Below, piece by piece: positions 1 to 40,410 of a stretch of 40,410 bases of DNA. Positions within the stretch are counted from its first letter, which is position 1, and each line of letters starts with the position of its first letter. Source of the DNA: a virus; the IMG/VR virus record IMGVR_UViG_3300042861_001312, positions 1-40,410 of that record; one strand, written 5' to 3'. A program made the translations under genes and the position numbers. Below the pieces are notes generated by a model, which saw nothing but the letters and a program-made list of their open reading frames with translations, did not search any database and had not been told where the DNA came from.

Positions 1-1191
1 AACAGAAAAACTAACCATCAGAACATTGGGGTGATTAAACAATCTAACTTATGTAATGAGATTTACCAATATACTGATGAGAACACCACTGCTATCTGTA
101 CGTTATCTTCTATGGTATTGAAAAACTTTATTATTAAAGGTGAGTTTGATTTTAAATTACTTTATAATGAAGTTAGAAAGGTTGTTAGAGCACTTAACAA
201 AGTTGTTGATATCAATAGTTATTCAACCGAACAAGGTAGAAAAGGTGGTTTGGAACAAAGAGCGATTGCGATTGGAACACAAGGTCTTGCTGACGTATTT
301 TACTTAATGGATTATATCTTCACATCTGAAGAGGCAAGAAAGTTAAACAAAGAAATATTTGAAACTATCTACTTCGCAGCAATTACTGAAAGTATGGAAT
401 TATGTAAATCAGGTGAATATAAACCATATGAATTCTTCAAAGGTTCACCAATGTCAAAAGGTATATTCCAATTTGATATGTGGGGATTAGATTACGAAGG
501 ATTAGGTAGAATGTGGGATTGGGACTCACTTAAATTAGAAGTGTCTAACCACGGGGTTTGTAACTCGTTATTCACGGCTCAGATGCCGGTAGCGTCTTCA
601 GCTAAAATCACAGGTTCATTTGAAATGACAGAACCGGCTCACTCGGCATTATTTAACAGAAGAGTTGTTGGGGGTGAGATTTTAATTGTTAACAAATATT
701 TAATCAATGATTTTGAAAAGATAGGTATTTGGTCTGAAGATTTGAAAAATGAAATTATTATGAATGAAGGTTCTATTCAAAATATTAACTTTAACCATTA
801 CCTTGATGTTGAGGATAAAAATTACAACAAGAAAGTTAAAAGAATTGAACATTTAATTCCAAAGTACAAAACAATTTGGGAGATATCTCAAAGAGAACTT
901 ATTGATATGGCGGCTGACAGAGCTCCGTTCATTGACCAATCACAATCGATGAATATCTATATGTCTAATCCGACATTATCAAAGATTTCGTCATCACACT
1001 TCCATTCTTGGGGTAAAGGATTAAAAACTCTTTGTTATTATGTTAGAACAAAAGCGATATCAACCGGAGCAAAACACTTGGCGGTCGATATCTCAAAAGT
1101 GGGTCAACCAAAACCAATTGAGAAACCAACTGTTGATATAACACAAAAACCTTCAGATTCCGAGTTTGAGTGTTTCGGATGTGGTTCTTAA
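1..1191 (+). CDS. nrdA: Ribonucleoside-diphosphate reductase, large (alpha) subunit, class I; C-terminal half only
   Basis: This enzyme reduces ribonucleoside diphosphates to deoxynucleotides and would feed phage DNA synthesis in the host cytoplasm. The frame is open from base 1, and the residues before the first GTG (position 31) already match the family (NIGVIKQSNLCNEI), so the GTG is not the start and the gene begins outside the window. Visible: the active-site N-x-C-x-E motif (Asn 46-48, radical Cys 52-54, Glu 58-60), a second redox cysteine in AICTLSS (97-99), the PVASSAKITGSFE region, and a Tyr-Tyr pair in LCYYVRT that fits the radical-transfer tyrosines. The tail ends in ECFGCGS, a Cys pair fitting the C-terminal redox shuttle. 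About 396 residues are present, roughly half a normal NrdA. It lies directly before the baseplate genes but is separated by a terminator, so it is probably its own or the last unit of an upstream operon. Confidence 0.95.
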   Translation, partial: NRKTNHQNIGVIKQSNLCNEIYQYTDENTTAICTLSSMVLKNFIIKGEFDFKLLYNEVRKVVRALNKVVDINSYSTEQGRKGGLEQRAIAIGTQGLADVFYLMDYIFTSEEARKLNKEIFETIYFAAITESMELCKSGEYKPYEFFKGSPMSKGIFQFDMWGLDYEGLGRMWDWDSLKLEVSNHGVCNSLFTAQMPVASSAKITGSFEMTEPAHSALFNRRVVGGEILIVNKYLINDFEKIGIWSEDLKNEIIMNEGSIQNINFNHYLDVEDKNYNKKVKRIEHLIPKYKTIWEISQRELIDMAADRAPFIDQSQSMNIYMSNPTLSKISSSHFHSWGKGLKTLCYYVRTKAISTGAKHLAVDISKVGQPKPIEKPTVDITQKPSDSEFECFGCGS

Positions 1192-1200
1192 TAAGAATAT

Positions 1201-1230
1201 AAATCACGGCTTAGGACGTGATTTTTTATT
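1201..1230 (+). terminator. Intrinsic terminator after nrdA
   Basis: A perfect 8-bp stem (1201-1208 with 1217-1224, AAATCACG/CGTGATTT) with an 8-nt loop is followed by a T-rich run (1221-1235). It starts 9 nt after the nrdA stop codon and separates that gene from the baseplate operon. Confidence 0.85.
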
Positions 1231-1238
1231 TTGAGGGG

Positions 1239-1273
1239 TATTTATAAAAAATAATGACGACACTATATTTATA
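1239..1273 (+). promoter_or_regulatory. Two TATTTATA boxes before the baseplate operon (candidate late promoter)
   Basis: TATTTATA occurs at 1239-1246 and again at 1266-1273, in the short gap between the nrdA terminator and the first baseplate gene. The second copy ends 3 nt before the ATG at 1277, a spacing also found before genes at 29728 (+), 25364 (-) and 31534 (-). No convincing -35/-33 element is visible. If it is a promoter, transcription would begin close to the start codon, giving a leaderless or nearly leaderless mRNA. An AT-rich translation signal is the alternative. Confidence 0.5.
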
Positions 1274-1276
1274 GTT

Positions 1277-1735
1277 ATGGCAGATGGAATTACATATGGT
1301 TTAACTTTTCCTTTCAGAGATTCTTTTGATGGGAAATATTTAGATTTATCAGATTATAATGACCAAGAGATTAGGTCTAACTTAATACACCTTTTATTAT
1401 CAAAAAAAGGTAGTAGATATTATTTACCTGATTTTGGGACAAGGTTATACGAATTTATTTTTGAACCTTTAGATGGTCCTACTTTTTCTGAAATTGAAGC
1501 AGAAATTAGAGAGGCTGCCGGAGTGTATCTACCCGGAATAAGAATAACTAATATTAGTATTACCGCAGCTTCTGATGATGATGAAGATAAAGGTAGTTAC
1601 ATTAACGATAACGATGAAAGAATATTTCGTGTGTCAGACATCTCAAATAAAGAACATACCGCAAAAGTTAAGATTGATTATATCATCAATAATGATGTGT
1701 TTAATAGTAGCGACTTTGTAATTATTAATATATAA
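1277..1735 (+). CDS. Baseplate wedge protein, gp25-like
   Basis: 152 residues, close to T4 gp25 (132 aa). Proteins of this family carry a lysozyme-like fold and sit in the baseplate wedge, where they help start sheath assembly. The typical pattern is visible: an N-terminal region leading to a helix with LLSKKGSRYYLPDFGTRLY (about residues 40-58), then FEPLD (matching the conserved EPR-type segment) and a long helix with EIEAEIREA. It is the first gene of the structural operon, 5 nt upstream of the gp6-like gene, which is the same pairing as T4 25-6. The ATG is preceded by a TATTTATA box at fixed 3-nt spacing. There is a C-terminal acidic insertion (DDDEDKG, about residues 100-106) that I do not associate with the family core. 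Confidence 0.9.
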   Translation: MADGITYGLTFPFRDSFDGKYLDLSDYNDQEIRSNLIHLLLSKKGSRYYLPDFGTRLYEFIFEPLDGPTFSEIEAEIREAAGVYLPGIRITNISITAASDDDEDKGSYINDNDERIFRVSDISNKEHTAKVKIDYIINNDVFNSSDFVIINI

Positions 1736-1740
1736 AAATT

Positions 1741-3579
1741 ATGGCAAATAAAAAAATTTCCTACACTACAAGGGATTTCCAATCAATTAGAACGGAACTA
1801 ATTAACTTTACTAGAACGTATTATCCGGATACAATCCAAAACTTTAATGATGCGTCGGTTTTTTCGGTGTTATTAGATTTAAATGCTGCGGTAACAGATA
1901 ACTTACAATTCAATATAGATAGAAGTATTCAAGAGACGGTACTTCAATATGCGCAACAAAGGTCATCAGTTTTTAATATTGCAAAAACTTACGGGTTAAA
2001 AGTTCCGGGAATGAGACCATCTGTTGCGTTAGTTGATTTTTCAATTACGGTTCCGGCTTTTGGTGATAAAGAAGATTTAAGATATTGTGGTATATTAAGA
2101 CGAGGTTCTCAGGTTAATGGGGCTGGTCAAGTCTTTGAAACTGTTTATGATATTGATTTCTCATCACCAATTAATGGTGAAGGATTTCCAAATAGACTAA
2201 AAATACCTAATTTTGATTCAAATAATAAATTATTAAATTATACTATTACTAAACGAGAAACCGTAGTAAACGGAACAACAAAAGTATTCAAAAAAGTTAT
2301 AACACCAAATGACGTTAGACCTTTTTATGAACTATTTTTACCGGATAAAAATGTCTTAGGTGTGACTAGTGTATTATTAAAAGATAGCACACAATATACC
2401 AATATACCTTCAGTTCAAGAATTTTTAGGTTTAGATAATAGATGGTATGAAGTGGACGCGTTAGCTGAGGACAGAGTGTTTGTAGAAGACCCTACTAAAG
2501 TTTCGGATTCTCCGGGAATTAAAGTTGGAAAATATATTCAAACTAGTAACAAATTTATCACTGAGTTTACACCTGAAGGGTTTCTTAAAGTTACTTTTGG
2601 TGGAGGTTCCCAATCATCTGATGAACAATTAAGAGAATTTGCAAGAGACGGATATCAATTGAATTTATACAAATACTCGAATAATTTGGCTTTAGGTAGT
2701 ACGTTAAAACCTAACACTACAATATTCATTCAATATAGAGTGGGTGGTGGTGTAGGTAGTAATATTGGGGTTAACGCTATTACTCAAATTGGTACTGTTT
2801 CATTCTTTGTTAATGGACCGTCTGATAGTGTTAACACAACTGTAGTTAACTCATTAAGATGTACTAATGTTACTGCGGCTATTGGTGGGGCTAACTTTCC
2901 AACAACAGAAGAAATTAGAAATTTAGTATCATATAATTTTTCAGCTCAAAAAAGAGCTGTAACTGTAAATGATTATGAATCAATAATTAGAACAATGCCG
3001 TCTCAATTTGGTGCTCCGGCTAAAGTATCAATAACTGAAAATAATAACAAGATAATTGTTCAAATGTTATCTTATGATGAAACAGGTCGATTAACTGAAG
3101 TAATCTCAAACACTTTAAAAAATAATGTTGCAAATTACCTATCAAATTATCGTATGATAAATGATTATGTATCAATACAAAGTGCAAATGTTATTGATTT
3201 AAGTTTTAATATTGATGTGGTGTTAGATAACACTCAAAATCAAGGTACGGTAATTTCTCAAATAATAACTATTGTTTCTGATTATTTTGAACCAATTAAC
3301 AGACAATTAGGTGAGAATGTTAATATATCAGAATTGAGACGATTAATCCAAAGTGAAAACGGGGTAATCTCAGTATCAGATATTCAAGTATTTAATCAAG
3401 TTGGAGGTCAATACTCATCGTCACAAACATCTCAAAGATATATTGATAGTACGACTAAACAAATTGAATTAATTGATGAGACAATCTTTGCTCAACCAAA
3501 TCAAACATATCAAATTAAATATCCAAACAAAGATATTAATATTAGAGTTAAAAATTTAAAAACAGTTAACTTCTCTTGA
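1741..3579 (+). CDS. Baseplate wedge protein, gp6 / baseplate J-like
   Basis: 612 residues, similar in size to T4 gp6 (660 aa). The product would form the inner wedge ring of the baseplate with the gp25-like protein. The N-terminus (YTTRDFQSIRTELINFTRTY, then NDASVFSVLLDLNAAVTDNL) is characteristic of gp6/J-type wedge proteins. The C-terminal half has the expected segment RAVTVNDYESIIRTMPSQFG (about residues 401-420). It starts 5 nt after the preceding stop with an AT-rich leader and no Shine-Dalgarno sequence, so it is probably co-transcribed with the gp25-like gene. Identification by motif reading is strong; the exact subfamily is not determined. Confidence 0.9.
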   Translation: MANKKISYTTRDFQSIRTELINFTRTYYPDTIQNFNDASVFSVLLDLNAAVTDNLQFNIDRSIQETVLQYAQQRSSVFNIAKTYGLKVPGMRPSVALVDFSITVPAFGDKEDLRYCGILRRGSQVNGAGQVFETVYDIDFSSPINGEGFPNRLKIPNFDSNNKLLNYTITKRETVVNGTTKVFKKVITPNDVRPFYELFLPDKNVLGVTSVLLKDSTQYTNIPSVQEFLGLDNRWYEVDALAEDRVFVEDPTKVSDSPGIKVGKYIQTSNKFITEFTPEGFLKVTFGGGSQSSDEQLREFARDGYQLNLYKYSNNLALGSTLKPNTTIFIQYRVGGGVGSNIGVNAITQIGTVSFFVNGPSDSVNTTVVNSLRCTNVTAAIGGANFPTTEEIRNLVSYNFSAQKRAVTVNDYESIIRTMPSQFGAPAKVSITENNNKIIVQMLSYDETGRLTEVISNTLKNNVANYLSNYRMINDYVSIQSANVIDLSFNIDVVLDNTQNQGTVISQIITIVSDYFEPINRQLGENVNISELRRLIQSENGVISVSDIQVFNQVGGQYSSSQTSQRYIDSTTKQIELIDETIFAQPNQTYQIKYPNKDINIRVKNLKTVNFS

Positions 3580-3593
3580 TAATTTAATAATAA

Positions 3594-3614
3594 CCATCTA
3601 TTTTTTTTAGATGG
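3594..3614 (+). promoter_or_regulatory. Hairpin covering the start codon of the hydrolase gene
   Basis: CCATCTA (3594-3600), seven T residues (3601-3607) and TAGATGG (3608-3614) form a perfect 7-bp stem with a T-only loop. The 3' arm contains the ATG at 3611-3613. In mRNA this would hide the initiation codon, so it could lower translation of the hydrolase relative to the flanking baseplate genes. It could also act as a weak attenuator, but the T run is in the loop, not after the stem, so it does not look like a normal intrinsic terminator. Confidence 0.5.
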
Positions 3615-4537
3615 ATTATGTTACAGATATTTTAACTTTAATTAAAGGGTATAACGGAACTTGGGCTCAATGGTTTGTTGCGGGACTATACCTTAATTTT
3701 AGATTAATTTGTTCTTTTATTGTTTTTTTAATTTATTTTAATCAAATTAGACAAACTAAAAAAATAACAAAATTCCAATTTTTTTTATTATTAGTAATAT
3801 CTTCTTTTATTATGTCAGATTTTAATGATTTAAAACATAGAAGAATTTTAGAAAAAACTCAATATTCTCAAGATTATTTTAATAAAAATACTAAAAATTT
3901 AGTTATTGTTGCTGAAGGGGCGTTAAGCCCATTTAAAGACGTAACCGGGCCTAATGAAATTCAAATTGACATTACCCATTCAAGAGATTTAGATGGGTTG
4001 GGTTTATTAGAAAGTAAAATAGAAACTAATGAAACAAGTGTTATTACATATGTGGGAACCAATAATTATAATTTAACTTCCGAAGAAATATTTAAAACCG
4101 TCAAATATTTTAGGTTATTTAATCCAACCGGTAAAGTTGTTTTAGTTGGACATAGTATTGGTGGATATAATATTGCTCAGGTATTGGATAATCTAAATAA
4201 AGAAAATATTAAGGTAGATTTAACCATATTTTTAGATAGTGCAAACCAATTAGATAACAATTATGATTACCAAATTAAAGATAATGTTACTTACGCAATA
4301 AATTTTATGTCAGTTAAGTGGTCTGATAATATGTATTTCTTTACTAATTCAGGAGGTAATGTGTCATTATTTAAAAATAATTTAATAACTAAAGTAATTA
4401 ATATTGATATTCCTGACACTACTCATACATCCATAGATAATACAATTAACAAGTATGTTATTGAAATTGTTAATAATTTTTTAGAAATGAAGTCAAACCC
4501 TATTGATTTTGTGAAAAAATATAAATACGAGACATAA
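3611..4537 (+). CDS. Membrane-anchored alpha/beta hydrolase (lipase/esterase-like), unknown substrate
   Basis: 308 residues. Two hydrophobic segments lie at about residues 17-42 and 54-68, separated by a basic loop (RQTKKITK). By the positive-inside rule the loop is cytoplasmic and the catalytic domain would face the periplasm. The hydrolase domain (from about residue 95, NLVIVAEGAL) has the nucleophile elbow VLVGHSIGG (G-x-S-x-G), a later strand ending in FLDSAN (candidate acid Asp) and DTTHTSID (candidate catalytic His), so all three triad members can be placed in order. It sits between the gp6-like gene and a giant structural gene, where T4 has no such enzyme. Possible roles are attack on host lipids or envelope esters at lysis, or modification of the infected cell; the sequence does not decide. 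A hairpin overlaps its start codon. Codon use looks as AT-rich as the neighbours. Confidence 0.75.
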   Translation: MDYVTDILTLIKGYNGTWAQWFVAGLYLNFRLICSFIVFLIYFNQIRQTKKITKFQFFLLLVISSFIMSDFNDLKHRRILEKTQYSQDYFNKNTKNLVIVAEGALSPFKDVTGPNEIQIDITHSRDLDGLGLLESKIETNETSVITYVGTNNYNLTSEEIFKTVKYFRLFNPTGKVVLVGHSIGGYNIAQVLDNLNKENIKVDLTIFLDSANQLDNNYDYQIKDNVTYAINFMSVKWSDNMYFFTNSGGNVSLFKNNLITKVINIDIPDTTHTSIDNTINKYVIEIVNNFLEMKSNPIDFVKKYKYET

Positions 4538-4584
4538 TTTATTTTTAAAAATTATGAATTATCTTTTAAAAATAGTGTATAAAC

Positions 4585-4592
4585 TATTTATT
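4585..4592 (+). promoter_or_regulatory. TATTTATT box before the 1884-codon gene
   Basis: TATTTATT lies 14 nt before the ATG at 4607, in a 69-nt gap. It overlaps the 3' arm of a small AT-only-type hairpin (AAATAGT 4570-4576 with ACTATTT 4583-4589). It resembles the boxes at 1266 and 29717 but with a longer spacing, so this is a weaker candidate promoter that would let the large gene be transcribed apart from the hydrolase. Confidence 0.3.
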
Positions 4593-4606
4593 TAAAAAGA
4601 TAAAAA

Positions 4607-7600
4607 ATGTCAAAATCATATAGAATAAGAACGAAGGTCGGTGTTGATACTTCTTTGAAGGTATTAGTTGAACAAGAATTCGAATATTTAGAGATTCTAT
4701 CCTTAAAAATTTTACAAAGTGATATCTACACAAGACAATGCTCTGACTACGGTGTGATTGTTGGTCGTGTTAGTGTTAATAATGGTTTTGGTCTTCCAAA
4801 CGCTAAAGTTTCTATCTTTATTCCTATTGATAGTGTGGACCAAACAAACCCAATCATATCGGAGTTATACCCTTATAAAACATTATTGGATAATAATGAT
4901 GATGGTTATAGATATAATTTATTACCATATGTCCAATCATATAGTGCTCACGTGCCAACCGGAACATTTTTTACAAGAAAAGATGTTTTAACAAATCCAA
5001 CTTTAATTGATGTTTATGACAAATACTACAAATATAACGCGGTAACCAACGAAAGTGGGGATTATATGATATTTGGAGTTCCGGTAGGGTCTCATACTAT
5101 TGTAATGGATGTTGACTTATCTGATATCGGTGAATTTTCATTATCACCACAAGATTTGATTAGAATGGGATTAGCGACTGAGGCTCAAGTTTCAGGGACT
5201 AACTTTAAATCATCAAATAACTTACGTGAATTACCACAAATCATTAATCTTATTAAATCTATTGAGGTTGACCCATTATGGGGACAACCCGAAATTTGTA
5301 ATTTAGGTATTACAAGAACTGATTTTGATTTAAGTAGTGAATCAAAAATTGATATTAGACCAACGTCTGTTTTTATGGGGTCAATTATTTCTGATTCTAA
5401 TACAAATGCTGTAAAATCTAATTGTAAACCAACTAACAGGTCGGGTCATTTATGTAGTTTAGTTGCGGGACCGGGGGAAATATTGGCAATTAGACAAACA
5501 ATTCTACAAGATTCTAATGGTTTACCTATTCTTGAAAATTTCAGTTTAGAAGGTGGTGGTAAAGTTATTGATGAAAACGGGACTTGGTTAATTGATGTTC
5601 CGATGAATATGGATTACTACACCACAAATGAGTTTGGTGAACAGGTTATATCTAACGACCCTGAAGTTGGAATTCCAACTAAGGCGAAGTATCGTTTTAA
5701 AGTTAAATGGGCTCAATCACCATCATTATCTGATATAACAAAACGAGCTTATTATTTAGTGCCTAATATTAGAGAATATTCAACATTTCAGGTAGAATCG
5801 TACGCTTTTAGTGTAGATTGGGCGGATTATGGTGACCAACAAATGATTCAAGACGCAATAAATTGTGAAGATAAATTTTATATGATGCAGTATAATAAAG
5901 TTTATACTGTTTCTGAGTTTATTGATAATCATAAAAAAGGTAGTGGTACTGAAAGATATATTGGTATTAAAAATATTTTAGAAGAGTCGTGTGAAAGTGA
6001 AAACAATAAATTCCCAACAAATGATGGTAATTTTAGGTTTGATATAATCTACATAATTTTTATGTTTTTTAGTATCATATTAACACCTGTTTTTTTCGCG
6101 TTAATACTTCTATTACACATTTTATATTTTGTAATATGGTTGTTGAGAATTATTGTAATACCTGGGTTAATAGTTTGGTGTTTAGCGAGTATTGTTAATT
6201 ACGCTTTATTAATTATAGGGTGTGTACCATACGCGTTAGGTATGATTGCAGGTTACGCAGCAATGATAGTAATTTATTTAATTTTATCGATATTATTATA
6301 TTATATTCTACGAAAATTATGGGAAATTGATTTAAAAGGTATTAAAGTCCCAATTTTAACATATCCGGATTGTGATTTATGTTCTTGTAATCAAGGTCAA
6401 CCAATTAATGAAGAACCTGACCCTGATGGTGCACCTGCTGATGAGGAGGATAAATTACAACCTTGTCCAACAATATTCTCTGACCCAAGACCAATTTCTC
6501 CATTAAATAATGGTTTAATATTAGCCCCTGTATCGACTTTTTCGGGATTTAGATTACCGTCATATAATGCGGAGACAAATCCAACAGGTTTTAATGGTCA
6601 ATTAAAAACTATTTTAGCTAATGATTTTGCGGGGTATACCTATGATGGTCAATACGGTTCATCCACTATTGGGGCTCCTTATTTCCAATCAGAAATATTG
6701 ACTACAGGTTCGGGTGGAGATACTTTGGCGAACGAATGGGATTGGTTTACTAATGGTTTACCTCTTGCAGATAGAATTAATTTATTTAATGTTAAAGCAA
6801 AATATTTTGACCAAACGGCAAACAATCCTGGAGGTGGAGTTAATAGAATTTCTGTTAATTTTCAAACAGGTCAAACTAATGTGCATTATGATAATACTAT
6901 TGTAATATTATGTGATAAATCTACTGCTAAGAAATTTGCTACGGGTCAAATGATATCGTTCCAAAATCCATCTTATACTAAAGACCCAAATTTAACGGGA
7001 GGTATTAAAAATAAATTTAATAATAATGCTATTACAGGTACAACATATACCGGTAATACACAAATTAGAGTTAATTATGCAAACCCTAACGGTAATGGAA
7101 ATACCCAATCACCATTATATAACGTTACGATAACAGCAACATCGACCACAAATATTCATAAATTTCCAATTGATGTCGAATACTTCCAAGTTATTACGGG
7201 AATGACTTATAGTTCATTTAGTGGTATGTGCTTAACCCCTACATCACCAGATTTCTTACCTAATTCATTAAATCAAAAATATTTTGCAAACGACACCACT
7301 TTTTTTAAAATGTATAATAATACTAATAGCAATCAATATGGTGGTAGAGGGTATATTGATTTTGTTGGAGCGATTCCGGGACAATTATTACCTGGTGTTA
7401 AAGTATTAAAGTCAATAAATTATGTTAGATATGTTAACGATAATTACGTCGTAATATTAAATAGAGGTGTTGACCCTTATACCTCTAAAATACCGATTGA
7501 ATATGGTGTAGGTAAACTTTTTGGGTATAGTTCAGAAAGTGCGGTAAAAATAAAGGGGTTTTATAGGATGAATATACCTATTCAGGGTAGTTTTATAAAT

Positions 7601-10261
7601 ATTAGTCACTCCTCAACTGAAAGAGCGTCTACAATACCACTTCCAGCTTGGACACCATTACCAAGTGGTGGTACATCAAATTTTGTTATAGGTCAAACTT
7701 GGGTTGGGGGTAATTCAGTAACGGTTGGTGGAAATGTTAATAGTGAAAATACTTATGCAAATGGTCAACAATTATATTTTAATTCATTTTCTTATTGTGA
7801 TAATCAACGAGAAACTTGGGATTATGTTACAGGATATACTAATGGTTTAACTGCGACAACTTGGACTCAAAAAACTTCAAGATTTTCAGGGTTTAATTCA
7901 AATTTAATTAGTTATTATTCTAGTTTAGATAATCGTTCAATAACGTCACAATATAAACCAAGTTGTAATAATATACAACCTACTAATGGAACGCCTAACT
8001 CGGGAGATGACGAGGCTACTCCAAAACCTCAAACACCTCCAATTGGTGCTGGAGCAAATGCCGACCCATTTCACGGAATATCAGTTGGAACTGCTAATGG
8101 TTTTACCTTGGCGTGGTCAAGAAATCCGACTTTTAAATTAACTCGTAATGGAACTTGTGGGGTGAATCGTGACTGTAATAGAAGTAACTTACCTTGGATG
8201 ACATTAAATACGGGAACCACAAGATATTATTCGACTACCGGTAGAAATGAGGGGTATATCCCTAATGAAATTGTTGAAGGGTCGTCAATGTTACATATGG
8301 AACAATTTATACCGACAGGACCGTCTGAAAGTAGTTCCTTGATTTTCTGTTGTGCTAATGTTCAAACACCAAGAGTTTATAGTTATTATTATTCACCTAT
8401 TTATGCTACAACTGCGAACACTATGAATTTCACATTAGGTAGTGTTGGGACTACATTTCCGGGTATGACAAATAATCAAATTGTTATGAGAGGTGATAGA
8501 TTACCTACAAGTACAAATGTTGAAGAATATTGTTGTAATGGACGTGTATTACAAAAGAATAGTAAGTTTGCTATGTATCAAATACCTGAAACAGGTGTTA
8601 TTGGTATAAATTCGGTTGCAGGACCAAGTGGTTCTGTTGGAAACGGGTCTTTAGATGATGTAAGGGAAGATTTAAATCAATCCCCAAAAATAAATCAAGT
8701 TATTAATACATTTACTTGTGAAGGTTCTGTTAATTTAGAGTGTTACGGATGTCAAAAATCTCCGGTTAATAGTACTATATTAATAAGACCAAGAGGAAAC
8801 CCTTGTTTAGAATTTAATGGTGAAACAATTTTTGAGGGTGGATGTTATATTTTTATAACAACTATATTCATTTCATTATTAAGAGATTGGGAATTAATGT
8901 TTGAGTGGATTGCACGAAATATGGTAATGCTCGGTGCGTGTAGAAATGTCTTCTCGCATAGATTTAATAATAATTGGGTTAATGGTGTTTTATATGCTTT
9001 TGCATTTAAAAATGAAGTGAGAGGGTTTAGTTCTCCTACGGCTAATCCACCAAATGCACCTATCGCTAGATATTGTAACGATGTTGTAATGTATCATAAT
9101 CCGTCAAGAAGTTTTTATTATAGATGTTCACCGTATAACCCTAGTTCAGGGGAATTTAGTGGTCCATTGAAGTTTCCTACTACTATTATGGATTTAGGTC
9201 CTAGGTCGGCGTTTTTACAAGAGTTGGTTATGTCAGATGAGTACGACGGTTATTTAGTAAATAAGTTAGAAACATCAACATATTCTCACGTAGATGAAAT
9301 ATTAAATTTATTTATTGTAAGTAGATTTATGGATAATAACTTTTTAGAAAATGCGTTAGGGGCACTTAATATTTTCGCATATTTTCAAAATGATAGGGAC
9401 GGTAGATATTTGATTGACGCTGACTACGCTCAATTAATTTCTATTAATTCTGAGTTAGGTGTGGCGTCATTTCAATCATCTAATTATCCTGATTCACCAA
9501 CAGTAGTTGGTGCGGGTGGTTTTGTTACAGGTATTCAATATAAGATATTGTCAGATGGTACGCCTTCTAACCCAACTAATTTTACCTCAATTGGTGCCAC
9601 AAGTAACGCTATTAATACATTATTTGTTGCGACAGGTCCAGGTACAGGTACAGGGTCTGCGTTAGTTGACCCCGCGATTCAAAACCCAATTTTCTTTGAT
9701 TGTGATAACTCTTTGGGAATATTCTTTTCATCAGATACACAACTTAGAGATTATGTTACACCAAAGAGAACTATTATAAACCCTATTGGGACAACCGCAA
9801 GTTTTTGTACTTTTAGCAATTTCCCGGTTTATTCTCAATTAGTTCCGTTGTCTCAATGGACTATTGACGCGACCTCAGGTAGTAAAAATAGTATTTTTGG
9901 AGGAGAATCTAATGATTGGGATTATAGTACAATTTATTCGTCAAAATATCAATCTTTAGATAGATTATCACCACCATCGAGATACTTTAGAAGTTATAAT
10001 ACCTCACAAAATAATTATTTAAAAGGGTATATATACGCGGTTACCAATGGGAATAGTTTAACACCATCAACACCGGGAGGGACTCCAATGCAAAATGGTT
10101 CAATTACTGCACTTGTACAATATTGGGATAAAAACAATCCTGGTCCTGAACAGGTGACTACAGGGGCACCATTCCACTTTTATTTTGGTCTTAAAAGAGG
10201 AGCATCCGCATTTGATAGATTTAGAACAAAATGGATAAACACTAGTAATATTGTAAATTAA
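4607..10261 (+). CDS. Giant baseplate-region structural protein with internal membrane-type helices
   Basis: 1884 residues, the largest gene in the window. Residues about 46-170 look like a carboxypeptidase-regulatory/transthyretin-like beta-sandwich (GRVSVNNGFGLPNAKVSIF, later ESGDYMIFGVPVGSHTIVMD), and a second similar segment follows at about 255-370. Residues about 478-568 (6038-6310) are almost entirely hydrophobic and could form three or four membrane helices. A cysteine-rich stretch follows (CDLCSCNQ at about 588-595). A second hydrophobic segment is near 1411-1425. The remainder is Gly/Asn/Thr/Tyr-rich beta-type sequence. By position after gp25 and gp6 it could replace T4 gp7, but I see no motif proving that. 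The membrane block is unusual for a baseplate protein; ejection through the host envelope is one possible role. It ends 1 nt before the next gene, so the two are probably coupled. Confidence 0.7.
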   Translation: MSKSYRIRTKVGVDTSLKVLVEQEFEYLEILSLKILQSDIYTRQCSDYGVIVGRVSVNNGFGLPNAKVSIFIPIDSVDQTNPIISELYPYKTLLDNNDDGYRYNLLPYVQSYSAHVPTGTFFTRKDVLTNPTLIDVYDKYYKYNAVTNESGDYMIFGVPVGSHTIVMDVDLSDIGEFSLSPQDLIRMGLATEAQVSGTNFKSSNNLRELPQIINLIKSIEVDPLWGQPEICNLGITRTDFDLSSESKIDIRPTSVFMGSIISDSNTNAVKSNCKPTNRSGHLCSLVAGPGEILAIRQTILQDSNGLPILENFSLEGGGKVIDENGTWLIDVPMNMDYYTTNEFGEQVISNDPEVGIPTKAKYRFKVKWAQSPSLSDITKRAYYLVPNIREYSTFQVESYAFSVDWADYGDQQMIQDAINCEDKFYMMQYNKVYTVSEFIDNHKKGSGTERYIGIKNILEESCESENNKFPTNDGNFRFDIIYIIFMFFSIILTPVFFALILLLHILYFVIWLLRIIVIPGLIVWCLASIVNYALLIIGCVPYALGMIAGYAAMIVIYLILSILLYYILRKLWEIDLKGIKVPILTYPDCDLCSCNQGQPINEEPDPDGAPADEEDKLQPCPTIFSDPRPISPLNNGLILAPVSTFSGFRLPSYNAETNPTGFNGQLKTILANDFAGYTYDGQYGSSTIGAPYFQSEILTTGSGGDTLANEWDWFTNGLPLADRINLFNVKAKYFDQTANNPGGGVNRISVNFQTGQTNVHYDNTIVILCDKSTAKKFATGQMISFQNPSYTKDPNLTGGIKNKFNNNAITGTTYTGNTQIRVNYANPNGNGNTQSPLYNVTITATSTTNIHKFPIDVEYFQVITGMTYSSFSGMCLTPTSPDFLPNSLNQKYFANDTTFFKMYNNTNSNQYGGRGYIDFVGAIPGQLLPGVKVLKSINYVRYVNDNYVVILNRGVDPYTSKIPIEYGVGKLFGYSSESAVKIKGFYRMNIPIQGSFINISHSSTERASTIPLPAWTPLPSGGTSNFVIGQTWVGGNSVTVGGNVNSENTYANGQQLYFNSFSYCDNQRETWDYVTGYTNGLTATTWTQKTSRFSGFNSNLISYYSSLDNRSITSQYKPSCNNIQPTNGTPNSGDDEATPKPQTPPIGAGANADPFHGISVGTANGFTLAWSRNPTFKLTRNGTCGVNRDCNRSNLPWMTLNTGTTRYYSTTGRNEGYIPNEIVEGSSMLHMEQFIPTGPSESSSLIFCCANVQTPRVYSYYYSPIYATTANTMNFTLGSVGTTFPGMTNNQIVMRGDRLPTSTNVEEYCCNGRVLQKNSKFAMYQIPETGVIGINSVAGPSGSVGNGSLDDVREDLNQSPKINQVINTFTCEGSVNLECYGCQKSPVNSTILIRPRGNPCLEFNGETIFEGGCYIFITTIFISLLRDWELMFEWIARNMVMLGACRNVFSHRFNNNWVNGVLYAFAFKNEVRGFSSPTANPPNAPIARYCNDVVMYHNPSRSFYYRCSPYNPSSGEFSGPLKFPTTIMDLGPRSAFLQELVMSDEYDGYLVNKLETSTYSHVDEILNLFIVSRFMDNNFLENALGALNIFAYFQNDRDGRYLIDADYAQLISINSELGVASFQSSNYPDSPTVVGAGGFVTGIQYKILSDGTPSNPTNFTSIGATSNAINTLFVATGPGTGTGSALVDPAIQNPIFFDCDNSLGIFFSSDTQLRDYVTPKRTIINPIGTTASFCTFSNFPVYSQLVPLSQWTIDATSGSKNSIFGGESNDWDYSTIYSSKYQSLDRLSPPSRYFRSYNTSQNNYLKGYIYAVTNGNSLTPSTPGGTPMQNGSITALVQYWDKNNPGPEQVTTGAPFHFYFGLKRGASAFDRFRTKWINTSNIVN

Positions 10262-10262
10262 A

Positions 10263-12164
10263 ATGGATGATATAAGAATAGTATTAGGGTCGTTACGATA
10301 TAAAACATCAACAAATACTGATTTATCTGTCCCAACACCGTTAGTTCAAAACTCAAAAAATTTACAAGAATTTGATAGAAGTATTGATGTTAATTTGGCT
10401 CAGGTGTTTAATGACGAAAGACAAAAATCAACAACATTTAGACCGGTTTGTAAGTTTCAAGTCTTATTTAATAATTCATATACCGGGTCAACAAACTATG
10501 AACCACTAGAAAATAATTTATATTATATTAACGAGACTGCGTTAACATTAAAACAATGTGGAGTAAATCCAACCGCAGTTTCGTGGCAAGGGTTTCCTCA
10601 GTATGATGAGTTTGATTTTATTAGAAGTGACTATAGTGTGTCGGGATATACCCTTCCAATACCTTCAACAATACCCGGAGCGGCACCTATGGTTCACGTA
10701 GATTTTGTTGCAAGAAGTGCGTCAACCTATAATTGGAATCATTTTGTTAGTTATCCATATAAGAACATAGATAAGGTTATGAATTATTATGATGGGACAA
10801 ATCTTTTAACACCTTCGTTAGTTTGGAACGCTGTTGATGGAATTCCTTTTTATGTTAAAATTGATGATAGTACCGGGGCTAGTATTGCTAATGGTGTTAC
10901 ACCAAATCCGTTGTTAGAAGGTGGTAACCCAATTATTAGGTTTAAATGCCCTGTTAAACACGGATTATCGGAATCGGAATTTGTTAAAATTAAGTTAAGT
11001 GGTGGGTATGTTAATACATTCCAAGTGTTCTCATTTGGTGATGGGTTACCGGGTACTGAAGAATATATTTTTAATATCTTTAATATTGGGTATTCGCCTT
11101 CAATTTTTATTGAAGGTGATACGGGTACGTTTAAAAGAATTATAAATTATGAAAATCCTAATGACACTACCTCTAAATATTATGTAATTCAACATAAAAT
11201 AATTACAGATGTTAATGACGCTGTTTTAGTTAATGCCGGATTTGAAAAAAATATATTTGGGACTAAAAAGAAATTTGAAAGTCCTGTTTATACACCAAAT
11301 AATGTAAAGAGAACTTCTATTAAAGAAAATTCTCAATCATATACTTTATCTTTTAATAAAGATATTGACGTGAGTGAGTTACGTGATAATCAAAAAAGAC
11401 CAATTAGTGAGTTATATATTACCACAATATGGAAAGGTTATTTTGGATTAACTTTTGGAAGTGTTGACAATAATGGTAATGATGTAGGGTTAAAACAAGG
11501 GTTCGATTTTAATTTATCACCGGTAGATAATCAGTTTAATACTCCACAACCTTGGTGGGAAGGAAATAATGTTGAGTCAAATTTTGTGGATTCAAATAAT
11601 AACCCATACCCAATAGGATATTATAACACTCCTTATGGGTTTGTGAATAATGGTAATATTGATTTCATATATCTTAAATCACTTAAAAGTGGTGATACAA
11701 TAAATGGTAATTATTGTGAGTGGAATGATTATGAACAAAAAGAAAGAATTATTTCTGAAATGTATCATAAGTTCACATTTAATTCAGATGTGTTTGATAT
11801 GAGTTTACTAGATAATAATAACAATCAATTAGGTTATTATTACAAACCAAATAGACCAATGAGAATTAGAGCGTTTTCAGATTACATTGAAACAGGGAGT
11901 ATTACAAATATTGCGGATGTTCCGGATTATTCGTATTTCTCAACAACTTATAATTCGTTTATTTGGAGAGATTTATACACCTATGGTTTTAAAGATGGTA
12001 GTGGTAATGGTGTTGACTCTCCATTTTTGAATGGAAAACATTACCCATATAATAATTATATTTTTAGAATAATACCTGAAGGAACTAATTATATAGAAAG
12101 TACTTTACATAATTACGCTACTCTTTATGGAGCGGCTCAACCAATAACCGACGATTGTGAATAA
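10263..12164 (+). CDS. Structural protein of the baseplate/tail operon, unknown family
   Basis: 633 residues. I do not recognise a named domain. The composition is that of a virion beta-structure protein: many Asn, Tyr, Gly, Thr, few cysteines, no signal peptide and no membrane segment. A segment with CPVKHGLSESEFVKIKLSGG (about residues 225-244) resembles the receptor- or partner-binding beta modules of other tail proteins only in a general way. It lies tightly between the giant gene (1-nt gap) and a gene whose GTG start overlaps its end by 8 nt, so it belongs to the same transcript and is probably an outer wedge or fibre-network component. T4 gp8 or gp9/10-type roles are possible from order alone. 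Confidence 0.6.
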   Translation: MDDIRIVLGSLRYKTSTNTDLSVPTPLVQNSKNLQEFDRSIDVNLAQVFNDERQKSTTFRPVCKFQVLFNNSYTGSTNYEPLENNLYYINETALTLKQCGVNPTAVSWQGFPQYDEFDFIRSDYSVSGYTLPIPSTIPGAAPMVHVDFVARSASTYNWNHFVSYPYKNIDKVMNYYDGTNLLTPSLVWNAVDGIPFYVKIDDSTGASIANGVTPNPLLEGGNPIIRFKCPVKHGLSESEFVKIKLSGGYVNTFQVFSFGDGLPGTEEYIFNIFNIGYSPSIFIEGDTGTFKRIINYENPNDTTSKYYVIQHKIITDVNDAVLVNAGFEKNIFGTKKKFESPVYTPNNVKRTSIKENSQSYTLSFNKDIDVSELRDNQKRPISELYITTIWKGYFGLTFGSVDNNGNDVGLKQGFDFNLSPVDNQFNTPQPWWEGNNVESNFVDSNNNPYPIGYYNTPYGFVNNGNIDFIYLKSLKSGDTINGNYCEWNDYEQKERIISEMYHKFTFNSDVFDMSLLDNNNNQLGYYYKPNRPMRIRAFSDYIETGSITNIADVPDYSYFSTTYNSFIWRDLYTYGFKDGSGNGVDSPFLNGKHYPYNNYIFRIIPEGTNYIESTLHNYATLYGAAQPITDDCE

Positions 12165-13011
12165 TAATAGTTATAAATTTACCTTACCAAAAGGTGACGA
12201 CAAATATATCAACATACCAATTGAAATTAAATGGGATTTTCTTGGTCAAGATAGTGCTGTTGAGGAATATCAACAAAATGTTATTGAGGACGTAATTGGA
12301 TTTCCGGGGGATTTTGAGATTTTAAGGTTTGCTCACGCACCATACGATAACGAAACAAAAACGGATATTAAATATGATTTTCATTTTTTTGGTATACCAA
12401 CGACTAATAGTGATGGGGGAATAGATTATTTGGTTCCGGCTAACCCGTCAAATGATGTTCAAAATTCAACAACTAATTCAAGTTATTGGGTGACTAGTTA
12501 TATCCCTGAGGGGTTTACCGTTATAGATATATATTATTATGTTAAACCATTTACTAAATCTTTTTTCAAATTGGATTTTTATGATAGTAAAGATACCATT
12601 ACTCAAACTAATTATTTTACGGTAATAATCCCTGTTCAACAAGGATATACCGTTACAGGAATAACTAGTTCATATAAACCATCTGTTAATATTAAAATAC
12701 CGTCATTTAAATTAGATTATGTTGGTGACAAAGAGGGGTTCTTTTTATATTGGTTAAGAAACACAAAATTCTTAGACATTAGTAAATTTTATATGACGGC
12801 AAAATTTTTTGATGCTAGATTAGGGATTTTCGTTAAAATGACAAATACACCTCAAAGTGAGATACCATCAAAGTTCAGATTCAACCCTGAAGATTATTTC
12901 TACTATGAGGTTAGATTAAGTTATGATGAAAAAACATATGAAGTTTGGGATAATAATAATAGAGTTGGGACGACAAGTTCAATAAAATGGTATGAGTATA
13001 TAAATCCGTAA
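12157..13011 (+). CDS. Structural protein of the baseplate/tail operon, unknown family (GTG start)
   Basis: 284 residues. The reading frame opens with GTG at 12157, 8 nt inside the end of the previous gene; the next in-frame ATG (12229) would remove a well-formed N-terminus (NNNSYKFTLPKGDDKYINIP), so GTG is preferred and translation is probably coupled. No named domain is recognised. The middle has alternating hydrophobic strands (YWVTSYIPEGFTVIDIYYYV) and an aromatic-rich C-terminal half, which suggests a beta-sandwich virion protein. No membrane segment or catalytic motif is seen. Position argues for a baseplate or fibre-connector role. Confidence 0.55.
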   Translation: MNNNSYKFTLPKGDDKYINIPIEIKWDFLGQDSAVEEYQQNVIEDVIGFPGDFEILRFAHAPYDNETKTDIKYDFHFFGIPTTNSDGGIDYLVPANPSNDVQNSTTNSSYWVTSYIPEGFTVIDIYYYVKPFTKSFFKLDFYDSKDTITQTNYFTVIIPVQQGYTVTGITSSYKPSVNIKIPSFKLDYVGDKEGFFLYWLRNTKFLDISKFYMTAKFFDARLGIFVKMTNTPQSEIPSKFRFNPEDYFYYEVRLSYDEKTYEVWDNNNRVGTTSSIKWYEYINP

Positions 13012-13012
13012 T

Positions 13013-14176
13013 ATGACTGAAAGAGATTATCGTATTAAAATATCGCCTGAGTTTATTAGTGGAGACATTTTTAACGTCAGATACAACGCGGGTACAATAA
13101 CCGGAACCGGAATAATTAACAAATGTTGTATAATTCCTGCTGAGACTTTTAAAATTGATTTAACAGGTACTTCTTATGTGTATTCGTCAATGACAGAAGT
13201 ATTGTCAGGTGGTACTAATGGTGCGTCATTATTAACCGGATTAACTATTCCGATATTGTTAACTGAAACTACTGTTGATGTCGGATATTATTCGGTGTTT
13301 GATGGGATGGTTTTACAACAAGATACGATGTTAAATTTTATCTTTTCGGGTAATAGTATTAATCCTTATAGGTGTTATTTTCATAATACGTCCGACATCG
13401 AGTTTAAAAAGTATTTAGAATTTTCAACATACAAGATTGATTGGGGTGATGGACAAGTTAGTGCGGTGACATCAACATCTATGTATCATAATTATACTAA
13501 TTCTACCGCATATACAATTACTCTGTCAGGTATGAGTCCTTGGGGTACAAATATAATAACAAAAACAATCAACCCCCCATTTACGGGTACAACAATTTCA
13601 AATCCTAAAGGAACCGCTTATTTTCAACCGGCGGGTGGTAATTGGTCCAATACATTATTGTCATATGATTACATATTCAGTGGTGATTCAAGTTGTGAAG
13701 CTACTTTAAATGATATTAATTTATTTAATCCAATTACTAATATTCCATTTTTAATTACGGGATATACGACATCGTCATTAAGTGATTTGAAACAATATGG
13801 TACAACACTATATAAAACGGGTACTCAAGTAACGGGGAATACAGGTATGATTGGTACGTATTCAGGAGTTAGTGCAGATGGATTATATACTGCCTATACA
13901 ATTAATGGTATTGATTACTATGATTATTCGGATGGAAAAACTCTTTTTGTTGTAAAATCATCAGGATTAACGTCTGATATGTTAGTTTGTCAACCAATTG
14001 TAAAAAATGATTTATTAATGAACATAATTGACGAGGCAGAAGTGCAATCCAATATATTTATTGAGAGAGGAAAGAACTCAGCTCTTGAGAGAGTTGAAAG
14101 ATTGGGTGAGGTTGACAACGTAGGAGATTTGGTCAAATACGGATATAAATTTTTTAATGTAAATAATAGTATATAA
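13013..14176 (+). CDS. Structural protein with PKD-like domain, baseplate/tail operon
   Basis: 387 residues, starting 1 nt after the previous stop. Around residues 135-190 there is a PKD/Ig-like pattern: a strand leading into DWGDGQVS, then MYHNYTNSTAYTITLSG, which is the WGDG...Y/HxY signature of PKD domains. These domains are common in surface-exposed and adhesive proteins and would fit an exposed tail component. The C-terminus (about residues 340-387) is more charged and helical (IDEAEVQSNIFIERGKNSAL), possibly an assembly interface. The first and last parts match no family known to me. Confidence 0.6.
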   Translation: MTERDYRIKISPEFISGDIFNVRYNAGTITGTGIINKCCIIPAETFKIDLTGTSYVYSSMTEVLSGGTNGASLLTGLTIPILLTETTVDVGYYSVFDGMVLQQDTMLNFIFSGNSINPYRCYFHNTSDIEFKKYLEFSTYKIDWGDGQVSAVTSTSMYHNYTNSTAYTITLSGMSPWGTNIITKTINPPFTGTTISNPKGTAYFQPAGGNWSNTLLSYDYIFSGDSSCEATLNDINLFNPITNIPFLITGYTTSSLSDLKQYGTTLYKTGTQVTGNTGMIGTYSGVSADGLYTAYTINGIDYYDYSDGKTLFVVKSSGLTSDMLVCQPIVKNDLLMNIIDEAEVQSNIFIERGKNSALERVERLGEVDNVGDLVKYGYKFFNVNNSI

Positions 14177-14177
14177 T

Positions 14178-15086
14178 ATGGCGACAGGAACATATGGAAC
14201 AATAAGACCGGCGGATGTAAGTCCGGAAGATGTTGAGATAATTTTAAATTATACACCATCAAGAGATGAGACAGATAATTTTGTGTTAACAAAGTTGGAT
14301 GCGTTGTCTATTTTAAGACCTTACTATAATAATGATACCACAGGTGTAAACAATGGTATTGAGATATTAGGTGGTTTATATAATTTAAAACTACCTGCAG
14401 AACAATTTAACCAAATTGGTATTTATACTTTATTTATTAGACCCGTTCAAATTAGAGCCACAATATTAGATTGTGGTGTTCTATCCGCTCTCCCTAATGT
14501 TAAAGGTTTAATTTTTGACTTAAATTCTGTACCGGCAAATTTTAGAAATAAATTTGTTAATCAGGGGTTAGTTGGATTTAGAATTGAATATTTAAATTCT
14601 GATGGAACTAAAATACCAAACTTTTTTAGGATTATTACGTCATCATTCTTTTGTGAGCCAGTTGTTCAAAATTTAACAAACTCATCACAAAAAGCGATAA
14701 GATACAAATATAGTGATAATAATACAAATTTATTATTCTGTACATTAACTCCGTCATCGGCACCAACAAATAAGCCAAATGCGACCCCATATATTGGACA
14801 ACCAAATCAAAATGTGATTATTACCAATACTTTCTTTAATCCAATAACTTTGGATATTGAAATTGGAGAACACGATTTCTCAACATTGGCAATTGCTTTA
14901 TATGGTAATCAAACCAAATCAATTGATGATGGTATCTACACATTATACGATAACGCTAATAACATATACAAACAATACAACTTATATGAGATTAGAGACC
15001 AATTTAATGAGTTATTATATGAGGTTAGACAAGACAGAGGTAATAATATAGATTTTAGTAAAAACTTTACAAATATAACTCAATAA
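14178..15086 (+). CDS. Structural protein of the baseplate/tail operon, unknown family
   Basis: 302 residues, beginning 1 nt after the previous stop and ending in a TAATG overlap with the next gene (the last base of the stop is the first base of the next ATG), so both are likely translated in a coupled manner. I do not recognise a domain. The N-terminus (PEDVEIILNYTPSRDETDNF) is acidic; the middle has beta-strand-like segments (IYTLFIRPVQIRATILDCG), and the C-terminus has a charged stretch with YEIRDQFNELLYEVRQDRG. It is probably a small wedge or connector protein working with the 1028-residue protein that follows. Confidence 0.55.
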   Translation: MATGTYGTIRPADVSPEDVEIILNYTPSRDETDNFVLTKLDALSILRPYYNNDTTGVNNGIEILGGLYNLKLPAEQFNQIGIYTLFIRPVQIRATILDCGVLSALPNVKGLIFDLNSVPANFRNKFVNQGLVGFRIEYLNSDGTKIPNFFRIITSSFFCEPVVQNLTNSSQKAIRYKYSDNNTNLLFCTLTPSSAPTNKPNATPYIGQPNQNVIITNTFFNPITLDIEIGEHDFSTLAIALYGNQTKSIDDGIYTLYDNANNIYKQYNLYEIRDQFNELLYEVRQDRGNNIDFSKNFTNITQ

Positions 15087-18000
15087 TGGCTACAGAAAAA
15101 TTTACGTGTCCACCACAACCGGCAACAGGTGCGGGTACATTCTCAGATAATTTAGTTGGATTCCAATTAGTTGCTGGAGGTGGTTTAACGCAAGGTAATT
15201 TTGAGTTTACTACCGGGATTACTGAAAAATCAAATAGAACTTTTACCACAGGTGCGTTTTCTAATCCTATTAATTTAGAAAATTTGGGTGTTAATAGTGT
15301 TGCCCAATCAAGAGCTATTTTTGAAAATAATTTTAAAGTTTATCCTAATTTTGATTTAACTCAAGTAACTAATTTTACTTCATATGGTTCAATGGTTAAG
15401 AGAATCTCAACGTCTGTTGAAACCATTATTAGTAAATTCCCGGCAGCTTTAGAAGTTAGCTTTATGGATGAAAACTATTTAACGGGTGCAACTGCAACAA
15501 ATATTTCTTATGACCCAATAACTAACGAAACAAGTATTGATTTAAATATTTCAAGAATTAGAAACCCTTTTGATGTTGATTTTACAGTTAATGCTACAAG
15601 AAATTTAGAGTTAAGGGAAGTTCAAGTTTCTCCATTGAGAAATATGACCAAAGAATTTACTAAATACTCCTTATTTTTAGGTGGTATTGGTTATGATGTT
15701 ACTTATATTATACCGACAACATCATTAACTACGGGGACTCTTACGTTATACATAAATGGTAATGTTTTTTCAGGGTTAACGGAAACTTATGATGATTTAG
15801 TTATTAGACCAAATGATTACCAAGTTAATAGAGTTTTTAATGAAGATTTAGATGAGGTTCAAAGATTCTTGTTAAATAGAAATGTAGTACCAATTTACAC
15901 TGCGACTTTTCAGGTACCAAATGAAAATGATGATGGTTCATTTTATATTCAAAATAAATTAGTTACTTGGCCTTTATATGGTGGTTGGAATTTAGATATT
16001 TTAACAAATTCTTTCACAACTTATCTTACAACATTAAATGAAATTAGTGTTAATTTTGATGGATATCAAACTAATCTAGTGTCAAGATTTTTAACTACAG
16101 ATTCTCTTAAAGAATTTGATACGTCAGACCAAAAGATTGAAAAGATACTACAAATATATGGTAGAAGTTTTGATGAGACTAAAAAATTCATTAATGGTTT
16201 AGCGTATATGAACTCGGTTAATTATAATACCGGTAATGATATTCCGTCACAATTATTGAAGAATTTATCTCAAACATTAGGATGGTCAACAAATATGTCA
16301 CCGATAACTAATGACGACTTTTTAGGGTCGGTTTTTGGTCAAAAAAATGTAGATAAATCCGCATTTAGTGGGGTGGGACAATCCCAAACACCTGATGAAT
16401 TAAATTACCAATATTATAAAAATTTAGTTCTTAATTCGGCTTATTTATTCAAATCAAAAGGAACTAGAAAATCTATTGAAACTTTAATGAGATTAATTGG
16501 TGCTCCGGATGCTTTAGTTGAGTTTAATGAATATATTTATTTGGCTGACCAAAAAATTAATATATCAGATTTTAACTCACAATATGCTAGTATATCAGGG
16601 GGTACGTATAATAGAACATTACCTACTTTAGATGGGGGATATACTTTTACTATTCAGGGGGTTAAATATTCAGGGTTTACAACAACCTCAGTTCTTGAAA
16701 GTGTTGATTTAACTAAAAGTGATTATCCGATTAGTGATAGTGGTTATCCTAAATCACCGGTTAATTCTGAAACCTATTACTATCAAATGGGTAGTGGATG
16801 GTTTGAGTCAACACCAAAACATAGGTCACCTGAACAACCTGATTTAACTAATAGTGTTTTTACAGGTTCAAATCCAAACTACCAAACCAAATTGGCTCCA
16901 TTTACCTATGGACAAGAATATTTAAATGTTTATAAATCATTCCCATTTACTAATTTAGGGTATACTTTAAGTTCGGCTATAGATAATAATAAAACTTGGG
17001 TTGATACTGAAATTGGTAGTAGAAGTAATTTAGATGGTGGGTATAATTCATTATATACTACTGATAGTGAAGATTTAGTTATTAACGTAAAAAACGTTGA
17101 TTTATATTTGAATCCGGGACAAGGGTTGTCTTACGATGTTTGGTATATGTCAAGAGAATATAATTTCCCAATTGCTAATCAAGGTTTGGGGTATGTTGCA
17201 CCAACAAGATGTAATCCTGACCCGATATCGGCATATCCACATAGAGGGGGAGTTGATTCAACAGTAATTAATCCTGAACCAAGAAAACAAACATTTTTTG
17301 AATTTGCTCAAACATTTTGGAAAAACACTATTAATGTTAGAAATAGACAATACGCAACCGATGGTGGAACAAGTGGTTATCCGACATTATCGTCAATTTA
17401 TTGGAATTATTTACAATCAGAATCTTTAGTGGGGGTTCAAAATGATAACTTTACATACAAAACAATGATTGAGTATGTAAGTGGTATGGGTGATTATTGG
17501 ATTCGTTTAGTGGAACAAATGATACCTGCAAGTACTATTTGGAATACGGGTGTTAAGTTGGAGAACTCTATTTTTCATAGACAAAAATTTGTGTGGAGAA
17601 GACAACGAGGTTGTGAATTAGTTCCAATTCTTTGTAAACCTTGTAAATTTACGGGTAGTATTTATTTAAGTGATTGTAATGTTTGGTCAAAATTGTGTGA
17701 TAGATATCCGGATAGTGTTTTAGAATTTGGTAACTTTAACAATGTTCTTGCAAGTGTAATTAATAATTGGTTAAATCCTGCGTCTGGTGTTGTATTGGCG
17801 GCATCGTGTAATGTTAATACGACTAATAGTGAATGGTTTGTTGACATAAATATAAATGGGTCTAATATTATCCAATATCCGTTCTTTAATGGTACAGGGT
17901 ATAACTCTATTTCGTGTGGTACTGAACCTGTTACTCAAACATCTAATAGTAGCTCTCCTTGTGTGTCTCTTTGGGAAACTGCGTTGGATGATAGTTTAGC

Positions 18001-18172
18001 ACAGTTAATTTCTTTAGGTTATGATTATGCTTATGAATATAGTGATGGTCAAAATATGGGAGACCCACCAACAAAAGTTAGGATATGGAATATTAATTGT
18101 TCCTCAAAACCAATAATAGATAAAATACAAATAAGGGTGGGTGTACAATTTACTATGTCCTGTCAAGAATAA
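15086..18172 (+). CDS. Large baseplate protein with a tail-protein-I-like segment
   Basis: 1028 residues. About residues 345-480 are helical and include LQIYGRSFDETKKFINGLAY and then LFKSKGTRKSIETLMRLIGA (about 454-473). A KGT-R-x-hydrophobic-x-x-LL...G pattern is typical of P2 tail protein I and of the matching wedge subunits of contractile injection systems, which bind the gp6/J protein. I therefore infer a wedge role comparable to the gp7/gpI partner of gp6. The flanking regions are large beta-rich insertions, and a Cys-rich stretch sits near residues 840-875 (GCELVPILCKPCKF). Size and exposed-looking C-terminus suggest it also links the baseplate to the adhesin encoded next. Confidence 0.65.
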   Translation: MATEKFTCPPQPATGAGTFSDNLVGFQLVAGGGLTQGNFEFTTGITEKSNRTFTTGAFSNPINLENLGVNSVAQSRAIFENNFKVYPNFDLTQVTNFTSYGSMVKRISTSVETIISKFPAALEVSFMDENYLTGATATNISYDPITNETSIDLNISRIRNPFDVDFTVNATRNLELREVQVSPLRNMTKEFTKYSLFLGGIGYDVTYIIPTTSLTTGTLTLYINGNVFSGLTETYDDLVIRPNDYQVNRVFNEDLDEVQRFLLNRNVVPIYTATFQVPNENDDGSFYIQNKLVTWPLYGGWNLDILTNSFTTYLTTLNEISVNFDGYQTNLVSRFLTTDSLKEFDTSDQKIEKILQIYGRSFDETKKFINGLAYMNSVNYNTGNDIPSQLLKNLSQTLGWSTNMSPITNDDFLGSVFGQKNVDKSAFSGVGQSQTPDELNYQYYKNLVLNSAYLFKSKGTRKSIETLMRLIGAPDALVEFNEYIYLADQKINISDFNSQYASISGGTYNRTLPTLDGGYTFTIQGVKYSGFTTTSVLESVDLTKSDYPISDSGYPKSPVNSETYYYQMGSGWFESTPKHRSPEQPDLTNSVFTGSNPNYQTKLAPFTYGQEYLNVYKSFPFTNLGYTLSSAIDNNKTWVDTEIGSRSNLDGGYNSLYTTDSEDLVINVKNVDLYLNPGQGLSYDVWYMSREYNFPIANQGLGYVAPTRCNPDPISAYPHRGGVDSTVINPEPRKQTFFEFAQTFWKNTINVRNRQYATDGGTSGYPTLSSIYWNYLQSESLVGVQNDNFTYKTMIEYVSGMGDYWIRLVEQMIPASTIWNTGVKLENSIFHRQKFVWRRQRGCELVPILCKPCKFTGSIYLSDCNVWSKLCDRYPDSVLEFGNFNNVLASVINNWLNPASGVVLAASCNVNTTNSEWFVDININGSNIIQYPFFNGTGYNSISCGTEPVTQTSNSSSPCVSLWETALDDSLAQLISLGYDYAYEYSDGQNMGDPPTKVRIWNINCSSKPIIDKIQIRVGVQFTMSCQE

Positions 18173-18209
18173 TATAAAAATAAACTTTAGAATAACTTAC
18201 AAATAATTA

Positions 18210-21200
18210 ATGGCTTGTGATTTAACATATAACGCTAGTATAACCGGAGATTGTACTAATACTAATTCAGGTGGATTTATCGTAGATATCGTTGGTACCG
18301 AACCTTTTTCGATTCAATGGGTATCACCGTTTACCGGGACAACATCTTTAGGGGCGAGTGGTCTAACTTATAGTCAAACAAGTTTGTCCGCGGGAACGTA
18401 TACGTTTAACATCATAGATAGTTGTTCACCAATTAACACGATTCTGCCTGTAAATATTTTTATATCGAGTGGGACGTGTGTTTCAATAATAGGTGTAGAA
18501 AATACACTTTGTGGTGGGAATAACGGTTCAATAACTGCGTCTACTAGCAGTATATACGGAACACCATCATTTAATTTATATGATGCTTCTACGGGATTTG
18601 TTGCTTCGGCAGAATCATATACTAATGAATTTATTTTTACAACTCTACCATATGGTATTTATTATGTGATTGCGAATGACGGTGGTGGTTGTACCGGAAA
18701 ATCAGAAACTTGTATAGTTAAAGAATCAACTACAATTGATTATGGGTTCTATATTGTAGATGATGCTGGATGTTCAGTTAATTCCGGAAAAATGTTAATT
18801 TCAGGATTAACAGGTAATCCACCATACACTTATTTATGGTCTGATGGTAGTATTGGGAATTCTATATCTAATTTACCTTCAGGGACTTATAGTGTAATTG
18901 TTACTGATAGCACAGGATGTAGTGTAAGTAAAAGTGGTTTTGTTGGACGAATAACTCCTGTGTCTTTTGGGGCTACGTATGTTACTCAACCAACGTGTTT
19001 TAGTAGTGATGGAGAAGTTACTATAGTAATACTTGATGGTACACCACCATTTTATTATTCGGCGTCAAATGGAGTTACAAATATTACATTTGATAGGAAT
19101 GTGACTTTCTCAGGATTAAGTTCAGGTCTTTTTACAATACAAGTTACTGATGCGGGGTTATGTAATTTTACTTCATCAGTTAGTTTACAAGTTCCAATGG
19201 GAGTTTCAACCGTGTCTGTAGAAACTAAAAATTCTAAATGTAATGATTTAACCGGGGTTATCGGACCTATTAACGTTTTTGGTGGTATGCCACCATATAC
19301 TTATACGTTAATTAATTCTATTGGTGATACTATAAGTCAAATACCTTCTAGCAGTTCTACTTGGAAATTTGATAATTTATCATCGGGGACTTATACATTA
19401 ACCGTTTCAGATTCAGGTTCTGCTGCTTGTGTATTTACAGGGTCTTATACAATTAATAATACCGTAGTGTATGATTTAACTGTTACGACTACAGGGACTA
19501 CTTGTAATGGTAGTAATGGGTCGGTTAAATTAGAGATTACATCGGGTGGTACACCACCTTACATATACAAGATTAATGGAAAGTCAATCACAACATCACT
19601 CACATCATATACGTTTAATAATGTATATTCAGGTGATTATGTTGCAAGTGTTACTGATGCCTTATTATGTTATCAATCAACCCCTTTTACTATTGATAGT
19701 TCAAATACTATTGATTTTCATTTGTTGGGTGTTGATTCTATTAATAATAATGGTTCTCTTACCGCCTTTATAACAAATGGGACACCTCCTTTTACATTAT
19801 ATTTTGATGGTGATACTGTTGGTACTACGGTAATGACTATTCCGGATTTATCTCCGGGGAATTATGAGGTTAGAATTGTTGATAGTGCGGGATGTTCAAA
19901 AAGAAAAATGAAACCTATTGGTGGTACAATTGAGTTAGGGTCTACAGGATATTATAATGTTTGTAATGGAAGTTTTACTGAGCCTATAATTATTGAGTCA
20001 AGTATAAGACAATATTTTTACGAAGGGTATGATGAATTAATTACATATAATAATACTCAATATGGGTATACTAATTGTATCTTAACCGGGGCAACATTCT
20101 CTGCGAGAACTACTGTGGGTGATTGTGTTAAATCTGAAGTTTTTTATACAAGTGAGGGTATACTTGATTATCCAACAGATGGTGAATGGTTTAATGTTAT
20201 TACTTCATTAATCGAATCTTGTCCTCAAATTGGTGTAGGAAATGTTAATATTAGTCCATTAACAAATACAATTACTGTTACAACAAATTGTGAACCCGAA
20301 TCGTTACGCAATACAAATGTGTTAGTAGAAATGTTTATTGATTATGAGATAGAATGTGCTTGTCCAAAACCATCACCTACACCAACACCAACTTATACAC
20401 CAACACCTAGTGTTACAATGACTAAAACACCTACTCTAACACCTACAAGAACTGCAACACCAACAATCACACCAAGTCCGACAGCAACTATTGGTAGTAC
20501 ACCTCCGGTGACACCTACTCAAACTCCAACACCAACAAAAACATCTACACCAACACCAACAGTAACAAAAACTCCAACACAAACAAAAACTCCAACACCA
20601 ACAGTAACAACAACACAAACGGTTACACCTACACGTACACCAACAATGACACCGACTCCTTCAAGTAAAGAGACGTATTATGTTTACTCGGTGTGTGGTA
20701 CGAGAGTACCGTCAATAACTAATACGGTGATTCAACCTGTACCGGCAATACCGGGTAATGTTATTGATGATGTTATATTGGATGTTAAAAATAATAGATG
20801 TTGGGTATTAGTTGCTATTTCAAGTAATTTATCTCAGTTACAAAATACTTGGAATGGTACTACTTACTCAAGTAATTTCTTTGAGAGTATTAGTTTAGTG
20901 TATCATCTTACAGATGTTTCGGCATCTTGTAGTCAATGTAATAAAGATTTAGAAACTTATATTATTATTGATGAAAGATGTGATGTAACATTAAATAATC
21001 GTAGTGATTGTGAAGAGTCTAATGTTGTTGGATTAATTAAGGTTAACAATTTACCGATATATTCTTTTGGTCCGAATTTTGGGATTAATAATAATACGTC
21101 ATTAATTGATGTTGGTGTAGGTGATTTAATTACTATCAGATTAGATGTTCCAACTGGTAGTTATTGTAATTTGGGTATTAATGATAATGGGGTTTCTTAT

Positions 21201-22190
21201 ACCGAAGAGTCATATGGTGGTGTTATATTGTATGAATACATAGTTGGTTGTAATTCTAAAAATGAAATTACAATTTTCTCAAGTTGTCTACCAACTGAAC
21301 CAAATTCCAATATATGTTTTAGAGGTGGGTCTGAGGCAATTGGTACTTGGAATTGTACTATAGAAAAATCCGGATTTTGGAATGGAAAACCTTATTATCA
21401 AATGTTGGATACTAATGATTGTACAACACCTCTCGAATTGGGAGGTAATGGACTATATGTTTGGTGGAATAACACTTCAAATCAATGGGAGTTTACTGAT
21501 GAATTAGGTGTTAATACCGGATATTTTTTTAGTTATAATGAAAATCCGGGATATTTACCATTAACTGATACATATTATTGGGTTATTATTGACCCGGATT
21601 TTGTTATGTTCTCTTCAACATTAGGTAATTGTTGTTTTTGTGTTAGAATTGAATATATAGATGCGGCGACTTATGGAGGGACTTACCTTGATTGTGATGG
21701 AATAACTCAAAATTGGATTATACCTGAAGCGGGTGATTCATATACTTATTTATGTACTTCAAATCCTGACAGTATAACTTGGAATATACAACCTGATAAT
21801 ATCATAATATATGGTGAATGTGTTAATAATGAATGTTTAATACCAACACCAAGTAATATTTGTTTTACCGGTGGTGGTGAGACACCTGGTCCATTTACTT
21901 GTACTGTTGTACCTGAAACAGGTTTAATAAATGGAAAACCATATTATAAAGCGGTTATGGGTGATTGTACAACACAATTTGAAGCTGGTTCTCCAATATA
22001 CATATGGTTTTCGGTGTCAGGTGATTATGTAGGTTATTGGGTTGTTTCTGAATTAAATAACGCAACATTTGGTAATGTATTTTCATATTTTGGTGACTAT
22101 GACATAAACTATTATCCTATTGGTAATTGGGAAAGTTTAGAGACAAATTATTTTATAAGTAATTCGTCATTCGGTGATTGTCCCGCTTAA
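18210..22190 (+). CDS. Giant adhesin/tail-tip protein: seven SprB-like repeats, Thr-Pro linker, two NGKPYY domains
   Basis: 1326 residues. Residues about 1-575 hold seven tandem units of roughly 75 residues with the SprB-repeat pattern: Cys, NGS/DGx, GGTPPYxY, a Trp/Tyr strand, then LSSGTYTxxVTDxxGC. The clearest unit has [19 protein letters not shown] followed by [20 protein letters not shown]. SprB is the mobile gliding adhesin of Bacteroidota. Residues 719-819 are a Thr-Pro linker. Residues about 820-1095 are an unrecognised beta domain. Two copies of another domain follow (about 1033-1150 and 1220-1326), each with ICFxGGxE, NGKPYY, CTT and a terminal G-[DN]-C. This is most likely the receptor-binding protein or long tail spike at the end of the baseplate operon. 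It is followed by a bidirectional terminator. Virion location is inferred from the operon. Confidence 0.75.
20364..20666 (+). repeat. Thr-Pro low-complexity linker DNA (ACACCAACACC-type repeats)
   Basis: About 100 codons of alternating Thr and Pro made from short repeats such as CCAACACCAACAGTAACA, which occurs twice (near 20551 and 20592). The same oligonucleotides occur in inverted orientation in the - strand fibre genes near 24.7, 32.2, 33.0, 33.6 and 34.1 kb. As protein it would be an extended flexible stalk between domains; as DNA it is a possible site for recombination. Confidence 0.85.
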
Positions 22191-22296
22191 TAAATAACAT
22201 ATGAGGGTTAAGAGATTTTAATAAATACCCCTTTTAATTAAACTATTAATGGAATAGGTTCGATGTAGACTGAACTAGTATAAATTAATAGATAAT

Positions 22297-22328
22297 AAAA
22301 AACCCCTCCGTTAAAGAGGGGTTTTAAT
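22297..22328. terminator. Bidirectional intrinsic terminator between convergent operons
   Basis: A perfect 10-bp stem (22299-22308, AAAACCCCTC, with 22316-22325, GAGGGGTTTT) has a 7-nt loop. On the - strand it is followed by a run of T (TTTTTTATTATC), on the + strand by TTTTAATTT. It can end both the adhesin transcript and the resolvase/fibre transcript. The rest of the 22191-22296 gap shows no gene. Confidence 0.9.
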
Positions 22329-22928
22329 TTACCATATATTTTCTTGTTTCATATGACCTAAAACACAACAATAAGCGTCTGTTTGGTCAAAATTCTCTTT
22401 TTTAAGAGTGTTGTTCCTTGTGTATTGCCAAGTGATTTGAGGTTCTTTCTTGGCTATTAACTCCCATATAATTAGTTTCTTATCAATGTCTTTTGGTAAA
22501 CCACCGAATAATACAAATTTACCTTTATCATTTTCTTTAACTAATTCAGGGAAGGCGAACTTACGTGAATTATATGTTGATATAAAGTCAGGAACCACAC
22601 CTAAAACGTCGTAAATTTCTTTTGTGACCAAAGTATTAAACCTTAATAAAGTTTGGACTGTATAGACATTATTTGAGTTTAATAAAGGTTCTTCAATAAT
22701 AACTTTACTAATACCCATATTTTTATAGTCTAAAAGTTTAGTTCTAAATATTTCACCTTTAAGAAGTAACTCTTTTATTTTATTTTCTTCTTTTGGTTTT
22801 GGTGTTGGTGAAATGTGAGTTAATTCTAATAATTCTCTACTTTGTATGTCAAATAATGCCCAACCAATAGTTTTGGTTGACACATCAAGCCCCAAAACTT
22901 TAGGGCTTTCTTTTAATGTTTTTTTCAT
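22329..22928 (-). CDS. Holliday junction resolvase, RuvC-like
   Basis: 199 residues with the RNase H-fold acidic residues in RuvC order: D15 in VLGLDVSTKTIGWALFD, E79/E80 in VIIEEP, and D181/D184 in DQTDAYCC (RuvC has DxxDA at this place). Such enzymes cut four-way DNA junctions symmetrically; in phages they debranch replicated DNA before packaging. It is the last gene of the - strand fibre array, 3 nt after the stop of the preceding fibre gene, and its 3' end touches a bidirectional terminator. Its placement with fibre genes rather than with the replication module on the right is notable. Late expression would fit a packaging role. The N-terminal 10 residues before the first strand are basic. 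Confidence 0.88.
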   Translation of the reverse strand: MKKTLKESPKVLGLDVSTKTIGWALFDIQSRELLELTHISPTPKPKEENKIKELLLKGEIFRTKLLDYKNMGISKVIIEEPLLNSNNVYTVQTLLRFNTLVTKEIYDVLGVVPDFISTYNSRKFAFPELVKENDKGKFVLFGGLPKDIDKKLIIWELIAKKEPQITWQYTRNNTLKKENFDQTDAYCCVLGHMKQENIW

Positions 22929-22931
22929 ATG

Positions 22932-25364
22932 TTAAAAATCAAATTTTACTAAAAACTGTTGAATACCCTGTCTTTGTACAGGAGATTGTAGCTTTGATAC
23001 AATCATAAGATTCATTTGGTTATCGTAAAGACCAATTTCTGAAATATATGGTGGGATACCTTGTGACCAAGTTGGGTTTGATGAGTTTTGGAATTCTGCT
23101 TGACCAAGATTTATTTTGTACCTCATTTCGTAAATGGTCGCTTGAATATCGGTTTCTAATGACCCGTAGAAGTAATATTCGTCACCAAAATTAAGTGTTT
23201 GTCCTGTTTGTCCCACAGTTGGTAATGAGATAAAATTACTTAAAATATATGGGTTTGCGGTGTTATATAAATCATTAGTGATGACAAATGTGTTTTGAGT
23301 TATACCACTTTGAGTAAGATACCCGTTAATTGTTGTTGCACTTAATTGGTTACTAAAATCAATTATCTTCCATTCAGACGATACTGGTCTAGTGTCACCT
23401 GTAACTCGTTGACAAATTATTTGTAATTTATTTGCTACAAAACCATTAACAAGTGTATTACCTGTAATTTGTTTTAAACAATTAAATTCGTCACCAAATC
23501 TAACGGCAACATTTTGACTACCGGGTGTTCCACAATCAACGTTTGGTCCTAATATTGACGAGTAATAGTTACAATGTAATGAATTAGTTGCTCCGGATGA
23601 TGTATTGGTTAATAAATAACTAACATACATTGTTTCATTTACATTTGATAATACTCCGGCAAATGATGATTGACTAATACCACAACTATTTGGAACTACC
23701 AATGACGTTGTTGCTGCGGGTAAAGTCCAATTACGATTTGATTTATACGATAATGCGGCAATTAATTCTTCATCATCAATTACAATAATTTTTTGGTCAG
23801 GAAATACTTTCCCAACTCTATTTGGTTGTCCGTTAACATTATTTGGGTGTGTGTCCCATAACATATAATAACGAATACCAGGTGTATTCATATTACTATT
23901 TTTACTTGACTGAATATAATGAGGTTTAAATAATATTGATGGACTAATTGTTAAATTATCATCCGGTGGTAATACATAAAATGTTTCACCATAACAACAT
24001 TCAGGGTTTTTATGCCACATTAACCAAGGTAAATGTAGTTTAAAGTTTCTGGCGTCACCGGTAGTATCTTCGGCAATAGTTCCATCAACAGGTTGTTCTA
24101 ACGCAAATTTTTCACCATAGAAAAAATCAATAGTGTTATTTGTGTAGTGAATAATCGCAATTGATTTTTGTTCTTTAGGTGTTACAACGATTTTATTGTT
24201 TAATGAATCATAATAATATACAGAATCTTCAATATCACCGTTTAAATCAACAAAAGTTTGACCACTATTAGACATATAACCTAAATACTCTTTAGTTCCA
24301 ATATATGATTTAGACCCAAATGTTTTGTAGTTTTGTATTGCGTTTACCCCCGTTTCAATTAACCCTGCTGGATTCTCAGACCAAGGAATATTCATATTCC
24401 ACACTTTAACATCAAATTCGTCAGTATTACAAATTGATTCAAAATTAATAACGTCCGGATTCCAATGTGGTGTTGGAGTAATACTATCGTATAAATCGGT
24501 CATATTTGGTGGATATACTAATGTTCTAACGTAGGTACATGCTGACAATATGTATGAATAGTTTGGTGTAACTCTATCTAATGTGATAACATTTAAACAG
24601 ATATCGACAATTTTATAAGTTAATATGTTAAAACAACTATCAACGTTAACAAATGTATTAACCACCGGAGTTGGTGTACATCCGGTTGGGGTTGTAACAC
24701 AACAAGTTGCTGATGGTGTTGGTGTTGGTAGAGGTAATGCGCAAGCGTCATATGATGGTGTTGGTGTCGGGGTTGGTGTTGATGTAGGTGTTACTGAAAT
24801 TGGTCCTGTTCCACAAGAAATAGTATTTCCATCAAAATAAATTGTGATTAAATCACCTTTTGCGGGTAATCTAACAATATTGGCGTTACATCCTGAGTAA
24901 ATTATTTTAATTTGTGTTCCACCGGTAAATGTTGATATATCAACAACATAGTTGGAGTTTATTACGTATTGGTTATCGGTATATGCACTCCAAGTTGATG
25001 GTGAGGATGATGTGTCTCCACTAAAAAATCCTCTCATCGTTGCTCTGTTATAAATCGGGGAAACTGCGGGGTCAGAAAATGGTATACCATATGTATTATT
25101 ATCGTTTGAATCAACGTAAATTGGGTATTTGATATTTTGTTTATTTCTTTGACCCGGTGCGGAATTTTGAGAGTTAAAATTAGGTTCTAATATATTATTA
25201 TTAGCCTGATTATATGATGTACCTGTTAACGTATTGTATGATACCTCACTATCACCTATTTGAAAAAATGAAATATTAAAATTACCTTGAGATAGTTTTA
25301 ATCTACCTGTGTCGGTTAATCTTGTGTTGATTAATGCTGATGTATTTTTAAGTATATATGCCAT
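22932..25364 (-). CDS. Tail fibre/baseplate-associated fibre protein with Thr-Pro linkers
   Basis: 810 residues. The N-terminus (NTSALINTRLTDTGRLKLSQ, then GNFNISFFQIGDSEVSYN) looks like the virion-attachment end of phage tail-collar/fibre proteins, and the C-terminus has the matching pattern PPYISEIGLYDNQMNLMIVS ending in FLVKFDF. Between them, Thr-Pro linkers occur at about residues 190-232 (24669-24797), with Cys-rich pieces CALPLP and CCVTTP. No chaperone peptidase or lysin motif is seen. A TATTTAT box lies exactly 3 nt before its ATG, so it may have its own promoter although it follows another fibre gene by only 26 nt. The long + strand frame at 24625-24840 is a shadow of its linker. Confidence 0.7.
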   Translation of the reverse strand: MAYILKNTSALINTRLTDTGRLKLSQGNFNISFFQIGDSEVSYNTLTGTSYNQANNNILEPNFNSQNSAPGQRNKQNIKYPIYVDSNDNNTYGIPFSDPAVSPIYNRATMRGFFSGDTSSSPSTWSAYTDNQYVINSNYVVDISTFTGGTQIKIIYSGCNANIVRLPAKGDLITIYFDGNTISCGTGPISVTPTSTPTPTPTPSYDACALPLPTPTPSATCCVTTPTGCTPTPVVNTFVNVDSCFNILTYKIVDICLNVITLDRVTPNYSYILSACTYVRTLVYPPNMTDLYDSITPTPHWNPDVINFESICNTDEFDVKVWNMNIPWSENPAGLIETGVNAIQNYKTFGSKSYIGTKEYLGYMSNSGQTFVDLNGDIEDSVYYYDSLNNKIVVTPKEQKSIAIIHYTNNTIDFFYGEKFALEQPVDGTIAEDTTGDARNFKLHLPWLMWHKNPECCYGETFYVLPPDDNLTISPSILFKPHYIQSSKNSNMNTPGIRYYMLWDTHPNNVNGQPNRVGKVFPDQKIIVIDDEELIAALSYKSNRNWTLPAATTSLVVPNSCGISQSSFAGVLSNVNETMYVSYLLTNTSSGATNSLHCNYYSSILGPNVDCGTPGSQNVAVRFGDEFNCLKQITGNTLVNGFVANKLQIICQRVTGDTRPVSSEWKIIDFSNQLSATTINGYLTQSGITQNTFVITNDLYNTANPYILSNFISLPTVGQTGQTLNFGDEYYFYGSLETDIQATIYEMRYKINLGQAEFQNSSNPTWSQGIPPYISEIGLYDNQMNLMIVSKLQSPVQRQGIQQFLVKFDF

Positions 25365-25367
25365 ACT

Positions 25368-25375
25368 GATAAATA
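25368..25375 (-). promoter_or_regulatory. TATTTATC box 3 nt before a fibre start codon
   Basis: On the - strand TATTTATC is followed by AGT and then the ATG of the 810-residue fibre gene. It lies in the 26-nt gap after the preceding - strand gene. Same motif and same spacing as the boxes at 1266, 29717 and 31538, so it is a candidate late promoter giving a leaderless mRNA. Confidence 0.45.
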
Positions 25376-25390
25376 TTCTATATTTTATTA

Positions 25391-26671
25391 TTAATTAATT
25401 TTTATTGAACAACAATCACACCCACTAATAACTGCATTACTAATTGAGTAAATGTCATCACTATACCCTACAACACATTTACCTGTAATTGTTTTATCAA
25501 CTCTTGATGTTGTACTTATTGTTATTGTGTCACTATTAGTGATTGTTAATGAGTTCCAAGTATTGTTTATATTTGATTGGAATATATAATCAGTTTGACA
25601 CCCTGCGGTTGTGTTGATAGATGTTGTATTACCTGTTATAGTACTATTAATAGTGGTTGCACTTAGGTTTTTATATAATATTGTTCCCGTTGTTAAAATT
25701 GACGTACCACTTGTTGGCGATGAATAGAAACTATTGGTATGAATTAAATCAAATGTTATTGTCGCTCCTTCAGGTAGTGGTGGTGTAATAACTACTGTTG
25801 TTTCATATTCATTTACCACTGATATGTTATTATTTACAGGTATTGTTTTAGATGTGCTTAATGATATAGTATACATTGTTGATGGTACAGAACTTTCAAT
25901 AGTTTGAGAACTTGTGTAAACATTACCTAATGAATCAAGAACTGTCAAAGTATAAATACCGCTACAAAGGTTAGTAAAAATAGGTGATGACGAATAAGTT
26001 ACTCCATTATCTATTGAATAACTAAATGGGGGGTTATCTAAATCAACATTAAAAATTATACTACCATCACATAAACAAGTAGGTTGATTAACACTTCTTT
26101 TAAAATTACGTTCGTAAATTGAGTAAGAACAATCACCTAATGATGATGTTATAAACACAGTGTTTGTACCACCAAAACTTTCCCAATCTAAAGGTGGATT
26201 TGAATCCACTGAGTTTGGTGATAGTATTGTATTACCGGCTCCTACTGGTTGGTAATTATTGATAATCCAATTATCATTATTTAAAGTCCGAGTAATTGTT
26301 ATGTTTGAATTTGAATCATCTACCCAAGAAGGGAAACCTCCGTATAATCCGTTTGGGATAAAATGTTTATAAACATCCGATGGTAATGCTTTTGATTCGA
26401 ATTCCAAACAAAAATCATTATATATTATTGTTGTTGGTGTTGGAATGGTTATAAAGGTCCCACAATATTCGTTAAATATAACAATCGATGAGGGTATACC
26501 GTCAGTTTGTATTGTTACACCCGCAAGTAATGTATCTCGGTCTATATTTTCCGCATTTGTTAAGGATGGGTAAAGTAATGGAATTACACCATTTAATTGA
26601 TTAAGGTAAATGATATATGGTCCTGGTGATGTTGTTCCTGCTGATAGTGTTATTGTATAATATTTATTCAT
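25391..26671 (-). CDS. Fibre-array protein: anchor-like N-terminus, NG-type domain, one SprB-like repeat
   Basis: 426 residues. The N-terminal segment (about 1-75) contains TTSPGPYIIYLNQ and an IFNEYC ending, paralogous to the start of the next upstream gene (TSPGPFNIYLDS ... IENYC). Residues about 87-181 resemble the repeated domain of the 1326-residue adhesin (PNGLYGGFPSW ... SSLGDC). Residues about 195-258 are one SprB-like repeat (CDGSIIFNVD, NPPFSYSIDNG, LCSGIYTLTVLDSLG). The remainder is a Thr/Ser-rich beta region ending CDCCSIKIN. The ATG is 2 nt after the stop of the upstream - strand gene, so they are co-transcribed. It is probably a side fibre or fibre tip; the binding target is unknown. 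Confidence 0.65.
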   Translation of the reverse strand: MNKYYTITLSAGTTSPGPYIIYLNQLNGVIPLLYPSLTNAENIDRDTLLAGVTIQTDGIPSSIVIFNEYCGTFITIPTPTTIIYNDFCLEFESKALPSDVYKHFIPNGLYGGFPSWVDDSNSNITITRTLNNDNWIINNYQPVGAGNTILSPNSVDSNPPLDWESFGGTNTVFITSSLGDCSYSIYERNFKRSVNQPTCLCDGSIIFNVDLDNPPFSYSIDNGVTYSSSPIFTNLCSGIYTLTVLDSLGNVYTSSQTIESSVPSTMYTISLSTSKTIPVNNNISVVNEYETTVVITPPLPEGATITFDLIHTNSFYSSPTSGTSILTTGTILYKNLSATTINSTITGNTTSINTTAGCQTDYIFQSNINNTWNSLTITNSDTITISTTSRVDKTITGKCVVGYSDDIYSISNAVISGCDCCSIKIN

Positions 26672-26673
26672 AA

Positions 26674-28926
26674 TTATCCGATTATATATGTTGATGATGA
26701 ATATGTGACATTTCCTCCTGAATATCTGTATGCTAAAATTGCGTTATTAAAATTAGTGTTTGCACTATAATTGACTATAGGTGCCGACCATATTTCAAAA
26801 TTACGTGTGTCTGCGGAATTAGGAAATAATATTGTATAATAACAAAGATATGCTGAGTTATAGGATGACCCATATATTGAAGTATTTACCCCAAGATTTT
26901 TATAGTTACATACTGTCCCGGATAATGAAGGTATTATTGAAGGTGATGTTCCTGAATATGGATATGTATTTGTGGTCCATTGATTGGTAGAGACATTATA
27001 TCCAATTGTTTGAGCGGAAACCGTAGAAGTGGTTGCTGTTGCGTACCATAATGTTTCAAATGGGTTAGAATAATATATACCATACCACCCAAAACTTGTA
27101 TTGGCGGAAAAATATTGATTATAATTGGTTGTTGTTGCAGTTGATGCGAAGTTAAGATTCATTACATTATTAATAATTACGGGGCAATTAATGTCACAGT
27201 TAGATATTGTGTATGCACTTGTGATTGTGTTTGCGGTAATATTAAAAAAATAATTACCGGTTGATGTTGTTCCGGTTAATACTGTTGATGATGGGTGGAT
27301 TTGTATGCTAGTTTTACTACTACCATCACCACAATTATTTGGGTGAGGTTTTGAAGGGAACTGCATATAAAAAAACCTGTAATACCCTATATTTGTGTTA
27401 TTAGTACTATATCCTAATCCGTTTGAATAGTTAATAGAGTTCACCCAAGAATTATAATATGTTGATATTACAGTAGATGAACCGGTAACCCCAAAAACAC
27501 CCCTATTACTACCATCAGTTAAATTTGTTTTATTATATGTTATATCATTTGTGTCTGTTTGACATATAGATATGAAGCCTGGTGTATAAGTATAACTATT
27601 TGTACACACTTTACTATTATAATAAAAAAGAGGGTTACTATTATATTGTAATTGAGGTGAATTTAAGGAAAAAATATCATCAAATCTACCTAATTGTGGT
27701 GACCAAATTTTATTAAAGTTTTGATAAGGAATACTCCCACTATTGGAGGTATCGTAATACTTAAAATAATCCTCATTATATAAAGTGTTCAAAGAACAGG
27801 CAGATAGTGAAAATTTTACGTATGTTTGACAATCCCCTGTAATTCCAGTTATTGTTGAACCAATGATTTTGTATGGGTTAGTATATGAACAACTATCACA
27901 ATTAAAATTATCTAAACACGTTATAAGTAAGTCCCAATCGGTATTTGCTTCTGCGGGAATTATATCAATAATTATTTTATCACCATTATTTACTGTTAAT
28001 CCTGTTAAACAAGTTATTTTTGTAAAATAACTAGTGGTTAGAGCTGATTTAGAAATTACAGTTGGTGTAAATTCAAAGGTATTATTATTTATACCAATTA
28101 CCCAATTTTCCAAACCAATTATATTTCCACCATAACTACTACCGCTAAATGATAATTTAAATGTGTCAGGAATTGATTTACCTTGAAATTTCCAAGCAAT
28201 AAATTTTGTGGTCGGAGATAACTGATATGTTGATGAAACTGGTTGAGGTGTTCCTTGACTTCTTGAACTAAATATAAGGTTATGATTATAACCGCTAGCC
28301 CAATATTGAGTTTTTGTGTTAGTTCGATTAAAACAAGTTAATGGTTCTATTGTTGTTGTTGGAAAACAGTCACCATCAAACAATATACTATTGGTTCCAC
28401 CTGTATTTGAAAAAGTTAACCCACTTACAATTACTTTTTGAATAATAGGTGTATAAACACCTTCAGTTAAAGGTATTGATGCTGTCCCTAAAAATGGGTG
28501 AGGTATATCATATTCTCCTGAAAAAACTGAACCAAATCCCGTTCTTTTTGCTAATGTTGTAGTATTATTTGGGCCATACCAATGAATAACATAGTCCGTA
28601 ATAGTTTGGCAAGACCCTGTTAAAATTCCACAAGATAACCTTGTTATTGTTGTTGCGGAATAATTAGATAATCCTAACTTACAACTATCACATACGTTGT
28701 TGTCTTGAATTGTTATTTCAAAACAATAATTTTCAATGGTATCTTTAAACCCTAAACTAGTTGTTCCTGTTGGAACTATAATAATATAGGGACAATTTGT
28801 TAACTCATTAAGTGTTGCGGAAGAAAATGGTGTTGACGTATAGTCACTATCTAAATAGATATTGAAAGGTCCTGGTGATGTAACACTAGAATTAATACAA
28901 GTTGATGCTGAAAATGTTGATGGCAT
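26674..28926 (-). CDS. Fibre-array protein with anchor-like N-terminus, large beta-rich body
   Basis: 750 residues. Residues about 1-75 (VTSPGPFNIYLDSDYTS ... IENYCFEITIQD) match the N-terminal segment of the 426-residue neighbour, suggesting a shared attachment domain. Cys-x-x-Cys pairs follow: CDSCKLG near residue 78 and a second NCDSC near 343. A segment FIAWKFQGKSIPDTFKLSFS at about 243-262 precedes a lectin-like beta region, but I cannot name the fold. The body is Asn/Ser/Thr/Tyr-rich, without charged coiled coils or membrane helices. It starts 7 nt after the stop of the upstream gene. Tail fibre is the best call from context. Confidence 0.6.
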   Translation of the reverse strand: MPSTFSASTCINSSVTSPGPFNIYLDSDYTSTPFSSATLNELTNCPYIIIVPTGTTSLGFKDTIENYCFEITIQDNNVCDSCKLGLSNYSATTITRLSCGILTGSCQTITDYVIHWYGPNNTTTLAKRTGFGSVFSGEYDIPHPFLGTASIPLTEGVYTPIIQKVIVSGLTFSNTGGTNSILFDGDCFPTTTIEPLTCFNRTNTKTQYWASGYNHNLIFSSRSQGTPQPVSSTYQLSPTTKFIAWKFQGKSIPDTFKLSFSGSSYGGNIIGLENWVIGINNNTFEFTPTVISKSALTTSYFTKITCLTGLTVNNGDKIIIDIIPAEANTDWDLLITCLDNFNCDSCSYTNPYKIIGSTITGITGDCQTYVKFSLSACSLNTLYNEDYFKYYDTSNSGSIPYQNFNKIWSPQLGRFDDIFSLNSPQLQYNSNPLFYYNSKVCTNSYTYTPGFISICQTDTNDITYNKTNLTDGSNRGVFGVTGSSTVISTYYNSWVNSINYSNGLGYSTNNTNIGYYRFFYMQFPSKPHPNNCGDGSSKTSIQIHPSSTVLTGTTSTGNYFFNITANTITSAYTISNCDINCPVIINNVMNLNFASTATTTNYNQYFSANTSFGWYGIYYSNPFETLWYATATTSTVSAQTIGYNVSTNQWTTNTYPYSGTSPSIIPSLSGTVCNYKNLGVNTSIYGSSYNSAYLCYYTILFPNSADTRNFEIWSAPIVNYSANTNFNNAILAYRYSGGNVTYSSSTYIIG

Positions 28927-28933
28927 ATATTTT

Positions 28934-29623
28934 TTAAGTTAAATCAAATGTGTATCCGGACATAGCGGTAGGTAAACAATTATCGATATCTTGTTCCACA
29001 ATTGTAACATTAAATGAACAATCCGGTTCAACGTATAATGTACAAACAGTTGTTGCGGTAAAATCTCCCCAATAATCCACGGTTGTTGCGGTATATGAAC
29101 CATTTCCAACTTCATTAATTGCTGGTGATTCGTTAATATTATTGTCACCCCATACCCAAGTAGTTATATATGGTGCGGTTCCTCCTGATATTGAAACAGA
29201 AACTTCACCGTCAAGAGAACTTGATGTTGTTGGTTGAGATACCTCACATTCAACTATCATTGGAAGGATGGTTATTATTCCACATTCATTTTTATATCCG
29301 ACAATTGTTGGATTTGGTGTGATTGGTGGTGTGTAACAAGGGCTAACCAATTGTGTACAAGTTTCACAATCATATGATGCAAAACTAGGTGTACCATTAT
29401 ATATTGATATATTAGGTAATGTTGTATTATTTAATGTGACACCACTATATTCTACACATCCTGAAAAAATAATGTTTCCATTACTACCGGAAATAGATAT
29501 AAAATATTGAGTTCCAACGGTATCTGTGAACCCGGGAAAAGATACGAATGGTTTTGAATTGTTAGGTAAACCAAAAGGTTCTAACCCCTGACAACACGAA
29601 TTAAAATAATATGTTTGTGACAT
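28934..29623 (-). CDS. Small fibre-array protein with a SprB-like C-terminal unit
   Basis: 229 residues. The N-terminus (SQTYYFNSCCQGLEPFGLPN) is Cys-rich and followed by strands ending in SGCVEYSG; this may be a distant version of the anchor segment seen in the neighbours, but the match is weak. Residues about 140-205 follow a SprB-like layout (LDGEVSVSISGGTAPYITTW, then NGSYTATTVDYWGDF). It is the first gene of the left - strand block and is divergent from the + strand gene at 29728. A TATTTATA box sits 19 nt upstream of its ATG. It is probably a short fibre or fibre cap. Confidence 0.6.
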   Translation of the reverse strand: MSQTYYFNSCCQGLEPFGLPNNSKPFVSFPGFTDTVGTQYFISISGSNGNIIFSGCVEYSGVTLNNTTLPNISIYNGTPSFASYDCETCTQLVSPCYTPPITPNPTIVGYKNECGIITILPMIVECEVSQPTTSSSLDGEVSVSISGGTAPYITTWVWGDNNINESPAINEVGNGSYTATTVDYWGDFTATTVCTLYVEPDCSFNVTIVEQDIDNCLPTAMSGYTFDLT

Positions 29624-29642
29624 TATATGTGTTTTATTTTAC

Positions 29643-29650
29643 TATAAATA
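29643..29650 (-). promoter_or_regulatory. TATTTATA box in the divergent gap (reads TATAAATA on the + strand)
   Basis: Read on the - strand this is TATTTATA, 19 nt before the ATG of the 229-residue gene. Read on the + strand it is TATAAATA, the T4 late-promoter consensus, pointing to the gene at 29728. The sequence alone does not say which direction is used, although the other boxes of the window favour the TATTTATA reading. Confidence 0.35.
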
Positions 29651-29716
29651 ATCTAAAGTTTGATTTTATTAAAAATATAATTGACATTTGTTTTTAATAA
29701 ATGGTGTGTTGGGTGA

Positions 29717-29724
29717 TATTTATA
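29717..29724 (+). promoter_or_regulatory. TATTTATA box 3 nt before the 60-codon gene
   Basis: TATTTATA is followed by GAT and the ATG at 29728. It is the same spacing as at 1266-1273. This box also argues that the upstream in-frame ATG at 29701 is not the start, because the box would then lie inside the gene. Confidence 0.45.
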
Positions 29725-29727
29725 GAT

Positions 29728-29910
29728 ATGAAACTTATAGATACAATATCTAATGTTGTTACGGAAGCCAAAGATGCTTATGAATTGGCGTGTGACAGAG
29801 GTGTTCCTGAGAAGGAACTTGATAGATTAGAAAAAAACTACTACGAGTCCTTAAAACTTTTAAGGATATATGAAAATTTAGGTAAGAGAGAAAATAAACA
29901 ATCTGAATAA
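29728..29910 (+). CDS. Small charged helical protein, unknown function
   Basis: 60 residues (MKLIDTISNVVTEAKDAYEL at the start), predicted to be almost all helix with a coiled-coil look (PEKELDRLEKNYYESLKLLR). The ATG at 29728 is chosen over 29701 because a TATTTATA box ends 3 nt before it and because the extra residues (MVCWVIFID) look unlike the rest. It is the only + strand gene inside a 12-kb - strand fibre array and is convergent with the 538-residue fibre gene, 7 nt from its stop. No terminator is visible, so its transcript may run antisense into that fibre mRNA. No family is recognised; small assembly chaperone or regulator are guesses. Confidence 0.6.
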   Translation: MKLIDTISNVVTEAKDAYELACDRGVPEKELDRLEKNYYESLKLLRIYENLGKRENKQSE

Positions 29911-29917
29911 AAATTAA

Positions 29918-31534
29918 TTATCTTGCGATTTCTGTTATTTTTACGTAAAATCCGGTATTAGGGTATATAGTAATAGTATCATCTGAAGAATCTCTTCTAA
30001 CATTTACTGCCCAACCATATCCTGTTGTACTACTATTAGTTACTCTACCCGCTAATGGGAACAATGTACCACTTCGTGTACCACCACCTGAACCATTAGC
30101 CCAAACTTGTCGTTGAACACCGATTTCAACCCCATTCCAAGTTATTTGAGAAAAGAATGAATCGCCCGCGGCTCCATCAACAAAATACATAGCGTATACT
30201 TCAAAGAAAATATATGACGATGTAGAAAGAGGTGTATATGTTCCGGAAACTACGGCAGTGTAAATATTTGTGTTGTTTGTGTAATCTGAAGTAAAACTTA
30301 AATCACTTGCACTAAATAATTTAGTTTGAATTGTTTGTCCAGCAACCCAAGCGTTAGCTGTTACACTACCAACAACAACCAAGTTACCGGAATCTGAAAT
30401 ACTAAAACATAAATTGTTGTAAGCACTATTAACAATTTCTAATCCACCGGTATTATTTACCCTAAAGGTTTTATTTATGTTAGTTGCTCCGGCTGCCGTG
30501 TTTGTTACTTTAATAAAGTCTGTATAACCTGTACCACCAATAGTATTACTACCACTAAACACAATCATAGATTGATTATTACTGGCGTTTAAAATTGCAG
30601 AACCATAAGTACCTGTACTAGTATAGTTACTACCATTATAACTCATTCCAGATATTGTAGTTGCTGACACTGATGTTGCACCAAAAGTACCTCTCACATC
30701 TAAATTATAATTTAGTGTTGGATTACTTGTGCTTGTGTTAATACCAACAGAACCATTACCATCTGCTTGGAGTAATAAATTACCTGAACTTGTTCCTCCA
30801 TTACTTCTAACATTTATTGATGAATATGTTACACCACTTGGTGTGAAAAAAAACATTCTAGCCCCTGAACTACCATCAACAAAGTTACGTGAATTAATTA
30901 AAAGTGGGTAATCAGTTGTTGTTGGTGTTATAGATACTACACCATCAATACTTCCACCTGACAAAGGTAGATATAAACCTGATGTACTACCTCCGGGTAG
31001 ATAAACCCTCCAATTAGCGTTAGTACTTGTGTAACCACTAATACCTTCTATATTGGAACTTGTCCACCCACTTAAAAATGCTTGACCGGCAGATGAACGA
31101 TTATTAATTACTGTTGTATAATCAGAATAGGTTACAGAAGAAAACCCGGTAAGTCCCGATAGATTATTCCATAATGTGTCATAATTCGGAATAACATATT
31201 GATAAACTTTATCGGTTTCGTGAACATACACCATCATACCCAATCTTCTTCTACCTGAAGAAATATTGTCAGAATTTAAGGTTAAATAATCCGGAGATAA
31301 AAATGTTCCATTACCTTTTGTATAACGTATTGGGATTGTGTTTGCTGATAATTGAATTAACGATGGATATGATGTTGCGGTTAAAGTTAACGACAAATCG
31401 GATAGGTTATATACTTCCATATAACCACCAACATTAAGATTAGAAAAATTAGTTCCAAAAACAGATGTTCTTGAAACGGATAATGGCGTAGATACTTGAA
31501 CGCTTGATATTGGATTTTTGTACGGTACTGACAT
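29918..31534 (-). CDS. Tail fibre protein with GNVGI-type shaft repeat and C-terminal knob
   Basis: 538 residues. The N-terminal part has GRRRLGMMVYVHETDKVYQY (about 94-113), a segment common at the base of fibre-like proteins. The shaft includes LLLQADGNGSVGINTSTSNP followed by YNLDVRGTFG (about 258-288), close to the GNVGIGTxxPxxxLDVxG repeat of phage fibres and spikes. The C-terminal 120 residues (YIFFEVYAMYFVDGAAGD ... FYVKITEIAR) look like a compact beta knob and contain no intramolecular chaperone peptidase (no S74-type Ser-Lys dyad recognised). Expression may be driven by the box 3 nt before the ATG. It is likely a trimeric receptor-binding fibre. Confidence 0.75.
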   Translation of the reverse strand: MSVPYKNPISSVQVSTPLSVSRTSVFGTNFSNLNVGGYMEVYNLSDLSLTLTATSYPSLIQLSANTIPIRYTKGNGTFLSPDYLTLNSDNISSGRRRLGMMVYVHETDKVYQYVIPNYDTLWNNLSGLTGFSSVTYSDYTTVINNRSSAGQAFLSGWTSSNIEGISGYTSTNANWRVYLPGGSTSGLYLPLSGGSIDGVVSITPTTTDYPLLINSRNFVDGSSGARMFFFTPSGVTYSSINVRSNGGTSSGNLLLQADGNGSVGINTSTSNPTLNYNLDVRGTFGATSVSATTISGMSYNGSNYTSTGTYGSAILNASNNQSMIVFSGSNTIGGTGYTDFIKVTNTAAGATNINKTFRVNNTGGLEIVNSAYNNLCFSISDSGNLVVVGSVTANAWVAGQTIQTKLFSASDLSFTSDYTNNTNIYTAVVSGTYTPLSTSSYIFFEVYAMYFVDGAAGDSFFSQITWNGVEIGVQRQVWANGSGGGTRSGTLFPLAGRVTNSSTTGYGWAVNVRRDSSDDTITIYPNTGFYVKITEIAR

Positions 31535-31537
31535 AAT

Positions 31538-31545
31538 AATAAATA
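31538..31545 (-). promoter_or_regulatory. TATTTATT box 3 nt before a fibre start codon
   Basis: On the - strand TATTTATT is followed by ATT and the ATG at 31534. It occupies nearly all of the 11-nt gap after the stop codon of the upstream gene (ends 31546), so a -33 element, if any, would lie inside that gene. Confidence 0.45.
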
Positions 31546-32565
31546 TTATGTTTTTGTATTTCCTTTAAAGAATATTGAAGATGATAAAGATGGTGGTGGA
31601 ATCGAACTTGGGATTAAACAAGATGGGTCAATCCAAAGAACTCGATATACGTTTGATGGTATTGCGGCACCACTTGAAACAACAACATTAGTTGATGATA
31701 ATATAGTGTCAGGAATTAAATTATAACCAATATCATTTGAACAAGGTATGTTTGAACCAATGTCTACAGTCATATTTGTCATTGAACCACCAACAGCGTT
31801 TAATGGAATCCAAAGAGAATAGAAATATTGGATACCTGTATTAACTTGAGATGTTGATACCTCAATTGTGTTGAAAGTATATTGGTCTTGTGAACATCCA
31901 AAAGTATCTGTTGTTGTACCTGTTGTTTGTTTAATATATCCTTTTAATGTTGAAACATTTGTTATAAAGTTTCCATTACTTCCGGTAAATCCTGAGTAGT
32001 GAATGTAGATATTTAAATCGTTAGAATAACTACTAACTGATGGAACACCTCCGTTACCCCATCCTAAGAAACTAGTTGAACCACTATTATACATATAATT
32101 ACCTAAATTAGTTAATGATGAGGTGTCTTGTGGTTCCGGAACCAAATAAACATATGGGTCAAACACATATGGGTAAGTAGGTGTTGGAGTATGTGTTGGT
32201 GTTATACTCGGTGTTGGAGTATGTGTTGGTGTTATACTTGGTGTAACCGTATTAGATGGTGTTAAACTAATTGTTGGCGTTATTGATGGTGTGATAGTAG
32301 GTGTGATAGTAGGCGTGGGTGTTAAAGTTGGTGTGATGTAGATACAATCATACACGATAAACTTCTCACAACCATCTGATGTTATAATTTTAATTCCAAC
32401 AGCGGGTGCCATATCAAATGGCGGTGGTAATATAATTTCCACTGACGCAGGAACGGGAGTATTAATTTGTGAAATATACCCACAATTATTCCCATAGACA
32501 TCACATACGTAAATATCGTAGGGGTAATTTAAACCGGTTATTGAATTTAATATTATTGATGTCAT
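31546..32565 (-). CDS. Fibre-array protein: anchor domain, Thr-Pro linker, C-terminal beta domain
   Basis: 339 residues in three parts. Residues about 1-73 (SIILNSITGLNYPYDIYVCD ... SDGCEKFIVYDC) are clearly paralogous to the 73-residue protein at the start of the array (NILINNISGATPFNVYLCD). Residues about 75-135 are a Thr-Pro linker with a 10-residue period (THTPTPSITP twice), encoded by a 30-bp DNA repeat. Residues about 138-339 form an unrecognised beta-rich domain (YVYLVPEPQDTSSLTNLGNY; two cysteines near CSQDQY and CSNDIGY) ending in a Pro/Ser-rich tail. The ATG is 3 nt after the stop of the upstream gene. The architecture of anchor, stalk and head suggests an adhesin fibre. Confidence 0.7.
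   Translation of the reverse strand: MTSIILNSITGLNYPYDIYVCDVYGNNCGYISQINTPVPASVEIILPPPFDMAPAVGIKIITSDGCEKFIVYDCIYITPTLTPTPTITPTITPSITPTISLTPSNTVTPSITPTHTPTPSITPTHTPTPTYPYVFDPYVYLVPEPQDTSSLTNLGNYMYNSGSTSFLGWGNGGVPSVSSYSNDLNIYIHYSGFTGSNGNFITNVSTLKGYIKQTTGTTTDTFGCSQDQYTFNTIEVSTSQVNTGIQYFYSLWIPLNAVGGSMTNMTVDIGSNIPCSNDIGYNLIPDTILSSTNVVVSSGAAIPSNVYRVLWIDPSCLIPSSIPPPSLSSSIFFKGNTKT
32181..32240 (-). repeat. 30-bp tandem repeat in a Thr-Pro linker (2 copies)
   Basis: 32181-32210 and 32211-32240 are identical except at one base (C at 32209, T at 32239). Each encodes ten residues on the - strand. A closely related 25-nt stretch (one mismatch) occurs at 33573-33597 in the neighbouring fibre gene. Confidence 0.95.
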
Positions 32566-32568
32566 AGT

Positions 32569-34503
32569 TTAACAATATAACCAATTAGTTCCATTAATTT
32601 TAACATTAAAGTATAGTGGTGAGTTGTCATTAATTTGAATTGATGCTGGATTATCTTCACCACAATATGATGTAAAGTCACCAGAATTTTCACCTATACC
32701 GAAAGTAATTGGTTGTCTAATACCAACACCTCTTTGGTCGGTTATATAGAAATTATACGTTTCTCCAACACACAATTTATCAATAAATTGTGGTGAGTTT
32801 GAATTTGTACTATAACTACCATATATTGGTGTACCTAACGTTGTTAAGTATGTGTAACAATTATTGGTATCTGATTGGTTTTTATAATAAATATAAACTT
32901 GATAACCTACCGGTGGTATTACATTAGAATCCTTAGTTAAATAAGCGTATACAGATGGTACTGAATATGTTGATGAACACGATATACAATTATTTTGTGT
33001 AGGAGTTGGAGTTAATGTAGGTGTTGCAGTTGGTGTTGGAGAAAATGGTATTGGACAAGTAAAATATGCGTTCCAACCAATACTTTGACCAACATAAGGG
33101 TTGTATAAATACATTTGTATAGTTGGATTTGAGGATGTTTTAGATAAATTTGTTGAACCTGACACAGTATTAACTTTAGGGTATCCATCAGATAAAATCT
33201 CATTTGGGGATGTCCCACCTGAAGGTAATGGATAGACTCCTCCAGTAATAGGTGCGGTTTTTCCTGATAAATAACTATTAAATGTTGTTCTTGATGAGAA
33301 CCCTAATGTATTATAGGATGAACTACCAACATATCCCGTATCATATAATAATTCCACACCATCATATATTATAAATCTATCTGGTTGTGCAAGTCCGTTA
33401 TACGTAAATGTAATGTTACCTGACACCGAACTACCGGTTAAAGATATTTGATACATATGTGGGTAATATAGGTTTGTATAAGTACTTCCTAAATTTTGAT
33501 TACAACCGCTATATACAATACCTTGTGAAGGTGTTGGGGTTGGTGTTAATGTGCTTGTTGGTGTTATCGTTGGTGTTGGTGTATGTGTTGGTGTTATCGT
33601 TGGTGTAGGTGTTGTTGTCTTTGTTGGTGTATTTGTTGGTGTTGGTGTTGGTGGTATGTCTAAACAATAAATACAATCACCTAAACTTGATAAACCATAT
33701 GGTCCTGAAGTGATAATAATTTTATTTTCATTTCCGTGGTCATAATCAATACCTAAATATGAAATACATTGTAGTTTACCATCTACGTAGGCACCAAATA
33801 CGGTAAAGTTCACCAATTCAACACTATCAGGTAATCCTGACACAGAATTTGAATAATAGTATTGACTTGAATCATAACAATCTTGCCATTTCATTGAGCC
33901 AGGGCAAATAATTTGTCCTGTGATTGCTGAAAAAAGAGCGAAACCTGAACCATCACAATTTCTAGCAATGTCTTTAGAATAGAAAGGTCTTCGTTTTAAG
34001 GTATTTTCGTCGTATTGTGTTGGTGTTACGGTTGGTGTGGCAGTTGGTGTTGGAGTGTAAGTATAACCGCTAGCGTCAATACCTATTATTGAACAATAGT
34101 TAGTAGATGATGGTGTTATTGTAATTGTTGGTGTTACACTTATTGTTGGGGTTGGTGTTGGTGTGGGTATATAATCACAATCAAATATGGCTGTAAAATC
34201 TAACACATCACAATTTTTAGTGGGTGTTGGAGTAGGTGTAGGACACGCCCCACTAAAAACGTAAATATTTGATAAATCAGGGCAAGAGCTAACGCAAGGA
34301 TATTTCCCTGTTAAATAACAAGTACCTCCAAGGGTTTCGGATAAACACCAATAACTTGTGGTTCCTGTGTAGTAGTAGATAGTCCAACCACTAGTTTGAC
34401 CTGTCCAATAAGAACGACCATTATAGGTTCCACCTGTTATGTAGTTATCGTCGGCACCTACTAATCCGGTATTTTTTATACAATATGTAGAACTACAAGA
34501 CAT
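32569..34503 (-). CDS. Multi-module fibre-array protein with five Thr-Pro linkers
   Basis: 644 residues built from six modules separated by five Thr-Pro linkers (DNA near 34219-34245, 34111-34171, 34017-34053, 33525-33655 and 33000-33042). The first module (GGTYNGRSYWTGQTSGWTIY, CLSETLGGTC) resembles the NGKPYY domain at the end of the 1326-residue adhesin. The fourth (YSGCNQNLGSTYTNLYYPHM with QPDRFIIYDG) looks like a calcium-binding or CUB-like beta sandwich, but this is only an impression. The last module (CGEDNPASIQINDNSPLYFN) ends at a Cys. It starts 1 nt after the stop of the 73-residue anchor-domain gene and precedes another anchor-domain gene by 3 nt. It is probably an adhesin fibre; six modules in one chain suggest a flexible beads-on-string layout. 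Confidence 0.65.
   Translation of the reverse strand: MSCSSTYCIKNTGLVGADDNYITGGTYNGRSYWTGQTSGWTIYYYTGTTSYWCLSETLGGTCYLTGKYPCVSSCPDLSNIYVFSGACPTPTPTPTKNCDVLDFTAIFDCDYIPTPTPTPTISVTPTITITPSSTNYCSIIGIDASGYTYTPTPTATPTVTPTQYDENTLKRRPFYSKDIARNCDGSGFALFSAITGQIICPGSMKWQDCYDSSQYYYSNSVSGLPDSVELVNFTVFGAYVDGKLQCISYLGIDYDHGNENKIIITSGPYGLSSLGDCIYCLDIPPTPTPTNTPTKTTTPTPTITPTHTPTPTITPTSTLTPTPTPSQGIVYSGCNQNLGSTYTNLYYPHMYQISLTGSSVSGNITFTYNGLAQPDRFIIYDGVELLYDTGYVGSSSYNTLGFSSRTTFNSYLSGKTAPITGGVYPLPSGGTSPNEILSDGYPKVNTVSGSTNLSKTSSNPTIQMYLYNPYVGQSIGWNAYFTCPIPFSPTPTATPTLTPTPTQNNCISCSSTYSVPSVYAYLTKDSNVIPPVGYQVYIYYKNQSDTNNCYTYLTTLGTPIYGSYSTNSNSPQFIDKLCVGETYNFYITDQRGVGIRQPITFGIGENSGDFTSYCGEDNPASIQINDNSPLYFNVKINGTNWLYC
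33557..33610 (-). repeat. Imperfect 30-bp-period repeat in a Thr-Pro linker
   Basis: 33557-33580 and 33587-33610 match at 23 of 24 bases (T at 33577, A at 33607), 30 bp apart, encoding a PTPTITPT-type repeat. The intervening piece shares 24 of 25 bases with 32181-32205, in direct orientation in another gene. Confidence 0.9.
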
Positions 34504-34504
34504 A

Positions 34505-34726
34505 TTAAATTAAGATATTTGAAATTGATGTGCAACCATTATTATCAATAACTTTAAGATTAAATGACACTTGACCTTCCATTATTGACGGAACCTGAAA
34601 ATTGTATGGTAGCGACATTGTAGGGATTGTGTCAATATAAACGCAAGTAACGTTTGATTGGTCACATAGATAGACATTGAACGGTGTTGCACCTGATATG
34701 TTGTTAATTAAAATATTCGTTGGCAT
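34505..34726 (-). CDS. Stand-alone anchor-domain protein of the fibre array
   Basis: 73 residues when started at the ATG at 34726 (PTNILINNISGATPFNVYLC). This start is chosen over 34747 because the alignment with the N-terminus of the 339-residue fibre protein begins here, and the upstream ATG lies inside a TATTTATG box. The whole protein is one copy of the anchor-like domain (hydrophobic strands, ATPFNVYLCD, then CVYIDTIPTM and VIDNNGCTSIS), with no stalk or head. It is the first gene of the - strand array, 1 nt before the multi-module fibre gene. It could be a free adaptor that joins fibres to the virion, or the remnant or split-off 5' part of a fibre gene. Confidence 0.65.
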   Translation of the reverse strand: MPTNILINNISGATPFNVYLCDQSNVTCVYIDTIPTMSLPYNFQVPSIMEGQVSFNLKVIDNNGCTSISNILI

Positions 34727-34744
34727 TTGCTTAAAAGTTATTAT

Positions 34745-34752
34745 CATAAATA
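34745..34752 (-). promoter_or_regulatory. TATTTATG box heading the fibre array
   Basis: On the - strand TATTTATG lies 18 nt before the ATG at 34726 and is the only candidate promoter element before the whole - strand array. It shares the 62-nt space up to 34814 with the divergent primase promoter. Confidence 0.4.
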
Positions 34753-34779
34753 TAGGGGCATTAAAAAACTAATAAAGTT

Positions 34780-34809
34780 TTGATAATAATAATTTTATTC
34801 GTATATTTG
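34780..34809 (+). promoter_or_regulatory. Bacteroidota-type promoter for the replication operon
   Basis: TTG at 34780-34782, a 19-nt spacer and TATATTTG at 34802-34809 match the host vegetative consensus TTG-N19-21-TAnnTTTG. Only 5 nt separate the -7 element from the primase ATG (34815), so the mRNA would be leaderless or nearly so. This fits early transcription by unmodified host RNA polymerase. Confidence 0.7.
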
Positions 34810-34814
34810 CCTTT

Positions 34815-35714
34815 ATGTCAGACGATGCGGAAATATTATTAGAAATACTACACGAAATTCTTGGTGATGAGAAACTTCACTATGAGTCAAAGGGTCAAAT
34901 ATCTTTTGACTGTCCAATATGCGATGAAGACCAACATAAGGGAAATATGGAGGTGAACTACTTTGAGCACGTTTATAAGTGTTGGAGTTGTGGTGATGAG
35001 AACAATACTAAAGGACCTCTTGGAAAACTTATAGACACGTTTGGTAATAAGAAACAGAAGAAAATCTATAATCTACTTCAACCGGAAAATCACAAACCAA
35101 AAGAGAAACGAGTTGACAAATTAAAACTACCTGATGGATTCACCAAATTCAAAGATAGTAGTTTAGTTTATCCGGTTCGTCGTCAGGCGTATAACTACTT
35201 AACCCAACGTGGGATTACCGATAAAATTATTGAGAAGTATGGTATTGGATTTTGTGATAGTGGAGCTTTCTCAGGTAGGATTATCATCCCATCCTACGAT
35301 AGTAAGGACGAGTTAAACTATTTTATTGCCCGAAGTTGGGACCCGAATAGTCGTGCCAAATACAAAAATCCTGAATCATCGAAAGATGAAATAATCTTTT
35401 TTGAAAGTACAATCAATTGGAACGCCGACATCCATCTTTGTGAAGGGGCGTTTGATGCTATATTCTTACCTAATAGTATTGCTATGTTGGGAAAACATAT
35501 GTCTGACTTATTACTTAATACGTTATACGAAAAAGCAAACGGGAACATAATTATATGTCTCGACGCTGATGCGTGGCAAGATGCTGTTAAATTATACCAT
35601 AACTTAAATGGTGGTAGATTATATGGTAAGATTAAAATAATAAAACTAACGGGTGATGCCGATGTTGCCGATTTAAGGGGTGACATCAGTAATTACTTTT
35701 ATAAAATGAAATAG
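34815..35714 (+). CDS. DNA primase, DnaG / T4 gp61-like
   Basis: 299 residues; T4 gp61 has 342. The enzyme would synthesise RNA primers for lagging-strand replication. A zinc-binding site is visible at the N-terminus (C33, C36 in CPICDEDQH, and C56, C59 in YKCWSCG). The TOPRIM catalytic core follows: E210 in IHLCEGAFDAI and D250/D252 in IIICLDADAWQDA, with a conserved GRIIIPSYD strand before it (about 154-162). It lacks room for a helicase domain, so a separate replicative helicase must be encoded elsewhere. It is the first gene of the + strand replication module, with a host-type promoter directly upstream, and its stop abuts the ATG of the next gene. Confidence 0.9.
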   Translation: MSDDAEILLEILHEILGDEKLHYESKGQISFDCPICDEDQHKGNMEVNYFEHVYKCWSCGDENNTKGPLGKLIDTFGNKKQKKIYNLLQPENHKPKEKRVDKLKLPDGFTKFKDSSLVYPVRRQAYNYLTQRGITDKIIEKYGIGFCDSGAFSGRIIIPSYDSKDELNYFIARSWDPNSRAKYKNPESSKDEIIFFESTINWNADIHLCEGAFDAIFLPNSIAMLGKHMSDLLLNTLYEKANGNIIICLDADAWQDAVKLYHNLNGGRLYGKIKIIKLTGDADVADLRGDISNYFYKMK

Positions 35715-36578
35715 ATGGTAGATTTAAATGAGGTTGCGAAAGAAATAAGGGGGTTATTAGATAAACGAAGAGAGGAACTTGAATTAACATTCGTTGAGGA
35801 TACCCACACTTATTATATGAAGGATGAAACCGGTGTAATCCGAAGTGATTATCCATCTGTTAGTAAAGTAATGAAATATTTTTACGAGGAGTTTGATACG
35901 GAAGGTATCTCACTAAAGAAAGCCAAAGGTGACCCTGAGGTTCAACAACAACTTTTGGATGAGTGGAAAGCTGCGGGAGATTACTCAACCAATATGGGTA
36001 GTAGAGTTCACTATATGTTGGAGAAGAAAACGATTGAGATGTTTGGGAATTATAAAAAAGTAAGACAACCTATCTTTGAATGTGACTTTACCCAAATATT
36101 AAAGGGGGATAGTATGATATCTGCGGGAACGGCTTACTTAGACCTTATGGTTGAAAGGGGTGCTGTGTTATTGGATACGGAGATTGTATTGGGTGACCCT
36201 GAGTTAAAGTATACAGGACAACCGGATAAGGTGTGGTTGATTATGAATAAAGAACAAACCGAGTTTGGATTGGTCATAACAGACTGGAAAAGTAATAAGC
36301 CGAAGAATTTTGAAGAGAATCATTTTACCAAAAAAATGTATTACCCATTTGATAAGTTACCAAACAATGCGTTGGGTCATTACTTCACTCAATTACCGTT
36401 TTATGGAAAACTTCTTATTAAAATGTTACAAGGAACAAAATACGAAAACATTAAGTTGTATGGATGTGTGATTGTTCTTGTAAAAGAAATTGGTCAGTAT
36501 GAAGAGTTCCGTGTTCCAAAGACAGTTCAAGATACTATCTTGGATATGGATATGTCAAAGTATTTGACAAAGAAATAA
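35715..36578 (+). CDS. PD-(D/E)XK nuclease, RecB/Cas4-type
   Basis: 287 residues. The residues expected for the RecB-like nuclease branch appear in order: H99 in GSRVHYMLE, E156 in LDTEIVLG, D171 in TGQPDKVW, D190 and K192 in ITDWKSNK, and the Q-x-x-x-Y motif Q226-Y230 in QLPFY. Such enzymes are Mg-dependent exonucleases; in phages they act in recombination, end-resection or host DNA breakdown. The ATG follows the primase stop directly (TAGATG), so the two are co-expressed. Its place in a cluster with SbcC/SbcD-like genes suggests a role in recombination-dependent replication. No iron-sulphur cysteine cluster like that of Cas4 or AddB is seen. Confidence 0.82.
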   Translation: MVDLNEVAKEIRGLLDKRREELELTFVEDTHTYYMKDETGVIRSDYPSVSKVMKYFYEEFDTEGISLKKAKGDPEVQQQLLDEWKAAGDYSTNMGSRVHYMLEKKTIEMFGNYKKVRQPIFECDFTQILKGDSMISAGTAYLDLMVERGAVLLDTEIVLGDPELKYTGQPDKVWLIMNKEQTEFGLVITDWKSNKPKNFEENHFTKKMYYPFDKLPNNALGHYFTQLPFYGKLLIKMLQGTKYENIKLYGCVIVLVKEIGQYEEFRVPKTVQDTILDMDMSKYLTKK

Positions 36579-36594
36579 AAATAAACTAAATTTA
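36564..36594 (+). promoter_or_regulatory. Candidate internal Bacteroidota-type promoter
   Basis: TTG at 36564-36566, a 20-nt spacer and TAAATTTA at 36587-36594 match TTG-N19-21-TAnnTTTG except for the last base. It lies at the end of the nuclease gene and in the 28-nt gap before the ATG at 36607, and would start a second transcript for the downstream genes. Confidence 0.45.
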
Positions 36595-36606
36595 TAAAAA
36601 AAGAAT

Positions 36607-36822
36607 ATGGACGATTTATTAAAACCAAAGATTGATTTAAAACAACAACCAACATTAGTTTGTGAGGAGTGTGGGAGCATCTACTTCAAAGAAGTTGTTA
36701 TGATAAAAAAAGTTAACAAATTGTTAACAGGAAGTTCGGAAGACACTATTGTTCCGTTTCCAACTTACAGATGTGACGATTGTGGTCACGTAAATGAGGA
36801 ATTTAAATTATTTGATAAATAA
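36607..36822 (+). CDS. Small zinc-ribbon protein
   Basis: 71 residues with two C-x-x-C knuckles, C19/C22 in LVCEECGSIYF and C56/C59 in YRCDDCGHVNEE, the layout of a four-Cys zinc ribbon. Such small proteins in phage replication modules are often transcription or replication accessory factors, but nothing here fixes the role. The stop codon is followed after 1 nt by the ATG of the SbcD-like gene. A possible promoter lies just upstream. Confidence 0.7.
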   Translation: MDDLLKPKIDLKQQPTLVCEECGSIYFKEVVMIKKVNKLLTGSSEDTIVPFPTYRCDDCGHVNEEFKLFDK

Positions 36823-36823
36823 G

Positions 36824-37609
36824 ATGATTAAAAAATTAGTTCACTTTAGTGACTTACACATACGATTATTCAAAGACCACGACTTATACAGAGGTATTTT
36901 GAATAATATGTTGGAACAATTCAGAGAGATTGCTCCGGACAGGATTGTATTCACCGGAGATTTAGTTCATTCTAAAAACCAAATGACACCCGAACTTATT
37001 GAGTTTGTTGCTTGGATTCTTACGGAATGTTCTCAAATTGCTAAAACGATTATTATAATTGGAAATCACGACTTCTTGGAATCCAATTCATCAAGATTGG
37101 ATGCTCTAACACCGGTGATTGATTCGTTGAAGAACGACAACATCGTTTATTTGAAGAACAGAGGTGAATACGAGGATGATAATGTTGATTGGGTGGTGTA
37201 TTCATTACTTGACCATAACATTCCACCGGAGATTGAAAAAACGGGTAGATTAAAGATTGGCTTATTCCACGGACCGGTTCAGGGATTAACAACCGATATT
37301 GGATATAAATTTGAGACCGGATTTGAAACCGATAAGTTTAATGGATGTGATTTAGTTTTATGTGGGGATATTCACAAAAGACAAATCTTCAACATTCCGG
37401 GGGGTAAAAAAGCGTATATGGTGGGTTCAACAATCCAACAGAACTATGGTGAGACAATAACCAAACACGGATTCGGAATCTATAACGTTGAGTCAGATGA
37501 ATATTCATTTGTTGATTTGGATAATCCAAAACCTTTCTTATCATTTAAGATGAAATCATTTGATGATATAATAAACGGAACAGAAAAATTAGTTAATAGT
37601 GGGAAGTAA
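36824..37609 (+). CDS. Recombination nuclease subunit, SbcD/Mre11 / T4 gp47-like
   Basis: 261 residues from the ATG at 36824, which is preferred over the in-frame ATG at 36794: the latter lies inside the preceding gene, and the family starts right at the first strand (IKKLVHFSDLHIR). All metallophosphoesterase motifs are visible: D10-x-H12, GD46 in FTGDLVHSKN, GNHD 80-83, H149 in GLFHGP and GDIH 181-184. The protein is a Mn-dependent nuclease that works with an SbcC/gp46 ATPase on DNA ends; the ATPase gene starts 2 kb downstream. At 261 residues it is shorter than T4 gp47 (339), so the C-terminal capping region is reduced. Confidence 0.92.
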   Translation: MIKKLVHFSDLHIRLFKDHDLYRGILNNMLEQFREIAPDRIVFTGDLVHSKNQMTPELIEFVAWILTECSQIAKTIIIIGNHDFLESNSSRLDALTPVIDSLKNDNIVYLKNRGEYEDDNVDWVVYSLLDHNIPPEIEKTGRLKIGLFHGPVQGLTTDIGYKFETGFETDKFNGCDLVLCGDIHKRQIFNIPGGKKAYMVGSTIQQNYGETITKHGFGIYNVESDEYSFVDLDNPKPFLSFKMKSFDDIINGTEKLVNSGK

Positions 37610-37961
37610 TATTGAAATACTTTATAATTTTTTTTTAATCAACCCTGATTATAAAGCTGAATGTGTTGCTGATTTAATGAGTTCACAAGCGGGTCAATTA
37701 GTGAAATGTCCAACACAAGAAGAATTCATTAACAAACTATTAACCGATGATGAATTCTATGAAAAGTGGGGTGACGATTGTTGTGAGGAATTAACGACTA
37801 GAGAAATGTGTGAAATGTTTGGGGTTGATTATGACAAGGTTACAGAATGGACTTATCACGGTAAGAATATAGACAGAGATTTAGAAGTAAGAACTATGTT
37901 AACTGACCCCGGTGTTGGACCAAATTATCCAAAAAGAAAATTAAAAGAAAATGGGAATTAA
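37599..37961 (+). CDS. Small acidic protein, unknown function (GTG start)
   Basis: 120 residues. It opens with GTG at 37599, overlapping the end of the SbcD-like gene by 11 nt; the next in-frame ATG (about 37677) would cost 26 residues that look well formed (NIEILYNFFLINPDYKAECV). It overlaps the following gene by another 11 nt. The C-terminal half has a helix-turn-helix-like stretch (TTREMCEMFGVDYDKVTEWT), which may only be coincidental. No family is recognised; it is probably an accessory protein translated by coupling with its neighbours. Confidence 0.6.
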   Translation: MGSNIEILYNFFLINPDYKAECVADLMSSQAGQLVKCPTQEEFINKLLTDDEFYEKWGDDCCEELTTREMCEMFGVDYDKVTEWTYHGKNIDRDLEVRTMLTDPGVGPNYPKRKLKENGN

Positions 37962-38490
37962 ATTAACCACTAGCCAATTAAAATCAGTTCAAGAATATTG
38001 TAAGTTAAACAATATTGAGGATATTGATAAATTTATATCCAAATGTTTTACCGAAGGGTATAACATTAACAAATATGGATTACTAGGTGGTGATTCAGAA
38101 AAAATGGGTGGGGTTGAAGAAAAACAGGTGGAAATTGAGGTAATCCGAGAAATACGAGTGGAGGTCCCCATTGAAATAATTAAAGAGGTTGAAGTCATCC
38201 AATATGTTGATAGAGAGGTGATTAAGGAGGTACCTGTTGAAATAATAAAAGAGAAGATTGTAAATGTTATTCAAGAAGTCGTCCCAAATATAGACAAAAT
38301 TGGGGACGAACCTAAGTCAAATGATAAGGTATTACTTCTTCAAGAAACCTTACAAAAGTTAAGAAAAGAATTAACAGAAAAAAATTCAAGGATTACAGAA
38401 CTTGAAGAAATAAATAAACGTTTGGAATCAATTAAGGTCAGTGAAGGTGCTGTGTATCTAAAAGGTTCCAACTTAAATAAAACAATGTAA
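37951..38490 (+). CDS. Repeat-containing coiled-coil protein, unknown function
   Basis: 179 residues. Residues about 1-46 form a small helical domain (TTSQLKSVQEYCKLNNIEDI). Residues about 58-110 are a Val/Ile/Glu repeat with EVPIEIIKEVEV (71-82) and EVPVEIIKEKIV (93-104), the alternating charged/beta-branched pattern seen in some stalk-like proteins. Residues about 126-162 form a coiled coil (LQETLQKLRKELTEKNSRIT). No enzyme motif is present. It overlaps the previous gene by 11 nt and is followed after 1 nt by a membrane protein gene. A scaffolding or tethering role is possible but not shown. Confidence 0.6.
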   Translation: MGIKLTTSQLKSVQEYCKLNNIEDIDKFISKCFTEGYNINKYGLLGGDSEKMGGVEEKQVEIEVIREIRVEVPIEIIKEVEVIQYVDREVIKEVPVEIIKEKIVNVIQEVVPNIDKIGDEPKSNDKVLLLQETLQKLRKELTEKNSRITELEEINKRLESIKVSEGAVYLKGSNLNKTM

Positions 38491-38491
38491 T

Positions 38492-38836
38492 ATGGAAATT
38501 TTAGTATGGTTCATTTTAAGCTACGGGCTTATGAACATTATGGTATTCGGGTCAATATTTCAAGGACTTAGAAACTTCTTCCTAACTTGGGGTGAAAGTC
38601 AATTACCATTTAACGGATTATGTCACTTCATATCAGGTATATTAACCTGTCCGATGTGTTTCTCAACTTGGGGTGGATTTATATTATCATTAACAGTATT
38701 CTCACCAACATTTATGTTGTTTGGAACTCCACTATGGATTAGTTGGTTTTTTGATGGTATTTTATCATCCGGAGCGGTTTGGGCAATCAATGCGGTGGTA
38801 GAATGGTTTGAAGAAAATAGACCAACAAAAAATTAA
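38492..38836 (+). CDS. Small membrane protein with CPMC motif, DUF1360-like
   Basis: 114 residues with about three hydrophobic segments (near 1-25, 60-78 and 80-103). The segment ILTCPMCFSTWGGFILSL (about 50-67) resembles the C-P-x-C-x-x-x-W-x-G signature of DUF1360-type membrane proteins found in Firmicutes and in many phages. The function of this family is not known to me. It sits in the replication operon between a coiled-coil protein (1-nt gap) and an acidic protein (3-nt gap), so it is probably made early and placed in the inner membrane. Confidence 0.6.
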   Translation: MEILVWFILSYGLMNIMVFGSIFQGLRNFFLTWGESQLPFNGLCHFISGILTCPMCFSTWGGFILSLTVFSPTFMLFGTPLWISWFFDGILSSGAVWAINAVVEWFEENRPTKN

Positions 38837-38839
38837 GAT

Positions 38840-39355
38840 ATGAAACAGACATTAGGTGAATTTGTAATTAAGTTTTTGAAAGATAAAACTGAGACGAGAA
38901 AAATAATTAAATGTGATGATTTTTTTCAACTAATAAATGATATGGGACTGAATGATGATAATGATGAAGTTATCGATATTATTGATTATTTAGACAATAA
39001 TAATATTGATATAAATTTCCATAATGCTAAAACCGGCGATTTTTATAACAGATTTAGAAATATTGAAAAGAAAGTTCAGTTGTCTAAAATGTTGAATGGT
39101 ACCGAACCGGAAGTTAAAAAATTGATTGAAAAGGTTGATTCTATAAAAGTTCAAGAGAGACCTGATTGGTTAGACTATTATAGAAATGATGATGAAGACA
39201 CAACACCTATTGTGACTTCAGAAAGAGATAGAAATTTAGGTCAAGACATTATTGATAGACTGACTAATGAGGTTAAGGAACGAATTAATAGTGAACCGGG
39301 GATTACTTTAGATGAAATACGAGAACAAATGAATCAAGAAATAAATAACAATTAA
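38840..39355 (+). CDS. Acidic protein of unknown function
   Basis: 171 residues, rich in Asp, Glu and Asn (NDMGLNDDNDEVIDIIDYLD near 32-51) and probably mostly helical in the second half (DRNLGQDIIDRLTNEVKERI). No membrane segment, Cys pair or catalytic motif is seen. The last codons and the stop lie in a 15-bp tandem duplication that also forms the leader of the next gene. Acidic, DNA-mimic-like proteins occur in phages, but there is no specific evidence for that here. Confidence 0.55.
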   Translation: MKQTLGEFVIKFLKDKTETRKIIKCDDFFQLINDMGLNDDNDEVIDIIDYLDNNNIDINFHNAKTGDFYNRFRNIEKKVQLSKMLNGTEPEVKKLIEKVDSIKVQERPDWLDYYRNDDEDTTPIVTSERDRNLGQDIIDRLTNEVKERINSEPGITLDEIREQMNQEINNN

Positions 39356-39368
39356 ATAAATAACAATT
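39339..39368 (+). repeat. Perfect 15-bp tandem duplication at a gene junction
   Basis: AAATAAATAACAATT occurs at 39339-39353 and again, directly adjacent, at 39354-39368. The first copy ends in the stop region of the acidic-protein gene (TAA 39353-39355) and the second copy ends right before the ATG at 39369, where it would act as leader. Confidence 0.95.
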
Positions 39369-39626
39369 ATGCCAAAGTCAAAATTACGTGGTGGTGCAAA
39401 GGCACACAAAACAAGAGTAACACACAGAAACAACACAATTAGAGGATTAAAGAAAAAAGCTCAAGCGGAGTATCAAGAAATGTTTGAAAAAACTATGGAA
39501 ACTTTGAAGGCTCAATACCAAGATGAGAACGGTGAAACAACTGATTTAAACACAGAAGTTGTTGGTGATGTGACCGACATAAATGTAACCGATGCTAAGG
39601 TTGTAACACCTGAAGTTACTGAATAG
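39369..39626 (+). CDS. Small protein with basic head and acidic tail, unknown function
   Basis: 85 residues. The first 35 are strongly basic (PKSKLRGGAKAHKTRVTHRN, then RGLKKKAQ) and could bind nucleic acid; the rest is acidic and Thr/Val-rich (DENGETTDLNTEVVGDVTD). No family is recognised. It is preceded directly by the second copy of a 15-bp tandem repeat and followed by the SbcC-like gene after 12 nt, so it may modulate DNA handling by the recombination complex, which is inference from position only. Confidence 0.6.
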   Translation: MPKSKLRGGAKAHKTRVTHRNNTIRGLKKKAQAEYQEMFEKTMETLKAQYQDENGETTDLNTEVVGDVTDINVTDAKVVTPEVTE

Positions 39627-39638
39627 TTAAAATAACAA

Positions 39639-40410
39639 ATGGATTTATTTAATCCCCCAATAGAATTTAATTATACAATAATGGAAGACATAAATATTGT
39701 AAACTTGGATAATCCTTACCTACAGGTTGTATGGGAGGATTATGCCGAGAATTTTACACAAGAAAAAATAAAGAGTGTTCGTCATTACTTCCAAAAGAAG
39801 TATGATACGACCAACGTCAATGTAATTACAAAGACAAAGGTTGCTCAGGACACCATACATACCGTAGACATTTCCTTTAACATCTTGGATGAGAATTACC
39901 AATTGGAATTGGTTCGTTCATTCTTGGAGTCAAAAGGGAATATGGAACACTACGATGATATCTACCAACTTAATAGTGTGGTGGATAACAAATTGTTATT
40001 GGACCAAACAGATGCGGCACCATTCAAAAGATGGTACATCAAGAACATTGAGTTCTCAAACTTCCTATCCTATGGTGAGAATCAGAAGATAGATTTTGAG
40101 AAGTGTGATGGGATTACGGTTGTGGAATCAAACCCACCTAATTTTGGTGGTAAGACAGTTCTTACAGTGGATTTACTTATGTTCTTATTCTTTAATGAGA
40201 CAACCAAGACATCCAAAGCTGAGGAGATATTCAATAGGTTTACAGAAAGAAACAAAGTTGCCGTAAAAGGTGAGATTACAATCGATGGTGAGGAGTATAT
40301 CTTACTGAGAAACATTGAGAGAAAGTTGTCTAAGAAAAATGAATGGAATGTTAAAACCGAGTTGGACTTCTATAAGAGATTATCTGATGGTAGTTTACAG
40401 AACTTCACCG
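39639..40410 (+). CDS. Recombination ATPase subunit, SbcC/Rad50 / T4 gp46-like; 5' part only
   Basis: 257 codons from the ATG at 39639, open to the window end. The ATPase domain begins near residue 131 (RWYIKNIEFSNFLSYGENQK), as expected at the very start of SbcC/gp46 proteins, and carries a divergent Walker A, SNPPNFGGKTVL (K172, T173), in place of GxxGxGKS. A strand motif GEITIDGEEYILLRNIERKL follows. The first ~130 residues are an extension not usual for the family; an internal ATG at 39681 would shorten it by only 14 residues. The product would drive the SbcD-like nuclease encoded 2 kb upstream. The rest, including coiled coil and Walker B, is outside the window. Confidence 0.85.
   Translation, partial: MDLFNPPIEFNYTIMEDINIVNLDNPYLQVVWEDYAENFTQEKIKSVRHYFQKKYDTTNVNVITKTKVAQDTIHTVDISFNILDENYQLELVRSFLESKGNMEHYDDIYQLNSVVDNKLLLDQTDAAPFKRWYIKNIEFSNFLSYGENQKIDFEKCDGITVVESNPPNFGGKTVLTVDLLMFLFFNETTKTSKAEEIFNRFTERNKVAVKGEITIDGEEYILLRNIERKLSKKNEWNVKTELDFYKRLSDGSLQNFT

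What the first reader, a model, noticed from the sequence alone, without database searches (positions are those of the whole stretch)
22932..34726. Eight-gene modular fibre array on the opposite strand to the baseplate operon
Seen: consecutive - strand genes, mostly 1-26 nt apart, share parts in different combinations: anchor-like N-termini, Thr-Pro stalks, NG-type domains, SprB-like repeats and distinct C-terminal heads. Known: most myoviruses carry one to three fibre genes. Inference: this is an expanded adhesin repertoire, with several different fibres per virion or alternatives selected by recombination.
Basis: partly seen in the sequence, partly recalled or inferred. Interest (0 to 1): 0.5.

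Follow-up and report, generated by a model that had tools for sequence, protein, structure and literature searches.

The report
Flipping, mix-and-match phage fibre gene cluster
A large uncultured phage carries a run of fibre-like genes built from interchangeable anchors, stalks and tips, and in its relatives the block has been turned around several times, apparently by ordinary recombination in or near the stalk DNA, which can move tips between anchors.

Summary
Corrections: a plus-strand 60-aa gene (29728-29910) interrupts it, and a RuvC-like gene (22329-22928) follows 3 nt downstream. Part-sharing holds for some members (H80/F339 anchor, NG-like domains, SprB-like repeats, Thr-Pro stalks), not for E538 or most of A810 and C750. 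No member matches a known fibre family; 'fibre' is inference.

New result: in 141 related IMG/VR contigs (best hits of three capped scans) the block from the RuvC-like gene into the array lies as in the window in 50, inverted in 87, otherwise rearranged in 4. A tree of flanking genes needs at least 6 orientation changes (5 without one recent case). At one switch the tip on anchor N1326 in one clade sits on anchor F339 in its inverted sister clade, beside the RuvC-like gene in both. Tips recur on different anchors elsewhere. No invertase or reverse transcriptase was found in 11 large relatives; a UvsX-like recombinase was.

Best reading: an adhesin locus reshuffled by crossovers between inward-facing, stalk-bearing genes. 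Programmed switching is unproven, and distant-locus tests of tip movement were inconclusive.

The parts
18210..22190 (+). N1326: inward-facing gene at the baseplate side; SprB-repeat anchor (aa 1-715), Thr-Pro stalk, post-stalk domain (815-1040), two NG-like domains (1040-1326)
   Evidence: Pfam SprB, 4 stretches; against N1326 of 11 relatives: anchor 54-74% aa, post-stalk domain 30-43%, distal NG-like domains no match in any of the 11
20358..20669 (+). Thr-Pro stalk DNA of N1326
   Evidence: stalk runs; TRF arrays; 120-nt 73% inverted repeat with the G644 stalk; DNA homology with closest relative L085 stops at 20645
22329..22928 (-). RuvC-like resolvase gene, last gene of the minus-strand run
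   Evidence: PHROG 159, E 2e-4; within two ORFs of A810 in 143 of 143 loci that reach beyond A810
22932..25364 (-). A810: conserved protein of unknown fold, core of the invertible block
   Evidence: 282 IMG/VR stretches encode relatives; no PHROG, Pfam or PDB sequence match; AlphaFold model poor, pLDDT 48.7
25391..26671 (-). B426: C750-like N-terminus, NG-like domain, SprB-like repeat
   Evidence: profile and BLASTP matches
26674..28926 (-). C750: large accessory protein, N-terminus shared with B426
   Evidence: profile match
28934..29623 (-). D229: accessory protein
   Evidence: present in part of the relatives; weak profile match to G644 mid part, 74.8
29728..29910 (+). small 60-aa opposite-strand gene interrupting the array
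   Evidence: ORF; short opposite-strand ORFs at this place in many relatives
29918..31534 (-). E538: protein with variable C-terminus, found together with the F339 tip
   Evidence: among the loci held, only L085, L092 and L108 match both; DNA over 29547-30596 is 93% to L108 against 77% over RuvC-A810
31546..32565 (-). F339: Ig-like anchor (about aa 1-75), stalk, C-terminal tip
   Evidence: anchor = H80; stalk; tip found in 3 relatives at 85-88%
32569..34503 (-). G644: inward-facing gene at the primase side; NG-like N-terminus, several stalks, variable C-terminus
33514..33663 (-). main Thr-Pro stalk DNA of G644, imperfect inverted repeat partner of the N1326 stalk
34505..34747 (-). H80: free-standing anchor domain
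   Evidence: AlphaFold pLDDT 86.8, six strands; best PDB matches are Ig-like or FN3-like domains, E 0.01-0.05, TM about 0.5-0.6, none at E 0.001

Best explanation
The region 18210-34747 is an adhesin (probably tail-fibre) locus of a T4-like phage, organised as two sets of inward-facing genes: N1326 on the baseplate side, and H80-G644-F339 on the primase side. Between them lies a block with the A810 and RuvC-like genes. Stalk-bearing proteins are built as conserved N-terminal anchor, Thr-Pro stalk, variable C-terminal tip. Because the flanking genes face each other, their stalk DNA forms imperfect inverted repeats. Recombination between them turns the block around and, when the crossover falls in a stalk, leaves anchors in place while tips travel with the block, so anchors get new tips. 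The same exchange between co-infecting phages brings in foreign tips. The enzyme is most likely the phage's own UvsX-type recombination system, not an invertase. Shown: recurrent inversion, conserved anchors with exchanged tips, one switch where tip and block moved together, no detected invertase or reverse transcriptase, UvsX-like gene in relatives. Inferred: that the products are virion fibres, that tips bind receptors, that the crossover usually lies in the stalk, and the enzyme.
For: Orientation: of the first 80 loci, 51 show both flanks and all 51 agree (15 window-like, 36 inverted). Enlarged set, 146 loci: 91 show both flanks, 87 agree (24 window-like, 63 inverted), 4 do not (L211-L214, a second rearrangement). 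At contig level (141 contigs after removing 5 repeats): 50, 87 and 4. Tree of flanking genes (81 distinct rows): window-like state needs at least 6 changes, 5 forced by starred branches; 5 without L142, 4 also without five long branches. Tree of A810 (65 rows): 6, 4 forced. L142 (window-like) against L138/L140 (inverted), about 97% identical DNA, carries both new junctions in one contig. Sister clades: tip of N1326 in L124 (window-like) = tip of F339 in L190 (66% over 210 aa, E 3e-62) and L204 (46% over 219 aa) (inverted), next to RuvC in both; DNA aligns from RuvC into the tip (77% over 1220 nt, L190) or to within the stalk (70% over 1403 nt, L204) and not into the anchor. N1326 tip of L111 (window-like) matches G644 tip of L135 (inverted), 41% over 232 aa. 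Same tips on different anchors: 28 pairs, 25 of 117 tips with a known anchor, e.g. N1326 of L164 and F339 of L205, L207, L208, L209, 74-76% over 234 aa. Anchors align in 69 of 69 close pairs, tips have no protein match in 28 of 69, in 5 of 13 lineages. By a word filter, inverted 12-mers at the two block ends that recur in two or more of 23 lineages are all stalk words. No PF00239, PF00589 or PF00078 in 11 contigs of 128-318 kb. UvsX-like: weak RecA match in 12 of 13 contigs, over the cut-off in 1, PHROG 97 in the 2 tested. T4 UvsX joins ends at 3-4 nt homologies (PMC8262927, abstract and passages).
Against: Exact matches between N1326 and G644 are short (median 14 nt) and barely above a codon-shuffled control (13.25; 9 of 72 loci exceed all 20 shuffles), so the stalk DNA is not kept as a long repeat. 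N1326 and G644 tips within one locus never matched each other (0 of 24). Stalk 12-mers also match between unrelated lineages (mean 8.7 against 13.7 in own pairs). Across distant loci, tips did not clearly follow the block end: RuvC-side tips across orientations 8 of 2335 pairs with different anchors; N1326-window-like versus G644-inverted 17 of 1504, N1326 across orientations 4 of 1024, G644 across orientations 4 of 423, G644-window-like versus N1326-inverted 4 of 288. The reciprocal half of the L124/L190 exchange was not seen, and L111 and L114 of the same clade do not show it. In L142 G644 has a tip of its usual family while N1326 has lost its tip. In 8 of 13 lineages no tip lacked a match, and 23 of the 28 cases lie in one lineage. 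In the window's own clade the domain after the stalk is shared at 30-43% with all 11 relatives compared. Most clades have one fixed orientation, so flipping is slow at the level of assembled consensus. No fibre family match.
Confidence: 0.62

Rival explanations
1. A Mu/P1-type programmed switch: a site-specific invertase, encoded elsewhere in the phage or supplied by the host in trans, inverts the block at short sites and alternates the expressed fibre set.
For: Same principle as the Mu G segment, where inversion changes the tail-fibre genes expressed (PMC4406740, passages). A bifidophage locus inverted at an 8-bp site with no recombinase beside it has been reported, with supply in trans proposed (PMC6109161, abstract and passages).
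Against: No serine or tyrosine recombinase in 11 large contigs, though these may be incomplete; no non-stalk inverted 12-mer shared by two or more of 23 lineages, though shorter or degenerate sites are not excluded; orientation fixed in most clades; differing breakpoints (F339-type genes end on either side).
Confidence: 0.1
2. Rare, undirected genome rearrangement at a region free to rearrange (convergent gene ends), with tips exchanged only by ordinary recombination between phages; inversion and tip exchange are unrelated events.
For: Flips are slow and clade-fixed; a second, larger rearrangement carrying primase and exonuclease exists in L211-L214; tips are replaced without a flip (L137/L165 and L148/L165, all inverted); B426 and A810 transferred between lineages in L088; distant-locus tests do not show tips following the block.
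Against: At L124 versus L190/L204 the tip sits at the same block end on a different anchor, which unrelated events would not predict; recurring inverted 12-mers at the block ends are stalk words only.
Confidence: 0.25
3. Assembly artefact: Thr-Pro tracts make short-read assemblers join the wrong flanks.
For: Stalk tracts are repetitive and contig L142 ends near a stalk.
Against: Both flanks agree in 87 of 91 loci that show both, and the 4 others (L211-L214) share one arrangement in contigs from four samples; orientation follows the tree in contigs from many separate samples; L142 holds two mutually consistent new junctions.
Confidence: 0.03

Closest known systems
Mu G segment / P1 Cin, and shufflons Min and Rin (invertible tail-fibre or RBP loci)
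   Same: A constant N-terminal part with exchangeable C-terminal parts, changed by inversion of DNA (PMC4406740 and PMC6109161, passages).
   Different: No invertase found (11 contigs), no shared short crossover site found, a large block (about 10 kb in the window) with a conserved A810 gene and a RuvC-like gene inside, several different anchors on both sides, slow clade-level flips.
T4-superfamily fibre tip recombination (gp37/gp38 adhesins; recalled, source paper not held)
   Same: T4-type baseplate genes beside the locus (gp25, gp6), tips exchanged while anchors stay.
   Different: The joint appears to be a Thr-Pro stalk, different anchors share tips, and the locus inverts.
Campylobacter group II phages CP21/CP220 (PMC4546147, abstract and passages)
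   Same: T4-related lytic phages in which modules are inverted between relatives, which the authors think may come from recombination between repeat regions.
   Different: There the repeats are long regions of 72-86-bp units between modules; here the candidate repeats are protein-coding stalks and the outcome is fused adhesin genes.
Flavobacterium phage immuto (MW353175) and Microcystis phage Mel-JY01 (PP395634)
   Same: Nearest records with a named host by baseplate gp6, 26-27% identity over 99%; an uncultured phage record (LR756508) has 28.5%.
   Different: No match to A810 in the 50,697 phage records.

Membership tests
Invertible tail-fibre switch (Mu G / P1 C type) | Site-specific serine (or tyrosine) invertase in the phage genome | tested here: not met
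   PF00239 and PF00589: 0 of 11 large relatives, controls positive in 10 and 14 of 14; the contigs may be incomplete and the window itself is a 40-kb fragment
Invertible tail-fibre switch (Mu G / P1 C type) | Short conserved inverted crossover sites at both ends | tested here: not met
   59 loci, 23 lineages: no non-stalk inverted 12-mer shared by two or more lineages; shorter or degenerate sites not excluded
Invertible tail-fibre switch (Mu G / P1 C type) | Inversion joins a constant N-terminus to another C-terminus | tested here: inconclusive
   seen between L124 and L190/L204, without the reciprocal half; distant-locus tests inconclusive
Invertible tail-fibre switch (Mu G / P1 C type) | Both orientations in one clonal population | not testable with these tools
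   only assembled consensus contigs; nearest opposite pair is 97.6-97.8% identical in A810
Diversity-generating retroelement | Reverse transcriptase | tested here: not met
   PF00078: 0 of 11 contigs
Known tail-fibre protein families (PHROG, Pfam) | Profile match of array proteins to a fibre family | tested here: not met
   no functional PHROG or Pfam match for the eight proteins; three weak matches to PHROGs of unknown function
Known tail-fibre protein families (PHROG, Pfam) | Presence in virions | not testable with these tools
   no isolate
T4-type myovirus | T4-type baseplate and recombination genes | tested here: met
   gp25-like and gp6-like baseplate wedge proteins, SbcC-like, SbcD-like, primase, UvsX-like in relatives

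The most novel reading that the evidence does not exclude
An invertase-free fibre shuffling locus: low-complexity Thr-Pro stalk coding DNA serves at once as the flexible arm of the adhesin and as a universal recombination joint, so that any anchor can take any tip from the same or another phage, and populations carry both orientations as a standing, recombination-driven host-range switch.
Probability: 0.2. Interest if true: 0.75.

Novelty: new variant of a known kind. Interest (0 to 1): 0.55.

Why it matters
It describes, in a phage group represented by hundreds of metagenome contigs (595 gp6 relatives in a scan that hit its limit) and no A810-bearing isolate in the collection searched, a locus in which adhesin tips move between anchors and a whole block inverts repeatedly. 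If the stalk is the joint, host range in such phages can change by recombination that needs no dedicated enzyme, and fibre repertoires could be read from anchor-stalk-tip structure. The inversion gives a simple marker that long reads can test.

Tried and rejected
Structure of A810: 32-sequence alignment, pLDDT 48.7, PDB fold search without a match at E 0.001; dropped. H80 gave a good model (86.8) but only generic Ig-like matches, none at E 0.001.

Idea that stalk DNA is specially conserved as a long inverted repeat: rejected, observed exact matches are close to the codon-shuffled control.

Test whether tips follow the block end across all distant loci: inconclusive. (protein coverage with composition adjustment) disagreed with the DNA result and was discarded because whole anchors were missed in some pairs; replace it. 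(DNA coverage: N1326 tip under 20% covered in 33 of 70 pairs) overstates replacement where tips are merely diverged, for instance L138/L140, so the protein counts are used. In one search one of the 28 pairs, L087/L088, is close in A810 only; its N1326 anchors are 54% identical. For window versus L085 I first read the DNA drop-out after 20645 as full tip replacement; one search shows that the first domain after the stalk is still 35% identical and only the distal part is unmatched.

Invertase, reverse transcriptase: searched and not found. Named phage relatives of A810: none. Literature: nine full-text searches ran in PubMed Central open papers only; no listing showed this locus, which does not prove that it is unpublished. 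Of seven papers opened I saw found passages only, in some cases including the abstract; three of them (PMC9603124, PMC8042965, PMC1524935) gave nothing used here.

The output was cut in the middle; recompute what is counted. One search dropped loci without both flanks, exact repeats and L211-L214 before its counts. Searches dropped repeated tips and tips under 40 aa.
Full report
What is there. The window is a 40,410-base linear IMG/VR record, GC 32%. ORF calling confirms eight minus-strand genes between 22932 and 34747 with spacers of 26, 2, 7, 294, 11, 3 and 1 nt. The 294-nt gap holds a plus-strand 60-aa ORF, 29728-29910. A RuvC-like gene (PHROG 159, E 2e-4) follows the 810-aa gene by 3 nt. 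Upstream on the plus strand lie gp25-like and gp6-like baseplate genes and several large genes without a PHROG match, ending with a 1326-aa gene that faces the array; beyond the array are a divergent primase, an exonuclease and SbcCD-like genes. I name the genes by length: N1326 (plus strand), then A810, B426, C750, D229, E538, F339, G644, H80 (minus strand).

Shared parts. BLASTP within the window finds N1326-B426 (E 1e-6) and F339-H80 (E 2e-4). Profiles built from relatives add C750-B426 N-termini (probability 94.6) and NG-like domains in G644, B426 and N1326 (59-90; 98 between the two N1326 copies). Pairs with three control proteins reached at most 2.5. The H80 and F339 profiles share members, so their score of 100 is not independent. 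Thr-Pro stalks are in N1326, G644, F339 and, short, in A810. E538 and most of A810 and C750 share nothing detectable. None of the eight matches a functional PHROG or a Pfam family; N1326 has Pfam SprB repeats. H80 models as an Ig-like domain, with no PDB match at E 0.001.

Relatives. A810 has 282 relatives in one IMG/VR scan, 342 and 434 with two other A810 queries; only the best 80 of each were kept, giving 146 loci from 141 contigs. No A810 relative is among 50,697 phage records; gp6 points distantly to Flavobacterium phage immuto, 27%. In 74 distinct complete arrays the length is 6.9-17.7 kb and the number of ORFs of 60 aa or more, RuvC left out, 4-11; the three smallest (L215, L216, L220) keep little more than N1326, A810, RuvC, G644 and, in two, H80. 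RuvC lies within two ORFs of A810 in 143 of 143 loci that reach beyond it.

Inversion. In the window the block RuvC-A810-...-F339 points against the baseplate genes. In many more distant relatives it points the other way, between the same N1326 on one side and G644-H80-primase on the other. Of the first 80 loci, 51 show both flanks and all agree: 15 window-like, 36 inverted. Of all 146 loci, 91 show both flanks: 24 window-like, 63 inverted, and 4 (L211-L214) that disagree because primase and exonuclease are turned too. At contig level the totals are 50, 87 and 4. On a tree of two flanking baseplate proteins (103 rows had both in full, 81 distinct; short search) the window-like state needs at least 6 changes, 5 forced by well supported branches; 5 without L142 and 4 also without five long branches. 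F339-type genes end on either side of the block, so breakpoints differ.

Fresh and sister cases. L142 is window-like while L138 and L140, about 97% identical in DNA, are inverted. L142 contains both new junctions: the G644 tip abuts the far end of the block, and the N1326 stalk is fused, out of frame, to about the last 50 bases of a G644-type tip. N1326 has thereby lost its tip, so L142 may be a dead end. Before comparing the sister clades L111/L114/L124 (window-like) and L190/L193/L204 (inverted) I expected, from a crossover in the stalk, that a tip beside RuvC would sit on N1326 in one and on F339 in the other (this expectation was not written into the notebook beforehand). It does in one: L124 N1326 residues 823-1028 match L190 F339 137-343 at 66% (E 3e-62) and L204 F339 159-373 at 46%. 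DNA aligns from RuvC into the tip for L190 (77% over 1220 nt, plus 57 nt in the stalk) and to within the stalk for L204 (70% over 1403 nt), and not into the anchor. L111 and L114 do not show it, and the reciprocal exchange was not seen. The L111 N1326 tip does match the G644 tip of an inverted locus, L135, at 41% over 232 aa.

Tips and anchors. In 69 close pairs (A810 85-99.95% DNA identity, both tips at least 40 aa, 13 lineages) the N1326 anchor aligns in all 69; the tip has no protein match in 28 and matches over more than 80% in 39. The 28 fall in 5 lineages, 23 of them in one. Across anchors, 28 pairs of tips match (22 N1326-F339, 6 N1326-G644), involving 25 of 117 tips with a known anchor; the strongest is a long tip on N1326 in L164 and on F339 in L205, L207, L208 and L209, 74-76% over 234 aa. 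Within one locus, N1326 and G644 tips matched in 0 of 24. In the window, N1326 shares its anchor with 11 relatives (54-74%), the next domain at 30-43%, and its distal NG-like domains with none of these 11. E538 DNA (29547-30596) is 93% identical to L108 where RuvC-A810 is 77%, which suggests recent transfer. L088 carries B426 and A810 of an L087-like phage (94 and 98%) beside the baseplate genes and N1326 anchor of an L096/L098-like phage (o15086 95%, N1326 87-90%); its RuvC is near-identical to both (99-100%).

Tests that did not decide. If tips follow the block, tips beside RuvC should match across orientations although the anchors differ. They do in 8 of 2335 pairs; other classes are as low. 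Comparing only N1326 and G644 tips of distant loci: predicted classes 17 of 1504 and 4 of 288, same-anchor classes 4 of 1024 and 4 of 423. These counts are not independent and I do not rest on them.

Mechanism. The window's longest inverted repeats are 120 nt, 73%, between the N1326 stalk (20522-20641) and a G644 stalk (33530-33649); a 32-nt pair reaches 91%. Exact matches between N1326 and G644 across 72 loci have a median of 14 nt, close to a control with shuffled synonymous codons (13.25), so there is no sign of selection for a long repeat. At the two block ends of 59 loci, inverted 12-mers recurring in at least two of 23 lineages are stalk words only, by a word filter; mismatched pairs of loci share stalk words too (mean 8.7 against 13.7), as expected if any stalk can pair with any other. 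No serine recombinase, tyrosine recombinase or reverse transcriptase family was found in 11 contigs of 128-318 kb, whose completeness is unknown. A RecA-type match was found in 12 of 13 contigs, over the cut-off in one; two of these proteins match the UvsX-like PHROG (E 2e-17, 5e-13). T4 UvsX can join ends at 3-4 nt (PMC8262927). I therefore favour UvsX-type short-homology recombination between stalks, at about 0.6; inversion itself I hold at about 0.9 and the adhesin role at about 0.85. In checking this report I lowered the overall confidence from 0.65 to 0.62, because tips within one locus never matched, and raised the undirected-rearrangement rival to 0.25.

Known systems. Invertible fibre loci use dedicated invertases and short sites (Mu: PMC4406740; Rin, Min, Cin, Gin: PMC6109161). 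Neither was found here, so I do not file this as a member, though the principle is alike. Campylobacter group II phages show module inversion at repeat regions (PMC4546147). The finding is a new variant of fibre diversification, not a new kind. The host is unknown; SprB repeats and the distant immuto match suggest Bacteroidota.

Noticed in passing
L211-L214 (e.g. L214:12410-22403): A second rearrangement: exonuclease and primase lie between RuvC and H80-G644-F339, so the replication genes were turned as well; four contigs from four samples.
   Followed up: partly
L088: Natural recombinant: B426 and A810 94-98% like L087, baseplate operon and N1326 anchor like L096/L098; RuvC near-identical to both.
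   Followed up: partly
L140:7657-8631: A 324-aa gene (PHROG 4417, unknown function, E 3e-70) sits in the block of many inverted and some window-like relatives and is absent from the window.
   Followed up: partly
L164 (1413-aa N1326) and L208 F339: Very long tip, about 550 aa, that looks leucine-rich-repeat-like by eye, on two different anchors.
   Followed up: no
L176: A second N1326-like gene (727 aa) lies beside G644 on the opposite side of the block.
   Followed up: no
window 22329-22928: RuvC-like gene travels with A810 in every locus that reaches beyond A810; a role in the rearrangements is possible but untested.
   Followed up: partly
window 29728-29910: 60-aa gene on the opposite strand inside the array, with short opposite-strand ORFs at this place in many relatives; function unknown.
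   Followed up: partly
window 4607-10261: 1884-aa plus-strand gene downstream of the baseplate genes with no PHROG match.
   Followed up: no
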